Source: Muribaculaceae bacterium | Lineage (GTDB): Bacteria > Bacteroidota > Bacteroidia > Bacteroidales > Muribaculaceae | DNA: 64,000 nt | Assembly: GCA_022510425.1 (NCBI GenBank) | Contig: JAFLTO010000008.1 | Coordinates: forward strand, 1 to 64,000 | Direction of reading: 5' to 3' | Part shown: positions 1 through 64,000 of the stretch, piece after piece | How positions within the stretch are numbered: the first letter of the stretch is position 1 | Layout of the letters: every line of letters starts with the position of its first letter | Notes under the pieces: model-generated | What the model was told of the DNA's origin: nothing | The model's database searches: none | The model's input: only the letters and a program-made list of their open reading frames with translations | Position numbers and translations under genes: made by a program

Positions 1-487
1 CCTGATGTTGTATTCGTTCATATCCTTTAAGATTTACATAATATAATCCGTTTTCCAACTTAAAACGAATGGCAGAAAGAATGTTTTTATTATCTAATGT
101 CTTATAGGAAATACTATTTGAGCTATTTTCTAAAAACTGTTTCCTATTTAACTTTAATAAATTCCCGAACGATCCTACCCAATATGAATTATCTGTTATT
201 TCAAGATTGAAATTCTTATATTCAAAACATTCTTTCCATTCCTCTTCCGGAAATATGCCGTTTATAATATATTTAGTTGAAACTATAGGCGTAATTGGAA
301 TCCAAACCCCTTCTAATAAAGATTCTAAATAAAGTTCATGATTATCTTGAAAAAGAGACAAAATTTTGTTGCTCCTGATGTTCCTGACTCTTAGAAAATC
401 TAATAATCTGTTTATTGATAAAATATAGATGCCGTAGTCGGTAATTGTCAATTTTATTTTTTCTTCTATATTCTTTGTATTGTCCAT
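1..487 (-). CDS. Unknown protein, C-terminal part outside window
   Basis: An open reading frame runs leftward from an ATG at 487 to the window edge with no stop, so about 162 N-terminal residues are visible and the end is missing. There is no signal peptide and no membrane segment. The sequence mixes charged and aromatic residues (motifs such as EGVWIPITP near residue 60 and YWVGSFGN near 105) and I do not recognise a family. Its isolation beside a tandem repeat would suit an accessory gene such as an immunity or defence protein, but nothing in the sequence shows this. Reality of the gene is likely because the frame stays open over 487 bases of AT-rich DNA. Confidence 0.6.
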   Translation of the reverse strand, partial: MDNTKNIEEKIKLTITDYGIYILSINRLLDFLRVRNIRSNKILSLFQDNHELYLESLLEGVWIPITPIVSTKYIINGIFPEEEWKECFEYKNFNLEITDNSYWVGSFGNLLKLNRKQFLENSSNSISYKTLDNKNILSAIRFKLENGLYYVNLKGYERIQHQ

Positions 488-545
488 ATTGCTTTAAAAT
501 TAGAATTTACAAAGTTCGTCATTATAAATGAAATCGGAGAGAACA

Positions 546-877
546 TTTGTTCCCTCCATTCGATTTTATAAGATATAAAATCTTCATTCCGGCTGTGAAT
601 CTTGATGGCTTCACCACCGAGCACCAGACAGGCTTGTTACCTCACTTCGTTTTGCACAAGCCGTCTGACGTTCTCTTCAAGCTTACCGCGATTGAGCATT
701 GCTCAATTGTTCCCTCCATTCGATTTTATAAGATATAAAATCTTCATTCCGGCGGTGAATCTTGATGGCTTCGCCACCGAGTACCAGACTGGCTTGTTAC
801 GTCACTTAGTTTTGCACAAGCCGTCTGACGTTCTCTTCAAGCTTACCGCGATTGAGCGTTGCTCAATTGTTCCCTCC
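546..877. repeat. Two-copy 160-bp tandem repeat with palindromic ends
   Basis: The segment beginning TCCCTCCATT at 551 recurs at 711 and again, in partial form, at 871, giving an exact 160-base period. The two full copies differ at only a few scattered positions. Each unit ends in a perfect hairpin, ATTGAGC-ATT-GCTCAAT in the first copy and ATTGAGC-GTT-GCTCAAT in the second. Short open frames cross the repeat on the plus strand but they merely follow the period and are not convincing genes. It may be a dispersed Bacteroidales intergenic repeat duplicated in place. Confidence 0.85.
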
Positions 878-900
878 GACCATTTTATATGAGATTTAAG

Positions 901-1464
901 TTATTTTTTTAGACGCCTTAAATGCTGTGGAGTTATATTCAGGTAAGAGGCAATGTCTTTCAGTTGGAAAATCTCAAATAACTGAGGGCAACGTTTCAAC
1001 AACTTTTCGTATCGTTCCTTAGGACTCAATGCATATAATTCTATATGTCGATTGTAGATATCATAGAATACAGCTTCTAAAGTTTCATTGATACATTGCT
1101 TAATAGGGTTATCCTCCTTAGTTAATTCCTTAATTTTTTCTACCGAAATACAATACAACTCAGAATCATTATTTACTATCACTGACCAATTAGATGGAAT
1201 ATTTTTCAGGCAGTATGGAAAACTGGCGGCAAATCCTCCTACTGTTTCAAGACCGATTACCTTCTCCTGGTCTTCAGTTGTATAGACTATATATTTTAAG
1301 GAACCTTTTGTAATGAAACCGATATATTTAGCAACTTCACCGATTCTGATGAATTCTTCTCCTTTTTGGAAACTACGAAGCACACCATGCTTCATGCATA
1401 GTTCCTTCCACATTTCTGAATTTATTTCTTCAAGGTATGTATTGAATTCTTTGAGATTGTTCAT
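901..1464 (-). CDS. Crp/Fnr-family transcriptional regulator
   Basis: A protein of about 187 residues with the layout of the short Bacteroidota Crp/Fnr regulators: an N-terminal cyclic-nucleotide-binding-like beta barrel (residues about 20-115, with the LRSFQKGEEFIRIGEVAKYI stretch typical of the fold), a dimer helix, and a C-terminal helix-turn-helix ending in a recognition helix like DIASYLNITPQHLRRLKK. I chose the ATG at 1464 rather than the GTG at 1488 because the longer form only adds eight residues outside the fold. The protein ends almost directly after the recognition helix, which is usual for this subgroup. The effector is unknown, and the residues for cAMP phosphate binding are not evident. 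It stands alone, with the tandem repeat at its 3' side. Confidence 0.85.
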   Translation of the reverse strand: MNNLKEFNTYLEEINSEMWKELCMKHGVLRSFQKGEEFIRIGEVAKYIGFITKGSLKYIVYTTEDQEKVIGLETVGGFAASFPYCLKNIPSNWSVIVNNDSELYCISVEKIKELTKEDNPIKQCINETLEAVFYDIYNRHIELYALSPKERYEKLLKRCPQLFEIFQLKDIASYLNITPQHLRRLKK

Positions 1465-1819
1465 TTTTAATAGGTTCAAAGCGACCACAGGTCGAGGGCA
1501 CTGATTATATCTATTTCCTTATTCAGACTGCAAAATTACTAATTATCCATTGATTTATCTTTCAGAACCTTGATAGATATCTATATCTCCTAAATTTCCT
1601 CTTCACATGACACAAGACTTCTCCGGAATGATGTTCCATTTTTGCTTAGGTTATTTAACTCCCAATTCTGACTGGCAACTATTAGATTTAAATTTTTCCC
1701 TTTGTCTGTCTTTATATACAACTGGGGATAAAATTGTCTTTTTATTTATAGATCACAATTAAACTTTTCGAAGTATAATAGCTCTAATATAAAGAGATCA
1801 CCAATAAAAACTTACGGCT
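1465..1819. other. Intergenic region without a visible gene
   Basis: This divergent gap of about 355 bases lies between the starts of the Crp/Fnr gene and the secreted-protein gene, so it should hold both promoters. I found no long open frame, no strong inverted repeat and no clear TAnnTTTG box. Confidence 0.5.
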
Positions 1820-2245
1820 ATGAAGACAAGAATCCTTACAGTTTTATTTTTGAGTGTCTGTTGTATATGTGGAGCAATGAATATAGAGGCACAGCCTCGT
1901 GCCCCAAAGGTATATTATAAATCAATGCCGACACCACCACCTCCTCCTGTTAAACCCGGGAAGATGGTTCATTCTCCAAAAATTTTCAATCCGGTAGGAC
2001 ATATCTACGGCTTCTCTATTCCCGGTCATAATATAACGTTTAATTTCTGTACCAATGGTAGAGTTTATCGGGAAGGTGACTATATCGGTTTTCCTTACTC
2101 CATTAACGGCAATATGATCAGCGTTTATAGTAATCATGGGCCTCAAAGGATTATTGGAAAGGGAAAAATAAGCCCCAACGGTATGAACATAGAATGGAAA
2201 GAATTTTCTAATGGTGCAAAATATCGGTTAAGACTAATGGGATAA
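1820..2245 (+). CDS. Small secreted protein, unknown function
   Basis: A 141-residue protein that opens with a clear Sec signal peptide (MKTR, then a hydrophobic stretch ending MNIEAQ near residue 25). The mature part has a proline-rich linker (MPTPPPPPVKPGK, residues 36-48) followed by a compact beta-rich domain with many Gly, Tyr and Ile residues. No catalytic motif is visible. The gene stands alone and is followed by a strong terminator. It most likely acts in the periplasm or at the cell surface; I do not recognise the family. Confidence 0.75.
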   Translation: MKTRILTVLFLSVCCICGAMNIEAQPRAPKVYYKSMPTPPPPPVKPGKMVHSPKIFNPVGHIYGFSIPGHNITFNFCTNGRVYREGDYIGFPYSINGNMISVYSNHGPQRIIGKGKISPNGMNIEWKEFSNGAKYRLRLMG

Positions 2246-2296
2246 ATAAGGGTAAAAGAAATAGAATAAGTTTTTCTTTTTCAAATTAATAATAAG

Positions 2297-2344
2297 TTAT
2301 AAAGAGGAGGCTTATATGATATGATATGAACCTCCTCTTTTATT
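2297..2344 (+). terminator. Terminator of the small secreted protein
   Basis: A ten-base perfect stem, AAAGAGGAGG at 2301-2310 and CCTCCTCTTT at 2331-2340, with A-rich and T-rich flanks on the two sides. It sits about 55 bases after the upstream stop codon. Confidence 0.8.
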
Positions 2345-2506
2345 TCTCAGGATAATAAACTTTTTTGCGAGCTTTTTATGTATTTTAAATACTAACAAAA
2401 ATAAAAAATTCATTCTTAGCTAATAAAATTTCTTGATCCGTTATTTTTTGTTAGACCTTTTTTAATAGAAATGCCATGATCCAATAAAAGGAGAAATTCT
2501 AAAGGC

Positions 2507-2986
2507 TTAACTTGCTAAAAGTTCTTTTATCTTATCTTCTATCTTAACCGGAGATGTGGTTGGAGAATATCTATCGATTACATTTCCATTCCTGTCAACC
2601 AGAAACTTTGTGAAATTCCATTTAATCGCATTTCCCAAGATTCCCCCTTTCTCTTTTTTCAACCATTTATAAAGAGGTGCGGCATTATCTCCATTAACAT
2701 CTATTTTTTTAAATCTTGGAAAAGTGGTATCATAATTCAAAGTGCAGAAAGAATTTATTTCCTGGTCAGAACCCGGAGCCTGATGACCAAACTGGTTGCA
2801 TGGGAAATCCAGTATTTCAAGACCTTTATCTTTATATTTTCTATAAAGTTCTTCCAGCCCTTTGTATTGAGGTGTAAAACCACAACCCGTGGCTGTGTTT
2901 ACTATTAATAGAACTTTCCCCTTGAACTGTGATAAGGAAACTTCCTCTCCTTTATTGTTGAGAACATTAAAATCGTAAATATTCAT
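2507..2986 (-). CDS. Glutathione peroxidase-family thiol peroxidase
   Basis: A 159-residue cytosolic protein of the glutathione peroxidase family, full length. The active-site tetrad is present with cysteine in place of selenocysteine: Cys35 in [12 protein letters not shown], Gln65 in FPCNQFG, and Trp123-Asn124 in [11 protein letters not shown] resolving cysteine typical of thioredoxin-dependent members is probably Cys81 ([10 protein letters not shown]). Cysteine forms like this usually reduce hydrogen peroxide or lipid hydroperoxides with thioredoxin, not glutathione. It is monocistronic, with about 200 AT-rich bases on each side. Confidence 0.93.
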
Positions 2987-3374
2987 AATCTTATATTTTT
3001 AAATTATTTATAAATATAACACTTGAGTAAGTCTCTGGTTTAAGGATACTTACAATTATATTATGAGAATTTATATAAGATATATGATTATAATTCAGAA
3101 AGTCCTATCTATAATGGTTTATCTATACTTTAAAACCTTTATATCATTTTTTGTTTCTATCCTATTGTACAAGAAGTAGTGCCTCTTGAATCTTTACCAT
3201 TATTGCGAATTCAATTGACCACATCAAAGAGGAAGAAAACAGATTTTTCAAATAAAGACATTCTCAATGAGTTTGTAATATCTCATCAAAGGCAGAGATT
3301 GGTATTTGGTGTATATTTAACTGGTTTAAGATTAGAAAACATAAAGATACTTCGAGGAAGTTACAAATTACATC
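2987..3374. other. Intergenic region, possible decayed coding remnant
   Basis: This 388-base gap holds a GTG-started frame of 67 codons from 3179 on the plus strand that runs into the end of the next gene. Its composition is like coding DNA, but it has no recognisable domain and it overlaps the neighbour's stop, so I do not call it a gene. No strong hairpin or promoter was seen. Confidence 0.35.
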
Positions 3375-4154
3375 TTATTTGATAGCGTTTATAGCTTCAC
3401 GATATAATTTACCTGCAGTAGTCTCATCAATACCATTTGGAGGGATAGGAATAAATTCATTTTTAACTATTGTACCAAGTAAAGTCAAGGCAGCAAGGTA
3501 ACTTCCTTCTAACGATGGGTGAAAGTTATCTTCAATATAGAGTTCAATTTCCGGATATTTATCTCTGACGTTTCTCCATGCAATTCCCACCGGAGCAACT
3601 GTACCTCCGTTTTCATAAGCCAAGTCAATATAAGTAGTAATAATCCTGTCTTGCATTAGTTCATAAGTATCATCAAGAGGATAATCCGTTTGACGAACGT
3701 TGCCGTTCTTATGTCCCCATGTCATGTAATAGATTGTTTCTACGCCTGGAGAATGCTTCTTTGCTAAACTGTCAATTTCAGCTGCATATGGGAAAATATT
3801 TTCTGCTGTGAACTTAGTGGAATAAGCGGGAGTTGAACTGAATTCCTGCATCACTACGTAGTCCCAATCTCCTTTTTCCAATTGATGCTTTAATTCAGGA
3901 TTTTGCAGATGACCTTTGAAACTTTCCCCTCCTTTAAGAATTCTTGTAGTTGAAAGCGGAATATTGTTTAGAATAGCCATGTTTTCAACCATTTTGGGAA
4001 CATCGTTATAAAATGTAAAACTATTGCCAATCCATAAAATCCTTACTGAATCCGGTCTCTCCTGATGGATTTTTAATTCTGAAGTGTTATATTGTGCCCT
4101 AACATGAATACCTATAGAAAATAAGCACATAAGAAGAATAATTATAAATCTCAT
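3375..4154 (-). CDS. Secreted SGNH/GDSL-type hydrolase
   Basis: With the start at the ATG at 4154 this is a 260-residue protein with a signal peptide (hydrophobic MRFIIILLMCLFSIG, cleavage near VRAQ at 18-21). The longer frame from 4211 puts 19 lysine-rich residues ahead of the signal and is unlikely. The SGNH fold is shown by block I, LWIGNSFTFYN, with the candidate nucleophile Ser45, by an Asn/Gly-containing middle region, and by the C-terminal D210-N-F-H213 pair that completes the catalytic triad. Members of this Bacteroidales group resemble DUF4886 proteins and often act as esterases on carbohydrates in the periplasm. The substrate is unknown and no polysaccharide locus surrounds it. Confidence 0.85.
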   Translation of the reverse strand: MRFIIILLMCLFSIGIHVRAQYNTSELKIHQERPDSVRILWIGNSFTFYNDVPKMVENMAILNNIPLSTTRILKGGESFKGHLQNPELKHQLEKGDWDYVVMQEFSSTPAYSTKFTAENIFPYAAEIDSLAKKHSPGVETIYYMTWGHKNGNVRQTDYPLDDTYELMQDRIITTYIDLAYENGGTVAPVGIAWRNVRDKYPEIELYIEDNFHPSLEGSYLAALTLLGTIVKNEFIPIPPNGIDETTAGKLYREAINAIK

Positions 4155-4272
4155 GTTTTTGAATTTAAAATTAAATAATTTAAAATTAATAATAATTTTT
4201 ATGTTACGCAATTTTCCGGTTCTTTTGATGCCATGTGACTCTCAAGATCCCTTTTAAGTTTACTTCAACGTT

Positions 4273-4557
4273 TCACTTTAAGTGTCCAATGGGTCCTTTC
4301 ATACCTCTTCCATCTATCTTTAGATCCTTTTCTTCAATAATTCGAAGATTAAGGAACGCCTCTCTGAAAGCATATAATAAAGCTTCCGGTTTTTCAAGTT
4401 GAGCTCTAAAGGATAATTTTGTTGGTAACACTTCCTCTAAACATTCTACAATACCTTCATACCAAGGAGAACCTATAAGTAGATTCATCAGCACTCCTAC
4501 AGGAAATCCCGGGATTCGTTCCTCATCTCCATCAATCCAAAAGTCTTTAAGTTGCAT
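4273..4557 (-). CDS. Unknown 94-residue protein, possibly a fragment
   Basis: A short acidic frame from an ATG at 4557 to a stop at 4273. It has no signal peptide or membrane span. Residues 1-80 look like genuine protein (WIDGDEERIPGFPVG, then helical LLYAFREAFLNLRIIEEKDL), but I recognise no domain and the whole resembles the end of a longer protein. It lies between the SGNH hydrolase and the arsenite pump with about 80 non-coding bases on each side. It could be a real small gene or a decayed remnant. Confidence 0.4.
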   Translation of the reverse strand: MQLKDFWIDGDEERIPGFPVGVLMNLLIGSPWYEGIVECLEEVLPTKLSFRAQLEKPEALLYAFREAFLNLRIIEEKDLKIDGRGMKGPIGHLK

Positions 4558-4641
4558 CCATAAAATATTTATAGGCTCCAGTTCAAATTCTTCTCACCAT
4601 ATATAGAATTTTGTCTTTTGAAATGTATAGTCACTATTCCT

Positions 4642-5697
4642 TTATACTTCTAAAGACATAATATTGAAATAATTTCTTGTTTTGTTGGCTATCTTTACAA
4701 GGAATAACATAACAGGTACTTCTACAAGAACTCCTACTACAGTGGCTAAAGCCGCACCCGATTCAAGTCCGAAAAGAGATATTGCCACGGCAACTGCCAA
4801 TTCAAAAAAATTACTTGCTCCGATCATTCCAGCCGGAGCTGCAATCGAATGAGGCAGTTTCCAGGCTCTCGCCCAACCGTATGTCACGAAGAATATAAAT
4901 ACCGTCTGCAAGATTAAGGGAACAGCAATAAGCACTATATGTAACGGATTCTCTAAGATGGTTTTCCCTTGGAATGAAAAAAGTATGATTAAGGTTAAGA
5001 GGAGTCCGATTGTTGTCCAGGAATTGAATTTATTGACAAACACATTGTTGAAATAATCAATCCCTCTATTTTTGATCACTGTTACCCGGGTTAATATTCC
5101 GGCCAATAAGGGAATAACAACAAACAGGACTACTGAAAATATAAGCGTCATCCATGGTATTTGAATCCCTCCGATTCCAAGGAGAAAACCAACTATTGGA
5201 ACATAGGCGATTAAAATAATAAGATCGTTCACGGCCACCTGAACCAACGTATAAGCCGGATTTCCTTTTGTAAGGTGACTCCATACAAACACCATCGCTG
5301 TACAAGGTGCAGCTCCAAGTAAGACTGCCCCGGCAAGATATTCATCGGCAAGGTTCAAAGGAATAAGATATTTGAATACCACAAAGAAGAAGAACCAGGC
5401 GATACCGAACATTGTAAAAGGCTTGATTATCCAGTTAGTCACACAAGTTACAATTATTCCTTTCGGTTGTTTCGCCACATTCTTGACACTTTTGAAATCC
5501 ACCTTCAGCATCATGGGAAATATCATCAGCCAAATCAAAACGGCTATAGGAATTGATACGTTTGCATATTCCCACTGGCCTAAAGTTTCAGGAACAGCCG
5601 GAAGCCATTGCCCGATAACAATACCAACAATAATGCAGAGAGCCACCCAAAACGAAAGATATTTTTCAAAAAATCCTATTCCATTATTTTGATTCAT
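4642..5697 (-). CDS. acr3: ACR3-family arsenite efflux permease
   Basis: A 351-residue, ten-span inner-membrane protein of the ACR3 (arsenical resistance-3) type. It exports As(III) as arsenite. The key membrane cysteine is present at Cys132 in LLGAAPCTAMVFVWSHLTKG, as is the loop NDLIILIAYVP after it and the GASNFFELAVA motif in the penultimate helices. Length fits bacterial ACR3 proteins. It is the last gene of the arsenic operon, and its start overlaps the CDF gene stop by four bases (ATGA type), so the two are probably translationally coupled. With ArsA present, it may work as the channel of an ATP-driven pump, although ArsA is better known with ArsB. Confidence 0.95.
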   Translation of the reverse strand: MNQNNGIGFFEKYLSFWVALCIIVGIVIGQWLPAVPETLGQWEYANVSIPIAVLIWLMIFPMMLKVDFKSVKNVAKQPKGIIVTCVTNWIIKPFTMFGIAWFFFFVVFKYLIPLNLADEYLAGAVLLGAAPCTAMVFVWSHLTKGNPAYTLVQVAVNDLIILIAYVPIVGFLLGIGGIQIPWMTLIFSVVLFVVIPLLAGILTRVTVIKNRGIDYFNNVFVNKFNSWTTIGLLLTLIILFSFQGKTILENPLHIVLIAVPLILQTVFIFFVTYGWARAWKLPHSIAAPAGMIGASNFFELAVAVAISLFGLESGAALATVVGVLVEVPVMLFLVKIANKTRNYFNIMSLEV

Positions 5698-6596
5698 GAT
5701 TGTAATTTATTTTTAGTAGGTTCCATGTGAATACCTATATGTGTTTTTGACCCAAATCGTTTTTTCAGTCTTCTTTCTGCTGTTGTAGCTATCTTATGGG
5801 CTTCATTTAAGGATATCCGTCCATCCATTAATGTATGGGCCTCTATAGCAAGTCGTGTGCCTATCTTTCGGGTTTTCAAAAGATGTACTCCTTCTATTCC
5901 TTCTACTGATTTTAGTATTTGACTTATTTCTTTTTCAGTCTCTCTTGGAAGGGCCTTTTCCATTAACTCATCTATACTGGGTTTTACAACATCATAACCT
6001 GACTTACAAATATAGAAGCTTACCAATATGGCAGCCAAAGGATCAAGAATCAATCCGTTTTCTCCCAGAAACATTGCTCCCGCAACGCCTATCAGCGTAG
6101 CTATTGATGAGAAAGAATCAGAACGATGGTGCCACGCATTCGCTATAAGTATCGAAGAGTCTATTTTTTTACCATGCAAGATTGTATAACGATAGACACC
6201 CTCTTTTAAAATTATTGAAAGAATGGCAGCAATTAGCGCTATAATTCGAGGATGCTGTCCCTTATCTCCATTAAAAAATGCAATGCAATCCTTTATTCCG
6301 GCTCCCATTATACCCAAACCCACGACTATCAATATAAATCCTACAATCAATGTCGCAAGGGTTTCAAACTTACCGTGGCCATATTCATGATCATGGTCTA
6401 TTGGTTTTGAGGCAGCCTTTACAAAAATGAAAATAATGGCATCCGTCACTAAATCAGACAAAGAGTGAACGGCATCGGCCACCATTGCAGAACTTCGTCC
6501 TACAATTCCTGCTACAAATTTAAAAATAGTCAGTAAAACATTTACAATAGTACCGACTGCTGTGACCTTGTAGATTTCTTTTTCCCTCGAGTTCAC
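5694..6596 (-). CDS. Cation diffusion facilitator (CDF) metal efflux protein
   Basis: A 300-residue inner-membrane protein with six predicted spans and a cytosolic C-terminal domain, the usual CDF length. The first metal site is visible as HSLSD...D in helix 2 (VADAVHSLSDLVTDAI, about residues 41-56), and the second half of the site as HHRSDSFSS in helix 5. The histidine-rich loop HDHEYGHG follows helix 2. The C-terminal part has the small alpha-beta dimer domain (VEGIEGVHLLKTRKIG). CDF proteins exchange Zn, Cd, Fe or Mn for protons. Its place inside the arsenic operon, 21 bases after arsA and overlapping acr3, suggests a shared heavy-metal resistance role; the ion is not predictable. Confidence 0.93.
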   Translation of the reverse strand: MNSREKEIYKVTAVGTIVNVLLTIFKFVAGIVGRSSAMVADAVHSLSDLVTDAIIFIFVKAASKPIDHDHEYGHGKFETLATLIVGFILIVVGLGIMGAGIKDCIAFFNGDKGQHPRIIALIAAILSIILKEGVYRYTILHGKKIDSSILIANAWHHRSDSFSSIATLIGVAGAMFLGENGLILDPLAAILVSFYICKSGYDVVKPSIDELMEKALPRETEKEISQILKSVEGIEGVHLLKTRKIGTRLAIEAHTLMDGRISLNEAHKIATTAERRLKKRFGSKTHIGIHMEPTKNKLQS

Positions 6597-6617
6597 TTTT
6601 AACTTTATAGGATAAAA

Positions 6618-8330
6618 TCATTTATTCCCCCATGGGATAATGGCGAGATTATTTAATGAAAGTTTCCTTACTTTATCTATCCATTTCCTTTCACCTTTAG
6701 CCTTGGCTTTCAAGAATGGATGGTTAGTATCTGTTAAAGATAAGGACTGATTTATAATCCACCATTTATTATTTATTCCAGCACGCATAAGGTCTTTCTG
6801 TAATCTTTCTGCTTCGAAAACAGGGGTGGCTTCAGCCAAGGTTACAATCACCACTTCTGTCTCATTCTTGTTTCTTAGTCTGGGCAGAAGTTTCTTTACA
6901 GATTCCGGTATATCACCATGAGTTCTTTCTACTTCACGGTGGTAACTTTGAGTAGCATCAAGCAGAAGAAGGGTGTGACCGGTAGGTGCTGTATCAATTA
7001 CTACGATTTCCTCATCTGCTTTATCAACAATATCAGCGAAAGCACGGAAAACGGCAATCTCCTGGGTACATGGAGAACGTAGATCTTCCTCTATATATGC
7101 TAAATCCTCTTCTGTCATTGCAGTCTTAGCTTTTGACCTGACTTCATTCTTATAATTTTCCAAAACCTCTGCCTCGTCTATTTTACTCATGGTTATTCCA
7201 AGATCTTGCATTGTGGAATAGTCAAGATGATTAGCCGGATCAGTAGTGGTCAAATGAACCTTCTTGCCGGAAGCTGCAAGTTGTTTTGCAATTTCGGTGG
7301 CTATAGTTGTTTTACCTACACCTCCTTTACCCATTGTGAAGATTACCCTCTTGCCGGTTTTGCTCAAATCATCAACCAATTGTTCCAAAGTAGAGAAATC
7401 TTTAGGTGCTGAATATTCTTCATCAGAACCTACCTTGTCGCCTACAAGCATTTCACGGATATTGGCTATATCCGACATATTATATGAGCGGAGAGGAACA
7501 TAATAGGTCTGAATTCCCTTCAAGGTTTGAGGTATATCCCTCAAGGCATTCTGCTGCCTTTCATACATTTCATGGGCAACCTTGTCAGTGGGCTCATCTT
7601 TTTCCAGCAAAGCATTTATTACAAGTATTTGGTTATTAATTCCCAATAATCTTAATTCGTGAGATGAACGTGCTGCCTCTTTTAAGGGAGAAACATCCGG
7701 GCGGCTAACCAATACAAGTCTCGTAAGTTTAGAATCAGACAGGGTTGAAACAGCTTGTTTATAAACCTCTTTTCTCTGTTCAAGACCTGATAATTGCCCG
7801 AGACACGATGCTCCGTGAGTACTTTCGCTTATGAAAGTGCTCCATGCCGAAGGTAATTGTAGCATTCTCAAAGTATGTCCTGTAGGTGCAGTGTCAAAGA
7901 TAATATGGTCATATTCCTTAGCTTTATCTTCAGCGGTTATGAAGTCTGAAAATTCATTGAAAGCTGCTATCTCTACAGTGCAGGAACCTGACAATTGTTC
8001 CTCCATATTGTTAATTACGCTTTCAGGCAGTTTCCCTCGGAAAGGTGCAATCACACTTTCCCTGTATTCAGCAGCTGCTTCTTCAGAATCAAGATTGACA
8101 ACTGTCAGTCCCGGGACCTCTTTTATTTCCTTGCCATGCCCGTCAAGTTCTTGTCCGAATACATCCTGGAGATTTGAAGCCGGGTCAGTGCTTATAAGGA
8201 GAATCCTCTTTCCTTGGTCAGCAAGACCAATGGCTGTGGCACAAGCAATAGAAGTCTTTCCTACACCACCCTTACCTGTAAAGAAAAGGTATTTGGTCTG
8301 TTCAACATAATTTATTTTGAATTTTTCCAT
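6618..8330 (-). CDS. arsA: Arsenical pump ATPase ArsA, tandem type
   Basis: A 570-residue cytosolic ATPase made of two homologous halves. Each half starts with a deviant Walker A, GKGGVGKT (residues 19-26 and about 333-340), and has the DTAPTGHTL signature. The three cysteines that bind As(III) in the characterised enzyme have counterparts here: Cys117 (SGSCTVEIA), Cys176 (HGASCLGQL) and about Cys421 (RSPCTQEIA). ArsA takes arsenite from ArsD and drives export through the membrane pump. It sits between arsD (25 bases upstream) and the CDF gene. The ArsA-ArsD pair makes this a full, ATP-driven arsenite system. Confidence 0.97.
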   Translation of the reverse strand: MEKFKINYVEQTKYLFFTGKGGVGKTSIACATAIGLADQGKRILLISTDPASNLQDVFGQELDGHGKEIKEVPGLTVVNLDSEEAAAEYRESVIAPFRGKLPESVINNMEEQLSGSCTVEIAAFNEFSDFITAEDKAKEYDHIIFDTAPTGHTLRMLQLPSAWSTFISESTHGASCLGQLSGLEQRKEVYKQAVSTLSDSKLTRLVLVSRPDVSPLKEAARSSHELRLLGINNQILVINALLEKDEPTDKVAHEMYERQQNALRDIPQTLKGIQTYYVPLRSYNMSDIANIREMLVGDKVGSDEEYSAPKDFSTLEQLVDDLSKTGKRVIFTMGKGGVGKTTIATEIAKQLAASGKKVHLTTTDPANHLDYSTMQDLGITMSKIDEAEVLENYKNEVRSKAKTAMTEEDLAYIEEDLRSPCTQEIAVFRAFADIVDKADEEIVVIDTAPTGHTLLLLDATQSYHREVERTHGDIPESVKKLLPRLRNKNETEVVIVTLAEATPVFEAERLQKDLMRAGINNKWWIINQSLSLTDTNHPFLKAKAKGERKWIDKVRKLSLNNLAIIPWGNK

Positions 8331-8355
8331 TTATACATAATTTTTAAATTTCCGT

Positions 8356-8760
8356 TTAATCCCAGTTACTTCCGCTACAACAGCAGTCAGACCCTTCACA
8401 ACAATCTGTTTTTGGCTCCTCCTTGGGTTTATCTTCCTGTATCGGCATGAAATCAAGATTCACACCGCTCCATTCAGCCATCTGTCTTGTTGACGGGTAT
8501 TCTCCGGTTACTGCTACTTCTCCGTCAACCAATGTTATAGGAAGAACTTCCACACCCTTTGACTGCAAAAGGTCATTGATCTTGGTGTTTGTAACATAAA
8601 TCATCGGTTCAGCCTTAAGATTATGCCGTGTGACGTTTACTCCTTTCTTTTTGAGAGTATCAACAATCACCGCTATTCTCATCAGGTTTGGGTCGATGTT
8701 TGTACCGCATAAACCGGTAGGGCAACACATCGCCGGGTCAAATATTTCAATTGTCTTCAT
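8356..8760 (-). CDS. arsD: Arsenite metallochaperone ArsD
   Basis: A 134-residue cytosolic protein with a thioredoxin-like fold. The three arsenite-binding cysteines are in place: Cys12, Cys13 and Cys18 in FDPAMCCPTGLCG. The C-terminus has a further cysteine cluster (TDCCEGSDCCCSGSNWD), which resembles the vicinal pairs of other ArsD proteins but is denser. ArsD hands arsenite to ArsA and can act as a weak repressor. It is followed by arsA after 25 bases and preceded by the small thioredoxin-like gene. Confidence 0.95.
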   Translation of the reverse strand: MKTIEIFDPAMCCPTGLCGTNIDPNLMRIAVIVDTLKKKGVNVTRHNLKAEPMIYVTNTKINDLLQSKGVEVLPITLVDGEVAVTGEYPSTRQMAEWSGVNLDFMPIQEDKPKEEPKTDCCEGSDCCCSGSNWD

Positions 8761-8773
8761 ATTTTTTTACTTT

Positions 8774-9010
8774 TTATTTTATGCTTGTTAAGATAGATTT
8801 AATTTTATCGTAAGACTGAGGTCCTTTTGCTACAACCTTTTCATCAACCACAAGTGCCGGGAGCGATAAAACGTTATAACCCATTATCTTTAGAAGATCT
8901 TCCTCTTTAATTACAGTCGCTTCAATTCCTAAATCCTTTACCACTTCCTGAACAGTGTTGTAAAGTGCTTTACAAGTGGAACAGCCTGTTCCTAATACCT
9001 TTATTTCCAT
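8774..9010 (-). CDS. Small thioredoxin-like redox protein
   Basis: A 78-residue protein beginning at the ATG at 9010 (MEIKVLGTGCSTCKALYNTV). The frame extends upstream to 9094 but that part lies inside the arsG gene and does not match the family. The C-x-x-C pair at residues 10 and 13, the short length and the ending with a cis-Pro loop (LSLPALVVDEKVVAKG) match the TM0996-type glutaredoxin/thioredoxin group, annotated as small redox-active disulfide proteins. In arsenic operons these accompany ArsG-type permeases and probably pass electrons to a thiol-dependent step, such as arsenical or nitroaromatic reduction. The exact partner is inferred. Confidence 0.9.
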   Translation of the reverse strand: MEIKVLGTGCSTCKALYNTVQEVVKDLGIEATVIKEEDLLKIMGYNVLSLPALVVDEKVVAKGPQSYDKIKSILTSIK

Positions 9011-9021
9011 TTTTCTATTAT

Positions 9022-9729
9022 TTAAAAATACATTAAATAAGAGTAATATATTCCTACTAAAAGGAATATAATCCCAACGATAAGATTTAACCACTTTTGT
9101 ATTGTTTGAATCTTCCCATAAAATGCGCTAATATTCTGAACACTATAAGCCAACATCCATGCTACCGCAAGAACCGGTAAAGCGGTTGCTAATGCATAAA
9201 TTATCGGTAGCAACCATCCGGCAGTGGAAGATACCGATAATGGTATAAGCATACCGAAATAAAAGACTCCGCTTGAAGGACAAAAAGCCAATGCAAACAA
9301 TACTCCAAGCAAAAAAGCACCCCATCCTCCTTTCTTTGAATAGGATTCCCCGCTTGTGTTTAATCCGAATTGCGGAAACCTCAATTTATGGCTGAACAAC
9401 ATAAACAGACCAATAACAACAAGTATAGGACCTATCAGCCATTCTCCCCATTTGGAAACATATTTCTGTATGCCGAAAATGCTTGCCCCTTCTTCCAAAA
9501 TGGAAATCAATATTATACCTAATGCTGTGTAAGCCAAGATTCTACCAAAAGTATATAGAATCCCTTTTATAAAAATCGACTTTTTGTTTTCAATATCACG
9601 ACTTATATATCCTATGGATGCTATATTCGTAGCAAGAGGACAAGGGGATATTGCGGTAAGAATTCCCAAAAGGAACGCTATAAGGATAGGTGCGGTAACT
9701 GTGTCAAGTAAATTATTTATCCATTCCAT
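9022..9729 (-). CDS. arsG: ArsG-type CcdA-like membrane permease
   Basis: A 235-residue inner-membrane protein with six predicted spans, related to the CcdA/DsbD transmembrane fold. The paired cysteines of that fold are seen in helix 1 (ILTAISPCPLATNIASIGYI) and helix 4 (ALAFCPSSGVFYFG). This subfamily is annotated as ArsG, the permease for aromatic arsenicals. By its fold it could instead carry electrons across the membrane between the thioredoxin-like proteins on either side. It lies directly between arsF and the small thioredoxin gene; its start coincides with the arsF stop. Confidence 0.88.
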   Translation of the reverse strand: MEWINNLLDTVTAPILIAFLLGILTAISPCPLATNIASIGYISRDIENKKSIFIKGILYTFGRILAYTALGIILISILEEGASIFGIQKYVSKWGEWLIGPILVVIGLFMLFSHKLRFPQFGLNTSGESYSKKGGWGAFLLGVLFALAFCPSSGVFYFGMLIPLSVSSTAGWLLPIIYALATALPVLAVAWMLAYSVQNISAFYGKIQTIQKWLNLIVGIIFLLVGIYYSYLMYF

Positions 9730-10178
9730 CAGTCAAGGAATTGGTTTATCTGATCTATTATACCTTGTTTATATTCTTGTCTATGATTTCTTGCGTTACG
9801 GAATCCAAATGAAGTCATATCAACTTTTTCCGGTTTATCAGGATTATTATCTACTATAAATAGAGATGAAGAAGAAACTTCAAACAAGTCTGCAAGTTTT
9901 TCACCTTCTGGAGTATTGATATCAACAGATTTAAAAATTATACTACCATCTTTTGTTTTATCTGCAAATACGCTATCAATGGCTTCTTTTGCAAATTTTT
10001 CCATTGCTACACAGGTACTACACCTTTGTTTGCCAAAGAAGTAAATGACCTCGATGCCTGTTGTTGAAGATTCATTCTCAACTTCCGTCAATTTTTCATT
10101 TCGTTGTCCGTTACAAGATCCGAACAGTATTATTATGAGAATTGACTGTAGAACAGTTTTAAATATTTTTAATTTCAT
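9729..10178 (-). CDS. arsF: ArsF-like periplasmic thioredoxin-fold lipoprotein
   Basis: A 149-residue protein with a lipoprotein signal (hydrophobic segment ending LFGSC, lipidated Cys near residue 23). The mature domain has a thioredoxin fold with C-S-T-C (GKQRCSTCVAMEKFA). It matches the family annotated as nitroreductase subunit ArsF in Bacteroidota arsenic operons. Being outside the membrane, it could accept electrons from the CcdA-like ArsG next to it. It is the second gene of the operon, 52 bases from arsR, a gap that carries a degenerate copy of the arsR operator. Confidence 0.85.
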   Translation of the reverse strand: MKLKIFKTVLQSILIIILFGSCNGQRNEKLTEVENESSTTGIEVIYFFGKQRCSTCVAMEKFAKEAIDSVFADKTKDGSIIFKSVDINTPEGEKLADLFEVSSSSLFIVDNNPDKPEKVDMTSFGFRNARNHRQEYKQGIIDQINQFLD

Positions 10179-10190
10179 ATTTTATTTTAG

Positions 10191-10208
10191 TTGTTAGTCT
10201 AAACACTG
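10191..10208. promoter_or_regulatory. Possible second, degenerate ArsR operator
   Basis: Between arsR and arsF lies TTGTTAGTCTAAACACTGAC, which keeps the left arm TTGTTAGT of the main operator and a weaker right arm. It might give secondary repression of the downstream genes. Evidence is only the similarity to the palindrome at 10571-10592. Confidence 0.35.
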
Positions 10209-10230
10209 ACATTACTGAAAACAAACATTT

Positions 10231-10554
10231 TCAACAACAGCTATTTTCTTTTTCAATTTTGTTCTCCTCAAAAAATGAGTGGAATAAGGCTTGAGCTTCT
10301 TTCCAATTTTCATCATTGATGCAATATCTAACCTTAGGAGGTTCTATAGTACCTTGTATAAGGCCAGCTTCTTTCAATTCTGAAAGATGATTTGAAACAG
10401 TAGGTTTAGAAACATTCAGAACGTCATGTATTTCTCCGAAAAAACATTCTTTCTGTTTAGCCAAAAAACTAAGTATTGCCACCCTTGTAGGATGTCCTAA
10501 CGCTTTTGCTATTCGAGCAAGCCTTTCCTGTTCCGCTGTTATTTCAATTTTCAT
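10231..10554 (-). CDS. arsR: ArsR-family arsenic-responsive repressor
   Basis: A 107-residue winged-helix repressor. The DNA-binding helices are clear (ALGHPTRVAILSFL, then KPTVSNHLSELKEAGLI), and the metal site is probably thiol-based: Cys in KQKECFFGEI just before the recognition helix and a C-terminal NSCC. In the classic E. coli protein the site is ELCVCDL, so this arrangement is different and closer to other ArsR types. On binding As(III) it should leave the operator and switch on the leftward operon. It is the first gene; a perfect palindrome overlaps its promoter. Confidence 0.93.
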   Translation of the reverse strand: MKIEITAEQERLARIAKALGHPTRVAILSFLAKQKECFFGEIHDVLNVSKPTVSNHLSELKEAGLIQGTIEPPKVRYCINDENWKEAQALFHSFFEENKIEKENSCC

Positions 10555-10570
10555 TGAGTTATTATGTTAG

Positions 10571-10609
10571 TTGTTAGTAAAATTACTAACAATTTTTCAT
10601 TAATACAAA
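10571..10609 (-). promoter_or_regulatory. arsR promoter with overlapping palindromic operator
   Basis: A perfect inverted repeat, TTGTTAGTA-AAAT-TACTAACAA, occupies 10571-10592. Read on the minus strand, a Bacteroidota-type promoter fits here: -33 TTTG at 10606-10609 and -7 TAATTTTA at 10578-10585, 20 bases apart. The -7 box lies inside the palindrome, so a bound ArsR dimer would block initiation. The start of arsR is 17 bases further on. Confidence 0.75.
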
Positions 10610-10616
10610 TTTTGAA

Positions 10617-10870
10617 TCGTTTTCTTATAATAATTTGATAAGAAAAAGGAGTGTTGTTACTCCTTCCAATATATATCTAAGTTTAACCTGGACCTAAGAG
10701 GAATATGCCCACAGCAGGGATAAAAGAAAATCTTAATAGTATTATTGTATTAAATCCCCTTGAATCTTTTTATAATATAGAAAGTAAATATCAAATTTTC
10801 AATATGCTAAAGAGATTTTACAGAGAGAAGGTTGTAGAAAACCCATCTTTTTGAATGAAAAATTAGTATC
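10617..10870. other. Intergenic region between arsR and kup
   Basis: The gap between the two divergent genes is about 400 bases. The middle holds one short hairpin, AAGGAGT-GTTGTT-ACTCCTT at 10646-10665, without a T-run. I see no open frame or RNA gene in it. Confidence 0.4.
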
Positions 10871-10903
10871 TTTGTATTAGTATTTATATTTTGTATATAT
10901 TTG
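10871..10903 (+). promoter_or_regulatory. Candidate kup promoter
   Basis: TTTG at 10871-10874 and TATATTTG at 10896-10903 are 21 bases apart and fit the Bacteroidota -33/-7 pattern. It would give a leader of about 50 bases before the kup start. Confidence 0.5.
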
Positions 10904-10962
10904 CTAAGTTGTTTTCCTAAGATCTCTCCTTATCTTCAATTTAAGTATATATCCTCTTGATA

Positions 10963-12924
10963 ATGACCTCTTTTTTAAAGTCCAGCCATAAAGATCATAA
11001 GTCATCTAACCTTAATATGATGGCTTTGATAGTCACAGTAGGAATTGTTTTCGGTGACATAGGTACATCTCCTTTATATGTGATGAAGGCTATTACCGGA
11101 GTTAATCCGGAATTCAATGCAGATTATATAATTGGAGCCGTAAGCTGTATTATCTGGACTTTGACCTTACAGACCACTTTAAAATATGTAATTATCGCAT
11201 TACAAGCTGATAACAAGGGTGAAGGAGGCATATTGGCATTATATTCATTACTTAAAAAGATAAAGCATAAATGGCTCTTCATACCGGCGATTATCGGTGC
11301 GAGTACTCTCATTGCAGACGGAGTTATCACTCCGGCCGTCACGGTCACTTCAGCAATCGAGGGGCTTGAAAAATTAAGTGAAGGTATACCGGTTATACCG
11401 ATTGTAATTATTATTATTTCTCTTATTTTTATCATTCAACCTTTTGGCACCGGTTCTATAGGAAAATTTTTCGGCCCATTCATGATGACTTGGTTTCTCA
11501 TGCTTGGAGTATTAGGTATTTCCCATATTTTTAATGACACTTCCATTTTTAAGGCTTTCAATCCTTATTACGCATTCAATCTTCTTTTGCATCATCCTGC
11601 CTGGTTCCTGATTTTAGGAGCAGTCTTTCTTTGCACCACAGGCGCTGAAGCTCTTTATTCAGATTTGGGACATTGCGGGAAACGAAATATCACTATAAGC
11701 TGGGGATATGTTAAGGTTATGCTAATACTGAATTATCTTGGGCAAGGTGCATGGCTTCTCACGCAACAAGGCGGATATATTAAAGGTACTAATCCTTTCT
11801 ATGCAATTATGCCTCCCTGGTTCTTAATAATTGGTATAATTATGTCTACGGGAGCTGCCATCATTGCGAGCCAAGCCCTTTTGAGCGGATCTTTCACCAT
11901 TTTCAGCGAAGCAATCAACCTTAATTTCTGGCCACGCATAAAAATAAAATATCCCGGCACTCACAAAGGGCAACTATATATCCCTTTAGTTAATTTATTC
12001 TTGTTTATCGGTTGCATAGTCACAGTACTATTGTTCCAGTCCTCTTCAAATATGGAAGCAGCCTATGGATTGGCAATAACTCTGACAATGCTTACCACTA
12101 CCCTGTTACTCGGTTTTTGGATGAAATACAATGGTATAAAGACTTGGATAAGCCTTTCTTTTATGACTGTATTTATTTTCATAGAAGGCATTTTCCTTAT
12201 TTCCAATGCCGCTAAATTTATGCATGGAGGATGGTACACGATGCTTCTTGCTGCTATAATTTTTGCTATAATGTTTGTATGGCAGAAAGCTACTAAAATA
12301 AGAAACAAATTTATTGAATACCACAAATTTGATGACCATCTTGATATAATTTCCGATATCAAGCAAGACAACGAAATACCCAAACATGCTTCAAACCTTG
12401 TTTATATAAGTAAATCAGAAAATGAAAAAGAGGTAGAAAGTAAAATTATATATTCAATAATCAACAAACATCCAAAACGAGCAGATCATTATTTCATCAT
12501 ACGGGTTAATTATGACGATGCTCCTGATACCTTGGAATATAAATATGAAGTCCTGATACCCGACACTCTGTATAGCATAGACTTGTTTTTAGGATACCGG
12601 GTTGACCCTAAGGTCAGTGTCTATCTTCGTCAGATAATAGAAGATATGGTAGAGAATAAAGAGATAAATCTTGTGAGCAATTATCCGGCTCTTAAAAAGA
12701 GAAATATACCTGGTGACTTCCATTTCATTATCATTCACAGGCTTTTTTCTCCTTCCAGCAATTGCAGAAAATTCGAGAAATCTGTTATGCGAATGTATGG
12801 CTATTTAAGTAAAATCGGTTTATCCACTGAAAAAGCCCTGGGACTGGATACGAGTAACATTACAGTGGAGAATGTACCTTTGATTATAAATCATGGGAAA
12901 GAAAGACGAATCAAAAGACACTGA
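10963..12924 (+). CDS. kup: Kup-family potassium uptake protein
   Basis: A 653-residue inner-membrane protein of the Kup/HAK/KT family, a K+/H+ symporter. I use the ATG at 10963; a TTG two codons earlier is also open. Twelve predicted spans cover residues about 20-440, beginning with the signature GIVFGDIGTSPLYVMKAI, followed by GGILALYSLL and the loop TGAEALYSDLGHCG, all typical. The C-terminal 200 residues form the soluble cytosolic domain, with the conserved ending seen as FHFIIIHRLFSPSSNCRKFE. Length is usual. It is transcribed alone, divergent from the arsenic operon. Confidence 0.96.
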   Translation: MTSFLKSSHKDHKSSNLNMMALIVTVGIVFGDIGTSPLYVMKAITGVNPEFNADYIIGAVSCIIWTLTLQTTLKYVIIALQADNKGEGGILALYSLLKKIKHKWLFIPAIIGASTLIADGVITPAVTVTSAIEGLEKLSEGIPVIPIVIIIISLIFIIQPFGTGSIGKFFGPFMMTWFLMLGVLGISHIFNDTSIFKAFNPYYAFNLLLHHPAWFLILGAVFLCTTGAEALYSDLGHCGKRNITISWGYVKVMLILNYLGQGAWLLTQQGGYIKGTNPFYAIMPPWFLIIGIIMSTGAAIIASQALLSGSFTIFSEAINLNFWPRIKIKYPGTHKGQLYIPLVNLFLFIGCIVTVLLFQSSSNMEAAYGLAITLTMLTTTLLLGFWMKYNGIKTWISLSFMTVFIFIEGIFLISNAAKFMHGGWYTMLLAAIIFAIMFVWQKATKIRNKFIEYHKFDDHLDIISDIKQDNEIPKHASNLVYISKSENEKEVESKIIYSIINKHPKRADHYFIIRVNYDDAPDTLEYKYEVLIPDTLYSIDLFLGYRVDPKVSVYLRQIIEDMVENKEINLVSNYPALKKRNIPGDFHFIIIHRLFSPSSNCRKFEKSVMRMYGYLSKIGLSTEKALGLDTSNITVENVPLIINHGKERRIKRH

Positions 12925-13011
12925 AAAAGAAACTTTAACTTGACTCGTCCCATTTCAATGATTTTCTGTATTTCCAGTTTTATTTTTGTATATATTTAGC
13001 ATGATTCCAAT

Positions 13012-13788
13012 ATGAACGGGATAATAGCAGGATTAGCCATACCGGTTATAGGAACAGTTTTAGGGGCGGCCTGTGTTTTTTTTATAAAGGATAAGATCAA
13101 TCCTTCGATGAACAAAGCCTTATTAGGTTTCGCTGCGGGTGTTATGGTTGCTGCCTCAATCTGGTCTTTGTTGATCCCTGCTATGGAAATGTCAGCACCC
13201 TCAGGATTCATGAAAATCTTTCCATCTGTGATAGGATTCATCTTAGGAATGGGATTTTTGCTGCTTTTAGATATTCTTACACCTCACCAGCATGCGGGAG
13301 AACAACATAGTGAGGGACCTCGTTCGAATCTATCAAAAAGCTCTAAACTCGTTCTCGCAATAACCCTTCATAACATTCCTGAAGGAATGGCTGTAGGAGC
13401 GGCTCTTGCGGCTGTGATGGAAGAAAGTCATTTCGTTGGAATGGCAAGTGCCATCGCCTTGGCTATTGGTATGGCCATACAGAATTTTCCTGAAGGAGTT
13501 ATTGTGTCTATGCCTTTAAGAGGAGCCGGAAATACAAGAACTAAATCATTTATAATGGGAGCTTTATCAGGATTGGTGGAACCTATTGCCGGGGTTATCA
13601 CTATTTTACTCACAGCAATCATTCTGCCGGGCCTCCCCTATTTATTATCTTTTGCAGCCGGTGCCATGATGTATGTTGTAGTCGAAGAAATCATTCCTGA
13701 AACTCAATCAGGCGAACATTCAAATTTAGGCACCATAGGGTTTACCATAGGCTTTGTGATAATGATGATTCTTGATTCAGTTTTATAA
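13012..13788 (+). CDS. ZIP-family metal transporter
   Basis: A 258-residue inner-membrane protein with eight predicted spans. The two metal-binding motifs of the ZIP family are in helices 4 and 5: LHNIPEGMAVG (near residue 120) and IQNFPEGVIVS (near residue 160). A histidine-bearing loop (TPHQHAGEQHSE) lies before helix 4. Family members import Zn2+, Fe2+ or Mn2+ into the cytosol; the GufA/ZupT branch fits this length. It follows kup by 87 bases, in the same direction, with no obvious terminator between, so a shared transcript is possible. Confidence 0.93.
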   Translation: MNGIIAGLAIPVIGTVLGAACVFFIKDKINPSMNKALLGFAAGVMVAASIWSLLIPAMEMSAPSGFMKIFPSVIGFILGMGFLLLLDILTPHQHAGEQHSEGPRSNLSKSSKLVLAITLHNIPEGMAVGAALAAVMEESHFVGMASAIALAIGMAIQNFPEGVIVSMPLRGAGNTRTKSFIMGALSGLVEPIAGVITILLTAIILPGLPYLLSFAAGAMMYVVVEEIIPETQSGEHSNLGTIGFTIGFVIMMILDSVL

Positions 13789-13909
13789 TTTAATAATATA
13801 TAAACTTACCGGAAAGAATGTGCCTTTAGATAAAAACTCTAAGATTTCACACAAGATGTCTTTATTTCCTGAGAGTCAGTCAATCAGAAAATATCAGCCA
13901 AGTCATAGG

Positions 13910-14638
13910 TCATTTTTTCATGAAATACTTACGTTCTTCCTCAGTAAACCTCTCTATGGCGTAACGCAACATAGTTCTCGGCATTGTCGATTTATACTTT
14001 TCGAGGAATTTTATCAATTTATGCTTACCTCCTTTTTTCCCTATCTCACGTAACATCCATCCTGTAGCCTTGTGGATTAGGTCATGGGAATGGGTCAGGA
14101 ATCTTTCAGCGATTTGAAATGTTAAATCAAATTTTCCTACCTTTATAAGAGTAAAAGTAGATACAATAGCCACTCTTTGATGCCAAAGATAACCCTCCTT
14201 GTCAGCTAAATCTAACAATATCATTTCTTTTCCCGGATTTCTTAGTATCCAATCCCCAAGAATATATTGTGATACTAAATCTACCATATCCCAATTGTTA
14301 CCTTTATCTATCTTTGACAAATAAAAATTTACCAAAGATCCGGCTTGTTCATAATCCTTATCTTTAATACTATTTTTATAAAGTTCAAGCAAAAATAGAA
14401 AACCTGACAATCTTATCTCATGCCATTCCGAGTCAATAAGTATTTCAATGTCTCTAATGGAAATGGTTTTTCGGTATTCCTTAACAATAGCTCTGGTGAT
14501 AGGTACTTTTATTCCAAGAAACTTATCTCCTTCTCCATATTCTCCTTTCCCGGTTTTAAAGAATCGAGAAAGATGATTCGCTTGTTTCTCTTCATAAAGA
14601 GAAGTCATTTCCACTATTATCTTTTCAGCCGTATTCAT
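13910..14638 (-). CDS. AlkD-like DNA alkylation repair protein
   Basis: A protein of about 242 residues built entirely of HEAT-like helical repeats, like the AlkD DNA glycosylases, which remove 3- and 7-alkylated purines. Family signposts are KFLGIKVPITRAIVKEYRK near the N-terminus, WHEIRLSGFLFLLELY and, later, NWDMVDLVSQYILGDWI, followed by HDLIHKATGWMLREIGKK and MPRTMLRYAIERF. The aspartate in NWDMVDL is in the position of the catalytic Asp of AlkD. I place the start at MNTAEK (14638); an ATG four codons earlier exists. It converges with the ZIP gene; the 3' ends lie about 120 bases apart. Confidence 0.9.
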   Translation of the reverse strand: MNTAEKIIVEMTSLYEEKQANHLSRFFKTGKGEYGEGDKFLGIKVPITRAIVKEYRKTISIRDIEILIDSEWHEIRLSGFLFLLELYKNSIKDKDYEQAGSLVNFYLSKIDKGNNWDMVDLVSQYILGDWILRNPGKEMILLDLADKEGYLWHQRVAIVSTFTLIKVGKFDLTFQIAERFLTHSHDLIHKATGWMLREIGKKGGKHKLIKFLEKYKSTMPRTMLRYAIERFTEEERKYFMKK

Positions 14639-14650
14639 TACGCATCCCAA

Positions 14651-15146
14651 GAATCTCCGTAACCGGAAATTATAGTTATTACCAAATTTTTGCTTTGTTT
14701 ATCATGACGTATGTTTAAATTTTTCATTAGTCATGCTTATCTAAATTTGACTCTAAATTAAAAATAAACTTTCAATAACCTATAATAAAATCATTATTGA
14801 AATTCTTTCAAATTTATTTTATTGAAACTTAAAGTATCGTCTTTGAAATAGACTTGATTTTAAAGGTAAAATAGATAATAATCCATACCTATTTTTCAAA
14901 ATTCAAGGATTATATGTTGCTTATATTCAGAAATATTAATTATAATTCATAATTATTCCGAAACCTGATGCAAGAAATGATACATGTTGTCGTTAATTTT
15001 GTGACATAATATTATAAATTATGACTCAATTTTCAGAATTTACTTGATGGAAAGAGATAACTTTAAAACCATTCAAGCCCTTTTATGGTCATACAATTTG
15101 AAGGCAGGAGTTCTGAAAAGATTAAAATTAAAATCAATAATAGAAT
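14651..15146. other. Long AT-rich intergenic region
   Basis: About 500 bases between divergently transcribed genes. It is very AT-rich, with no open frame of note, no strong inverted repeat and no RNA gene I can recognise. It should carry the promoters of both neighbours. Confidence 0.5.
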
Positions 15147-15635
15147 ATGACTGACTTTGCGGCGATAGATTTTGAGACAGCTAATGGCAGACGTTCCAGC
15201 GTTTGCAGTGTGGGCATCGTGATAGTAAAGAATGGAGAGATAGTTGACCGATTTTATAGTTTGATTCGCCCAAGACCAAATTATTATACTGAATGGACAA
15301 CAGCTGTTCATGGACTTGATCACTATGATACTGACTATGAAGATAATTTCCCTGAAGTGTGGTCAAGAGTCTGTAATCGTCTTAAAGGATTACCATTAGT
15401 CGCCCATAACAAACCTTTCGATGAAAGTTGTTTAAAGGCAGTTTTTATGGAATATGGTTTGGAATATCCAAATTATGAATTTCATTGTACATTGGCCGCC
15501 TCTCGTAGATGTCTTAAATTACCAAACCATAAACTTCATACTGTAGCAGCTGCCTGCGGTTATGACTTAGAAAATCATCATCATGCTTTAGCAGATGCCG
15601 AAGCCTGCGCTGCTATAGCATTGAAACTATTATAA
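15147..15635 (+). CDS. DEDDh 3'-5' exonuclease
   Basis: A 162-residue, single-domain exonuclease of the DnaQ/epsilon type. Catalytic residues are in place: Asp8 and Glu10 in AAIDFETANG, an Asp in the ExoII block (LVAHNKPFDESCL), and the His-Asp pair of ExoIII in HHHALADAEACA. The lone domain, without a polymerase or UvrC part, is common in Bacteroidota as an accessory nuclease of unknown target. It is transcribed alone and its start follows directly on an AT-rich region. Confidence 0.92.
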   Translation: MTDFAAIDFETANGRRSSVCSVGIVIVKNGEIVDRFYSLIRPRPNYYTEWTTAVHGLDHYDTDYEDNFPEVWSRVCNRLKGLPLVAHNKPFDESCLKAVFMEYGLEYPNYEFHCTLAASRRCLKLPNHKLHTVAAACGYDLENHHHALADAEACAAIALKLL

Positions 15636-15809
15636 TATATTCATGAAATGTAAGGATGGAATGAAGAAACATTTTTATGAGTGTTAGACAATCTGATCAA
15701 TCTAATAAATAAATAAATGGAAAATTTTGCTTTTATATGTTTTGGACAACTATGTAAAAAAATATACTTAAGAGAATTTTGAAGCGAACTAATAATTAAA
15801 TAAAATATC

Positions 15810-16187
15810 ATGAAAAAACTTTTACTTCTTTTTCTTATCGCTATGTTTGGATTTTCATCTAAGGCAGAACAAATTTCAAGTGTTGAAACTTCGGGAAGCT
15901 GGATCTACCTCTATAATTCCCAAGGTAAAAAATATAAGTCACTATCCGTCTCTACCGTCGGCACTGTCATGGGTTATAGCTCTACTTTCTTTGTGAGTCA
16001 GAATGGAAGCTGGATTTACCTATGGGATTCAGAGGGGAAGAAAATTAACACCATGTCTAAAAGTACAGTTGGGGACGTCATAGGGGTTGCCGGAGACACT
16101 TTCACTTCTAAAAACGGGAGCTGGATATATACCTGGAACAAAGATGGTAAAAAAATAAATACTCGATTTGCAAATAACGGTCAATGA
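15810..16187 (+). CDS. Secreted protein with three NGSWIY repeats
   Basis: A 125-residue protein with a signal peptide (MKKLLLLFLIAMFGFSSKAEQ). The mature part is three near-identical units of about 33 residues, each with (S/N)GSWIY followed by a Gly-Lys-Lys turn and a (S/T)TVG-type strand. The repetition looks like a small beta-propeller fragment or an adhesive strip. No catalytic motif appears. It overlaps the converging HD-domain gene by seven bases at the 3' end. The pattern resembles short Bacteroidales surface proteins, but I know of no function. Confidence 0.8.
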   Translation: MKKLLLLFLIAMFGFSSKAEQISSVETSGSWIYLYNSQGKKYKSLSVSTVGTVMGYSSTFFVSQNGSWIYLWDSEGKKINTMSKSTVGDVIGVAGDTFTSKNGSWIYTWNKDGKKINTRFANNGQ

Positions 16188-16747
16188 TTATGCTCATTAT
16201 TTTTCGTTCCATTCCTGGCATCATATCTATCTGCATTATGAAGGAGTCTCCATAAATCAGACCTTTTGGTTGCAAAGAAATCTCTGATTTCATCTTTAGT
16301 CCTTTCTCCAATTTTCCAACCGCCCATATGCCATCTGATAGCTCTTTTTTCTTCGGGTGTCAAATTAAGACCTAATTTCTCCAGAATCTTGACTGATCGG
16401 TATCCATGGCCCGGTATATGTAACTCTTCTTCTTTCCTTTCTCTAAATTCACCGTTTTTATCCTTGTATATTTTCCTTGCCTTACAAATGTCATGAAGAA
16501 ATGAAGTTATTATTTTGCTGTCTTTCGGCAACTTTTCACCGGTCATGGTAAGTCTATTATATACTCCTATACAATGTTGAGCCAAGCCTCCATCCCAGTT
16601 ATGGTGTCGACGTAATGAAGAGGGTATCTCAAAAAAGTCATTCTCTTCGAGATAATTGATTACTTTATCCATACCCTCTCTATTAGTTGACCGAAGTAAT
16701 GAGATAATTCTCTCTTTATTGATTTTTATATTTTCTTGGCTTAACAT
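16181..16747 (-). CDS. HD-domain phosphohydrolase
   Basis: A 188-residue cytosolic protein. The HD motif is visible in the middle (FLHDICKARKI, about residues 98-108) with a preceding histidine (RRHHNWDGGLAQHCIGV) and later His in the loops HIPGHGYRSV and RWHMGG, which together form the metal site of the fold. Small HD proteins cleave phosphate bonds in nucleotides or cyclic nucleotides; the substrate is not predictable. Its start overlaps the end of the HAD gene by seven bases, so the pair is probably co-translated. Confidence 0.87.
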   Translation of the reverse strand: MLSQENIKINKERIISLLRSTNREGMDKVINYLEENDFFEIPSSLRRHHNWDGGLAQHCIGVYNRLTMTGEKLPKDSKIITSFLHDICKARKIYKDKNGEFRERKEEELHIPGHGYRSVKILEKLGLNLTPEEKRAIRWHMGGWKIGERTKDEIRDFFATKRSDLWRLLHNADRYDARNGTKNNEHNH

Positions 16748-17394
16748 ATAATGATATCTTTCAAATCTGAAAAGTTTTGGATAATATAATCAGCTCCAGC
16801 CTCTTCCAATTCTAATTTTTTACCATTTCCGTAGGTTACTCCACAGGATATTACTCCTGCATTTTTACCCATCACCATGTCAACGGCCATATCACCAACC
16901 ATCATAGTTTCATCTTTCCTCCAATCCATATCATATAAAATTCTATAGATTGACTCAGGACTGGGTTTCCCCTCTTTAACATCATTACCTCCTAAAATAT
17001 AAGTAAAATAATCCTCTATACCCAAATATTTGGTCAATTCCTGAACCGATTGATGACTGCGGCTTGTAGCGATGGCCATATTATAACCACACTCATTTAA
17101 ATTTGATAACGTTTCTTTTACTTCCGGGAATAAATTCACAGAAATTTTATTTTTCAAGTACTCAAAATTTTTTCTGTAAATTAACGAAAAGGAGTTACCA
17201 AGATCTTTGAAAGAGGGCCAAAGTATCGAAGGTATTTCCTCAAGTCTAACTCCTATTGTAGACTTTATTTGTTCATCTGTCCTGGAAGGTAACCCGCAAT
17301 TTTGTATGGTTTTCTGCATGGTAGCCACTATTAGTTTTGAAGTGTCAGCCAATGTTCCGTCAAAATCAAATATGATATTTTTTATTATCCCCAT
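16741..17394 (-). CDS. HAD-family phosphatase (PGP-like)
   Basis: A 217-residue hydrolase of the haloacid dehalogenase superfamily with an alpha-helical cap. Motif I is IFDFDGTLADTSK (nucleophile Asp10, acid Asp12), motif II is ATSRSHQS, motif III a Lys in KEGKPSPESIY, and motif IV is MMVGDMAVDMVMGKNAG. The layout matches phosphoglycolate phosphatase and pyrophosphatase-like members, so a small phosphoester is the likely substrate. It lies between the SDR gene (one base gap) and the HD-protein gene (overlap), and the three read leftward as one unit. Confidence 0.9.
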   Translation of the reverse strand: MGIIKNIIFDFDGTLADTSKLIVATMQKTIQNCGLPSRTDEQIKSTIGVRLEEIPSILWPSFKDLGNSFSLIYRKNFEYLKNKISVNLFPEVKETLSNLNECGYNMAIATSRSHQSVQELTKYLGIEDYFTYILGGNDVKEGKPSPESIYRILYDMDWRKDETMMVGDMAVDMVMGKNAGVISCGVTYGNGKKLELEEAGADYIIQNFSDLKDIIIC

Positions 17395-17395
17395 A

Positions 17396-18106
17396 TTATT
17401 TCCTCAATTTCCATCCATGATCTCCGTGGTATATCATTTGATGGGTCATGCCACCGTCAATCACTATATTTTCACCGGTTATAAAGCCGGCTTCATCAGA
17501 ACAGAGGAACAGAACCATCGATGCAATATCATCAGGAGTACCGATTCTTCCTACCGGATGTTGAATCTTATCCTCTTCCAAAACCTCAAAACTTTGGGTA
17601 TCAATCCAACCCGGGGATATTGAATTTATCCTTGCTTTAGACGACAAAGACATCGACAATGCATGAGTCAATGCTGTTAATCCTCCTTTAGCTGCTGTGT
17701 AACTTTCAGTTTGAGGCTGACTCATCCTGTCTCTCGAGGATGATATATTAATTATAGAAGATCCTTGTGGAAAATAATCTTTAAACAGTTTGGAGAGATA
17801 ATAAGGAGCAACAACTCCGACTTTCTGAGAATATAAGAATTCTTCCCAAGAACAGTCATCAATCCCTTTCATCAAAGGTGGAGCATTATTCACAAGAACA
17901 TCGACTTTTCCATGTTTCTTTAAAACATAGGATGCAAAGTCTTCAAGGACAGATTTGTCAGCTATGTCTCCAACATACCATTTTCCCTCGATATTATCTA
18001 TTATTTCCACCACTGCTCCTTCATTTCTGAATCTTTCAGCAATCGTTGCACCGATTCCTTTAGCTCCTCCGGTTATTACCACTACCTTTCCTTTGAATCT
18101 TTCCAT
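17396..18106 (-). CDS. Short-chain dehydrogenase/reductase
   Basis: A 236-residue classical SDR. The cofactor motif is TGGAKGIG (residues 12-19), the NNAPP motif follows the central strand, and the catalytic triad is Ser in NISSSRD, Tyr and Lys in YTAAKGG. The C-terminus has the usual DGGMTHQM end. The acidic residue after beta strand 2 (IIDNIEG) suggests NAD(H). The substrate is unknown. It is the first gene of a small leftward set with the HAD and HD genes. Confidence 0.93.
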   Translation of the reverse strand: MERFKGKVVVITGGAKGIGATIAERFRNEGAVVEIIDNIEGKWYVGDIADKSVLEDFASYVLKKHGKVDVLVNNAPPLMKGIDDCSWEEFLYSQKVGVVAPYYLSKLFKDYFPQGSSIINISSSRDRMSQPQTESYTAAKGGLTALTHALSMSLSSKARINSISPGWIDTQSFEVLEEDKIQHPVGRIGTPDDIASMVLFLCSDEAGFITGENIVIDGGMTHQMIYHGDHGWKLRK

Positions 18107-18244
18107 ATCTTTATTTATTCATGATAACAACATATGCTTACTAAAGGAATATTTGCCAAACAAGCCAAATCTTCTGCTTAAAAAAGAAATAGATCCATCA
18201 AAAATTTAATGATTAAATATTCAGCTCTTATATTTTATTTATAT

Positions 18245-18775
18245 CTATTTTCTTACCCAGCAGTTGACAATCTCTCCGAAATAAACTGTATGAGGAACTA
18301 CACCTTGAAATTTCTTCTGTGCGTAGTTACCAATCAAAGATTCAGAGAACTTACTTCTGTCTAAATCATGGGCATATACCTTCTTGCATTCAATTATCAA
18401 TCTGGATTCCGGGAATACGGGTGTCTTAAGATCCGTGAAATCTACTTTTAGACCGGTTGCCGCAACCTTATCTTCATTCCTTCCTGAATGTGAACCTATA
18501 TAAGCGGTTGCCTTTCTATATTCAGGAGGAAACACATTGATCGAGAACGTATCATTCGACTCTAAATATTTTTGAGTGTACCGAGTGGCACTGACAAAAA
18601 TAATGGCTATTGGCATGTTGTCCCACCAAGCGTCACCAAGAGCTCCCCAAGAAACGGTAAGCTCATTAAAATTATCCGGAGTACCGGCTGCCACAACAGC
18701 CCAATCATCACCGAATAGTTTAATTGGATTTTCCTTTATATCCCGGGGATTTATAGAAATAAACGAATTATCCAT
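18245..18775 (-). CDS. Flavin reductase-like protein
   Basis: A 176-residue protein of the FMN-binding split-barrel family. The N-terminal region has the loop typical for this fold (WAVVAAGTPDNFNELTVSWGA), followed by the flavin-binding segment FVSATRYTQKYLESND with SINVFPPEY, and the ending with VVPHTVYFGEIVNCWV. Members bind FMN and reduce it or use it to reduce small substrates; many Bacteroidota copies have no known role. It is transcribed alone. Confidence 0.9.
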   Translation of the reverse strand: MDNSFISINPRDIKENPIKLFGDDWAVVAAGTPDNFNELTVSWGALGDAWWDNMPIAIIFVSATRYTQKYLESNDTFSINVFPPEYRKATAYIGSHSGRNEDKVAATGLKVDFTDLKTPVFPESRLIIECKKVYAHDLDRSKFSESLIGNYAQKKFQGVVPHTVYFGEIVNCWVRK

Positions 18776-18995
18776 TTCTTTTTCTTTTATATTTGTTACT
18801 AACTGATTCTTAATATTATAACAAATTTACTTTTCTAAAGTTTGTTCTTAACTTCGGGATGAATATATTTGATGAAAAGCCAATGAATTGTTTATACACA
18901 TGTCCATAAACACTTTCAAATCTTTATAAACTCTTTTAGGAATGTAAGTAATATATAAAGTTCATTTGTTGAGTTAACTTAGACTTGTATTAATT

Positions 18996-20552
18996 TCATA
19001 CCAGCCTTAATGTTACTATTGAAGCCTCAGGTAGTTCCAATTCCAATATACCATTTTTTATATGAGAATCTTTAAATGGTTGTAAATTCACTTTTTCCGG
19101 CATATCAAAATCATTAAAATCTGAAATATTTTCACCTTTCAAAATTTCTCCTTCTTTAATTTTCCCAACTTTCAAACTCTCTAATGGTATTAACACTTTA
19201 ACCTTATCTTCAAGCGAAGTATTGGCAAATGATAAGGTAACGACGCCATCCTTTTCAGTAGCAGTAGCAGACACAATGGGCACTTGTCTTTCGAAATCCT
19301 TTCTTTCCGAAGGCACCTTTTTCAATGGAGTTTGTATATCCAACGGAATATAAGTTCCTCCCTGATGAGGGACATACATTTTGAATATATAATATGTAGG
19401 TGTCAAAACAATCTTGTCTCCGTTAGTCAAAACCATTGATTGCAAAACGTTAGCTATCTGGGCAATATTTGTCATTTTCAATCTGTCGGCATGTTTATGG
19501 AAGGTGTTAAAAGATAAGGCAGCAACCATGGCATCTCTCATTGTGTTTTGCTGATAGAGGTGGCCGGGATTTGTACCAGGTTCAACATTCCACCATGTCC
19601 CCCATTCATCGAGAATCATATCAACCTTCTTATCCGGATCATATTTATCCATTATTTGGACATGATGATTGATGACACTATCAATTTCAAGTGCCTTTCC
19701 AAGGGTGTAATAATATAATTCCGGTGAAAAATCTGTGGCTGATCCTTTGTCGTCCCAGTTCCACACAGAGTAATAATGCAAGGACAGACCTTTCATATAG
19801 TTTTTAGCATTCTTCATCAAAACATCAGTCCAGTTGAAATCATAATCACTTGCACCGGAGGCTATTTTATATAACTTGTTACCATCGAAATCTCGGGCAT
19901 AAGTTTGATACCTTCGGTACACATTAGAATATTCCTCGGGTGTGAAATTACCACCACAACCCCAACTTTCGTTTCCTATACCGACATATTTAAGTTTCCA
20001 AGGTTTCTCTCTTCCGTTTTCTTTACGGATTTTTGCTTGGGGACCGTCCACGGCTGTGATATACTCTATCCATTTTGCCATCTCTTCAACAGTACCGGAA
20101 CCCACGTTTAAACTAAGGTAAGGTTCTATTCCCAATAGTTCACAGAAATCAAAAAACTCATGAGTGCCAAAAGAGTTGTCTTCAACCGTACCTCCCCAGT
20201 TGCTATTGATCATTTTAGGACGATTTTCTTTCGGTCCAATGCCATCCACCCAATGATATTCATCCGCGAAACAACCTCCTGGCCATCTCAACACCGGTAT
20301 TTGCAGTTCCCGAAACGCTTCTATTACATCATTTCTATATCCCTTGGTATTTGGAATGTCAGAATCTTCTCCGACCCAAATCCCGCCATATATACATCTT
20401 CCCAGATGTTCTGCAAATTGGCCATAAATTTCCGGAGCTACAACTTGTTGGGAATCATTCGGCATAGGGATGATATTAACCTCTATTGTCTTACCAAAAA
20501 TTGGGAAAAAAACAACAATAGCACAGATTAAGCACAGATATTTGTTTTTCAT
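18996..20552 (-). CDS. Secreted GH51 alpha-L-arabinofuranosidase
   Basis: A 518-residue glycoside hydrolase with a signal peptide ([20 protein letters not shown], cut near residue 21). The GH51 core is clear: [17 protein letters not shown], the acid/base Glu in [13 protein letters not shown], and the nucleophile Glu in [15 protein letters not shown]. The C-terminal beta-sandwich (from about residue 390) is present. It should release terminal L-arabinofuranose from arabinan or arabinoxylan in the periplasm. Its start overlaps the stop of the acetyltransferase gene by four bases. There is no SusC/SusD pair beside it, so it is a lone enzyme and not part of a classical polysaccharide locus. Confidence 0.95.
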
Positions 20553-21109
20553 ATTCTTTTAATTTTTTTTGCAGGTACTCCTCCCACAATAGTATTAGCT
20601 TCAACATCCTTGGTAACAACGGCACCTGCTGCTACTACAGAATTATCACCTATGGAAACTCCGGGTAAAATTGTAGAATTAGAACCAATCCATACATTCT
20701 TACCAATCTTTATCGCAGCCGGGATACATATTTGTCTTCTTTCAGGTTTTAAGTCATGATTTAATGTGGCAAGTACTACATTATGGCCAATAAGACTACC
20801 TTCTCCTATTTCTATCCCTCCCTGATCCTGGAATTGGCAACAGGCATTAATGAATACATTATCCCCGACCTTTATGTTTTTACCAAAATCAGTATAAAAT
20901 GGGGGAAATACCCTGAAAGAATCGGGAACCCTATATCCAAATAACTCAGAAATTATATCTCGAATCTCTTCCATAGAATGGTAAGAATTATTCAATTTGC
21001 AAGTGATTTTCCTTGCCTTGTCATTTTCTTCGTTGAGAATTCTCCAGCATTCAGCCGTATCAAGGGGTTTTCTCCCTTTTACAAATTCTTTGAATTCCTC
21101 TATAGTCAT
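20549..21109 (-). CDS. Left-handed beta-helix acetyltransferase (maltose/galactoside type)
   Basis: A 186-residue acyltransferase with hexapeptide repeats. An N-terminal helical part (residues about 1-55, the maltose acetyltransferase-like region) is followed by the repeat domain, with [20 protein letters not shown], the catalytic His in [13 protein letters not shown], and [20 protein letters not shown]. Family members move acetyl from acetyl-CoA to a sugar hydroxyl. Being translationally coupled to an arabinofuranosidase is notable, but acetylation could concern any sugar. Confidence 0.93.
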
Positions 21110-21462
21110 AATAAAACTTAATGAATTGGTAGTTATAGTTGCTTACACCCTTAATAAAACTCCTGATAGGAATGTCTCTTCAATCTGACAGCTAAATATA
21201 GTCATAAATTCTTATAAAAAATGAGAAATTCCTACTGCCTTTGTTTTAAGGAATAGTTCAATCTATCCGTAAAACCGCATTCTTCCGCAAATTTAAATAT
21301 TTTTATTGATGGTTTTAATTTCTTTTCTTTCACATAAAAATATTTCTGGTATAGAAAAATAGGATTTATTGTTTGTTTTTCAGATAAGCAAAGCAATTGA
21401 TTAGCTAAAAATATTACAATAAAACGACTTTCTGTATAGCAATAGCAACAAGAAAAATTTCA
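21110..21462. other. Intergenic region without a visible gene
   Basis: About 350 very AT-rich bases between two leftward genes. No open frame of note, no RNA gene recognised. It should hold the promoter of the acetyltransferase-arabinofuranosidase pair. Confidence 0.4.
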
Positions 21463-21498
21463 AAACAAAAAAGGCATATTCATTTAGAATACACCTTT
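21463..21498 (-). terminator. Terminator of the thioredoxin gene
   Basis: Read leftward, AAAGGTGTATTC-TAAAT-GAATATGCCTTT forms a 12-pair stem with two G-U pairs and a five-base loop, followed by a run of T. It is about 28 bases past the stop codon. Confidence 0.75.
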
Positions 21499-21525
21499 AA
21501 TTGAAATTTAAATTGAATTAAATTA

Positions 21526-21819
21526 TTATTCAAAACTTTTGACAGTTTCGTAAAGTTCTTCTCCCGGCATTTCACCTGATTGACGCCATACTTCTTGTCC
21601 ATCTTTATAAAGGATAAAAGTTGGGGTTCCTTCTACGCCTTGTTCCTCTGTCAGTTCAGGATTTTTGTCAATATCTATCTGAACAACTTTGGCCGAATTC
21701 CCAAGTTTTTCACGTACTGCCTCAACCACCGGCATCATTCTTTGGCAATGAGGACACCATGTAGCAAAAAATTCTACTAACACGAGTTTATTGCTGTTGA
21801 TAACTTCTTCGTAATTCAT
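21526..21819 (-). CDS. Thioredoxin-like protein
   Basis: A 97-residue cytosolic thioredoxin. The active site is W21-C-P-H-C25 (FFATWCPHCQRM); the CPHC centre is more typical of DsbA-like oxidants than the usual CGPC of thioredoxin. The cis-proline loop is GTPTFILYKDG. Length is close to the minimum for the fold. It may reduce protein disulfides or supply electrons to the peroxidase encoded near 2.5 kb, but this is conjecture. It has its own terminator. Confidence 0.9.
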   Translation of the reverse strand: MNYEEVINSNKLVLVEFFATWCPHCQRMMPVVEAVREKLGNSAKVVQIDIDKNPELTEEQGVEGTPTFILYKDGQEVWRQSGEMPGEELYETVKSFE

Positions 21820-22166
21820 AATTTAATGTTTTAATAATTCTATTGGCATTATTGCCTGTTTAAATTATTAACAATAAAAATGCTAATTAGTTCAAAATCA
21901 CCATTCTTAGTCTTATGTTCTTAAATCTCCATAAAACTATGGAACATTTGCATTTTGGATTCTCTCACTTAACACAAGGAAATAAAATACTTATTTCGTA
22001 ACGATTAGAAAAGATTTTTGTTCGTCTTGATCTTTTTACTTTCCCATTCAATACATTAGAAGCATAAGTTAATTTTCAAAATTAATCATAACATTTTGTA
22101 ATCAACTTTATAAGTTATCTGTTTGTTATTCAGATAATAGAATTTGAAAATTTAAATAATGAAATT
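21820..22166. other. Divergent intergenic region
   Basis: About 350 bases between the thioredoxin and cysteine hydrolase genes. It is AT-rich and contains no open frame of note; promoters must lie here, but I see only weak matches to TAnnTTTG (for example near the 3' end, TAGAATTTG). Confidence 0.4.
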
Positions 22167-22763
22167 ATGGAAACACCAAAGAAGATTGACGGAATGTTAA
22201 CAAGGGCTGAGAACGCCATTTTAGTGGTAGATATGGAAAACGCTTGGGTTTCTCCAAAATCTCCTCAATGTATCAAAGGAGCATTAGCGACATTACCTGC
22301 TATCAAAAAATTCCTGGATTTCGGTAGAGCCAATGATTGGGCAGTGATCTATCTTTACAGGATTCATTTGCCTTCAGGTATAGACGCTGAAAATTATAGA
22401 AGACACTTCTTTGAGGAGGGTCAACCTTTCTGCATTGCCGGCACATGGAGTGCTGAGATTCCGGAGGAAATTGCTCCACAACCTGGAGATATTAAAGTCA
22501 CAAAACAGAGATTCAGTGCATTCTTTGCAACGGAACTTGATTTAATTTTAAGAGGTCTTGGAACCAAGAATGTCTATATAGCAGGTACTCAATATCCTAA
22601 TTGTGTAAGAGGGACAGCAGTTGATTCAATGAGTCTTGATTACAATACTTTTGTTGTGACTGACTGTTGCTCCGCTATGTCGGATGAAGTTGCTAATGCC
22701 AATATCTATGATATGAAAAATATGGGAATCACTTGTATTCCCTCAGAAGAAATAATGAAATAA
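22167..22763 (+). CDS. Cysteine hydrolase, isochorismatase-like
   Basis: A 198-residue cytosolic enzyme of the isochorismatase-like superfamily (nicotinamidase, N-carbamoylsarcosine amidase and relatives). The catalytic Asp22 (LVVDMENAW), a Lys in VTKQRFSAFF, and Cys146 in YPNCVRGTAVDS with a preceding cis-peptide form the expected triad. Cysteine in the nucleophile position points to amide cleavage; the exact substrate is not predictable. It is monocistronic with a clear terminator. Confidence 0.9.
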   Translation: METPKKIDGMLTRAENAILVVDMENAWVSPKSPQCIKGALATLPAIKKFLDFGRANDWAVIYLYRIHLPSGIDAENYRRHFFEEGQPFCIAGTWSAEIPEEIAPQPGDIKVTKQRFSAFFATELDLILRGLGTKNVYIAGTQYPNCVRGTAVDSMSLDYNTFVVTDCCSAMSDEVANANIYDMKNMGITCIPSEEIMK

Positions 22764-22784
22764 ACTTTAAATTTTGATTATGTG

Positions 22785-22819
22785 AAAAACGGATACAGCT
22801 CAACTATATCCGTTTTTTT
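22785..22819 (+). terminator. Terminator of the cysteine hydrolase gene
   Basis: Perfect inverted repeat AAAAACGGATA / TATCCGTTTTT with an 11-base loop, ending in a run of seven T. It starts 21 bases after the stop codon. Confidence 0.9.
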
Positions 22820-23032
22820 ATATTAAAATTGCAAATAACCATTTTGCTCATCTATCTGATGAGGCTGATAAATGCTTGCAGTTTAGATTTCTTTCAACAG
22901 TGAGGATTATAACAAATTCTTGAACAGTTCATTTTAAGTGTTATAAATCATATTTATAATTTTATTAATAAGTTTAACATATTGCATCTTAATTATTTAA
23001 TTATTTGTCTGATTTAAAAATTTTGTCTGGAA

Positions 23033-24139
23033 TCAGGATTGTTTTTTGTAAGTCAGAGCTGCTAAAACACATAGAACTAAAGCATAACCGAATAGTGCAA
23101 CGTATTGAATCCACAATTCAGAAACTGATGTGCCTTTCAGATATACCGACCGCATTATCTCAATGAAATATCGGGGAGGAACACCATAAGTAATTATCTG
23201 TGCCCATTCTGGCATTGAGGCTATGGGAGTAAATAAACCTCCCATCAATTGAAACACGATTATGAAAGCAAACATAACGAAAATACTCTGTAACATCGTT
23301 GAAGAACCGTTCGCTATAACAACACCTAATCCCGACATCAATAATGTAAAAAGAATCGTGGCAAGGTAAACTGCCAATACATTGCCAACAGGCCATAGAC
23401 CATAAACGAATCCTCCCACCAAAATCCCAACTGTTATAACTAAAAGACCTATAACCCAGAAGGGAATAAGTTTGGAGAGGACAAATGTCAATTTACCCAC
23501 AGGTGTTACATTCATTGCCTCTATGGTTCCGGTTTCTTTTTCGCTCACGAGATTCAGTGTTGGTAAAAATCCACAGATTATGATCAATAGCACCACCATT
23601 AGTGCCGGTATCATATAATTCTTGAAATTCAGTGTAGGGTTATATCGGTTTATCACACTTATTTCAGGAATCTCAATATTCGGATTCTGTTGTTCTCGCC
23701 ATTGTGTCAGAGTGCCTACTACGGATTGAGCCACATATTGGGCTCCAAGCATCCCTTTTGTAGCGTTCACGCCATTGGCTTCAATATCCAATTGACCGGA
23801 ATTTGAGATTATGTTTTTTGAATAATCGTAAGGGATTGTGAAAATAACATCCGCCTTTCCATCTTCTATTATTCTCAATGCCTCGGAATGACTGTATTCA
23901 ATTGCCTCAACTCTCAGATATCCGTTATGGCATATATCACTGATTATCCTTCTTGACAATTGTGAATGGTCATTATCAACAATAACAACATTCACATTCT
24001 TTACATCAAGGTTTGCGATTAAAGGAAGTACAAGCATAACCATCAAAGGCATCATGATGACAATCTTTGGAATAATGGGATTCCGTTTCATCAACAACAT
24101 CTCTTTCCTCAGCAGTGCGGCTAAAATTCTAATCTGCAT
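23033..24139 (-). CDS. ABC-2 type export permease
   Basis: A 368-residue membrane protein with the YhhJ/YbhS/YbhR layout: one N-terminal span (IPKIVIMMPLMVMLVLPLIA), a large extracytoplasmic domain (residues about 45-170) and five C-terminal spans with the ABC-2 signature region (NLVSEKETGTIEAMNVTP). It ends the operon and is the second permease of a heterodimer with the gene upstream. Such pairs with HlyD and TolC partners export drugs or toxic metabolites across both membranes. Confidence 0.93.
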   Translation of the reverse strand: MQIRILAALLRKEMLLMKRNPIIPKIVIMMPLMVMLVLPLIANLDVKNVNVVIVDNDHSQLSRRIISDICHNGYLRVEAIEYSHSEALRIIEDGKADVIFTIPYDYSKNIISNSGQLDIEANGVNATKGMLGAQYVAQSVVGTLTQWREQQNPNIEIPEISVINRYNPTLNFKNYMIPALMVVLLIIICGFLPTLNLVSEKETGTIEAMNVTPVGKLTFVLSKLIPFWVIGLLVITVGILVGGFVYGLWPVGNVLAVYLATILFTLLMSGLGVVIANGSSTMLQSIFVMFAFIIVFQLMGGLFTPIASMPEWAQIITYGVPPRYFIEIMRSVYLKGTSVSELWIQYVALFGYALVLCVLAALTYKKQS

Positions 24140-24145
24140 ATTATC

Positions 24146-25195
24146 TTACTTCCTTTTATTGAAATTTTTAACCGCAATTGCCATTATGAATATTGTCATT
24201 CCTGCAAGAATCACAAGATCTTCCCAAATCATCCAAAGTTCCAATTGCTGGATCATCAGCCTTCGCATTGCATCAATATACCATCTGGCAGGAATTATAC
24301 ATGATATCCATTGAAGAATAGCGGGCATGTTGTCTATCGGGAAAATCATTCCGGAAAGCATAATCACAGGTAACATGAATGCAACTGCTGAAACAATCAG
24401 TGCTGTCAGCTGTGTGTTTACAATTGTTGAAACCAGCAGACCTATTGAAAGAGACAGCACAACATAAAGCAATGAAACCCATATCACATTCAGGACACTG
24501 CTGGAAAGTGGAATTCCTAAAACGGTATACGAAATGGCAAGCATGATTCCAAGGATGATACAGGAGAGGAGAAAATATGGAACAAGTTTTCCGAATATGA
24601 TTGTCCTTGGCTTTATGGGTGAAACCAATAACAGACTCATTGTGCCGTTCTCCTTTTCGCCTACAATAGATACGGAGGTCATAATAGCACAAATCAGGAT
24701 AAAAATCATTCCAAGAATACCGGGCACGAAATTATAGGAACTCTTTAATTGAGGATTATATAGGGTTCTTATCAAAACATTTGAAGACACTTGTTGACGG
24801 TTCAATATATTCTGAATGTAAACGGTGGCAGTCTGAGCAGTCGTGGTATTGGAAGCATCCACTATAATCTGCGATGTCAGATTCCCTTTATCAGTTTTCA
24901 AATAAACGGCAGCGTCAGTCTTACCGGCTCTCAACATCTCCTCAACCTCATAAGAACCCACAAGTCCCTTGAATTCAAAATATTCATTCATCTGAAATTC
25001 CTGGAGGATATTTCTGACTTCATGTGTAAAATTTTCTGCGACTGCAACCACTTTCACTTTATTCACTTCTGTGGATATGGCGAAACCGAAAAGGAGAAGG
25101 AGAGCCAAAGGCATGACAAGGGTTATGACAACGGTCCTGGTGTCACGCAACACATGGAGTGTCTCTTTCTTTATGAGTGATTGTATGATTGCCAT
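24146..25195 (-). CDS. ABC-2 type export permease
   Basis: A 349-residue homologue of the next gene, with one N-terminal span, a large extracytoplasmic domain (about residues 45-165) and five C-terminal spans around IVGEKENGTMSLLLVSPIKP. I start it at MAIIQSL (25195), one base past the ATPase stop, and not at the longer frame from 25258, which lies in the ATPase gene and lacks membrane-protein character. Sequences of the two permeases differ enough that they should form a heterodimer. Confidence 0.93.
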   Translation of the reverse strand: MAIIQSLIKKETLHVLRDTRTVVITLVMPLALLLLFGFAISTEVNKVKVVAVAENFTHEVRNILQEFQMNEYFEFKGLVGSYEVEEMLRAGKTDAAVYLKTDKGNLTSQIIVDASNTTTAQTATVYIQNILNRQQVSSNVLIRTLYNPQLKSSYNFVPGILGMIFILICAIMTSVSIVGEKENGTMSLLLVSPIKPRTIIFGKLVPYFLLSCIILGIMLAISYTVLGIPLSSSVLNVIWVSLLYVVLSLSIGLLVSTIVNTQLTALIVSAVAFMLPVIMLSGMIFPIDNMPAILQWISCIIPARWYIDAMRRLMIQQLELWMIWEDLVILAGMTIFIMAIAVKNFNKRK

Positions 25196-25196
25196 C

Positions 25197-25943
25197 CTAT
25201 TCAGTTCTCTTTGCTTGTGATGCCACTTTACGGAAAACTTCATCCATGGTTTCAGCATGGAACTCTTGTTTCAACCCCTCCGGAGAATTAAGGGCTGCAA
25301 TTTTTCCATCAACCATGATAGATATCCTGTCACAATATTCCGCCTCGTCAAGATAATGGGTAGTAACAAATACTGTCATACCTTTCGAGGAAACTTCGTA
25401 AATCAGTTCCCAGAATTTTCTTCTCGTTATAGGATCCACTCCACCAGTGGGTTCATCAAGGAAAACGACAGCAGGGTCGTGCATTGTGGCGACTGAAAAG
25501 GCCAGTTTCTGTTTCCAACCAACAGGAATATCCTTTACAAGCTTTTTCTCCATTCCTTCCATATTCAGATAGGAATAAAGCCGTGAGGATTCTTCTTTGA
25601 TTTCCTTATTACTCATTCCATAGATAGTGCAGAAAAGACGGATATTTTGAGCTACTGTAAGATTCTCATAAAGTGAGAATTTCTGACTCATATAACCGAT
25701 GTGTTTCTTTACTTCCTCTGATTGTGTGATTATATCGTATCCGTCAACTTTTCCATCTCCGGAAGTTGGAAAACTGAGACCGCATAACATTCTCATAGCT
25801 GTTGTTTTACCCGCTCCGTTAGCACCCAAGAAACCGAAAATCTCCCCTTTTTTGACATCAAAGGAGATATGGTCGACAGCAGTGAAATTGCCGAACTTCT
25901 TGGTAAGATCATTCACTGATATTACTATATCATTCACTGTCAT
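25197..25943 (-). CDS. ABC transporter ATPase (second of two)
   Basis: A 248-residue ATPase. Walker A is GANGAGKTTAM, the Q-loop YMSQKFSLYENL, and Walker B VVFLDEPTGGVDPITRRKFW. The ABC signature region, which normally reads LSGG(M/Q), is altered: here the corresponding stretch is VGWKQKLAFSVATMHDP with PVGWKQ in place of LSGGxK. The degenerate signature may make one of the two composite ATP sites inactive. It works with the ATPase upstream, which overlaps it by 14 bases. Confidence 0.93.
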   Translation of the reverse strand: MTVNDIVISVNDLTKKFGNFTAVDHISFDVKKGEIFGFLGANGAGKTTAMRMLCGLSFPTSGDGKVDGYDIITQSEEVKKHIGYMSQKFSLYENLTVAQNIRLFCTIYGMSNKEIKEESSRLYSYLNMEGMEKKLVKDIPVGWKQKLAFSVATMHDPAVVFLDEPTGGVDPITRRKFWELIYEVSSKGMTVFVTTHYLDEAEYCDRISIMVDGKIAALNSPEGLKQEFHAETMDEVFRKVASQAKRTE

Positions 25944-26847
25944 TCTGCATCAGTTTTATGAAAAGATCTTCGATGGTAGCGTGAGCAGGATAAATCTTCA
26001 CATCCTTCAATCCTTTCTTTTGGAGTATCTTTATTGTTGTTTCCGGAGAAAAATCCTTTTCTGCTACAATGTGTAAAGTAGCTCCAAATGTGTAACATTC
26101 CCTTACTCCTTGAATTCCTCTCAATTCAGTCAGGAGCCGGAACATTTCGTCTGCTGAAGCATTATACAGAGTCTCACCGATTGATTCAGCCAATTTTTCA
26201 GGTGTATTAACAGCCAAAATATGGCCATTATTGATCATCGCAATTCTTTCACATAATTTTGCTTCATCCATATATGAAGTGGATACAAGTATTGTGATGC
26301 CGTGTTTCCTTAGGTCTGAAAGCATCTCCCAGAACTCACTTCTTGAAACAGCATCAACTCCGGTCGTAGGTTCATCAAGAAGAAGCACCTTTGGTCGATG
26401 AATCAATGCACAACTCAGTGCCAGTTTCTGTTTCATACCTCCGGAAAGGTTGCCGGCAAATCTATTAGGAAACTGTTCAAGCTGTTTATATATCGGAGCG
26501 ATAAGGTCAAAATTTTTCTTTACACTGACCCCAAACAATGAAGCAAAGAATTCAAGATTCTCTTTGACTGTAAGATCCTGGTAGAGTGAAAATTTTTCAG
26601 GCATGTATCCGATTTCTGTGCGAAGTTTCTTGTAATCTTTCACAACCTCCAATCCCGTCATAGTTGCATTCCCCGAATCAGGGAGAAGAAGAGTGGCAAG
26701 AATTTTAAAGAGTGTAGATTTACCGGCTCCGTCAGGTCCAATAAGACCGAACAGTTCACCTTCATCCACTGTGAAACTCACCCCCTCAAGAGCTTTTGTC
26801 TTACCGTAGCTTTTGGTTATATCCGATATGACTATCCCTTCATTCAT
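25930..26847 (-). CDS. ABC transporter ATPase (first of two)
   Basis: A 305-residue ATPase with a full set of motifs: Walker A GPDGAGKSTLFK, Q-loop YMPEKFSLYQDL, signature NLSGGMKQKLALS, Walker B VLLLDEPTTGVDAVSR, then a C-terminal extension of about 75 residues (NASADEMFRLL onward) with a DrrA-like fold. In E. coli YbhF the two nucleotide domains are fused; here they are encoded by two adjacent genes, so this is a split form of the same machine. It overlaps the HlyD gene by four bases. Confidence 0.94.
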   Translation of the reverse strand: MNEGIVISDITKSYGKTKALEGVSFTVDEGELFGLIGPDGAGKSTLFKILATLLLPDSGNATMTGLEVVKDYKKLRTEIGYMPEKFSLYQDLTVKENLEFFASLFGVSVKKNFDLIAPIYKQLEQFPNRFAGNLSGGMKQKLALSCALIHRPKVLLLDEPTTGVDAVSRSEFWEMLSDLRKHGITILVSTSYMDEAKLCERIAMINNGHILAVNTPEKLAESIGETLYNASADEMFRLLTELRGIQGVRECYTFGATLHIVAEKDFSPETTIKILQKKGLKDVKIYPAHATIEDLFIKLMQNDSE

Positions 26848-27731
26848 AAGCGGACTTCTCCGTATTGTCCTAATTTAAGTCTGCCATCATTTTTCACCGC
26901 AATCTTTACGGCATACACCAAATTGGCTCTTGAATCTTTTGTCTGTATAGATTTAGGAGTGAATTCACTTTCATCAGAAATCCAGGTAATGGTACCGGGA
27001 TACTCAAACTGTTCGTCTCCACCGAAATCAGCAATGACTGTTACCTCCTGACCAAGCTTTAGGTTTGCCAATTGGTCACAGGTAAAATAACTGCGGAGGT
27101 AAATATTCTCCATATCGGCTATTTTATAAAGCGGTTTTCCCGGAGTGGCATACTCCCCAGGTTCTGCATATTTTATCAATATAGTACCGGATAATGGAGA
27201 TTTTATTATGCATTTCTCTATCTGTTCCCTAATTTGTTCAGCCTGGAAATATATTGCTTCGGAATTGTCATTAATTGAAGTCTTGCTTTTATTAAGGGAT
27301 GATAATAAAGCCTCGAGCTGACCTTGCAATGTTTTCAGGTAAGCCACGGCATCATCGTATGTCTTTTGAGTGGTCGCTCCATCTTCAAGCAATCTTCCGA
27401 ATCTTGCACATTCTTGTTCTTGGTGTGCAATCTGGCTTCTAAGGGCAGATGCCTGTGCAGAAATATCAGGACTACTGCTCTCAGCCGATTTCCTTTGGCT
27501 CATAAGCTGTTTTAACTGGATAGAAAACATTGTGGTGTCAACCTGTGCTATCAGTTCACCTTTTGTAACCGAGTCTCCTTCCACTATAGGCATTGATTCA
27601 ATTTTTCCTGCTGTTTCTGCTGAAACTATTACAGTGGTTGCCTCAAAGATACCGGTGGCATCATATTTTTCTTTATTATGACATGCAAAGAAAGTTAAGA
27701 GAATCGGGAGAATATATAATATCTTTTTCAT
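26844..27731 (-). CDS. HlyD-type periplasmic adaptor lipoprotein
   Basis: A 295-residue membrane-fusion protein with a lipoprotein signal (LTFFACHNKEK, lipid Cys near residue 17). The biotinyl-lipoyl halves are IESMPIVEGDSVTKGELIAQVD and SPLSGTILIKYAEPGE, divided by a coiled-coil hairpin of about 110 residues. It resembles YbhG. It would join the ABC pump to TolC. It overlaps both neighbours by four bases, the tightest kind of coupling in this operon. Confidence 0.93.
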   Translation of the reverse strand: MKKILYILPILLTFFACHNKEKYDATGIFEATTVIVSAETAGKIESMPIVEGDSVTKGELIAQVDTTMFSIQLKQLMSQRKSAESSSPDISAQASALRSQIAHQEQECARFGRLLEDGATTQKTYDDAVAYLKTLQGQLEALLSSLNKSKTSINDNSEAIYFQAEQIREQIEKCIIKSPLSGTILIKYAEPGEYATPGKPLYKIADMENIYLRSYFTCDQLANLKLGQEVTVIADFGGDEQFEYPGTITWISDESEFTPKSIQTKDSRANLVYAVKIAVKNDGRLKLGQYGEVRL

Positions 27732-29011
27732 TGATTGAGATTGTTCTTAAGGTTATAAATTTGTTGGATATATTGAATCTCATGAAGTTTAGCATTAAGT
27801 CTGGCAATATTCTCATCAGTGATTTTAGAGAGCAATGCGGTTGCATCAATTATTCCGTTTCTCAATTGTGATTCAGCCGCTTTTCTTACGTTCTGCCTTA
27901 ATTCTATAATTTCTTCATCATCTTCCATGACTTTTTTCAGTCCTTCTATTGCTTCCAAGTCTTTTTCAGTCTGAAGATTGGAATTGAACAGGAATATTTC
28001 TCTGTCAATTTTAATATTGCTTAAATCCAAGTCTATCTTATTGAGATGGTTCTTTTTTGTATAGAAAGAATCTAAATTCCATGAGGCCTTGACACCTGCT
28101 AAAATATTAAAGGACAAATCACGATTCATCATACTTTTGAAATAATCAAAACCCGGATATCCATAATAGGCCTGAGCAAACAATCCTATCTTGGGCATCA
28201 AGGAGGCGTTTATAAGATTTCTTGAGGATTCGGAGGTTAGAAGTCTGGATTCAAAAAGTTGAAGTTCAGGTCTTTTAGAATTCAGAGAATGAGGAATTGA
28301 AGCCGTTGGAGTCACTAAAGTTTCATTTAAAACATCTTCTCCAACATAGATTCCTAACAATTTCCTATAAGATAACTCAATGCTTTCAGCCTGAGTGATG
28401 GTTTGTTTTAAAGTCAATGCCTGAGCCTTTACCATAGCTATATCACTCTTCATTGCCGTTCCATTCTCATACATTGACTCCAGTAATGAAAGATTAGCAT
28501 CAAGTAATTCAAGGGTCAACCGGCTCTGATTTATCTGTTCCTCTGTGAGCAATATAGCAAAAAAGATATTTTCAACTTTTTGTCGCAAGGAATACAATTC
28601 CACTTCAAGACTTGCTTTTTGCATTTCATCTTGGGACCTTGCCAAATCTCTTTTCGCTTTTGAAGCACCTCCGTCCCATAGAGGTTGTGACAGGTCAACT
28701 CCAATTTTATATTGCAAATTGCCAAGACCTTTGATTTCCTGTCCCATTTGAGCCAAAACATCTTCCAATGCCTTAGGAAAACTTGGAGTTATGTTCTGAA
28801 TAGTTCCTTGTGCATAAAAAGAGATAGAGGGTAGCCATGATTTATTGATATCACTCAGATCTATCTCCAATGATTTCTCTAAAAGGCCATATTTCTTTAT
28901 GGCTGGATAATTTTCTCTTGCCTGTTCCTGACAACGTTCTAAAGTCAATTGTGACTTGACCGTGAATATGGTCAGAGAAATTATGATTAATGTCAAGAAA
29001 ACTTTTTTCAT
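27728..29011 (-). CDS. TolC-family outer-membrane efflux protein
   Basis: A 427-residue outer-membrane protein with a signal peptide (MKKVFLTLIIISLTIFTVKS). Two repeats of the long helical-hairpin domain follow, with typical sequences LTLERCQEQARENYPAIKKY at the start and LSQPLWDGGASKAKRDLAR before the first hairpin. It provides the exit duct for the ABC-HlyD unit. It is the second gene of the operon, directly after the regulator. Confidence 0.93.
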   Translation of the reverse strand: MKKVFLTLIIISLTIFTVKSQLTLERCQEQARENYPAIKKYGLLEKSLEIDLSDINKSWLPSISFYAQGTIQNITPSFPKALEDVLAQMGQEIKGLGNLQYKIGVDLSQPLWDGGASKAKRDLARSQDEMQKASLEVELYSLRQKVENIFFAILLTEEQINQSRLTLELLDANLSLLESMYENGTAMKSDIAMVKAQALTLKQTITQAESIELSYRKLLGIYVGEDVLNETLVTPTASIPHSLNSKRPELQLFESRLLTSESSRNLINASLMPKIGLFAQAYYGYPGFDYFKSMMNRDLSFNILAGVKASWNLDSFYTKKNHLNKIDLDLSNIKIDREIFLFNSNLQTEKDLEAIEGLKKVMEDDEEIIELRQNVRKAAESQLRNGIIDATALLSKITDENIARLNAKLHEIQYIQQIYNLKNNLNQ

Positions 29012-29012
29012 C

Positions 29013-29645
29013 TTATACCTTAATTTTTCTCATTATAGTTTCTAAGTTTTCTTTTTTGCGCAATTCCTTAAATGCTTTCTTATCATTCATATATCCCGAC
29101 AGAATTGCATTTATCATTGGAGCTGCCATATAAGGGAAGATATTTAAAGAAATAATATCTATAAGCAACATTCTTGCATCTGTTTTTCTGTATTTCCCTT
29201 CTTCATAACCTTTATCCAATTCTCTTTGAAGATTATGAATCAACAATGGAACAAATGTTTCAAATCTTACTTTCAGAATCCCAAAACGCTCCTGATTATT
29301 GAAAATTTCTCTGACCAAGAAACCCGGTAATTCAGGATTTTCAGAAACGAAATCAATATGGCTGTCAATTATCCTTTTCAGTTTTTCTTCAAGGCTGATA
29401 TTTTCCAAAGAGATAGAATCTAAGATGAGCCCTGTAAGCAGTTCCAGTTTTTGAGATATGATTTTCTCAAAGATTTTTTCCTTAGTCCTGAAATAATAGT
29501 GAAACATGGCATGGGTGACCCCGGCCTTTGCTGCTATAGAAGTTGTTCTGGCTCCATCAAATCCTTTTATCAAGAACTCCTGTTCGGCCGCTTCAATTAT
29601 CTTTTGTTCAGTGTTTTGAGTCTCAAATTGTCGATTTTTATCCAT
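29013..29645 (-). CDS. TetR-family regulator
   Basis: A 210-residue repressor with the classical N-terminal helix-turn-helix (EQEFLIKGFDGARTTSIAAKAGVTHAMFHYYF shortened here to its core, TSIAAKAGVTHAMFHYYF) and a long helical ligand domain. Being the first gene of the efflux operon, one base from TolC, it most likely controls the pump genes and itself in answer to a drug-like ligand. The ligand cannot be inferred. Confidence 0.93.
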   Translation of the reverse strand: MDKNRQFETQNTEQKIIEAAEQEFLIKGFDGARTTSIAAKAGVTHAMFHYYFRTKEKIFEKIISQKLELLTGLILDSISLENISLEEKLKRIIDSHIDFVSENPELPGFLVREIFNNQERFGILKVRFETFVPLLIHNLQRELDKGYEEGKYRKTDARMLLIDIISLNIFPYMAAPMINAILSGYMNDKKAFKELRKKENLETIMRKIKV

Positions 29646-29857
29646 ATATTTCTATAATAACAAAATTGATTGACAAAATTGTTAATGCAAAAATATAAAA
29701 TTATTTTATCTTTTCCCTCCTTTTCAAAATTTTTTTATTAAACTCTTATTGAGAAACAAAAAAGGCGACATTAGATAATTCTTATGCCACCTCTTTACTC
29801 TCAAAAATTAAACCGGAAATTTTTGACAACACCTCAGTTTAACCTTTTAACTATAAA

Positions 29858-30730
29858 TTATTCATGATAAATAACAACCAGCGCACAAAGAACTAACAAT
29901 CCTATTATAATTATTGCAAAAATACCTATTATTAAACCGGCTAAGGCTCTCCATATAGTGCTCCATACACTATATCCACTCATTTGTTTTAACGGTATTA
30001 GATATAATAAAGAAAGACTCATCCAATATAGCTCATCAATACCGAAATAACCGAAAAATCGCACTACCGTATTATAGAGGATATACATGTTTAGCATATA
30101 AACCAAACCAATTAAAAACTCGCTGAAGCTTAGTCTCCCTAAAATCTTAGAATTCTTGAAAAATATATAGAAGAAATATCCTGCTACAGACATGTAAATT
30201 AGCTGAAATATAGCCGGGTAATCCTGTTGAAAATCTTTTATAGCATTAACCCCTTGTACTAAACCCAAAAAAATCGGAGCTTGTTTGCCTCTTGTAAATT
30301 CCTCGTCTTCTAAAGTGAATTGATCCGGAACCTCTAAATAATTTTCATGATTTATATTGAACCCATGTCCCACAAGAATGGAGACGGTCGTAAGCAAGAA
30401 CAAAAGTTTGAACGGAGGGAAATATGCACTTCTGCGACCTTGTAGATAATCGCATATCAGATAACCGGGTCTTAATATAAGATCCCTCAACGTACGGAAC
30501 ATGCCTCGATTACCGATTCCCCACACATCCAGTACAAGCAAAAATGTCTTCCATGCCGACATTCGTGGAGCAACTTTTGATGATTGTCCGCAACGAGGAC
30601 AAAAATTCCCTACAAATTCTGTCCCACATGTAGCACATTCATGCTCCTCCTGACTCATTTCAGCCACTTCAAACGGCTGACGTTTCCAGTCTTTATATTT
30701 CTGATATTTTTCTTTATAAAATTCAACCAT
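29858..30730 (-). CDS. DUF3667-type zinc-ribbon membrane protein
   Basis: I start this at 30730 (MVEFYKEKYQKYK), giving about 290 residues; 14 more codons are open upstream. The N-terminal soluble part has a zinc ribbon (CATCGTEFVGNFCPRCGQ, near residues 33-50) followed by the conserved NRGMFRTLRDLILRPGYL and the YLQGRRSAYFPPFKLL segment of DUF3667. Four to five membrane spans follow to the C-terminus. The family is common in Bacteroidota but has no known function. It lies just after the injection-system operon in the same direction, separated by about 150 bases, so it may or may not be part of it. Confidence 0.85.
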   Translation of the reverse strand: MVEFYKEKYQKYKDWKRQPFEVAEMSQEEHECATCGTEFVGNFCPRCGQSSKVAPRMSAWKTFLLVLDVWGIGNRGMFRTLRDLILRPGYLICDYLQGRRSAYFPPFKLLFLLTTVSILVGHGFNINHENYLEVPDQFTLEDEEFTRGKQAPIFLGLVQGVNAIKDFQQDYPAIFQLIYMSVAGYFFYIFFKNSKILGRLSFSEFLIGLVYMLNMYILYNTVVRFFGYFGIDELYWMSLSLLYLIPLKQMSGYSVWSTIWRALAGLIIGIFAIIIIGLLVLCALVVIYHE

Positions 30731-30885
30731 TAATCTCTTATTTTTTTGCTCTCTTATATTAACGAAAAACAAATGTGTTTCAATATATGTCTTTTTCTTG
30801 TCTTGAGAGCTTTTAGTGCCTTACTGTTTTCACCACCAAAAGTATAAGGTAAAGAAGACCAACAATCTGAATAATCTTTTCTTTT

Positions 30886-33315
30886 TTATCTTTTACGTAT
30901 ATCTTTTTCAATATAAGTAAACTCAGTATCACCAATCAAGAAAGTCAATCCATTATATAGAATGATTTTTTTACCCGGAATGATATTTTTCTCTTTTATA
31001 TAGACTCCATCTTCCAAAGGTATAAGAATGCATGCGGCCCCCTTTTTCTTTATTTCTGCCTGAACAGGAGCTATATCATTACGGATATCCCATGAAATTT
31101 GCAAAGAGCAATCCACGCTCCTTCCTATTGTAACCACATAATTGGGATTATTCTTAAACCATTTGAATAATGCTACATCAATAGGCTTTATCCCTCCTGT
31201 CATTCTTAAAAAATAATGATGGGATCTCGGAGCTTCATAAGCTATACAGAGAGACAATGTTAAAGAATATATTATAAATATTATCAACTGGAATATTCTG
31301 TAATCAGAATTAGCACCCCTAAATTGTATGGCCCATAATAGCATGGCACAAACACCAAGAATCAGGCAAACCCACCATACATATGTGTTTATCCTTACAG
31401 GGGTTCTCCATGTGGAAGCAAGAACCAATATGAAAGCACACACCGACCAAGGAATCCAATCTACAAGATAAGCTATATCCCATTCCACTGTAAAACCTAT
31501 GATGGCAATAGTGAAAAATACAAAACAACAAGCTACCCCTGAAATAATTGAGCGGAAGAAAATTTCAAGCCATTGCCGTTTGATATCGGTAACATGTACT
31601 GTCAACCATGACAATCCTAAAGTCAGGAAGAAACCTAAAGTCAACCCAAAAGCAGGAGCCTGTCCCATAGGGTCATCATATTCTTGAATTGCAAGGGCTG
31701 CTTCCTTACTTCCTTCAGGCACTTCTGTGAAGGCAAAAATCAAGTCTTCAAACATTTCCCCCACTACCGTGTGAAGATGTGCGGTAAATACTACCCAGGC
31801 GCAACCTGCTGCAAATATGGATATCAAAATCCATTTTAAATAGAAAGGAGCATTCTCAGGATCAAATAGATGTTTGTAATTATAATAATGTGTTCCCTTT
31901 TTACATTTAGATCCATGTTCAGGACAATGATATGAATTCTCATCCCAACAATCCTTATGCATCGTATGATCGCATTTCACAACAATTTTATCACCTTTTT
32001 CAAATGGTGATTTACAATAGTAGCAACTTTCTCCCACCTGACGGTTGTTCACGCTCATATTGGGTCCGGTGTAATCCACTACATATTTATTCAGGAAATA
32101 TTTATATCTAACGAATGGCACTATCAATTGAAATATCAACCATGCAGCTAATAAAATCACTATAGTTATCACACATCCCTTGAGAATCACAAGAGGGGTG
32201 CTAAGACCGTTCACTATTACAGGTTTGTAGCTGGTTCCTTTAATAATCTTTGCTGTGGCCGTGGTTATTAGTTTCCCATCTTCTATATTATAAAATGAGA
32301 TTTTCAATTCATTTTCTGAACCACTATATATTTTTTTATCCGGATTCACAAAATCAAATCGATCATCCGCTATGCTGTCACCTTCAGATCCAAGAATAGT
32401 TTGTTGCAATTCGGTGTAATTGAAATGATCTTGATGTACTCCATTGGTTTTTTCAGCAATAATATTAAAAATACTATGCACTTCATCATTATCTGTTTCA
32501 TCATAATCGTCGGTGGAGTTGGAAACATTCACAAAATTCACCTTAATGTTTTTCCCTTGAAGCGTTTCAGCATAATCAAGCAATTCCTTCTTTTTCTGAA
32601 AATAGTCCTTTTCTATTGGATAATCATCTTCATCATAAACTTTAGCATCTGAAAAAACTACCAATGAAAGAGGATCTTTGGGGTCCCAAATTCCTTCACC
32701 GGATGCCAACTCCTTTTCTTTTGATAGAATTGAACTGAAAAGATACTTATCTTTTTTTTCAGTGGCTACGAAATAATTATCCAGTATATACGGGGTTAGC
32801 AATACAGTCTCAGAAATTTTACCATCCTCCATAAAAGCAACATAGAGATTGTCATGATTAAAGACGGTTGACATCTCAGCTATCATATTCTTCTGTAGGT
32901 CGACTAATGCTTGACTCGTGGTTAAATCTACTATGGAGAGAACTTTATATCCCATTTTGGCTATTTCTTCACTTCCTGTATTAGTAGCTTTCACCAAGTG
33001 TGATCGGGAAGATGCATCCAGAGGAACTCCGTTGATCTTTTCTTCAATTATAATTTTTGTTTTAGTACTGTCAGTAAGAGCATAAGGTCCAATATCACGA
33101 GTGATATGAGCAGTGATATAGAAGGTTTTGTGATCAGGTGAAAACACCACATCCTTAACTATCATTCCCGAGTCCTCTCCTTTCAAACCGAATTCCTCTT
33201 CAATATCTGAGAAATAAGCAGTCATATCATCGTTTTGAGAAATTTTATCGCAAGAAGAAAAAGAGATAAAAATTCCCAAAAAACAAATTAATTTATATAA
33301 TAGTCTCATTTTCAT
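30886..33315 (-). CDS. Membrane protein with vWA-like, RING-like and FHA-like parts
   Basis: An 809-residue protein, the last in the injection operon. It starts with a lipoprotein-like signal (FISFSSCDK, Cys22). Residues about 50-370 form an extracytoplasmic domain that resembles a von Willebrand A fold (DPLSLVVFSDAKV). Helix 1 spans 378-402. Then comes a zinc motif: C431-x2-C434-x13-C448-x-H450-x2-H453-x2-C456-x7-C464-x2-H467, a RING-H2 pattern whose eighth ligand is His. Six further spans follow (about 490-692). The C-terminus (about 722-806) looks FHA-like, with IGRSVDCSLQIS and LYNGLTFLIGDTEF. If the signal is outside, RING and FHA parts face the cytosol. RING proteins in eukaryotes recruit charged E2; here the E2 gene is two genes away. 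It overlaps its upstream neighbour by four bases. It may correspond to the TssR-type subunit, but I cannot confirm this. Confidence 0.8.
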   Translation of the reverse strand: MKMRLLYKLICFLGIFISFSSCDKISQNDDMTAYFSDIEEEFGLKGEDSGMIVKDVVFSPDHKTFYITAHITRDIGPYALTDSTKTKIIIEEKINGVPLDASSRSHLVKATNTGSEEIAKMGYKVLSIVDLTTSQALVDLQKNMIAEMSTVFNHDNLYVAFMEDGKISETVLLTPYILDNYFVATEKKDKYLFSSILSKEKELASGEGIWDPKDPLSLVVFSDAKVYDEDDYPIEKDYFQKKKELLDYAETLQGKNIKVNFVNVSNSTDDYDETDNDEVHSIFNIIAEKTNGVHQDHFNYTELQQTILGSEGDSIADDRFDFVNPDKKIYSGSENELKISFYNIEDGKLITTATAKIIKGTSYKPVIVNGLSTPLVILKGCVITIVILLAAWLIFQLIVPFVRYKYFLNKYVVDYTGPNMSVNNRQVGESCYYCKSPFEKGDKIVVKCDHTMHKDCWDENSYHCPEHGSKCKKGTHYYNYKHLFDPENAPFYLKWILISIFAAGCAWVVFTAHLHTVVGEMFEDLIFAFTEVPEGSKEAALAIQEYDDPMGQAPAFGLTLGFFLTLGLSWLTVHVTDIKRQWLEIFFRSIISGVACCFVFFTIAIIGFTVEWDIAYLVDWIPWSVCAFILVLASTWRTPVRINTYVWWVCLILGVCAMLLWAIQFRGANSDYRIFQLIIFIIYSLTLSLCIAYEAPRSHHYFLRMTGGIKPIDVALFKWFKNNPNYVVTIGRSVDCSLQISWDIRNDIAPVQAEIKKKGAACILIPLEDGVYIKEKNIIPGKKIILYNGLTFLIGDTEFTYIEKDIRKR

Positions 33316-34247
33316 ATTGAGGGTATGTCGTTATTTTCGTTCCTGTTGAAAGTATCCTGATATTTCTTTAGATTTTCTTTCATCTTTTTAGCAGCTTTGA
33401 TTTTACTTACTACCATATTTATGAACATTATTATAATGGCCACAGCTGCAATTCCAAGCAGATAATCTTTAATTCTCTGTATCCAGGGAACATATGCCAT
33501 TTCTTGAATCTTTACGGATTTATTTTTAAGAGTAGCATACCGATTATTGATATTGTCCATCTCCTGTTGGGAAACCTTAAACAATTGACTTGCTTGCTTT
33601 GCCTTATCATAATGACTTTGGATATCTGCAAAATTTATTTGTTCCTTCACTTTAAGGTTTTCAAGCTGTGGCGCTGTTTTGGAACTAAGCGATAGGTCCA
33701 TCGCTTTTCTGCCTAAGACTTTATAAATAGTATCTTGATCTGCAAGAAATTTTTCTGCAGCATTAAAGTCTTTGACAGCCTGAACTATATTTTGGCGGTT
33801 TGAAATTGAATCTTCAACAGCTGACTTAATGGTGTTAAAATCTTCCACCATATTCATTAATTCGTCGTCGGATGCAATAGATGGTTGTTCAGTCTGATAA
33901 AAAATATTCCATCTCAAATCCAAAGATTTCAACTTTCTTTCATTAGTTTTAACATCATCCGCAAGCCGTTTCATATAGGTCTTGGAAATTCGTTGGTCTT
34001 TAGTAATTTTAAATGGACGCGTATAAGAATTTTGCAATTCATTAAGTTCCTCTAAATACCCATCAATTTTTTGTTGCAATTCCAGGATTTTCATTGAAGA
34101 ATTATAATCAGCCTCGTCCAAGTCAGAATCATAAAAATTTTCTTCCTCAACAACAGGATCAGATCCGTGTTCTTGGGATTTTACAATCAAAGAACACGAT
34201 GATATTAAAGAAAAGATTATGATTAAGTTAAAGATGCACTTGGTCAT
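33312..34247 (-). CDS. Lipoprotein-like protein with coiled coil and C-terminal span
   Basis: A 311-residue protein. The N-terminus has a hydrophobic segment ending in the lipobox-like LISSCSL (Cys18). Residues about 45-240 are highly charged and helical (MKILELQQKIDGYLEELNEL and similar) and look like a long coiled coil. A second hydrophobic helix, LLGIAAVAIIIMFINMVVSK, is at about 265-284 and a short basic tail follows. The arrangement suits a periplasmic bridge anchored at both ends, a role that TssM and TssJ have in other type VI systems. No family is recognised. It overlaps the RING protein gene by four bases. Confidence 0.8.
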   Translation of the reverse strand: MTKCIFNLIIIFSLISSCSLIVKSQEHGSDPVVEEENFYDSDLDEADYNSSMKILELQQKIDGYLEELNELQNSYTRPFKITKDQRISKTYMKRLADDVKTNERKLKSLDLRWNIFYQTEQPSIASDDELMNMVEDFNTIKSAVEDSISNRQNIVQAVKDFNAAEKFLADQDTIYKVLGRKAMDLSLSSKTAPQLENLKVKEQINFADIQSHYDKAKQASQLFKVSQQEMDNINNRYATLKNKSVKIQEMAYVPWIQRIKDYLLGIAAVAIIIMFINMVVSKIKAAKKMKENLKKYQDTFNRNENNDIPSI

Positions 34248-34256
34248 AGACTCCTT

Positions 34257-35420
34257 TTATTTCTTTACTCCACAGGTGTTCCTGAAATAAGCTTCTGCCT
34301 GACGGAAAGTTGCCACTGCTTTTTTTTGCTCAGGAGTATTTCCTTGGTGTTTTCCTACAAGAACATTAACCTCTGTGATAATATCTTGGCATTCTTTAAC
34401 CAAGTCTTGTTTTTCAACGGCATCTTTACTTAGCAACCACCTGGAAACGTTCCTGTCAATTTGTCTGGAAAGTGTAGAAATTTCGGTTGGGTCTATATTA
34501 AATGATCCTCCGTTTCCTTCATCCTCATTTATTTTGAGGGAACAATTCAAACCTGAGATGGAATCTACATAGCAGTTATATTCATCCCATATTTCTTTAA
34601 GTTTGGGACACTGAGAGTCTGAATTTTTTATTTTGAATTGAGTCATTAATACATCCTTCAAATTATAAAAACTTGTGACTTCCGACTCCTTTTCCATTTC
34701 TAAAGTTTTATAGCTTCCTCTAAAATTCTGGTAAGCCTTTGCCACCGCTTCCAATGTATTCTGTGCTAATTCAGTTTCATTTTCTAACCCAAAGCAAGGG
34801 TTTCTAACGATTGTTATTTTATATTCAAGGTTTAGATTTTTCCCTGCAACAAATGTGTAATCATCAGGATGTTTTTTTGAAGGAGTTTTATCTAAAACAA
34901 ATACGTCTCCTAATTTCACCATTACATTTTTGCCATAGTTAGTGACATCGAAAGTTTGTTCGATATAATCATTCAGCATTTTATATTTCATTGCAACTGG
35001 TTGGAGACCTTGATATTCAATCCATTTTGTAAATATATAATCTTTTTGAGGCTTAGGAATTTTATTTCTGAAAATCTTGGGAAGGATAAACCTGCTTTTC
35101 TCCGGGTATTCCACAACATATGGCAGATCTTCCGGATCCAACCTGTTATGATGTATTATATTCCCATATCTTGTATCTTCTCTGAATACAAATAAATATC
35201 TATAAGAAATAAGACTTACTGTGAGCTGATTAGACTCTTCATTAAATATAAATTTTACCATTAGATCCATGTCTCTTGAGTCGGATGCAAGAGAAACATG
35301 ATCAGTATATGATTTATCGTAAGTAACCGTTATATCTCTAACTGATTGAGACTTTCCAAGTGAAAAGGAAAAAATCAAAAAGAAGATAATAAGTGTATAT
35401 TTATGTATTTTATAATTCAT
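34257..35420 (-). CDS. Exported protein of the injection system, unknown
   Basis: A 387-residue protein with a Sec signal peptide (TLIIFFLIFSFSLGKSQS, cut near residue 26). The N-terminal half of the mature form is beta-rich (about 27-220); the second half is helical with paired cysteines (NPCFGLENE, SQCPKLKEIW, EYNCYVDS, LNCSLKI, VKECQDII, RNTCGVKK), which could form disulfides in the periplasm. It is placed between E2 and the coiled-coil lipoprotein, inside the operon, so it is probably a periplasmic or outer-membrane part of the apparatus (a TssP-like role). I do not recognise the fold. Confidence 0.78.
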   Translation of the reverse strand: MNYKIHKYTLIIFFLIFSFSLGKSQSVRDITVTYDKSYTDHVSLASDSRDMDLMVKFIFNEESNQLTVSLISYRYLFVFREDTRYGNIIHHNRLDPEDLPYVVEYPEKSRFILPKIFRNKIPKPQKDYIFTKWIEYQGLQPVAMKYKMLNDYIEQTFDVTNYGKNVMVKLGDVFVLDKTPSKKHPDDYTFVAGKNLNLEYKITIVRNPCFGLENETELAQNTLEAVAKAYQNFRGSYKTLEMEKESEVTSFYNLKDVLMTQFKIKNSDSQCPKLKEIWDEYNCYVDSISGLNCSLKINEDEGNGGSFNIDPTEISTLSRQIDRNVSRWLLSKDAVEKQDLVKECQDIITEVNVLVGKHQGNTPEQKKAVATFRQAEAYFRNTCGVKK

Positions 35421-35423
35421 TTC

Positions 35424-36029
35424 TCAATCGAAAATCTTTTTTGATGTCTCACTTTCTGTTAACCAATCATTAGGTTCACCTTGCTCCCTAACCCATTGAG
35501 CCACTTTGAGATCTTCGGGATATGGAGGGTTTAATTCGGCATGATAAAGTTTATATCTCAAATAATCTGCAACCCTTGAAATTCCATCCGCTATGTCAAC
35601 GTAAGTATTGATCCGATTAAGACAGACGAGTCCTTTCATTTGACCGAAAAATCTAATATTAGGATGCCATGGAGTGTCTCTGTGCAAACCATCGGGAGAA
35701 AGTGTATCAAATTTAAAAATTGGTTGACCATCTACATCCGGAAAGGTTTCAGGAATGGTTATCTCCATGGTAAAATAATTATTAAAAACCGGAGTATTAA
35801 CTATTCCGGGTTCTCCTAATTTTTCAATATTTCTTACTCCACACAGGCAATTAATATGAAATTTTACCCAATAGGCAACTGGAAGTCCAACTGAATTCTC
35901 TTTGTTTACCCACACTTCAATCTCCTCATCTTTAGCAAAACGAGTTTCAATCTTCTGCCATTCATGCAAAAGACGCCTGTTTCTACCTTTGAAATCTTTT
36001 AGATTGTATTTGAAACTTTCTAATTCCAT
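35424..36029 (-). CDS. E2-like ubiquitin-conjugating (UBC-fold) protein
   Basis: A 201-residue cytosolic protein. After an N-terminal basic helix and a beta-sheet ending in the Pro-rich YFTMEITIPETFPDVDGQPI (the position of the E2 PxxYP-like strand) comes WHPNIRFF with HPN at 122-124, and then GLVCLNRI with Cys136. In classical E2 enzymes HPN(I) is followed by G-x-(I/V)-C-L with the active cysteine eight residues after the Asn; here the distance is twelve, so the loop is longer by four. The C-terminal helices resemble the E2 tail (DGISRVADYLRYKLYHAELNPPYPED). It would accept the ubiquitin-like protein from the E1-like enzyme by thioester exchange. The gene lies six bases after the ubiquitin-like gene. 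Confidence 0.88.
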   Translation of the reverse strand: MELESFKYNLKDFKGRNRRLLHEWQKIETRFAKDEEIEVWVNKENSVGLPVAYWVKFHINCLCGVRNIEKLGEPGIVNTPVFNNYFTMEITIPETFPDVDGQPIFKFDTLSPDGLHRDTPWHPNIRFFGQMKGLVCLNRINTYVDIADGISRVADYLRYKLYHAELNPPYPEDLKVAQWVREQGEPNDWLTESETSKKIFD

Positions 36030-36035
36030 TCAAAC

Positions 36036-36353
36036 TCATCCCGGAATCGGATCCGGTATCAGATAAAGGGTATCACCATTATGAATATTATAATCTTCAA
36101 GTGTCTGGTCTGTTCTTCCTATTCTAGGACGCAAAACCCTGATTTCATGCACTTCCGGGTCTTCCTTTCCTAAGAAATAGTCTATGGGAGCTCCGGAGTC
36201 ATCAATAGAAGGGAAATCAAAAATCAATTTCCCATCTGCACCGATGGCATGACGCAGGTTATTAACAAGTGTACTCAAAGAAGCTTCAGGGTTGGTAACT
36301 CTAAACTTCACCTTTTTATTATGATAAATTATATTCAGAAAATATTCTTCCAC
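36036..36353 (-). CDS. Ubiquitin-like beta-grasp protein with C-terminal glycine
   Basis: A 105-residue protein started by GTG at 36353 (an in-frame stop lies close upstream). The fold agrees with ubiquitin: beta hairpin (YFLNIIYHNKKVKFRV), helix (SLSTLVNNLRHAI), and the C-terminal block RTDQTLEDYNIHNGDTLYL, which parallels the ubiquitin stretch TLSDYNIQKESTLHL. The tail is IPDPIPG and the very last residue is Gly105, so the tail is ready for adenylation without proteolysis. The middle loop (about 44-70) is longer than in ubiquitin. It follows tssF by 48 bases and precedes E2 by six. No isopeptidase gene of the JAB kind is near, so reversal of the tag is not explained. Confidence 0.88.
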   Translation of the reverse strand: MEEYFLNIIYHNKKVKFRVTNPEASLSTLVNNLRHAIGADGKLIFDFPSIDDSGAPIDYFLGKEDPEVHEIRVLRPRIGRTDQTLEDYNIHNGDTLYLIPDPIPG

Positions 36354-36401
36354 GTTTATTTGATTACGATAAATTAGTTATTAAGTAGTAGGGACGAAAG
36401 T

Positions 36402-38102
36402 TTATTCGTCAATATTAATATTTACTCTTATGGGATAGATACCGGTTGATCTCATCTCTATCATTTTCTGTAAAAGAAATTCCAATAAGGATAACTTTCT
36501 TCCAAGAATTTTTTTTACCATAGATGAGCCTTTTAATGAAATTTCCACATACATTTCATATCCGGGTCCATAATTTTCTTTACTTTGACGATGAACAACT
36601 TTAATATTTCTAATAGTTTCTTCACCAATAGAATATCGTCGTTGAAGTTCCTTAATGCAAAAAAGTTTTATATCGGAAGGAGTAACTATCCTGTCATTAG
36701 TAAGAATGTAATATCTTAATAGCGTTTTAGAAATAGAATCGCTACTCACTTCATCAAATCCATGTGTAGGAGAGCCTATTTGCACTGTAGCATTATTATT
36801 AAGATTCCCGGGTGTTTGAATTTTTGAATTACTTGAAATAACAGAATTGACAGCAGCTCCTGAAGTTGTCAGATAATTCACTGTCAAACTAAATGAAGAA
36901 TCTTTCATCTTGTTTTTTTCGTGCAAAAGCAAATAAACTCCCGCTATATTTTTAAGGTAATCTTTTTGTGAAATCTTAATCATATGATTCACCAATTCCT
37001 GGAGATTAAATATGAGTCTGTCTGATTTCATTTCTTCAAGATTCCTGAAAGCATAAAAATCAGTGTGATATTTATTAACTATGGCACTCAGTAGTTTAAT
37101 CAGATTTCCCTGATTGAACCTATCGCCTGAAACACGTCTTACTTCCAGTTCGGTAGCTGAATATATTTGATCGCTTAACGGATGTATCAATTGGAGAAAT
37201 TGTTGAGAATTTTCATTCTTGTTTGATTCCGTATAACCGGCAATTCTCGCAATTGGGTGAGATGAAGTCAATGTCACTTCCTTTACACTTGCATTTACTA
37301 AAAAAATTGAATTCAAAACAAGGTTATTCACCTCGAAAATAAAATCTTCTTTTATTCCTGTAAATTCAAATATGAACTCTAATTTAGTAAATTCCTCCTC
37401 ATTTGTGGATATTTCAAAATCATCAATCCAGAAGTTTCTGATATTTTGTTGGGCAAATAAATCAAATGGAAGCATGGACCCAGAGAAATATTCTCCATGA
37501 TTATAGGTAAGAGAATCCGGTCTGAAATATTTGGAATAAGGCAGTTCGGTTAAATTCCAAGGCTTAATTAGTTGACATTTACATCCTTTGATCTTGACAT
37601 TTAAAGTGCGGAAATCTAAATCTTTCACTGCAAAAGAGAAGCCGTTTAAACTTGTAATGGGCCGTGGAAAATTGAATTCCATTTTCCATCTTCTTCCATC
37701 AATTCTTTCACAGTCACCTAAAGAAACATTAATAACTTTAGAATCAAATAAAGGTATAAATGAATATTTATCCAATCTGAATTCTGTGTCACCTGCAACA
37801 TGAGTTTCCACCAAAGAGTCAGAGGGTTGTGTCGAAACAACCACTGAAGCAGGTATAGCATGACCAATTTCGAATGGAGTCATCAATCTGGCGAAATCCT
37901 CAGTGATTTCCTCTTTAAGACGTGTTATGTCATTATCAAACTCATTCTCTTGGTAAGCCAAAGCACCAATCAACAATGAGAAAACCGGATCTTTCTCAAT
38001 ACCTTCCAGAGCATCCGCAAAGTCACTCTGCCTCCATATTTCCAACGACTCCTTTAAAAGTTCATTGGCTCGTTCCCTTGTTTCAAATATAGTTTGCTTC
38101 AT
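36402..38102 (-). CDS. tssF: TssF baseplate protein
   Basis: A 566-residue cytosolic protein of the baseplate wedge. The N-terminal region has the family pattern in which an Asp-Pro and a helix come first (GIEKDPVFSLLIGALAYQEN, then EITEDFARLMTPFEIGHAIP), typical of the VasA/TssF group. The remainder is beta-rich. In the wedge, TssF pairs with TssG and attaches TssE and TssK. It overlaps tssE by four bases and is followed by the ubiquitin-like gene. Divergence from proteobacterial TssF is high, so the call rests on the N-terminus and context. Confidence 0.85.
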   Translation of the reverse strand: MKQTIFETRERANELLKESLEIWRQSDFADALEGIEKDPVFSLLIGALAYQENEFDNDITRLKEEITEDFARLMTPFEIGHAIPASVVVSTQPSDSLVETHVAGDTEFRLDKYSFIPLFDSKVINVSLGDCERIDGRRWKMEFNFPRPITSLNGFSFAVKDLDFRTLNVKIKGCKCQLIKPWNLTELPYSKYFRPDSLTYNHGEYFSGSMLPFDLFAQQNIRNFWIDDFEISTNEEEFTKLEFIFEFTGIKEDFIFEVNNLVLNSIFLVNASVKEVTLTSSHPIARIAGYTESNKNENSQQFLQLIHPLSDQIYSATELEVRRVSGDRFNQGNLIKLLSAIVNKYHTDFYAFRNLEEMKSDRLIFNLQELVNHMIKISQKDYLKNIAGVYLLLHEKNKMKDSSFSLTVNYLTTSGAAVNSVISSNSKIQTPGNLNNNATVQIGSPTHGFDEVSSDSISKTLLRYYILTNDRIVTPSDIKLFCIKELQRRYSIGEETIRNIKVVHRQSKENYGPGYEMYVEISLKGSSMVKKILGRKLSLLEFLLQKMIEMRSTGIYPIRVNINIDE

Positions 38103-38557
38103 TTCCAGACTTTCAAAGTTGTGGTGTAGTTATAATCCTCTCCGGTGGCTTTTACTTGACCTTTTATATTAATATAAATTAATCGATTTTCTCTCACATA
38201 GGTCATTGATACAGAAACATCTTGTAGGCGCGTCTCATATTTGTTCACAGAAGTCTTCAATTCGGATGCAAAGGTATTTAGATTTTTAGATGAACCTGAA
38301 ATTTTCTTTTCATAAAGACCTCCTTTACCTTCAAAAATTTCAGCCGTATCCGTGGAATTGTATACAACTCCATCCTTTTCATTAAATATCTCAAATTTAA
38401 GATTATTGAATATGAAACCAAACTCAGGGTCTACCGCCGAAGAATAGCAAGGAGTCGATAACAATAGATCCAAATGTCGGTCTATAGCATTTTTTTGACT
38501 TTGTTCTCCGTCAAGTTTCCCTTTTTCTATTTTTAATGGCAATGAAATATTTCTCAT
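38099..38557 (-). CDS. tssE: TssE, gp25-like baseplate protein
   Basis: A 152-residue protein of the gp25/lysozyme-like group that starts the sheath at the baseplate. N-terminal layout agrees with the family (ISLPLKIEKGKLDGEQSQKN, RHLDLLLSTPCYSSAVDPEFGFIF). The usual Glu-Phe of the sheath-start motif in gp25 appears as EFGF. The C-terminal beta strands follow (SVSMTYVRENRLIYINIKG). It lies between tssK (four bases) and tssF (overlap). It should contact the first sheath ring of TssB-TssC. Confidence 0.85.
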   Translation of the reverse strand: MRNISLPLKIEKGKLDGEQSQKNAIDRHLDLLLSTPCYSSAVDPEFGFIFNNLKFEIFNEKDGVVYNSTDTAEIFEGKGGLYEKKISGSSKNLNTFASELKTSVNKYETRLQDVSVSMTYVRENRLIYINIKGQVKATGEDYNYTTTLKVWK

Positions 38558-38560
38558 AGC

Positions 38561-39697
38561 TTAAATAGTTGGCATGAACTCATCCTCTTCTTCCGGTGCA
38601 ATATATAGTGCTTCATAAAGTTTTTTATAAAGGTCATCAAAGAGTTTCGGTTCTAAAATCGTGACAAGATCAGCCCCAATTAATTTCTGTATTTCATCAA
38701 GTTTTTCCTTCAGATAATTTGGAAGAAATTCCTTAATTTTTTCTGTTATATCTTTATATACCTCTTCTTTTATCTCTTTCGGTAGTTTTTCAAGCAATTC
38801 CGGTTGAAGTTTTTCATACAATTCTTTTTTAGCCTGTTCGAGAAGCGCATTAAAGTCAATTGTATTATCTTCCAATACCACTTTGTCTAAAATCCTTTTA
38901 GCACCCTCAAGAAATGACTCCACAAAAACAAGCCATCGTTCTATATCATAATAATCAGGCAATGGTATATCTTTATGAGTTTCTGAATATGGAGTCACTA
39001 TAAAATAATCTATAGCATACGCCATTTCCTGTATCAATGAAATAAAATCTGATACATTCGATTCCGGATTTAAACTCTTCAGGATAAAAAGATAACGTAA
39101 TAAACTTCTTTTCCCGTCACCATCTTCGAGATTTGAATGTGAAGTTATTGTTTCGAGACTTTCTATGTATTTTTCTTTAAATTGAAAATATTTTTTATTC
39201 TCTGAAATAATTAAAGAAGGGACGATATAATCAGGATATAAACTTAAAACACCATCTTTCGCTGTGAACTTAGCTACAGGAAAGAGATCTTTCTTTTTAA
39301 GATCCTCTAAACTATATAGAGCAAAAGTATAAACATGATTATAGAAAGGCACTCCTTCCCTTTCAAACTCATGCCGTTCATCGGATATATTGACTCCTAA
39401 ATAATACTCCTCTCCATAAAGTATAGGGATATTAACCACTACTTCCTGTGCAGCACTAATAATTTTCCCCGATGGTAGTATGGCAATACACTTGAAATCG
39501 GTAATCTCAAATGTATTTTTTACAAAGACACCATTACAATTAAACTCAGAACCGGGAAGAAGACCAAGTTGATTCCTTCCTAAAGCAGCTATTAATGCAA
39601 GTCTTTGCTTGAAATCAAGAGAATATTCTAATTGTCGGAATGTCTCAGCAGTCAGTTCCATTCCCGACATCCAGTTTATTTTATCGTTTATATCCAT
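38561..39697 (-). CDS. tssK: TssK baseplate-to-membrane connector
   Basis: A protein of about 379 residues if it starts at MDINDKINWMSGMELTAETF (39697); an earlier in-frame ATG at 39742 would overlap the tssG stop. The opening W-x-x-G-M-x-L-(x)-F resembles the TssK N-terminus. A beta-rich shell region spans about 40-180, a helical bundle follows, with a long charged coiled coil (residues about 270-350) and an acidic end (APEEEDEFMPTI). In well-studied systems TssK links the baseplate to the membrane complex (TssL/TssM); here that partner must be one of the novel membrane proteins of this operon. Confidence 0.83.
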   Translation of the reverse strand: MDINDKINWMSGMELTAETFRQLEYSLDFKQRLALIAALGRNQLGLLPGSEFNCNGVFVKNTFEITDFKCIAILPSGKIISAAQEVVVNIPILYGEEYYLGVNISDERHEFEREGVPFYNHVYTFALYSLEDLKKKDLFPVAKFTAKDGVLSLYPDYIVPSLIISENKKYFQFKEKYIESLETITSHSNLEDGDGKRSLLRYLFILKSLNPESNVSDFISLIQEMAYAIDYFIVTPYSETHKDIPLPDYYDIERWLVFVESFLEGAKRILDKVVLEDNTIDFNALLEQAKKELYEKLQPELLEKLPKEIKEEVYKDITEKIKEFLPNYLKEKLDEIQKLIGADLVTILEPKLFDDLYKKLYEALYIAPEEEDEFMPTI

Positions 39698-39716
39698 ATT
39701 CTTTAGCTTCCAAATT

Positions 39717-40502
39717 TTAATTGATCCGGGTGTTATAATCAAGAGTCAGATTATTATTTAAAAACGTTTTCTCACTATAATCTTTTATCATGATTTCACA
39801 TTTCATCTCAGCCGGAATAAACCATTCAGCAAGAAATTCCCTTAAGGTTTCCACTTGATTAGAAAGATTTTTATAATTTTCATTATCAAGTTTTTCAATT
39901 AATAATTCATATCGGATCAATGGAATCCATTTTTTTGTAGAATCAGTCCGACTATATCTTCCCGTATAGACAATTACCTTACACTCAAATTGGGATTGCA
40001 ATATATTTTTTATCAAGCCGAAATCAGCCCTCCGTATACTTATATAAGGTAAAAGAGTTGCCCATTCTTTTACATAAGTATTTTCTATTTTCTTATATTC
40101 AATACCGAAATAAGTTTTCAAAATATATTCAAGTTTATCATTTAGCAATTGCGAAATTTCTCTTTCAATTTTCAATTTTCTTCTGAAAGAAACTGTATCA
40201 AACGGAAGGAATGCCTCTTGTAATACTCTTTTTCTCCTTTCTATTTCCTTATGTTTTTCTTTTTTATCACCACTCTGCAATTCATCAGCCGATGAAATAA
40301 AACCTTGAGGCAATAGTTTCAAAAATCCGTCTCGAGCAAGAGAAATCTCCGGTCGTTCAGTATCAACCGACAGGGCATCATTATTATAGTTACGATAAAA
40401 TGTGCCCTCATTACGCACTATCCAGCGTTCCTCTAACTCCGGATAAAGATAATTGAGCATCATCTCAGCTCCAATTTCAGGTATGTTAATATCAAAGCTC
40501 AT
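39717..40502 (-). CDS. tssG: TssG-like baseplate wedge protein
   Basis: A 261-residue cytosolic protein with a charged, mainly helical first half (ERWIVRNEGTFYRNYNND, EKHKEIERRKRVLQEAFLPFD) and a beta-rich second half that ends NNNLTLDYNTRIN. Position between an assembly-like enzyme and tssK, and the size, point to TssG, the partner of TssF in the wedge. Similarity to classical TssG is weak by eye, so this is inferred mostly from gene order. It overlaps the E1-like gene by four bases, which ties the conjugation gene to the baseplate genes. Confidence 0.65.
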   Translation of the reverse strand: MSFDINIPEIGAEMMLNYLYPELEERWIVRNEGTFYRNYNNDALSVDTERPEISLARDGFLKLLPQGFISSADELQSGDKKEKHKEIERRKRVLQEAFLPFDTVSFRRKLKIEREISQLLNDKLEYILKTYFGIEYKKIENTYVKEWATLLPYISIRRADFGLIKNILQSQFECKVIVYTGRYSRTDSTKKWIPLIRYELLIEKLDNENYKNLSNQVETLREFLAEWFIPAEMKCEIMIKDYSEKTFLNNNLTLDYNTRIN

Positions 40503-41644
40503 TGAATCTCTATGAAATAGTCCCTTTCTCTATAAATACCGTTTATTCCACATTTCATGAAAAGTATGTCATGTTCCGGAATCCCAATTTCTTCCAAAGT
40601 CATGTCAAGATAAGGGGAATCCCTGTGAAACTTCCTGATTTCATTCTGATAATAAGAACTTATAGGTTTTTTGCTTAGTTCAGGCGATTGATTTATGAAA
40701 TTTTCCACAAATCTGCCGGGAAGCATCACACTAAATTTTTCATCCGTTTCTTTGTCACAGATAAAATCTACAAAACAATCGTTAATAAGGTTTAAACTTA
40801 CACTATATGCACCTAATTGTATTTTTGTTAGCCACAATGCTTCCCTTATAGTTGTTTTTGAAGATATCGTAGACTTTATCACAGGTTTCCAGTACTCATG
40901 AACAGAACAATCATCATCAAAAGCTGATATTCCAACAGTTGAGAAACTGAAATATTTTCCATCATATATCAACATTTTTCCTGACAAAGTCTCAAAAATT
41001 GGATTATCATTATATTTATTATGTATAAGTTTCAAAGCTTCTTGTACTTGAATGGAGCCAATTATTGAAGCTATCAAGGATGTTGTAGGGGCACTTTCTG
41101 TCTTTAATGCTCTTCTGATATTCCCGGCACAAGAAAAACGTCTCTTCATATTATCCATTTCCTCATTCGAAAGAGTGCATGCATAGCAATTTTTACCCGG
41201 TTCAAATATCTTTACAATGCCTTCCAATTCTGATATTCCTCCATCAATCCATGGAACACCAACTCGCATACAAAGACGGTTAATGCAGTATCTTGCCCAC
41301 CGGTTATCTACACAACCAATCACTACGTCCATATCCTTGATCAAACCCAAACCTACATCTGCCGAAATATCACCATTTATGACAGTTAGGTTTATTTCCG
41401 GATGGATTTTTCTTATTACATAAGCTACGACATCCACCTTTGGTAATCCAACTGAATCTTGAAATTCATTAAAGAGAATAGAACGTTTAAGATTATCCGT
41501 TTCAACGTTGTCAAAATCAACAAGGACAATGTTACCCACTTTCATGAGCGCCAGATTTTTCAGCACCTCATTTCCTAAGGCACCACAACCCACGACCATG
41601 ACCTTGGCTGCATTGAGTATATCCTTTTTGAAACAGTCGCTCAT
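40499..41644 (-). CDS. E1-like adenylating enzyme (ThiF/UBA3 type)
   Basis: A 381-residue enzyme of the E1 superfamily. The adenylation domain has VVGCGALGNEVLKNLA (Gly19-x-Gly21-x-x-Gly24), the acidic LVDFDNVETDNLKRSILF (Asp43, Asn51, Arg54), Lys69 in GLPKVDV, and GCVDNRWAR (Asp113). A CYAC pair (153, 156) is followed at the proper distance by RRFSCAG with Cys172, which matches the active cysteine region of UBA3 and UBA2 (G-x-x-x-C-x-x-C...F-x-x-C). The C-terminal 130 residues are a separate domain ending LTLEEIGIPEHDIL-like text (TLEEIGIPEHDILFMK), perhaps the ubiquitin-fold part that recruits E2. It should adenylate Gly105 of the ubiquitin-like protein and bind it as a thioester. Gene order: 238-residue unknown, this gene, tssG. 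Confidence 0.9.
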   Translation of the reverse strand: MSDCFKKDILNAAKVMVVGCGALGNEVLKNLALMKVGNIVLVDFDNVETDNLKRSILFNEFQDSVGLPKVDVVAYVIRKIHPEINLTVINGDISADVGLGLIKDMDVVIGCVDNRWARYCINRLCMRVGVPWIDGGISELEGIVKIFEPGKNCYACTLSNEEMDNMKRRFSCAGNIRRALKTESAPTTSLIASIIGSIQVQEALKLIHNKYNDNPIFETLSGKMLIYDGKYFSFSTVGISAFDDDCSVHEYWKPVIKSTISSKTTIREALWLTKIQLGAYSVSLNLINDCFVDFICDKETDEKFSVMLPGRFVENFINQSPELSKKPISSYYQNEIRKFHRDSPYLDMTLEEIGIPEHDILFMKCGINGIYRERDYFIEIQ

Positions 41645-41658
41645 CTTCTACTTAAATA

Positions 41659-42375
41659 TTATTCATCATCGTCACCGTAGAGTTTCATACTCAGGCCGGC
41701 ACTTTTGCCATGAGCCTTTTCTTCCTTGGCATTTTGAATTTGAATCTCAGATTGTTGTTCCAGATATCTTTGGTAGGCTTCCTCTATTTCGGTCATTTTC
41801 TTTGATTTAAATTCCTCTATAGTTTTCTGCGCCATTTCATTGAGACTATCCAGTGAAGCTTTTGCTTCATCTTTATCTTCATCAGAAGATGTCACTACCA
41901 GCCCCTCTATCTTTACTTTATAAAAATCATAAACCCCTTTCACTTTTAAATCAACAATATCCGAATAAGTTTTAACTCCGTCTTTTAAAACATTATAACG
42001 ATCTTCATTAACTTCAGGCATTCCGAGCTCTATATACAATTCATCTTCATCTGATTCAGCTTCCTCATTCATGAGTTCTTTTATGTTTTTCACTTCTTGT
42101 AGAAATTCAGGATGCGATTCCATTATGCCTCGGCCTAAAGGCAAAAGGTTATTCTTATCTTTTGGTATTATAGCAAAATGATAATCATCGGATTTAAAAA
42201 TATCTGCAATATTCTCTATATCGAAATCACCATCCGGGGTGACTATATTTATTCCTAATAATGAAACCGGGTCTGCCTTTATCGCCAGATTCATCAAATT
42301 ATATGAATATAAAGCAATATAGCCTCCAAGCTTTTTTTTCGCTTCATCGATTGTGTTGATTACACTTCTTTTCAT
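41659..42375 (-). CDS. Acidic helical protein, unknown
   Basis: A 238-residue cytosolic protein with no signal peptide. The N-terminus is a mixed alpha/beta part (SLLGINIVTPDGDFDIENIAD). The middle is strongly acidic (NEEAESDEDELYIELGMPE), and the C-terminal third is a long helix (SLDSLNEMAQKTIEEFKSKK, then AYQRYLEQQ) that recalls the last helix of ribosome recycling factors; this likeness is weak and could be chance. It sits between the spike-like protein and the E1-like enzyme and might be a chaperone, a tag substrate or an effector adaptor. Function is not known. Confidence 0.6.
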   Translation of the reverse strand: MKRSVINTIDEAKKKLGGYIALYSYNLMNLAIKADPVSLLGINIVTPDGDFDIENIADIFKSDDYHFAIIPKDKNNLLPLGRGIMESHPEFLQEVKNIKELMNEEAESDEDELYIELGMPEVNEDRYNVLKDGVKTYSDIVDLKVKGVYDFYKVKIEGLVVTSSDEDKDEAKASLDSLNEMAQKTIEEFKSKKMTEIEEAYQRYLEQQSEIQIQNAKEEKAHGKSAGLSMKLYGDDDE

Positions 42376-42397
42376 GAACGACTATGTTTATGACCTT

Positions 42398-44185
42398 TTA
42401 TTCTTTCTTAGTTAATTCCTCCAAATCAAGTTTAGCCTTAAGGGAATCTCCTCCGGAAGCCGATCCGGCTGCCATGCCATCTGAAATATTAGGCGATTTA
42501 AATTGACTCTTTGCATTGACACTGTCAAACTCTGCCTTAGGCCCCTTTATCTCTCCCTTCAATGTAGTTTTTCCATTTACAGAAGTTTCTCCATATAAAG
42601 CTGTCTTCTCACCTGATATTTCAACTTTACCCCCATCCATTTGCAGCACGCCTTTTTTTTCACCTTGTTGCACTTCGTAAGTGGTTTTGGCAAAAAAACC
42701 TACAGTTTCTGCTGCCACCTGAATCAGATTACTTTGGTTTTCTTTATCTTGAGCCCCCAAAAACAACTTTTCAGAAAGCATAACCAATGAACTTCCCGAT
42801 GAAATTCCTTTATCCTTACCTTTTTCAGTATCGATGTCGGAAGACTTTATCTTTATGTCTTTTGCATTCATAGAGATTTCTCCGGTTGCTTTCCCATCAG
42901 TAGAATTAGCCGACATCTCCATATTTTCAAAACGCAATATGAGCTTACCGGATTTTGTCAAGGATTTCTCAGAAAGACCGGAATCCTTAAATTCATAATC
43001 TACAGCTCCAAGAGATATCTCTTTTGCATTGATATTCACTTTCCCTATAGAATCATATTTGCCTCCCGTTCGTTTCAAATTTCCATCCCTTTTAACGTCT
43101 TTCTCGTCAAGCCCTGAAATATCTATACCTTTGGCTTTAAGTTGAATTCTACCATTTTCTTGAAGGCTTCCCTCTTTATCTACTGCCCCTAAAGTTATTG
43201 AATTGGATCTAACTGTTAAACCGGAGGCCGCATCATTGCGAAGATTACCTTCTCCATCCATGGAATCAAGGGATATATTTTCCCCTCTTATATACACTTT
43301 AGCTCCATTGGATTTCTTCTTATACGTGTCTTTGTCTGGCACTTTTTCCTTTCTTTTTTTAAGTATATCTAATTTACGGCTTATTTCAGCTAATCTGGAT
43401 ATATTTTTGGAATAATCACAAAACTGATTATAGAGTTGCACAGTCATTTCCCTGAAAGAAGAACCGGTGTCCTGAAAATCTTTAAAATCTGTGCGAAGAC
43501 TCATTTCATTTCCCATTATTTTTTCTTGGGATTCAATCACTTCCTCAAAATTCTTCACTAAAGTTTCAAATTCTTTTTTGGATGAAGAAACATTTTTGTC
43601 TATTTCCTTTTTTTCCTTTTCCAAATTTGAAATAGAATTCTCAAGATTATCTTTCAGGCTTTCAGCTTCCACTGCAGCCTCTAAAACCAAATTAGAATCA
43701 GCATGTATTAACACACCTCCCTTGGAGGGCAATTTTATATTTTCCGAGAAAGCATCAGTTTCATCTTTTGCTTCCACTATAATCCCTCTTGCTATGTTGA
43801 CAATTGTTGAATTTGGCCACACCATATCTTCCTTGCCATCAGTTCCGGGGTCGCTTGCTTTATGTTCTATCATGGTTGCTTTCTCTGAGATAACACCACC
43901 CTCTCCTGATCCTTCAAGTGATATGTTGGTGCCCCGGATGACAACAACTGAACCCTCCCCTTTTAATTCTCCCGACCGATCTACGTTACCTATAATAATT
44001 TCAGGTGCTGAAAGTATTAATCTATTTGGATCTCTATAATATTTTCCGGTCTTAAACTCTTCTTTTAACTGATCGCGTAATGCTTGAACCTCTGCTTTGG
44101 CTTTCCTTATTTCAGCTAAATCTTTGCCTACACTCTCTCTGAAGTCATCAAGAGCCTTTTTCCAATCTTCAAATACTCTATCCAT
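42398..44185 (-). CDS. Spike-like protein with beta-helix repeats and coiled coil
   Basis: A 595-residue protein, three bases after vgrG. It opens with a helix (about 1-45), then a first block of strand-turn repeats (about 55-165: IIIGNVDRSGELKGEGS, ISLEGSGEGG), a coiled coil (about 175-310), and a second block of repeats (about 315-560: ISLDSMDGEGNLRND, ITLGAVDKEGSLQE, ISLGAVDYEF, then VEISGEKTALYGET). The repeat ISLGAVD-x-x-G resembles the trimeric beta-helix that ends many VgrG and gp5 spikes. I infer a second needle or a VgrG extension carrying a cargo. Not recognised as a named family; no toxin domain is seen. Confidence 0.72.
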   Translation of the reverse strand: MDRVFEDWKKALDDFRESVGKDLAEIRKAKAEVQALRDQLKEEFKTGKYYRDPNRLILSAPEIIIGNVDRSGELKGEGSVVVIRGTNISLEGSGEGGVISEKATMIEHKASDPGTDGKEDMVWPNSTIVNIARGIIVEAKDETDAFSENIKLPSKGGVLIHADSNLVLEAAVEAESLKDNLENSISNLEKEKKEIDKNVSSSKKEFETLVKNFEEVIESQEKIMGNEMSLRTDFKDFQDTGSSFREMTVQLYNQFCDYSKNISRLAEISRKLDILKKRKEKVPDKDTYKKKSNGAKVYIRGENISLDSMDGEGNLRNDAASGLTVRSNSITLGAVDKEGSLQENGRIQLKAKGIDISGLDEKDVKRDGNLKRTGGKYDSIGKVNINAKEISLGAVDYEFKDSGLSEKSLTKSGKLILRFENMEMSANSTDGKATGEISMNAKDIKIKSSDIDTEKGKDKGISSGSSLVMLSEKLFLGAQDKENQSNLIQVAAETVGFFAKTTYEVQQGEKKGVLQMDGGKVEISGEKTALYGETSVNGKTTLKGEIKGPKAEFDSVNAKSQFKSPNISDGMAAGSASGGDSLKAKLDLEELTKKE

Positions 44186-44188
44186 CGA

Positions 44189-47100
44189 CTACATTTTATT
44201 TAATCCCGTTTTTAAATTATTGAGAGCATCATTCAACATGATTACTTCTGCAGAAGCTTCATTATCCTTGCTTTCAAAATCATCTCCGTTGGCTGAAGGT
44301 GTTAATGTTTTTCCCGAATTATCCGAAATTAATATTTTGCCCTTTCCTTCAGCTCGGTTATTCCAAACATTTATACCATCTATGAATTTTTTTATCTGTT
44401 CGTTCATTTTATTTTCCCAGAAGTCTCCTATCGAAAATTTCTCTTCTCTAAGTTTTATTGAGAAATTGGAAACAGCTGTTGTCCATAACCCATAATCTTC
44501 AATATCTGCATTATTATCAAATTCGATAGTATATTGGGGGAATAACTTTCCACTACTGTTCATCAAAGATTTCCAAAGACTTCTTTTCATTTTTGACGTA
44601 TATTTTCCAATTGGGATGGCATGCAAATGTCCTCTGAGCCAATTTAAGGCCTTATTAGAGTCATCTATATCAGATATTAAATTTACATAATCCTCATTCT
44701 TCTTTAATTCTTCCTCAAAATCGTTTTGAAGTTTATTTGATAGTTTTTTACCATTAATCTTAGCAAATTCATCTCTTACCTTAATATACTGGGAAGGTTT
44801 TGTTGACATATGGCGATATCCCGTTGAACTTAAATTAATGGCATTCCATATTTCCTCAAACCGATCATTAAGTTCATTAAGATACTGTTGAAAATTTTCA
44901 TTTTCAATTTCTTGTGCAATCCTTTGTTCTTCTTCTCTTTCTCTTCGCGTCTCTTCATCCTCAGGAGCTGCGTTCCGATTTTCCAAATGAATTGGCAAAA
45001 AACCCTGCACAATCACATCATTAATATCATTTTGCGTAAATGGCCGTTTTGTGGTTTCATAAAGCTTAGTTATTAGCTGATCAATAGTAGTAATATTTTT
45101 TAACACAGGATTTGGTCCCATATATTGATTCTTAAAACCGGCTATCAAGTTTAGTGTTTCTGAGTTTTTTGCAATCCAAATATTATATATACCTTCAACC
45201 AATCTATTAATCTCAACAATATAATTAGCTAATGTGCGGTGAATGTCATTCACCTTATTTTTCTTTATGTCATCGTCAATAACATTATACTTATAAAAAT
45301 CCGTGTATGCATTTCTTGGAATTTCAGCTTTACCCTCTCCCGCTTCAAGTTTTAGGAATCCATGAGACTTAATTGACAGGGTGCCATTCACCGGACGTAT
45401 GACAACTTCAAAAAGTGTCCTGACAAGATCAAGGTCTATCGGCATCAAGCTGGAAATCAAATAATCAGCAGCTTTATTTTTTAGGGCTTTTGATAAATTG
45501 GAACGGGTTTTTCCTTCTTCCACAAGACCTGAGAATAGATAGTTACCTTGTTCTATATTTGCACCTGATGTTATATTGACTTTATTTGAGGCACTTATAT
45601 CAACATTTTTCCCTGCTATCTTGATATTGCCATTGGGTGCATTAATTGTTATACCTGTAAATGCACTTAAGCTTATATCCCCTAAAGGAGAGGATATTTT
45701 TATCGCTCTTTCATCACTTGACGCCGAAATGCTATAAAATCCAAATGCATCTCCAATATCTATACCTCCGGTCATTTTGTCAATATTAGAATCTGTCACA
45801 TCCGGAATATATGAACTAAGCCAAAATGATGCCGTGCTAAGCAAAGGGGAGAAGGAACTCATTAATCTTGTTAAACCCGTGGATTCGCTTAGTTCTCCGA
45901 CTCCGTCGCTTGGGTCTTTAAAACGTATCATATGACCGAATTTTGATACTAAAACCCTTCTTCCTTTCCCTGCAGGGGCTGTATGATTTTTTGAATATAA
46001 AGCTCCTACTACATAAGGACGTTCCACATTATCATTTTCAAAATTAACCAACACCTCATCACCCGGTTCCGGTTCAAAATAAATTCCCGAACCACCCGAA
46101 GCAGAAGGACTTGCCATCCTTACCCAAGGAGATATTCCCTGCTTTAGTATATTTTGATATTTATCCCATACTTCTTCCTCTTTCTTAGGTATGGTGATAT
46201 AAGAATCATAAGGAATTTTGTCATCACTATTCTGCCATGGATATTTTATCTTTACTCTTCCTTGCCTTTTAGGGTCTGCTGTATCAACTACAAAAGCAGT
46301 TTGAGGCCCTGATTTCCTGAAAACTTCTTTATCAAGCAAAGGAGGATAAGAAATATAATAATAAACTTTCTCAGTGTTGCTTGTTGTGCCGGAATCAACT
46401 CTGTATAATGGTATGCCTTTAAATCTCTGAGTTGAAGTACTGCCAGTTAATTCTACTTCTACTTCTGTAATTATGTAAATTTCGGAATTAAAGGAGGGTA
46501 TTTTCACGATCTGACCTAACTTAAGGTTTTTCAGGGAAGCACCCATGTTGACCTTTATTACTTTGCTTGATTGAAGCTCTTCATATTTTTTAATTTCAGA
46601 ATAATATTCTAAAGTGGTCCACCTTTCCGATTTATTTTCTGACGAAGGAACCACTACATCCGGTTCAGATTTAAAGGAGGTTCCATTTATATTGCTTATA
46701 TTTGATGGTGAGTTTGTTTGTATAAATCTTTCTTTGCCACGATCACTCATTGTGCTATTATACATTAAGTTTAAAGCTCCTAACTCAAGATATTCAATCG
46801 CAGCATTGGTAATTAATTCAAACAACGAAGTGGAATTTAACACTGTGGAGATCGCATGCGTAATATGTTTTCCTTCACTTCCCCTATTTAATTCAACAAA
46901 CTTTGTACCCCCAAATCCATCTCTATATAGAGGCATGAAGAATTCGTCATGAGCTATCTCAGAATTATAATAATATCCATTTTTATTGAAATTGGTGTCA
47001 CCGGGATATGTTATCGACTTTCTTTCTCCCGTGTTTTTATAAATTTGGTTCACATTATAACCTCCTGAAATCTCAGCATGATTATTGGTAGAAGCTGATT

Positions 47101-48094
47101 GTGATATCGTTACACCTTCTGCCAATGAATTTCGAGAATAATCTTCCACTTTTAATACTCCATGGGTGGAATTCGCCATTTCTATTTCTTCAAATCCTGT
47201 AATTTCAATTGGACTTCCAATATTCTTAATTACATATTTTGATTTTGTTTCACCTGAAAATTCATCTTCAGAATCAAACTTATCCTTATCTAAAGTCAAT
47301 GGAAGTCCAATCTTTAATTTGCCATCTTCAAAATATAGGAACTCCCCGCATCTGTTGGCAGTCCTTACCAAAAAGTCATAAAACGTTTCATTATATTGAA
47401 CCAGATAGGGATGGATAAATTCACTTTGAACCTTGAATTTATATTCTTTATCATTTTCAATTATGGTTTTTTCATAGGTTCCATCCGCGAGATGCTGTAA
47501 TAAGGTTGTCTCAGTTTGGGTATTTCCGGAGGTAGACTTATCTTTGTCTATTTCTATTGTTATGTTATGCCTGGCACTTTCTGAATTTTCTTTGTAATAA
47601 TTTAAAGGGAGAATGAAACGATTACAGCTTTCTATTAATTCTCTTCTCAATTTTCTTCCTGAATATGCTTGGCTATATTTATCAATAGCCATCAATTTAT
47701 CAGCACTGAAAATTTTGAGGGTCAATACTATCATTGTTTTTGAAGAATCTTTTTTCATTTTTGGTATAACCTCAAAAACAAAAAGATTGATCATCTCACC
47801 TGCCCCATCCGCATTAACAGATGCCGGTTTACCAAGAAACATTTTGCTTAATACCTCTGCAGTGGGAAAAACATCGTCCGCCGTGTCTGTTTTAGTAAAC
47901 GATAAGTATGCCGTTATTTCATTGGGTGAATATATCTTTTTCTTTATTTCCAATCCACTAAGCTCTAATTTAAAAGTATATTCAATGCCGTCTACCTGAA
48001 ACGACTTAGCCACAGCAGTAGTTTTGACTTCAAGATTTTCTGTTGCTTTGTTAGCGTCTGTATTATTTATATATAGAATTTTTAAACTTGCCAT
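44189..48094 (-). CDS. vgrG: VgrG-like spike protein with long C-terminal extension
   Basis: A 1301-residue protein. Residues about 1-590 form the gp27-like hub (TSSTQRFKGIPLYR near the end), then the gp5 OB-fold from about 595 (PQTAFVVDTADPKRQGRVKI) with the usual WVRMASPSASGGSGIYFEPE and GDEVLVNFEN. A beta-helix like DUF2345 follows (VDISASNKVNITSGANI, near 820-860). The last 440 residues are helical (EGIYNIWIAKN, PAPEDEETRREREEEQR-type text) and are no VgrG part; they are probably an effector or docking domain. Typical VgrG has 600-800 residues, so this is nearly double. It lies between the divergent Hcp-like gene and the spike-like gene. Confidence 0.9.
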   Translation of the reverse strand: MASLKILYINNTDANKATENLEVKTTAVAKSFQVDGIEYTFKLELSGLEIKKKIYSPNEITAYLSFTKTDTADDVFPTAEVLSKMFLGKPASVNADGAGEMINLFVFEVIPKMKKDSSKTMIVLTLKIFSADKLMAIDKYSQAYSGRKLRRELIESCNRFILPLNYYKENSESARHNITIEIDKDKSTSGNTQTETTLLQHLADGTYEKTIIENDKEYKFKVQSEFIHPYLVQYNETFYDFLVRTANRCGEFLYFEDGKLKIGLPLTLDKDKFDSEDEFSGETKSKYVIKNIGSPIEITGFEEIEMANSTHGVLKVEDYSRNSLAEGVTISQSASTNNHAEISGGYNVNQIYKNTGERKSITYPGDTNFNKNGYYYNSEIAHDEFFMPLYRDGFGGTKFVELNRGSEGKHITHAISTVLNSTSLFELITNAAIEYLELGALNLMYNSTMSDRGKERFIQTNSPSNISNINGTSFKSEPDVVVPSSENKSERWTTLEYYSEIKKYEELQSSKVIKVNMGASLKNLKLGQIVKIPSFNSEIYIITEVEVELTGSTSTQRFKGIPLYRVDSGTTSNTEKVYYYISYPPLLDKEVFRKSGPQTAFVVDTADPKRQGRVKIKYPWQNSDDKIPYDSYITIPKKEEEVWDKYQNILKQGISPWVRMASPSASGGSGIYFEPEPGDEVLVNFENDNVERPYVVGALYSKNHTAPAGKGRRVLVSKFGHMIRFKDPSDGVGELSESTGLTRLMSSFSPLLSTASFWLSSYIPDVTDSNIDKMTGGIDIGDAFGFYSISASSDERAIKISSPLGDISLSAFTGITINAPNGNIKIAGKNVDISASNKVNITSGANIEQGNYLFSGLVEEGKTRSNLSKALKNKAADYLISSLMPIDLDLVRTLFEVVIRPVNGTLSIKSHGFLKLEAGEGKAEIPRNAYTDFYKYNVIDDDIKKNKVNDIHRTLANYIVEINRLVEGIYNIWIAKNSETLNLIAGFKNQYMGPNPVLKNITTIDQLITKLYETTKRPFTQNDINDVIVQGFLPIHLENRNAAPEDEETRREREEEQRIAQEIENENFQQYLNELNDRFEEIWNAINLSSTGYRHMSTKPSQYIKVRDEFAKINGKKLSNKLQNDFEEELKKNEDYVNLISDIDDSNKALNWLRGHLHAIPIGKYTSKMKRSLWKSLMNSSGKLFPQYTIEFDNNADIEDYGLWTTAVSNFSIKLREEKFSIGDFWENKMNEQIKKFIDGINVWNNRAEGKGKILISDNSGKTLTPSANGDDFESKDNEASAEVIMLNDALNNLKTGLNKM

Positions 48095-48105
48095 AAAGAG
48101 ATGGA

Positions 48106-48588
48106 TTAATCGTTTGACATTATTAAAACGGAAGCCGACGTTTCTTCACCGTATGTTATACGGCTTAAGAGCATCTTGATTTGCAGTTGTTTCATTGAAT
48201 CATTTTTATTATCAGACGCAAACATTTCTTCTGTTTCAACAACATAACCGCGTGCCACAAAAGAGTCTTCATATTCTTTTATTTCTCCATATTGGTCAAA
48301 AGTCACATTAAAAAGTAATGATATCTCTTCAGGAGAAGTCTTACGCATAGCATTCAGATAAAACTTTGCAATCGATTCATCATAATTTTTCAATCTCAGT
48401 GTCAAAAGAGTGGTGTGACAGTTACCATAAGGAATTCCTACAGCATCCCGACTTCTCATGCTTTCATATTCATAAGATTGCACGGTAGCTCCCTGATAAC
48501 GTCTCAGAGGTTCTTTATTTTCATATACATTTGTATTGAAAACAACTGATTTCAAATGATCTGAACTCAATACTGCCATTGATTTCAT
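48106..48588 (-). CDS. Divergent Hcp-like tube protein A
   Basis: A 160-residue beta-rich protein. The pattern of strands (VVFNTNVYENKEPLRRYQGATV, TLLTLRLKNYDESIAKFYLNAM) resembles the Hcp (TssD) fold, but the sequence is distant from the two main Hcp genes. It overlaps the next Hcp-like gene by four bases and precedes vgrG. A place between tube and spike points to a dedicated adaptor ring, comparable with the first tube ring or tail-tip disc of phage tails. No enzymatic motif. Confidence 0.7.
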   Translation of the reverse strand: MKSMAVLSSDHLKSVVFNTNVYENKEPLRRYQGATVQSYEYESMRSRDAVGIPYGNCHTTLLTLRLKNYDESIAKFYLNAMRKTSPEEISLLFNVTFDQYGEIKEYEDSFVARGYVVETEEMFASDNKNDSMKQLQIKMLLSRITYGEETSASVLIMSND

Positions 48589-48998
48589 GAATTAAGTTTA
48601 AATTCAATCTCCTGAATCTCGATTTCTTCCGCTGTGAATTTCAGTGTGAGAGCCCTTCGCATTGAATCAATAGAATAATGTTCACCCAAAGAGAAACAAT
48701 GAGCATTACTAAAAAAGATTTGTTTCCAATCAGTCACAGCTCCATTTGCAGGATCCGCTTCTCCCATTATAATCCTTCCATTTTCTACCATGTCATTTAT
48801 ATACCATTGTTGGAGATTTGTGTCGGTTTTTCCGGGAGAATAAACCGTTAGTTCGATACTTTCACATCGTGGATCAGATACAGGTCGAAATTCATCATAA
48901 TCTTTTTTAAAGCGTATGATAACATCTTTCACCATATAATCTCTATTATATACTTTGAGATCATTATCTCCGAACTGTAGATGAGCTATTAATGGCAT
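48585..48998 (-). CDS. Divergent Hcp-like tube protein B
   Basis: A 137-residue protein with the same kind of beta-sandwich as Hcp/TssD: strand-rich start (PLIAHLQFGDNDLKVYNRDY), then IELTVYSPGKTDTNLQQWYINDM, then SMRRALTLKFTAEEIEIQEIEF. The last part is close to the Bacteroidota TssD pattern. It is coupled by a four-base overlap to Hcp-like A. Two divergent copies beside the spike, next to two close copies beside the sheath, suggest distinct positions along one tube. Confidence 0.75.
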   Translation of the reverse strand: MPLIAHLQFGDNDLKVYNRDYMVKDVIIRFKKDYDEFRPVSDPRCESIELTVYSPGKTDTNLQQWYINDMVENGRIIMGEADPANGAVTDWKQIFFSNAHCFSLGEHYSIDSMRRALTLKFTAEEIEIQEIEFKLNS

Positions 48999-49045
48999 AT
49001 TTTTTTCTTTTTATTACCTATTATTAGGATTAAAATATTTGAAAT

Positions 49046-50419
49046 CTATTTTTTCTTTAATTTCACATGAAGGTCAGTTATAGTATTATTTTTAGGTTGA
49101 ACATTGACTTCCTTTTCTTCATAGCCCTCTTTTAATAATGTTAAAGTATGGGTTTGTCCTGCTGCAATTCCTTTTATTAATGAAGGGGTTACCCCCATCT
49201 TTTCCCCATTAATTATTATTTCTGCATCATCTACATTACTTGTCACATTCAACATTCCTTGAGAAAATGCCGGGGTGATTATTTTAAATTCCAAAGGTGA
49301 AGAATCTTTTACATTAATAAATTGGGGTGGAGATTCAACTCCATCTTTTTCTGTAGAAATCATATGAAAGCCTTTCGCCATTTCGCCTTTCCATTCCCCT
49401 TGGGCAACAAATTCCCGGTCAATAAAAATTTTTGAAAGTGAATCCTCTGCAATTAAATGAACTTCTGAAAAAATTATTGTATCATGTTTATTTTCCAACT
49501 CTTTAATCAAATCTAAAGGATTCTTTTTCGCGGTTGTTATTTCTCGATAGACATTAGGATATGGATTTTTTTCAATCTTTTCTGAAAAAATCATAGTCCC
49601 GCCATATGAATTATAATCCGGGAAAACTATATTTTTCTTTTCCGCTCGATCTAAATTTATTATTGTGTCTTTTATCCATTGATTGTTTTTTAGTAAAGAC
49701 ACCCTATGGTCCCCTTCCCTTAACCTTCCAACTGTAACTGAATTTGTACCTTGCAATTCATTGTCAACGTAGATATCAATCCAAGGATCCGTGGCGTCAA
49801 TTGATAAATAAGAGTAAAGGGGTTGAAGGTATAAATTTTTAATTAATTTGGTCGAATCTGTCAGGATAATGGAATCGCTTACCGACTCATAAAAAGGCGA
49901 TTCAATTGAGAAAGAATGATTTCCTACGGGAAGATATAAAGATAATTTGCCATCATTAATCTTATGAACAAGAGAATCAATGGTCATAATGGAATTTTCG
50001 GGAGATATATGGAAAACAACCCATTGATTTTTATTTTTAAATTCCTTTGTAAAATCTATTGTATTTAAATCCGCCGAATAATAGTTATGCTTTTTCAAAT
50101 ATTTTTCAGGAACTCTCCATGCATATTCACCCGATTCCGGATGTGATATCAAAATATATTTTGTTTTATCCGGTACTCTCAAAACAGTTCCTTCATCACT
50201 TTCTTCAGTTCCTAAAGGCTCACCTTTTACTGTAGAAAATTTAAAATCTTTGTCTTCTGTTTTGAAAACTAACGTTGCATTTTTTTTATCAAGAGGCAAC
50301 GATGAATTGATTTGCCAGAAATAATGTTTATGATGCTTAAAATTTTCAACAATGATATTTTGTGCAAGACCTACTTGCACTGTTATAAACGCAAATAAAA
50401 TTGTCAAAATCTTCTTCAT
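49046..50419 (-). CDS. Exported protein with PEGA-type domains
   Basis: A 457-residue protein with a Sec signal peptide (MKKILTILFAFITVQVGLAQ). It carries several PEGA-type beta-sandwich motifs, clearest at the C-terminus (VTSNVDDAEIIINGEKMGVTPSLIKGIAAG) and in the middle (IDATDPWIDIYVDNELQGTN, DREFVAQGEWKGE). PEGA domains occur in surface and periplasmic proteins that bind other polymers. Its position inside the injection operon, between PAAR-like and Hcp-like genes, suggests an envelope part of the system, perhaps an anchor near peptidoglycan or the outer membrane. Confidence 0.85.
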   Translation of the reverse strand: MKKILTILFAFITVQVGLAQNIIVENFKHHKHYFWQINSSLPLDKKNATLVFKTEDKDFKFSTVKGEPLGTEESDEGTVLRVPDKTKYILISHPESGEYAWRVPEKYLKKHNYYSADLNTIDFTKEFKNKNQWVVFHISPENSIMTIDSLVHKINDGKLSLYLPVGNHSFSIESPFYESVSDSIILTDSTKLIKNLYLQPLYSYLSIDATDPWIDIYVDNELQGTNSVTVGRLREGDHRVSLLKNNQWIKDTIINLDRAEKKNIVFPDYNSYGGTMIFSEKIEKNPYPNVYREITTAKKNPLDLIKELENKHDTIIFSEVHLIAEDSLSKIFIDREFVAQGEWKGEMAKGFHMISTEKDGVESPPQFINVKDSSPLEFKIITPAFSQGMLNVTSNVDDAEIIINGEKMGVTPSLIKGIAAGQTHTLTLLKEGYEEKEVNVQPKNNTITDLHVKLKKK

Positions 50420-50428
50420 CTATAAACC

Positions 50429-50818
50429 TTATTTTCCTGTCGCATTAGCTGTATTTCCTGGATTATTTATAGAAATCTGTCCTCCCCAATTGCACATACA
50501 TTTGCAATTATTAAGCAATGCCGGGAAATTGGATATTTTTTCTTGTCCTCCGGGGGTCCACGGAGCTGCTATTACAGGTATACAGGGCATTGGAGTGAGA
50601 ACTCCCATTGCAGCGGCTGTAGCTGATGCTACTGTGGGATTTGCCATGCTTTGGCACATGCCGAATGGCAATATATTCACCATGGGCTTATTGTCCATTA
50701 CATTTGCCATCAACATATTAGAGATTTTAGGCCGCATGGGATCCACAACCATCAAAGATGATGGAGCCATCCCGAAGGAACATTGCATCATTGCACCCAT
50801 ACATACAAATTTTCCCAT
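50429..50818 (-). CDS. PAAR-like tip protein (DUF4280-like)
   Basis: A 129-residue protein rich in Met, Pro and Cys. It resembles DUF4280-type PAAR-like proteins: start KFVCMGAMMQCSFGMAPSSL, then SNMLMANVMDNKPMVNILPFGMCQSM, TPMPCIPVIAAPW, and CKCMCNWGG at the end. The spaced cysteines are fit for metal binding. PAAR-like proteins cap the VgrG spike as a sharpened cone and often carry effectors; this copy is just the tip, with no extension. It lies between the second hcp gene and the PEGA gene, separated from hcp by a hairpin. Confidence 0.85.
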   Translation of the reverse strand: MGKFVCMGAMMQCSFGMAPSSLMVVDPMRPKISNMLMANVMDNKPMVNILPFGMCQSMANPTVASATAAAMGVLTPMPCIPVIAAPWTPGGQEKISNFPALLNNCKCMCNWGGQISINNPGNTANATGK

Positions 50819-50873
50819 TCTTTAGCCTTTTATCAAGAGACATTCAGCTCAGCTTACCTCTAAAAATAGATGG

Positions 50874-50899
50874 ATGTGCCAGTGAAATTACTGGCACAT
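50874..50899 (-). terminator. Hairpin after the second hcp gene
   Basis: A perfect ten-base stem, ATGTGCCAGT / ACTGGCACAT, with a six-base loop lies between hcp and the PAAR-like gene. A T-rich stretch follows on the leftward strand (CCATCTATTTTTA) but it is not immediate, so it is either a leaky terminator or a structure that protects the hcp end of the transcript. Confidence 0.65.
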
Positions 50900-50917
50900 T
50901 CCTATTATTTATTATTT

Positions 50918-51316
50918 TTATTTCCAAGGATTTTCGAATGCAACAGGACCATTCTCAAGTTTCTGGCATACTATCTCCAATTCTTCATAATGTTCTTGTC
51001 CGTCTTCCCATTTCTCCTTATAATCGACACAATAGCAACCTGTGCCTTTGAGTTCTTTCATAGTGGAACCATCCACAGTGTTATAGAAGGTAATGGTCAT
51101 ATCACGAGGATCATTAGGAGCAAGCATCCATTGGAGCAACTGGTTATTGCCATCGTTCATAGCCTTAACTTTGATTTTCACACGTCCCCCACGCGGAATA
51201 CCTGAAATCTGTCCTTCCCTATCTGTCGTTTGATCAAATTTATAATCAATCATGAGAACTTCTCTGGTTTCGAAATCTTGCACGGTCAATTGAACCGGTG
51301 TTGTATTGTCTGCCAT
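50918..51316 (-). CDS. hcp: Hcp/TssD tube protein 2
   Basis: A 132-residue tube protein of the Bacteroidota TssD type. Shared features with the paralogue upstream: LMIDYKFDQTTDREGQISGI, PRGGRVKIKVKAMNDGNNQL, and WMLAPNDPRDMTITFYN, and the ending near EELEIVCQKLENGPVAFEN. Hcp stacks as hexameric rings inside the TssB-TssC sheath. The copy differs widely from hcp1 in side chains, so the two may make a mixed tube or serve different cargo. It is bracketed by hairpins that can raise its transcript level. Confidence 0.93.
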   Translation of the reverse strand: MADNTTPVQLTVQDFETREVLMIDYKFDQTTDREGQISGIPRGGRVKIKVKAMNDGNNQLLQWMLAPNDPRDMTITFYNTVDGSTMKELKGTGCYCVDYKEKWEDGQEHYEELEIVCQKLENGPVAFENPWK

Positions 51317-51348
51317 ATCTTTTTTCTTTTGTGTTTAATGAATATGAA

Positions 51349-51741
51349 TTATGCCCAGTCGTTTTCGTATACTACATTGCCAAATTTAATCTCCTTGCAA
51401 GTAATCACGATTTCCTCAAAGTGACCCATTTTGTCTTCCCAGTTCTCTTCAAATTCTACGCAATAACCATTGGTGATTTCGATTCTTTTCATCTCCTTGC
51501 CGGTTTTGGTTTCATTGAATGTAATAACTACATTTTTCGGGAGATTACGTTCCACCATCCAGGCCAGAAGATCAGGGGTGCCGTCATTGAGAGCTTTTAC
51601 TCTTACTCTGATTTTTCCACCACGTGGAATTCCTGACATTTGTCCTTCTACGTCGGTTTCTTGAGTGAAGCCGTATTCCACCATAAGAACTTCACGCTCT
51701 TTATATCCGTCAATTTCTATTTTTACCGGTGTCTTTGCCAT
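51349..51741 (-). CDS. hcp: Hcp/TssD tube protein 1
   Basis: A 130-residue protein of the Bacteroidota TssD type, the first hcp gene in transcription order. The family blocks are LMVEYGFTQETDVEGQMSGI, PRGGKIRVRVKALNDGTPDL, and NVVITFNETKTGKEM, ending EEIVITCKEIKFGNVVYEND. It forms the inner tube that the contracting sheath expels. It lies 90 bases after tssC, following a large hairpin, and 32 bases before hcp2. Confidence 0.94.
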   Translation of the reverse strand: MAKTPVKIEIDGYKEREVLMVEYGFTQETDVEGQMSGIPRGGKIRVRVKALNDGTPDLLAWMVERNLPKNVVITFNETKTGKEMKRIEITNGYCVEFEENWEDKMGHFEEIVITCKEIKFGNVVYENDWA

Positions 51742-51786
51742 ATATCTAAATTTTAATTGTTTTCTTTTTAATTTTTGGGAAAAATG

Positions 51787-51820
51787 TTGTTGAGTCTTTA
51801 ATTCATAAAAGACTCAACAA
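51787..51820 (-). terminator. Hairpin between tssC and hcp1
   Basis: A perfect 13-base stem, TTGTTGAGTCTTT / AAAGACTCAACAA, with an eight-base loop. On the leftward strand a run ATTTTT follows a few bases later. Position inside the operon points to partial termination or to an RNA-processing barrier that lets tssC and hcp be present at different amounts. Confidence 0.75.
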
Positions 51821-51831
51821 CTTGATCCTTT

Positions 51832-53193
51832 TTATGCCATCGTAGCTTCCTTATCTTTCTTGTCGGCCGCAACTTTAATGATAAAGTTTTTCGCAGAATA
51901 GAATGGAGTCAAGCTGATGTCACATGTGATTCTCTTGGTTTCCGGGTCCTGACGAGGCTCCTTTATTTCATAATTCTGGAAAAGATTTCCATAACCCTTA
52001 TAATCATTGAGGAAAGCCTGAATCTTAGCCTTCAGATTCTTAGGGGAATTATAAGGATCCCAATTTTCAAGAGCCACCTCATGAACGTAGTTCATAAGCA
52101 CTTTCTTAACCCAATCAAACACGCGCACAATAGGATACTCTTTCATGGCATCATTGTCACCATTATAGAGTGTTGTGTTATTGAATGCCATTACTCGTCC
52201 TTCTGAATAAACCATTGGAATAACCTGATTATCCATCAAAGATGCTATTTCTGATTTCAGAAGATCAAGTTTAACACCTTTCACACCATCCATTGTTCCA
52301 TATTTCTTTCCGCCGGCTCCCTGCGCCATGTTTGCACTTTCATCATAAAGTTTTCCAGCAAGTGCTGCAGCCGGGGCTATGAAAAAGGCCTTGGTGTCTT
52401 CTTCGTCTGTTGAAAGTTTTTCTGCCTCACGACCTACGATCCAGTTTGCCGTCATCACTACATTCATTAGCTCAGCATCACTATCTCGGTAGCCTTCAGT
52501 GTTTTCCTGAAGGTCATCGAAGGAATATTCATCAGCATGGTCTGTTACAAGAAGCACTTTGTATTTATAAGCCATCTTTGCCCATTGCAGAAGTGATGGT
52601 TTATCTTGGAATACATGACCGGGCACAACTACAAGACTATATGCATCCTTGAGGCTAAGTCGATCAAAACCATTGCGAAGGATGTCATCCACTTCCTGAC
52701 GGAAGCCGGAATCATCGTCTGCTATGTCGTCTTTATATACGTTGATAATTCTTAGATTTTTAACTTTATCACTATTTGCTGTTTTGAAGAATGAATCGAG
52801 CTGACGATATGCTCTTTCAAGATTCTGGCTTGCATATAAAGCATCCGTGATACCTTGTTTGAGAACATTTGTATATTTTTCTTCATTCTCTTTTGCAGCT
52901 GCAGCATATTCAGTCGGTGCTGATTTTTCCTCTTTTAGTAGGTCGAGCCAACCTTTCAATTCTTGTTTTAGATTCTCACGTTTATCTTTAAAACGCTTAT
53001 CTGAAAGGAAAACAGCTTTGGCTGCTTTCTTTGCCGGGTTCATATTGTCGGCATCAGGCATAAAACCTCTGATGGCATTGAAACCTCCGAAGAATGAAAG
53101 ATGTTTGGATAGATCTTTTTCTTCTCTTTTCTGCGGTTGTTGTTCGGCTGCCGATTCAACGCTCTGTTGTTTTTGTAATTCGGGATCTGCCAT
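51832..53193 (-). CDS. tssC: TssC large sheath protein
   Basis: A 453-residue protein of the TssC (VipB) family. The N-terminal part carries the Bacteroidota-type text SFFGGFNAIRGFMPDADNMN, followed by a helical region. The core shows WAKMAYKYKVLLVTDHADEY and the shared C-terminal domain ITCDISLTPFYSAKNFIIK, typical for sheath ends. With TssB it makes the contractile sheath. It follows tssB by 39 bases. Length is somewhat below the proteobacterial 490-500 residues, as usual in Bacteroidota. Confidence 0.94.
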   Translation of the reverse strand: MADPELQKQQSVESAAEQQPQKREEKDLSKHLSFFGGFNAIRGFMPDADNMNPAKKAAKAVFLSDKRFKDKRENLKQELKGWLDLLKEEKSAPTEYAAAAKENEEKYTNVLKQGITDALYASQNLERAYRQLDSFFKTANSDKVKNLRIINVYKDDIADDDSGFRQEVDDILRNGFDRLSLKDAYSLVVVPGHVFQDKPSLLQWAKMAYKYKVLLVTDHADEYSFDDLQENTEGYRDSDAELMNVVMTANWIVGREAEKLSTDEEDTKAFFIAPAAALAGKLYDESANMAQGAGGKKYGTMDGVKGVKLDLLKSEIASLMDNQVIPMVYSEGRVMAFNNTTLYNGDNDAMKEYPIVRVFDWVKKVLMNYVHEVALENWDPYNSPKNLKAKIQAFLNDYKGYGNLFQNYEIKEPRQDPETKRITCDISLTPFYSAKNFIIKVAADKKDKEATMA

Positions 53194-53232
53194 ATTTTGT
53201 TGTTTTTTAATTTACTGGTTTAATTTATTGAT

Positions 53233-53697
53233 TTAATCAGCACCTTCTAAATCGGCCAACATTGATTCAAATACTTCTTTAAGTTCCTCACGATACTTGG
53301 GATCTTTTAAAATATCACGAAGTTTACGGTTCTGTTCGATGCTTTTTCGTATCTTGGTATTGACATCAATTTTGTCTTTCACACCGGATAGGAAAGGACT
53401 GTTCTCCACCAATCTTCCTTTTCCGCCGTTTGCCTCGAAATCTCTTATTTCAGAAAAATGAAGGGTTTCATCAACTGCTCCGCCCTCTTCATCGGTAAAG
53501 GTTACTTCAACCTGAGGCTTGAAATGGGCAAATGCATCATTGATGTTTTGAATATCTTCTACAAATTCCGGATTTCCGGGATCAATATCAGCTGTAAATT
53601 GATCGATAAACAGGGTCTTGTTGTTGTCAATCGGATTGACTTTCGCACTCGATTCCTCATCCGGGGCCATCGAGATGAAATTTTCTTTCATCGCCAT
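53233..53697 (-). CDS. tssB: TssB small sheath protein
   Basis: A 154-residue protein of the TssB (VipA) family. Features: PEFVEDIQNINDAFAHFKPQ, VDETLHFSEIRDFEANGG, SPFLSGVKDKIDVNTKIRKS and the C-terminal helix RELKEVFESMLADLEGAD-type end. TssB interlocks with TssC in each sheath subunit, and its helix is the site that ClpV recognises in other systems. It lies between clpV and tssC, in the order often seen in T6SS operons. Confidence 0.93.
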   Translation of the reverse strand: MAMKENFISMAPDEESSAKVNPIDNNKTLFIDQFTADIDPGNPEFVEDIQNINDAFAHFKPQVEVTFTDEEGGAVDETLHFSEIRDFEANGGKGRLVENSPFLSGVKDKIDVNTKIRKSIEQNRKLRDILKDPKYREELKEVFESMLADLEGAD

Positions 53698-53720
53698 AAT
53701 GATAGGGTTTTGGGATTATA

Positions 53721-56189
53721 TTAGTTTTTATTTAAAATTTCAAATTCAGGATTTCCATCCTTGTCAAGTTTTACTTTAACAGTGTCTCCACTCTTGATTT
53801 CTCCGGCAATCATCTTTTTTGAAAGAGGATGCCTCAATTCTTTACGTATAATTCCAAGTATAGGTCGTGCTCCATACTGCTGATTGAATCCTCTTAAGGC
53901 AATGGTTTTCCTTGCATCATCAGTAAGTTCCAGGGCTATATTTTGTTCTTCCAGCAATTTCAGCAGTCCCTTCAGATGAATATTAAAGATGTCAACCACT
54001 GTCTTTTCTGTTATTGGCGAGAACGGAACAATTTCTGTGAGTCGGGCAAGATATTCCGGTCTGAAATATCCTTGCATAATCTCCATCAGATCATTGTTTT
54101 CTGGAACTACTCCGGAATTGAATTTATCTACAATAAATTGGCTTCCGATGTTAGAGGTGAACAGAAGAAGTGCATTTGAAAAATCCCCTACTCTTCCCAA
54201 GCGGTCATGTAATTTACCTTCATCAAGAATCTGCAAGAAAAGATCGAAAACGGATTTATGAGCTTTCTCTATTTCATCAAACAACACCACAGAATAAGGA
54301 TGCTGCCTTATTTTGTTTACCAATAATCCTCCTTCTTCATAACCTACATAACCCGGAGGTGCGCCATACAATAGCGCAACTGAATGTTCCTCTTTAAACT
54401 CCGACATATCAAATCTGATAAGTGCAGATTCATCTCCAAAGAGGAATGCCGCCAAAGCCTTTGAAAGCTCAGTTTTACCTGTTCCGGTGGGACCAAGGAA
54501 GAAAAATGAACCCATAGGCTGACCCTTCTTGTTAAGTCCGGAACGTGCTTCATAAACTGCATCAAGCACTTTCTTTACTGCATGATCCTGTCCAACAACA
54601 CGTTTCTTTAGTTGCTCTTCCGCACCTAATAATCTGTCACGTTCCTTTGTTTGAACCTTTCCAAGTGGAATTCCGGTATGTTTTGCAACGACAGCATCCA
54701 AATCGCTGCTTAGAAGTTTTGCTCGTTTATCTTTACTTAATTCATCAAGTTTATTAAGATTTTCTTTCAGATATTTTACTCTTTCCTCTACTGTAGGTAT
54801 TTTACTGAAATCAACCTCAGAATCCACATTAGCGAGAAGTATGCAATTCACTTTATTCATCATAGCATTATAGAGCCATGAAAGTTCCTTCATTATCTCT
54901 TCATTGTCTGCTTCTGCTTCCTTGGATCTCTCTTCTATTTTCAACAAATCATCTTTCAATGATTCTATTACGGATCCTGTGATATCATTCATGGTCTTTA
55001 ATTGAGCCATTGTTCGGTCGATAAGATCAAAAGCAGAATCGGGCAACGACTTTTCAGTCATATATCTTTTGGCTAATCTTATTGAATCAGCCATCACTTT
55101 GTCGTCTGCCTCTATGTCATGATAAGTTTCATATTCCGGAATCGCACCTTTAAGAATCCTCAATGCCATGTCTGAATCCGGTTCTTCAACGGTAAGTCGT
55201 TCAAACTTATTAAGAACCTCCTTATCAGTTTCAATATATTTGGTGAATCCATCGATTGAAGAGGTACAAACCAATGAAACATTGCCCTTGGAGAGTTCTT
55301 GTTTAAGTTGAGGAAGAAGATTAAATAAAGTGTTTTGTTTATCAAAGAATTTGTCGATACTTTCAATGATTAAAACCGTATTGCCACTTTGGGCCAATTC
55401 TTCAAGAAGTTTCTTGAAGCGGTCTTCCATTTCTCCCTTATATGATGCATCAGTGGTAAGAGCCGCTGTATCCAGTTCATATACATTGGCACCTTTCAAA
55501 AAGCCTGGAACTACACCGTGTGCCATTTGTAGACAAAAGCCATTTAGGAGGGCTGTTTTCCCTACTCCTGATTCTCCTGTGATTAGAAGATTTGATTTTG
55601 TCTTTCTTCCTAAAATTTCTAAAATTGTAGAAATTTCTTTTTCAAATCCAGTGACAGTTCCTAACTTTCCCTCTTTCGCTTCCTCAAGTTTATTTATACA
55701 ATATTTTGAAATCATATTATTCCCTTTGGAGTGAGAACCTTTAGAACCCACGTTGGAATCATTGGAATTTGTAAGCGAAGGAGATAAATTAATATTACCA
55801 ATAATTTCGTCTGCTGAGAGTGGTAGGGTTTTAAGTTCGTTGAAAGAAAATCCAACACCCGGTGTTACAATTGCTGCCAGAACTGAAATATTATCCGAAT
55901 TTTCCAATTCAAATTTTCTCTGATAATTCTCCGCCTCCTCTATAACAGCAAGGCTTTCTTTACTCCATTGCGGATCTTTTATCGGTCGCGCTGACTTCGG
56001 TGCTAACTGCATCTGAACATCTGCCCAGTCCTGAAGATAATAGTAATCCTTATCCAGTGTGTTCTCTATAAATTGAATTAAGTCACTCTCTTTATGAAAC
56101 AAGGCTTTGAAAAGATGAGCGGGATAGATAGCATCACTTTGATATTCTTCAGCAAATGAAGCGGCTATATTTCGAAGGTTATCTTTCAT
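53721..56189 (-). CDS. clpV: ClpV sheath-recycling AAA+ ATPase (TssH)
   Basis: An 822-residue Clp-type ATPase with an N-terminal helical domain, two AAA+ modules and a coiled-coil insert. Module D1: Walker A GESGVGKT (205-212), pore text YKGEMEDRFKKLLEE. Its Walker B, however, is VLIIESIDKFF, with Glu276-Ser277 where Asp-Glu is the rule, so D1 probably binds but hydrolyses ATP poorly. Module D2 is complete: GPTGTGKT (566-573), and FDE with Asp638 and Glu639. ClpV takes contracted sheaths apart. It is the second gene of the operon. Confidence 0.94.
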   Translation of the reverse strand: MKDNLRNIAASFAEEYQSDAIYPAHLFKALFHKESDLIQFIENTLDKDYYYLQDWADVQMQLAPKSARPIKDPQWSKESLAVIEEAENYQRKFELENSDNISVLAAIVTPGVGFSFNELKTLPLSADEIIGNINLSPSLTNSNDSNVGSKGSHSKGNNMISKYCINKLEEAKEGKLGTVTGFEKEISTILEILGRKTKSNLLITGESGVGKTALLNGFCLQMAHGVVPGFLKGANVYELDTAALTTDASYKGEMEDRFKKLLEELAQSGNTVLIIESIDKFFDKQNTLFNLLPQLKQELSKGNVSLVCTSSIDGFTKYIETDKEVLNKFERLTVEEPDSDMALRILKGAIPEYETYHDIEADDKVMADSIRLAKRYMTEKSLPDSAFDLIDRTMAQLKTMNDITGSVIESLKDDLLKIEERSKEAEADNEEIMKELSWLYNAMMNKVNCILLANVDSEVDFSKIPTVEERVKYLKENLNKLDELSKDKRAKLLSSDLDAVVAKHTGIPLGKVQTKERDRLLGAEEQLKKRVVGQDHAVKKVLDAVYEARSGLNKKGQPMGSFFFLGPTGTGKTELSKALAAFLFGDESALIRFDMSEFKEEHSVALLYGAPPGYVGYEEGGLLVNKIRQHPYSVVLFDEIEKAHKSVFDLFLQILDEGKLHDRLGRVGDFSNALLLFTSNIGSQFIVDKFNSGVVPENNDLMEIMQGYFRPEYLARLTEIVPFSPITEKTVVDIFNIHLKGLLKLLEEQNIALELTDDARKTIALRGFNQQYGARPILGIIRKELRHPLSKKMIAGEIKSGDTVKVKLDKDGNPEFEILNKN

Positions 56190-56213
56190 TTAGTCTTTGT
56201 ATATAACTTTATG

Positions 56214-57347
56214 TTATTTTTCTATTGTTTCTAAAACGGCTTCTTTCAATTTCACTACTTCTTCCGGTGGTGCCGGAATGCCGCTCGGAACCTTGAAATT
56301 CTTTATTTCAACCACAGGTGCATCTTTATTAAGTTCTTTGGCTTCTTCGGAAGTGAGATATGCACGATCTATGACAAACATCTCGGTGAAAATTGAAAGA
56401 TTAGTATCCTCATTTTGTTCCGTTGCTTTTTTAAAGGCTTTTCCCTTCATGATTAAATCAAAATTTTCAGATGCTGCAACAAGATTCTCTACATTTGCAC
56501 CCGGTTTAAGCCCTTTCTCAAATACATATTTATAGTCATTCATTGTCTGTGCCATAGACATCCCCAAAAGTTTTAAAAATCCGGGTTGAAAATAATGATC
56601 TGCATGATCTGCCAATTGATCGATTTCATAAATATAATAATTACCCGCAACGCTCCATCTTTCCTCCGGATAATATTTTCCATATTTTACGTATTCAGTG
56701 GAATCTCCGGAGAGAATACACTCCGGCATTTTGAATTTTTGCGTTATATTGAAATTCGTGGATCTCATTTTTCCTCCCTCTTTCAATAATAAGGTGTCTA
56801 TAGAACTTTTCTTTCTATCAATTTTTTTATATTCATATTCCAACTGAGAGAGAACCCTTGGTTTCTTCCATCCTTTATATTTTGCTTTTCCTATGGGAAT
56901 TGCATAATCCACAATCTGCTCAATAAAATTTGCAATAGTGTCTTTTGAATTTTCGCCTGTAAAATATTCTCTGACGTAAACCTGCAAATAAAGAATATTT
57001 CTCGACACTTCATCCACCACTATTTCAGGCAAAGTATAGGTTGCCTCTTCCATCGTCACAGTCCCCAAATCCGGCGAAGTCAACTTTAAAGGCACATAAC
57101 CTACAGAACGCACACTTAATGGATAAGAAGAAACTGATACAGAAACAGGAATAGTACCATTATCTTCAGTAACTGCTATAAACACTCCATTTTTATCAAA
57201 TATAGAAGCTTTTGGTAACGGTGCTCCCGTTTGGCTGTCAGTTACTCTTGTTTCGGCATTGAGATTTATACATGCCGAGAAAAATAAAAAACCTCCAAGC
57301 AGTTTAAAAATAATGGGGTTTGTTAAATTAGAAAAAAGCGACTTCAT
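56214..57347 (-). CDS. Exported protein with carboxypeptidase-regulatory-like domain
   Basis: A 377-residue protein with a signal peptide (FKLLGGFLFFSACINLNAET). A CarboxypepD-regulatory-like beta-sandwich follows (ETRVTDSQTGAPLPKASIFDKN, about 30-110). The large C-terminal region (about 120-377) is helical and beta-mixed with no known motif. Such proteins are common in Bacteroidota as periplasmic or outer-membrane components. It is the first gene of the operon, separated by 25 bases from clpV, so it is most likely an envelope accessory of the injection system, but nothing in the sequence proves this. Confidence 0.8.
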   Translation of the reverse strand: MKSLFSNLTNPIIFKLLGGFLFFSACINLNAETRVTDSQTGAPLPKASIFDKNGVFIAVTEDNGTIPVSVSVSSYPLSVRSVGYVPLKLTSPDLGTVTMEEATYTLPEIVVDEVSRNILYLQVYVREYFTGENSKDTIANFIEQIVDYAIPIGKAKYKGWKKPRVLSQLEYEYKKIDRKKSSIDTLLLKEGGKMRSTNFNITQKFKMPECILSGDSTEYVKYGKYYPEERWSVAGNYYIYEIDQLADHADHYFQPGFLKLLGMSMAQTMNDYKYVFEKGLKPGANVENLVAASENFDLIMKGKAFKKATEQNEDTNLSIFTEMFVIDRAYLTSEEAKELNKDAPVVEIKNFKVPSGIPAPPEEVVKLKEAVLETIEK

Positions 57348-57390
57348 ACTTTAGCTTATGTATCCCTATAGTCTCTCAAATTCGGGAATA

Positions 57391-57547
57391 TTAAAAAATA
57401 AAGCGTGAGAGTCTTTACCGGTTACTCGTCCCTCTTCTTTAAGGCTCTGGTACTTCCCATCTTGGGTGAACGAGCGTTGAGTAAACGCCTATTACTATTT
57501 TGGCATAGCTATAATGTTGGAGCTATTACGTCCTTTAAGATAGTTAT
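57391..57547 (-). ncRNA. Structured RNA or leader upstream of the injection operon
   Basis: Read leftward from about 57547, this stretch holds several inverted repeats: ATAGCT / AGCTAT, GCGTT-TACTC-AACGC, CCCA-AGA-TGGG, and the longer TTACTC paired with GAGTAA across the whole central part. It ends in a T-run (TTTATTTTTT at 57390-57399) that looks like an intrinsic terminator. The -7-like box TATCTTTG precedes it. It may be a self-standing small RNA (6S-like is one guess) or an attenuated leader of the operon whose first start codon is 44 bases further. The plus-strand frame across it is an artefact. Confidence 0.6.
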
Positions 57548-57553
57548 ACTTTA

Positions 57554-57561
57554 CAAAGATA
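57554..57561 (-). promoter_or_regulatory. Candidate -7 box of the structured RNA/injection operon
   Basis: TATCTTTG (read leftward) fits the Bacteroidota -7 consensus TAnnTTTG exactly. I find no good -33 TTTG at the right distance. Confidence 0.5.
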
Positions 57562-57716
57562 CAAATTTATTTTTTAATTCTATCTTTTTATATAGGAATT
57601 TTGAGAAATGAATTTCATGAAATTGATTGCTCTTAGGCTAAAAATTATTCCTTCGATATATATTTGTTGTCACTTTCCTCAACCTTTGATTCCGGATTGT
57701 TAACATTAAATATTTC

Positions 57717-58832
57717 TTAAGATTTGTAATCATTTTCAGCAAATTTGAACAATGACCCTGTGGGACATACAAATCTGCAATAAGGACGTTGAATAAATAA
57801 AGAAAGTATCAGGAAAGCACCGGCTATGCCAAGTGTCACAGCTGAGGCATCAGTAAAGAAAAAGGCTGCAAAAGGTTCTAATCCCATCCAGTCAAACCAT
57901 AAGCCCGTCCATAATAGCCACATTAATACAAACCACAAAGCCTCACGAAAATAGTTCAAACCCTTAATCAATCGAGGGTGCATCTTGATTTTATATTTAA
58001 AACATTTCCCCAAAAGTTCCTGAAAAGAGCCATAAGGACATAACCATGCACAATAATAATTCTTTCTCCCAAAGAAAGGATAAATAAAAGCAGTTACCAG
58101 CATGAGCGCTGTAGGCAAGAGAATAACTTTTGTTATCCCATTTGTGAGATAGGAGGTCATCATGGAATAAGAAATGAATGTACCACCCCAGAATCCCAGT
58201 AATAAAACATTCAAAATAAGCTGTAAGCTACGATATCTATTGTCTTTTATGAAAAAAGGTATTATCCCACCGGCAAGAATTATCACAATTGTTATATACC
58301 ACTTTAAGGGCAATCTTTCACTATCAGCATTATTGGCTACAGATGTTACATTCTTGTCAAGGGCATATGCCACTCCTCCCCTCATATTGGCAATTATAGA
58401 TTTTGAGGAATAAGTGGCACCACTAACTCCGTCAATTGGAGTTTGCGAAGCTTCTGCCAACGTCTTTCCGTCGAGGCTTTCCAATAGATAACTGTTTTTG
58501 ATTGCTCCAAAGAATTCAGGTGTCTCCTGGTTTTTTAAAGCGACAACCTTTTCAATTTTCCCGGACTTTATATAAATTTCCACAGGGGTTTTACCTCCAT
58601 AACCCATTATGTCCTTACATATTTCACTGGTATTTACTATAACAGTGCCATCAGGCATTTCCTTAATGGTTTCCACTTTCTCCTCATTTCTTGAACCAAG
58701 ATTAATGCCAATGATTTTATTGTCTCTCCAGATCGGGACAACAAGCATCACCATGAGACATAATATAAAACTTATGTATTGTTTTATATTGGGTTTATGC
58801 CATAATTTTTTAGACTTCTTTTTTACATCCAT
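57717..58832 (-). CDS. FMN-binding membrane protein with ferredoxin-type motifs
   Basis: A 371-residue inner-membrane protein. It starts with one span, then an extracytoplasmic FMN-binding domain with the flavin-attachment signature SGATYSSK (near residue 137), as in NqrC, RnfG and NosR. Five to six spans follow. Two cysteine clusters sit on the far side: CAWLCPYGSFQELLGKC and CRFVCPTGS. These are short CxxxCP forms rather than complete CxxCxxCxxxCP ferredoxin motifs. The protein thus resembles NosR/YccM-type electron carriers, which move electrons from the cytosol to periplasmic acceptors. No partner lies beside it. Confidence 0.88.
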   Translation of the reverse strand: MDVKKKSKKLWHKPNIKQYISFILCLMVMLVVPIWRDNKIIGINLGSRNEEKVETIKEMPDGTVIVNTSEICKDIMGYGGKTPVEIYIKSGKIEKVVALKNQETPEFFGAIKNSYLLESLDGKTLAEASQTPIDGVSGATYSSKSIIANMRGGVAYALDKNVTSVANNADSERLPLKWYITIVIILAGGIIPFFIKDNRYRSLQLILNVLLLGFWGGTFISYSMMTSYLTNGITKVILLPTALMLVTAFIYPFFGRKNYYCAWLCPYGSFQELLGKCFKYKIKMHPRLIKGLNYFREALWFVLMWLLWTGLWFDWMGLEPFAAFFFTDASAVTLGIAGAFLILSLFIQRPYCRFVCPTGSLFKFAENDYKS

Positions 58833-58966
58833 AATCGGATAAATTTAAATATACAGCAAAAATAGTCATTTTCAATTATTTATTCCATATCTTCAATATC
58901 TTATATTTTCAGATAACTGCAACATCAAATGTTTTAAGTAACTTTGTAATCTCTTTATGATTTGAT

Positions 58967-59644
58967 ATGATTGAAATAAAATTTTCGGATATAATCAAGA
59001 GTTCTTTCCCTGATTTAAAAGTGATTCAAGTTGAAACAGAAGTTGAAAATTCTTACACTTCCTCTGAATTGTGGGATGAACTTTTACTTGCTTCCGAACA
59101 ATTACGTAACCAATTTTCACTTGCTGATCTTAATAAAAGATACTCAATTGAAGCTACACGCAAAGCATATAAAAAATTAGGTAAAGATCCTAACCGGTAT
59201 AGACCTTCTGCTGAAGCTCTGGGAAGGCGTATCATCAACGGAAAAGGGATTTATCGTCTCTCTACACTAATAGACATTATAAATCTTGTATCCATCAGGA
59301 CTGGGTATAGTATCGGAGGCTTTGACATATCAAAAATAAGAGGCAATATTTTAACTTTAGATGCCGGAACACATGAGGATATATTTAATGGAATTGGTAG
59401 AGGACCCTTGAACATTGAAGGGCTTCCGGTCTATCGTGATAGTTTAGGTGGTATTGGAACTCCTACCAGTGATGAAGAACGAACTAAAATAAGTGAAGAA
59501 ACCACTAAACTTCTCATGTTGGTAAATGTGTACGGAGAAGAAATTTCTCTTGAGGAAACCGAAGACATGATTAAAAAATATCTTATAAAATATGCCGGTC
59601 TTAATAGCTATTTCTCGAAAATTATAACTTCATCCAATTTTTAG
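58967..59644 (+). CDS. B3/B4 (tRNA-binding-like) domain protein
   Basis: A 225-residue cytosolic protein. The B3/B4 fold of phenylalanyl-tRNA synthetase beta chains is recognised by RKAYKKLGKDPNRYRPSAEA (about 66-85) and the following LINLVSIRTGYSIGGFD-like section. Stand-alone copies are common and are thought to edit mischarged aminoacyl-tRNAs or other adducts. No catalytic residues can be assigned here. It is transcribed alone. Confidence 0.9.
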   Translation: MIEIKFSDIIKSSFPDLKVIQVETEVENSYTSSELWDELLLASEQLRNQFSLADLNKRYSIEATRKAYKKLGKDPNRYRPSAEALGRRIINGKGIYRLSTLIDIINLVSIRTGYSIGGFDISKIRGNILTLDAGTHEDIFNGIGRGPLNIEGLPVYRDSLGGIGTPTSDEERTKISEETTKLLMLVNVYGEEISLEETEDMIKKYLIKYAGLNSYFSKIITSSNF

Positions 59645-59776
59645 GTTCTACTTAAAGACTAAAAATAGTTATGAAAGAAGAAAAAGGGAAAGGAGAGATA
59701 GTAAATGTTTAATCCAACGACCCGGTTAACTGCTCGAAAAGATAAAGTATGACTCCCTAATGGAAATGTAGAAGTT
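59645..59776. other. Unassigned leader-like region before the cobalt transporter
   Basis: About 130 bases of mixed sequence between a gene end and a hairpin with T-run. Parts such as GGGAAAGGAGAGATAGTAAATG and CCAACGACCCGGTTAACTGCTCG look less AT-rich than the neighbourhood. I tested the text by eye against the cobalamin B12 box and saw no match. It may be a riboswitch-like leader of another class or just the 3' end of the upstream transcript. Confidence 0.3.
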
Positions 59777-59808
59777 TTAATGACTGCCCCATTAAGGAAT
59801 TTTTTTTA
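59777..59808 (+). terminator. Intrinsic terminator or attenuator
   Basis: TTAATG-ACTGCCC-CATTAA forms a six-base stem with a seven-base loop, followed after GGAA by eight T. It can end the B3/B4 transcript or attenuate one that reads into cbiM. Confidence 0.7.
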
Positions 59809-59848
59809 TTTAAATAAAAAGAGATTCTCAGATCTTATTACTGAAAAA

Positions 59849-59882
59849 TTTGTTATAAACTTGCTGATTTTAGTTATATTTG
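59849..59882 (+). promoter_or_regulatory. Candidate cbiM promoter
   Basis: TTTG at 59849-59852 and TATATTTG at 59875-59882 are 22 bases apart, slightly longer than the usual 19-21. Transcripts would begin about ten bases before the start codon. Confidence 0.5.
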
Positions 59883-59899
59883 CAAAAATATAATTAAAA

Positions 59900-60841
59900 A
59901 TGCATGTATCAGATGCTTTGATTTCTCCTCCCGTAGCAATTACAGGAGGCTTAGTGGCAGTTTCTTTAATTGCGTTGGCAGCAAATAAAGTTAAAAAAGA
60001 CAGTCGTCAAGATATTATCCCTTTAATGGGCGTAATGGGTGCTTTTGTATTTGCTGCCCAAATGATTAATTTCACCATACCTGGCACGGGATCGAGCGGT
60101 CATTTAATTGGAGGAATATTTTTATCGGCTATATTGGGTCCATGGAGTGCATTCATAACCCTATGTTCTGTTCTTATAGTCCAGTGTTTAATATTTGCTG
60201 ACGGTGGCCTTCTTGCATTAGGCTGCAATATCTTTAATATGGCCGCAACTTCTTGCTTAATTGCATTCCCATTAGTCTACAAACCAATTGCAAAACATTC
60301 CCTAAATCCAATAAAACTGGCCACAGCCTCGATTTTAGCCTCGATTTTAGCACTTGAAATAGGAGCCTTTGCAGTGACTGTTGAAACGGAAGCTTCAGGC
60401 ATTACAGCTTTGCCTTTTTCTTCCTTTATTAAATTTATGCTGCCAATTCATTTAGTGATTGGTCTTATCGAAGGTTTGGTTACTGCTTCTCTTATTCTTT
60501 TTATTTCAAAAAGAAGTCCGTCTGTCTTGCAAATTGAAAATAAAAAATCTAATGATGGAACTCGGTCGATAAAAAAGATTTTGTTAATTTTTGGATTCAT
60601 GGCCTTGATTTTAGGAGCCGGATTTACGATATTGGCTTCTGAATATCCCGACGGGTTGGAGTGGTCGATTGACAAAGTTGCGGGTCTCACCGAATTTGAA
60701 TCAGAAATACCCTCGACTGCAATATTACCTGATTATAATTCCAATTTTGCCGGAATAATAGGTGCAATTATAGTCATGGTTTTAATTTGGGGTATTACAA
60801 GTCTTCTTTTTTCAAGAATTAAACATCATAAAGCTGAATGA
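59900..60841 (+). CDS. cbiM: CbiM-CbiN-like cobalt/nickel transporter subunit
   Basis: A 313-residue inner-membrane protein. It starts MHVSDALISPP, in the form M-H-x-x-D of the CbiM/NikM family, in which the N-terminal amine and His2 bind Co2+ or Ni2+. Seven spans follow in the first 220 residues (PGTGSSGHLIGGIFLSAILG is characteristic). The last 95 residues have one span, an extracytoplasmic loop (EYPDGLEWSIDKVAG) and a final span, as in the small CbiN/NikN subunit, so M and N are fused. It overlaps cbiQ by four bases. Confidence 0.93.
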   Translation: MHVSDALISPPVAITGGLVAVSLIALAANKVKKDSRQDIIPLMGVMGAFVFAAQMINFTIPGTGSSGHLIGGIFLSAILGPWSAFITLCSVLIVQCLIFADGGLLALGCNIFNMAATSCLIAFPLVYKPIAKHSLNPIKLATASILASILALEIGAFAVTVETEASGITALPFSSFIKFMLPIHLVIGLIEGLVTASLILFISKRSPSVLQIENKKSNDGTRSIKKILLIFGFMALILGAGFTILASEYPDGLEWSIDKVAGLTEFESEIPSTAILPDYNSNFAGIIGAIIVMVLIWGITSLLFSRIKHHKAE

Positions 60842-61632
60842 ACTTACAAAAGGCTATTATTATTCTACAATCAAACCAAGTATCTCCTAAAAAAGATAAT
60901 TTAATCTTAAATTTAGATTGTAGAGCCTTGATATTAACGACATTTTTATATTTAATTAGTGTTCTTTCTTTACCTCTTTACAAATTAGACCAAATAATTT
61001 GGTTTGCTATCTTTCCGATTGTTATGGCTCCTTTAACCGGGGAATCATATTCAAAGATTTTTGTCAAATCATTATATGTATTGCCTTTCATTCTGTTAAT
61101 TGGAATCTTCAACCCCTTCATAGATAAATCAGAAGCTTTTAAGGTCGGAGATTGGTCAATTTCTTATGGATGGTTAAGTTTTTTTTCAATAATCATTCGA
61201 GGACTGTTATGCATGCAGGCACTTCTCATTTTGATAAATTTCAGTGGATTTCTAAAAATTTGTGATGCATTAAGAAGTTTAAGAGCCCCTAAGATTTTAA
61301 CAGTTCAACTCCTTTTATTATATCGCTACTTAGGGACTCTGCTCGAAGAGTCTCAAAGAATGCACAATGCGATTGTGTCACGTGGTTATGGTAAAAATTC
61401 ATATTCAATTAAACTGTGGACCCAATTTGTGGGATGTTTATTTATTAATACAATAGAACGAAGCAAACGAATACATCGGGCAATGATTGCACGGGGTTTC
61501 GATGGCGAAATACATATCTCTGATTTTAAGAGTTGGCGTCCAATCGACACCTTTTTCCTTCTAATCTGTCTAATCTTATTTGCTATCCTTTATTTCGTTA
61601 ATATCTCTGAATTATTTTTCTCTACTATTTAA
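60838..61632 (+). CDS. cbiQ: CbiQ energy-coupling transmembrane protein
   Basis: A 264-residue inner-membrane protein of the ECF T-component family. Features are LPLYKLDQIIWFAIFPIVM in the first part and the two short coupling helices with Ala-Arg-Gly: AIVSRGYGKN and AMIARGFDGEI. These touch the ATPase. CbiQ couples ATP hydrolysis to metal passage through CbiM. The ATPase gene begins two bases after the stop. Confidence 0.93.
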   Translation: MNLQKAIIILQSNQVSPKKDNLILNLDCRALILTTFLYLISVLSLPLYKLDQIIWFAIFPIVMAPLTGESYSKIFVKSLYVLPFILLIGIFNPFIDKSEAFKVGDWSISYGWLSFFSIIIRGLLCMQALLILINFSGFLKICDALRSLRAPKILTVQLLLLYRYLGTLLEESQRMHNAIVSRGYGKNSYSIKLWTQFVGCLFINTIERSKRIHRAMIARGFDGEIHISDFKSWRPIDTFFLLICLILFAILYFVNISELFFSTI

Positions 61633-61633
61633 A

Positions 61634-62299
61634 ATGTTGCTCTCTTTTGAAAATGTGTTTTTCTCTTATCCCAATTCCGAAGAGGTATTGAGAAATATCT
61701 CTTTTTCTATTAATAGTGGAGAAAAAGTAGCTTTATTAGGTCTTAATGGAGCCGGGAAATCAACCTTGATGCTTCATACCAACGGTCTTTTGATACCTTC
61801 AAAAGGGAATGTTTGTGTTAAGGGAATGAATACAAAATCAAAATCCATAAATGAAATAAGAAAAACTGTTGGTATTGTTTTTCAAGACGCAAATGATCAA
61901 TTATTCATGCCTACAGTTTATGATGACGTTGCCTTTGGTCCAAGAAATATGAAACTTTCCCAAGAAGAAGTAGAAAGGAGAGTTCGTAGGGCGCTTGAAC
62001 TCACAAACACGGAAGAATTGGCAATGAGATCTCCTTATGAATTATCAGGAGGTCAAAAAAAATCTGTCTCCATCGCAACGGTGCTTTCTATGAATCCTGA
62101 ATTAATTGTATTTGACGAACCCACAAGCGGATTGGATTACAAAGCTTCCGAAAACTTTATAGAAATTGTGAAGTCTTTGCCCCAGGCAATTTTACTATCC
62201 ACGCATGATTTAGAATTAGCCAAAAATCTATGTGAAAGAGCGATCGTTTTGAAGAATGGAAAAATTATAAGGGATTCTAAAGAAATAGAATTAGTATAA
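61634..62299 (+). CDS. cbiO: CbiO-type ATPase of the cobalt/nickel transporter
   Basis: A 221-residue ABC ATPase with the start at MLLSFENVFFSYP (61634). Earlier frame from 61580 lies in cbiQ and is unlikely. Walker A LNGAGKSTLM, Q-loop VGIVFQDANDQLFMPTVYDD, signature ELSGGQKKSVSIA, Walker B LIVFDEPTSGLDY, and the H-switch STHDLEL are all there. It lacks a long C-terminal domain and thus is shorter than many CbiO proteins. It works as a homodimer below CbiQ. Confidence 0.94.
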   Translation: MLLSFENVFFSYPNSEEVLRNISFSINSGEKVALLGLNGAGKSTLMLHTNGLLIPSKGNVCVKGMNTKSKSINEIRKTVGIVFQDANDQLFMPTVYDDVAFGPRNMKLSQEEVERRVRRALELTNTEELAMRSPYELSGGQKKSVSIATVLSMNPELIVFDEPTSGLDYKASENFIEIVKSLPQAILLSTHDLELAKNLCERAIVLKNGKIIRDSKEIELV

Positions 62300-62371
62300 T
62301 TCTAATTGACTGTTTATTATTTTCAATTATTTCAGACTTATATCAACATATTTATAAAAATTATAAAAAAA

Positions 62372-62401
62372 TTGCATTTTGAAACACTTTTATTATCTTT
62401 G
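62372..62401 (+). promoter_or_regulatory. Promoter of the secreted acidic protein
   Basis: TTG at 62372-62374 and TATCTTTG at 62394-62401 are 19 bases apart. This is the best match to the Bacteroidota promoter consensus in the window. It gives a leader of about 85 bases. Confidence 0.65.
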
Positions 62402-62491
62402 CACTATAAATGTTTCACTAAAAGGGAATTTTTAGGTAAAATAGTAAGGTAAAACACCAATTTTATATATTTATAACCAAAATTTATTTTT

Positions 62492-64000
62492 ATGACAAAA
62501 CGTTTTACTATTTTTACTTTGGGAGCGTTGTTGGCAGGAGCAGCTTTTGCCGGTGTTCCCACATCGTCGGTGCAGAAATCCATGAAGTCTCACAAAATGG
62601 AGACTCGCCAAAAATTCGAAAAAAGGATTTCCCAACATGTAGCATCTCCCTCAACAAGGGCATCCTATGATGACCTGGAAGTTATCTTTGATGCAGAAGG
62701 AGCACCTGTGTATTACAATTTGGATGTTACCGGTGGTATGTATGGAGATCCATTTGAATATGAAGGCTCTGTAGCTACTATAATTTATGGAGAAGACAAT
62801 GAAGTTTACTTCTACGACCTTATGGCAGATGCAGGTTTTGGCACATTTACAAAAGGAGTAAAATCAGAAGATAAGATTATTGTAGAACTTCCCCAAATGG
62901 CGTATTACTATGATGGCTATGGATATGGATATATGATAGCACTCCTTGAAGTGAATGCTAATGGTGAGGCTACAATGGTTGAAGGCAATGCTGAATTCTT
63001 GGTTTATGACGACGGAGACATCGTTATGGATTTACCTCAAGATGGTGATTATGCGTTAGGTTTAGTATTCTCCGATGATCTTTCCGATGCCGGATTATAT
63101 TATACCTCAATGGTATACTCTCCCCTTGATGAAGAAGTAGCTGTTATACCGGAAGGTGTGGAAACTGAAATTTACTACTTCAACGATGGTGTATACGGTC
63201 ACCCGGTGCAAGTAGCCTTTGATGATGAGTATCTATATATACAAGGCCTTGAGGAACTCCTTCCTTCTTTCTCCGTAATCCTGGCTGAACTTAACGGGAA
63301 TCAAGCAATAATTCCTCAGAATGAATTTGTTGGAGTTTATTATACATATCTTAACTACACGAAGGCTGTGGAATTAACTTCTAAAGGAGGCTACAAACTC
63401 CTTGGTGAAGATGCTGTAGTCACTTTGGACATTGATTTCACAAATAAAGTAATCACTTATGCTGAGGGTTCTCCCCTCTTATGTATAAATGCTGATATGG
63501 ATGAACTCTTTGAATTGGCCATATATGATGAATTTATTCTCAAAGTACAGGATAGTTTCGCGGGTGTCCCAAAGAATCCTTCTAATCTTGAATATTTAGA
63601 TGATTATTTGGATTTTTATGGGTATTATTCTTTCATGTTCACAATTCCTAACGTTTCTACAGATGGCGATGTTCTGAGCAACCAAGATCTTTATTATAGA
63701 ATATTTATCGATGGTGATTTATATGAATTTGTGGAAGAATATGATGATGATTTAGGTTATAACATCTACGACGGGTTCGGAGAAGGTGATGAAGTACCCT
63801 TTGTATTTAACAATGGCAACGATTTTTATCTCTGGTCAGGAGCTCAGCGTGAAGTTGGAATTTATATCGATGGTATTTCAACTATTGGCATTCAGTCCGT
63901 TTACAAATATAACGGCACAGTCACTGAAAGCGATATAGTTACACTGAACGTGGAAACAGGAGAAGAAACTGTTACTCCGGCGGCTGTAGACCAATTATTC
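62492..64000 (+). CDS. Large secreted acidic protein, cut by window end
   Basis: An open frame from the ATG at 62492 runs to the window end without a stop, so more than 500 residues are seen and the C-terminus is missing. A signal peptide is clear (MTKRFTIFTLGALLAGAAFAG). The mature part is strongly acidic and rich in Tyr, Asp and Glu, with repeated short beta motifs such as YDDGDIVMDLPQDG and YYFNDGVYGHPV. Such proteins are typical of Bacteroidales outer-membrane or secreted surface proteins and often end with a type IX or similar sorting domain. Function unknown. Confidence 0.85.
   Translation, partial: MTKRFTIFTLGALLAGAAFAGVPTSSVQKSMKSHKMETRQKFEKRISQHVASPSTRASYDDLEVIFDAEGAPVYYNLDVTGGMYGDPFEYEGSVATIIYGEDNEVYFYDLMADAGFGTFTKGVKSEDKIIVELPQMAYYYDGYGYGYMIALLEVNANGEATMVEGNAEFLVYDDGDIVMDLPQDGDYALGLVFSDDLSDAGLYYTSMVYSPLDEEVAVIPEGVETEIYYFNDGVYGHPVQVAFDDEYLYIQGLEELLPSFSVILAELNGNQAIIPQNEFVGVYYTYLNYTKAVELTSKGGYKLLGEDAVVTLDIDFTNKVITYAEGSPLLCINADMDELFELAIYDEFILKVQDSFAGVPKNPSNLEYLDDYLDFYGYYSFMFTIPNVSTDGDVLSNQDLYYRIFIDGDLYEFVEEYDDDLGYNIYDGFGEGDEVPFVFNNGNDFYLWSGAQREVGIYIDGISTIGIQSVYKYNGTVTESDIVTLNVETGEETVTPAAVDQLF

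What the first reader, a model, noticed from the sequence alone, without database searches (positions are those of the whole stretch)
35424..41644. A ubiquitin-like conjugation pathway (Ubl, E2, E1, RING) embedded in a contractile injection operon
Seen: three neighbouring proteins show the key motifs of a ubiquitin-like pathway: a 105-residue beta-grasp protein ending in Gly with a ubiquitin-like TL-DYNI-TL-L block; a UBC-fold protein with HPN 122-124 and Cys136; an E1 with GxGxxG, Asp43, Asn51, Arg54, Lys69, Asp113 and a UBA3-like Cys172. A fourth gene adds a RING-like zinc motif. They lie between and overlap tssG, tssF and other type VI baseplate genes. Known: bacterial E1/E2/Ubl operons occur in antiphage systems such as CBASS and Bil, and comparative genomics has listed further ones, but I do not recall one wired into a type VI operon. 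Inferred: tagging of a structural part, effector or sheath is part of assembly, loading or recycling.
Basis: partly seen in the sequence, partly recalled or inferred. Interest (0 to 1): 0.95.

Follow-up and report, generated by a model that had tools for sequence, protein, structure and literature searches.

The report
Ubiquitin-like pathway in T6SS operon
Some gut and marine Bacteroidota carry, inside the operon for their molecular harpoon (a type VI secretion system), the genes of a ubiquitin-like tagging pathway with near-eukaryotic enzymes, which suggests that a bacterial injection machine is controlled by protein tagging.

Summary
E2 (35424-36029), Ubl (36036-36353), E1 (40499-41644) and a membrane RING/FHA protein (30886-33315) lie in one minus-strand T6SS gene row. 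Catalytic residues are invariant: E2 HPN and Cys136 in 64 of 64 rows, Ubl Gly105 in 63 of 63, E1 ATP-site residues and Cys172 in 58 of 58. E2 and Ubl models are confident. A genome scan gave 63 related loci, all Bacteroidota; 59 hold T6SS core genes within 10 kb. Forty also encode a membrane-anchored protein with an intact JAMM (JAB isopeptidase) motif; the window's clade lacks it. Two T6SSs without the cassette carry kinase, PP2C and FHA genes instead. The RING/FHA protein's layout parallels PpkA. Best reading: a Ubl-conjugation switch, counterpart of the T6SS threonine-phosphorylation pathway. Activity and target are untested. The cassette also occurs near eCIS-type genes and near srfB, so it is modular. 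The capped literature lists showed no paper on the link; one key paper (Burroughs 2011) could not be read.

The parts
35424..36029 (-). E2 (UBC-fold) conjugating enzyme, 201 aa, HPN 122-124, Cys136
36036..36353 (-). Ubiquitin-like (YukD-like) modifier, 105 aa, ends in Pro-Gly
   Evidence: a Neolewinella relative passes the Pfam YukD cut-off
40499..41644 (-). E1 activating enzyme, 381 aa, ThiF fold, Cys172, C-terminal UFD-like region (weak evidence only)
30886..33315 (-). Membrane protein: signal peptide, extracytoplasmic region (vWA-like in relatives), TM, RING (C431,C434,C448,H450,H453,C456,C464,C471), six TM peaks, FHA; predicted E3 and scaffold
33312..34247 (-). 311-aa protein with N-terminal hydrophobic stretch and C-terminal TM, conserved beside the RING gene in part of the family
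34257..35420 (-). 387-aa protein, exported by eye (signal-like start), between E2 and the 311-aa gene; weak match to the JAB-protein profile (E=0.0011)
36402..38102 (-). TssF (by homology to the gene at that place in canonical T6SSiii loci; no Pfam or NCBIfam name)
38099..38557 (-). TssE / gp25
   Evidence: (GPW_gp25 5.4e-9)
38561..39742 (-). TssK (start probably downstream of the listed TTG)
   Evidence: (TssK 2e-4, below cut-off)
39717..40502 (-). TssG; its start overlaps the end of the E1 gene by 4 bases
44189..48094 (-). VgrG/TssI spike
48585..48998 (-). TssD (Hcp) variant
50429..50818 (-). DUF4280 protein (PAAR-like spike tip; role recalled)
50918..51316 (-). TssD (Hcp)
51349..51741 (-). 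TssD (Hcp)
51832..53193 (-). TssC sheath (PF17541, 1.1e-102)
53233..53697 (-). TssB sheath (T6SS_VipA 0.028, below cut-off; by homology to canonical loci)
53721..56189 (-). ClpV/TssH-type AAA+ ATPase (two AAA modules and ClpB D2-small; ClpV name by place in the operon)

Best explanation
The cassette is a dedicated ubiquitin-like conjugation system that controls a Bacteroidota T6SS lacking a TssN match from the inner face of the cell envelope, the counterpart of the PpkA/PppA/Fha threonine-phosphorylation pathway. Shown from sequence: E1, E2, Ubl and RING with intact active sites, tied to the T6SS baseplate genes. Inferred: the E1 adenylates the Ubl C-terminal Gly and passes it through Cys172 to E2 Cys136. 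The RING of the membrane protein, whose extracytoplasmic (in relatives vWA-like) domain would sense the envelope or contact, brings E2-Ubl to the base of the machine, and the FHA domain holds a phosphorylated or structural partner. Conjugation to a membrane-complex or baseplate subunit then licenses or positions assembly. In relatives a membrane-anchored JAB enzyme removes the tag; the window's lineage has lost it or uses another way.
For: Catalytic residues invariant in 64, 63 and 58 rows. The order Ubl-E2 ... RING ... E1-TssG-TssK recurs: Ubl within 300 bp of E2 in 55 of 56 loci where profiles found both, E1 within 100 bp of TssG in 45 of 52 loci holding both. A JAB-type gene beside the RING gene in 40 of 63 loci, JAMM pattern intact in 40 of 40, a TM peak before it in each. 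RING protein of the window by hydropathy: signal, long extracytoplasmic region, TM, RING, six TM peaks, FHA, so RING and FHA lie on one side; vWA matched in relatives, not in the window protein itself. PpkA has an extracellular vWA and transmembrane topology (PMC3224232, passages); PpkA phosphorylates Fha and recruits T6SS parts, PppA reverses it (PMC12607579, abstract and passages). Two T6SSs without E1/E2/Ubl carry kinase, PP2C and FHA genes (G283; G294), while those three kinases and two phosphatases have 0 matches in the 63 cassette loci within the held flanks; the five queries find their own kind.
Against: No activity, conjugate or target is shown. The cassette also occurs without a T6SS gene in view: beside srfB in G052 and near eCIS_core and PAAR genes in G532, with the same cassette in G626; L071, L078 and L081 show no T6SS core gene in their flanks either. 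The window genome shows no JAB, so tagging there may not be reversible. In five Saprospiraceae/Lewinella loci the RING region has lost most zinc ligands. FHA did not reach 0.01 in L064 and L015. Module replacement rests on two genomes, of which only G294 groups with the cassette clade in the TssC tree; G283 falls on the side of the TssN-bearing rows. Lack of TssN is not specific to the cassette: 6 of 13 other TssC-bearing genomes also show no match. Kinase absence was tested only within flanks of at most 10 kb.
Confidence: 0.5

Rival explanations
1. The Ubl is a loading tag: conjugation to effectors, Hcp or spike parts marks cargo for the needle, and the JAB enzyme of relatives removes the tag before firing.
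For: In many loci the Ubl gene follows the spike, PAAR-like and cargo-like genes; three loci carry an extra Ubl-domain protein with a different C-terminus upstream (L058, L059, L063); the copy in G532 neighbours eCIS_core proteins.
Against: E1 lies within 100 bp of the baseplate gene TssG in 45 of 52 loci holding both; RING and JAB proteins look membrane-anchored, not part of the spike.
Confidence: 0.2
2. The cascade acts in turnover: it tags spent sheath, tube or baseplate parts for disassembly or proteolysis.
For: Ubiquitin-type tags direct turnover in eukaryotes (established knowledge); a tag would suit a one-shot machine. No tool result supports it directly; the nearest is the presence of the cascade itself.
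Against: A ClpV-type ATPase is present for recycling; no proteasome-like family was listed for the 30 window proteins scanned.
Confidence: 0.12
3. An anti-phage Ubl defence cassette that sits in T6SS loci by chance or as passenger.
For: Described bacterial E1/E2/Ubl operons act in defence (CBASS: PMC10097602, passages; Bil: PMC11354881, passages, defence role recalled); distribution is patchy (1 of 37 genomes of the genus).
Against: 59 of 63 loci have T6SS core genes close by, E1 abuts TssG in 45 of 52 loci holding both, genes are interleaved with baseplate genes, and no PADLOC model matches the E2, Ubl, RING or JAB proteins given.
Confidence: 0.08
4. Non-covalent role: Ubl as a structural part like YukD or the TssN ubiquitin-like domain, with enzymes as relics.
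For: TssN of T6SSiii has a ubiquitin-like cytoplasmic domain that may dock the baseplate (PMC10781749, passages), and TssN has no match here; Ubl resembles YukD.
Against: E1 and E2 active sites and the terminal Gly are invariant, which relics would not keep; JAMM pattern intact in 40 of 40 JAB-type proteins.
Confidence: 0.06

Closest known systems
Threonine-phosphorylation control of T6SS (PpkA, PppA, Fha)
   Same: membrane writer with extracytoplasmic vWA (here vWA in relatives), an FHA element, and an eraser enzyme in relatives, encoded with the machine
   Different: writer is E1/E2/RING and eraser is JAB, so the mark would be a protein rather than phosphate; no kinase or PP2C match in the held flanks of the 63 loci
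Bacteroidota T6SSiii (TssB-TssC-TssD-TssE-TssF-TssG-TssK with TssNQOPR)
   Same: TssC over the PF17541 cut-off, homologous baseplate and tube
   Different: more divergent TssC, no TssN match in the 5 tested cassette genomes with TssC, Ubl cassette present
Bacterial E1/E2/Ubl operons: CBASS type II (Cap2/Cap3), Bil/Bub
   Same: E1, E2, a protein with conserved C-terminal Gly, JAB protease in relatives
   Different: E1 and E2 are separate genes; the E1 profile scores eukaryotic enzymes above BubCD in the PDB (UBA7 3e-36 against 9e-13); E2 has the HPN motif; RING present; T6SS context
Prokaryotic RING/E1/E2/YukD-like Ubl neighbourhoods of Burroughs, Iyer and Aravind 2011 (recalled; not held)
   Same: as I recall the abstract: RING E3s with E1 (with UFD), E2, JAB and YukD-like Ubls
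   Different: I could not check whether that paper contains this family or notes a T6SS link

Membership tests
Ubiquitin-like conjugation system (E1-E2-E3-Ubl) | E1 adenylation residues and catalytic Cys | tested here: met
   58 of 58 rows; ThiF 5.6e-51
Ubiquitin-like conjugation system (E1-E2-E3-Ubl) | UBC fold with HPN and catalytic Cys | tested here: met
   64 of 64 rows; PDB profile match 4.3e-11; model. Structure-to-structure search not available
Ubiquitin-like conjugation system (E1-E2-E3-Ubl) | beta-grasp modifier with terminal Gly | tested here: met
   Gly in 63 of 63 rows; 58 of 62 relatives end exactly at the Gly, 4 have 4-5 residue tails, (three longer extra Ubl-domain ORFs left out); model
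Ubiquitin-like conjugation system (E1-E2-E3-Ubl) | RING-type E3 with eight zinc ligands | tested here: met
   window has all eight; full pattern in 51 of 59 relatives; single ligands in 54-59 of 60 rows; the 8 exceptions are L046, L053, L074, L076-L079, L081
Ubiquitin-like conjugation system (E1-E2-E3-Ubl) | deconjugating protease | tested here: not met
   JAB-type gene in 40 of 63 relatives but no match in the window genome with PF14464 or PF01398
Ubiquitin-like conjugation system (E1-E2-E3-Ubl) | isopeptide conjugates | not testable with these tools
   needs biochemistry
Bacteroidota T6SSiii | TssC of the T6SSiii family | tested here: met
   PF17541 1.1e-102
Bacteroidota T6SSiii | TssN membrane core | tested here: not met
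   PF17555: 0 of 5 cassette genomes with TssC (one of them, G278, only 68% complete); 7 of the 19 genomes searched positive
Bacteroidota T6SSiii | TssO, TssP, TssQ, TssR | tested here: inconclusive
   no such name among the Pfam matches of 30 window proteins; no dedicated search
CBASS type II | CD-NTase with Cap2 (fused E2-E1) and Cap3 | tested here: not met
   E1 and E2 are separate genes; PADLOC models match only the E1 among 8 proteins given, and the 25 shown of 32 are all named E1-E2; no CD-NTase name among 30 window proteins
Bil/Bub | tandem-Ubl BilA, E2 of CEHH type, JAB, E1 | tested here: not met
   single Ubl, HPN-type E2; feature list from PMC11354881 passages
Threonine-phosphorylation pathway | Ser/Thr kinase and PP2C phosphatase in the T6SS locus | tested here: not met
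   0 matches in the held flanks of 63 loci; no such name among 30 window proteins

The most novel reading that the evidence does not exclude
A five-part writer/eraser cassette (Ubl, E1, E2, vWA-RING-FHA membrane E3, membrane JAB) is a general control module of bacterial contractile injection machines, swapped against kinase/phosphatase/FHA modules, and its enzymes are among the closest bacterial counterparts of the eukaryotic E1-E2-RING-JAB set. Ubiquitin-type signalling would then have had a pre-eukaryotic job in switching an injection machine.
Probability: 0.3. Interest if true: 0.97.

Novelty: new variant of a known kind. Interest (0 to 1): 0.9.

Why it matters
The bacterial E2-dependent Ubl systems that I know of work in anti-phage defence, and the post-translational control of T6SS that I know of is mainly phosphorylation. 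A conserved cascade with a membrane-anchored RING, and in relatives a JAB enzyme, in the T6SS operon would add protein conjugation as a control layer of an injection machine. Named isolates in the set (for example Xylanibacter muris L064, Bacteroides mediterraneensis L025, Neolewinella xylanilytica L077) would give a setting to study near-eukaryotic ubiquitin chemistry in bacteria.

Tried and rejected
Structure comparison against solved folds was tried and never ran; I used profile searches of PDB sequences instead. Anti-phage defence was considered and set low because of the operon interleaving and the PADLOC result. Host-directed secretion of the enzymes was set aside by argument, not by test: E1, E2 and Ubl sit in a baseplate operon and Lewinella relatives have them too. 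A link of the E1 C-terminal domain to the Ubl fold is only suggestive (hhalign P 0.018, probability 2.6). In-vivo expression of TssD in B. mediterraneensis An793 (PMC11204068, abstract and passages) cannot be assigned to this T6SS, since that genome has two TssC genes.

Selection and dropped rows: the 63 loci come from one E2-derived peptide pattern, so they are not an unbiased sample. In the order sample I dropped three weak hits: G282 and G140 and G088 (E 9e-4); the 13 other TssC genomes include G309, a match over 42 profile positions at a contig end. In the phylum sample of 395 the alignment found three genomes besides the window's own: G532, G626 and the weak G648. Three extra Ubl-domain ORFs without the Gly end (L058, L059, L063) were left out of the Ubl alignment. 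The TssC tree left out G309, four flank rows duplicating other rows, and flank ORFs of 380 aa or less, and used the 30 loci given; it is rooted at the midpoint only, and long branches were flagged. TssC was not checked in L040 and L059, which hold TssD and VgrG in their flanks. JAB was matched by Pfam in the proteins of L042, L064 (below cut-off), L077, G052 and G532; the other members of the 40 rest on profile homology and the JAMM pattern.

Literature: searches were seen as listings, several capped (20 of 56, 15 of 215, 10 of 82, 8 of 52, 12 of 99, 12 of 108), and no listed title or abstract start reports this link; one search found no paper. PMC1779556, PMC3482391, PMC7159879, PMC10781749, PMC11354881, PMC3224232 and PMC10097602 were read as passages only. 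Burroughs 2011 is not held.
Full report
What is there. The window is part of a 2.9-Mb genome, Bacteroidales by inference from its relatives. On the minus strand from about 57.3 kb down to 30.9 kb runs one dense gene row: a 377-aa protein, a ClpV-type ATPase, TssB, TssC, two TssD, a DUF4280 protein, a PEGA protein, a third TssD, a 160-aa protein, VgrG, a 595-aa and a 238-aa protein, E1, TssG, TssK, TssE, TssF, Ubl, E2, a 387-aa protein, a 311-aa protein with a TM, and the RING/FHA membrane protein. TssF, TssG and TssK are named by homology: profiles built from this family hit the matching genes of canonical T6SSiii loci (6.6e-21, 1.4e-19 and 1.8e-17 in L108), and NCBIfam names the canonical TssG, TssK and TssE, though below its cut-offs. 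E1 and TssG overlap by four bases.

The enzymes. The E2 keeps HPN and Cys136 in 64 of 64 aligned rows. Its profile finds eukaryotic E2-25K/UBE2K first in the PDB (4.3e-11), and the model is confident. The Ubl keeps its Gly in 63 of 63 rows: of 62 relatives 58 end exactly there and 4 have tails of four or five residues. Its model has the strand and helix order of a beta-grasp. The E1 keeps G19, G21, G24, D43, N51, R54, K69, D113 and C172 in 58 of 58; its profile scores eukaryotic E1s (UBA7 3e-36) far above bacterial BubCD (9e-13) in the PDB. The fourth protein has a signal peptide, a long extracytoplasmic region that matches vWA in relatives but not in the window, a TM near residue 390, a RING with eight ligands, six further TM peaks by hydropathy, and an FHA domain. 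Six TMs between RING and FHA put both on one side, presumably the cytosol.

Conservation. One scan of public genomes with an E2-derived pattern gave 63 loci, all Bacteroidota: Bacteroidales of several families plus Saprospiraceae/Lewinella. Within the held flanks (10 kb or to the contig end) E1 is found in 57, RING/FHA in 59, Ubl in 56 by profile plus 6 by eye, TssG in 54 and TssK in 51. At least one T6SS core gene is present in 59 of 63; the exceptions are L071, L074, L078 and L081. TssC lies in the flank of 20 loci; the genomes of 41 of the other 43 were searched, and 36 of 40 genomes have it, the four without being those of L031, L071, L074 and L081. In an evenly drawn sample of 393 genomes of the order, 6 have this E2 and 5 of those have TssC, against 13 of the other 387 (Fisher p 6.6e-7). 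In the genus it is found in 1 of 37 genomes, so it is patchy.

A deconjugase that the window lacks. In 40 of 63 loci a gene beside the RING gene encodes a protein of the JAB type with a TM before the domain (Pfam JAB 2.2e-7 in Neolewinella, 7.7e-5 in L042, Prok-JAB 0.002 in L064), and all 40 keep the pattern HxHP...S..D. The other 23 are 18 loci with the E2-to-RING stretch in view, four cut by contig ends (L031, L049, L051, L066) and the rearranged L081. The window and 17 of the 18 form one supported set in the E2 tree (with L031); the eighteenth is L047; the label needs two changes. The window genome has no match to PF14464 or PF01398. So many relatives have writer and eraser, the window only the writer, as far as these searches show.

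Which T6SS. TssN, the proposed core of the T6SSiii membrane complex with its own ubiquitin-like domain (PMC10781749, passages), matches in 7 of 19 genomes searched but in none of the five with both the cassette and TssC; it is also unmatched in 6 of the 13 other TssC-bearing genomes, so its absence does not single out the cassette. In a TssC tree of 63 rows, 45 of 49 cassette rows group in one supported clade with a single other row, G294; G082 and three Lewinella rows fall elsewhere. G294 and G283, both without E1/E2/Ubl in the stretches read and without a TssN match, carry Ser/Thr kinase, PP2C and FHA genes near their T6SS genes; G283's TssC falls on the side of the TssN-bearing rows. The same kinase and phosphatase queries give no match in the held flanks of the 63 cassette loci.

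Mechanism. PpkA of Pseudomonas aeruginosa combines transmembrane topology with an extracellular vWA (PMC3224232, passages); PpkA phosphorylates Fha and recruits T6SS parts and PppA reverses it (PMC12607579, abstract and passages). The cassette repeats this layout with a RING in place of the kinase, in relatives a JAB in place of the phosphatase, and FHA kept. I therefore read it as a Ubl-based control of T6SS assembly at the membrane. The layout is shown; conjugation, target and effect are inferred.

Limits and counter-evidence. The cassette is not bound to T6SS. G052 has E1-Ubl-E2-JAB-RING beside srfB (PF07520, 1e-213) and a PF10139 protein (SrfC-like, name recalled), with no T6SS profile match on its 43-kb contig and no TssC match in the genome, though a PF17482 sheath gene lies on another contig. 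G532 has the cassette, without a RING match in Pfam, near PAAR and eCIS_core proteins; G626 has the same cassette but its neighbours were not scanned. Both have a PF17482 sheath gene on the same contig, 23 and 46 kb away, and no TssC match (whose controls were silent, but the same search found TssC elsewhere). G648 has a distant E2 and a JAB gene among unrelated genes. In five Saprospiraceae/Lewinella loci the RING region has lost most ligands. Burroughs et al. 2011 (recalled, not readable here) described prokaryotic RING/E1/E2/Ubl neighbourhoods and may include this family, so I claim the T6SS wiring and the likely control role as the new part, not the existence of such enzymes in bacteria.

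Noticed in passing
G294:C1 (L103-L105) and G283:C4 (L109, L110): Bacteroidota T6SS loci without a TssN match that carry Ser/Thr kinase, PP2C phosphatase, FHA and (G283 by Pfam, G294 by eye) FHA-trypsin proteins, a threonine-phosphorylation-like module.
   Followed up: partly
G532:C65 (L160, L161) and G626:C11 (L162, L163): E1-Ubl-E2-JAB-vWA/FHA cassette; in G532 near PAAR and eCIS_core proteins; in both a sheath gene on the same contig.
   Followed up: partly
L016, L106, L107 (G052:C685): Cassette beside srfB and a PF10139 gene, with a second JAB protein and a tandem-Ubl protein that continues past an Ile-Ala-Gly, like a cleavable precursor.
   Followed up: partly
L058:5050-5766, L059:8073-8453, L063:8692-9609: Extra Ubl-domain proteins whose C-terminal Gly is replaced by another sequence, upstream of the normal Ubl gene.
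   Followed up: no
L076, L077, L078, L079, L081: The RING region lost most zinc ligands; its look is U-box-like, which is recalled and not tested.
   Followed up: no
L025 (Bacteroides mediterraneensis An793): This strain's TssD was reported at high level in the chicken caecum (PMC11204068, abstract and passages), but the genome has two TssC genes, one canonical and one of the cassette type.
   Followed up: partly
window 41659-42375: 238-aa protein with a sub-threshold match to ribosome recycling factor (5.4e-5), found by profile in 13 of 63 loci; role unknown.
   Followed up: no
window 23033-29645: TetR regulator, outer-membrane efflux, HlyD, ABC ATPase and two ABC-2 permease genes lie just beyond the T6SS locus and look like an efflux operon.
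   Followed up: no
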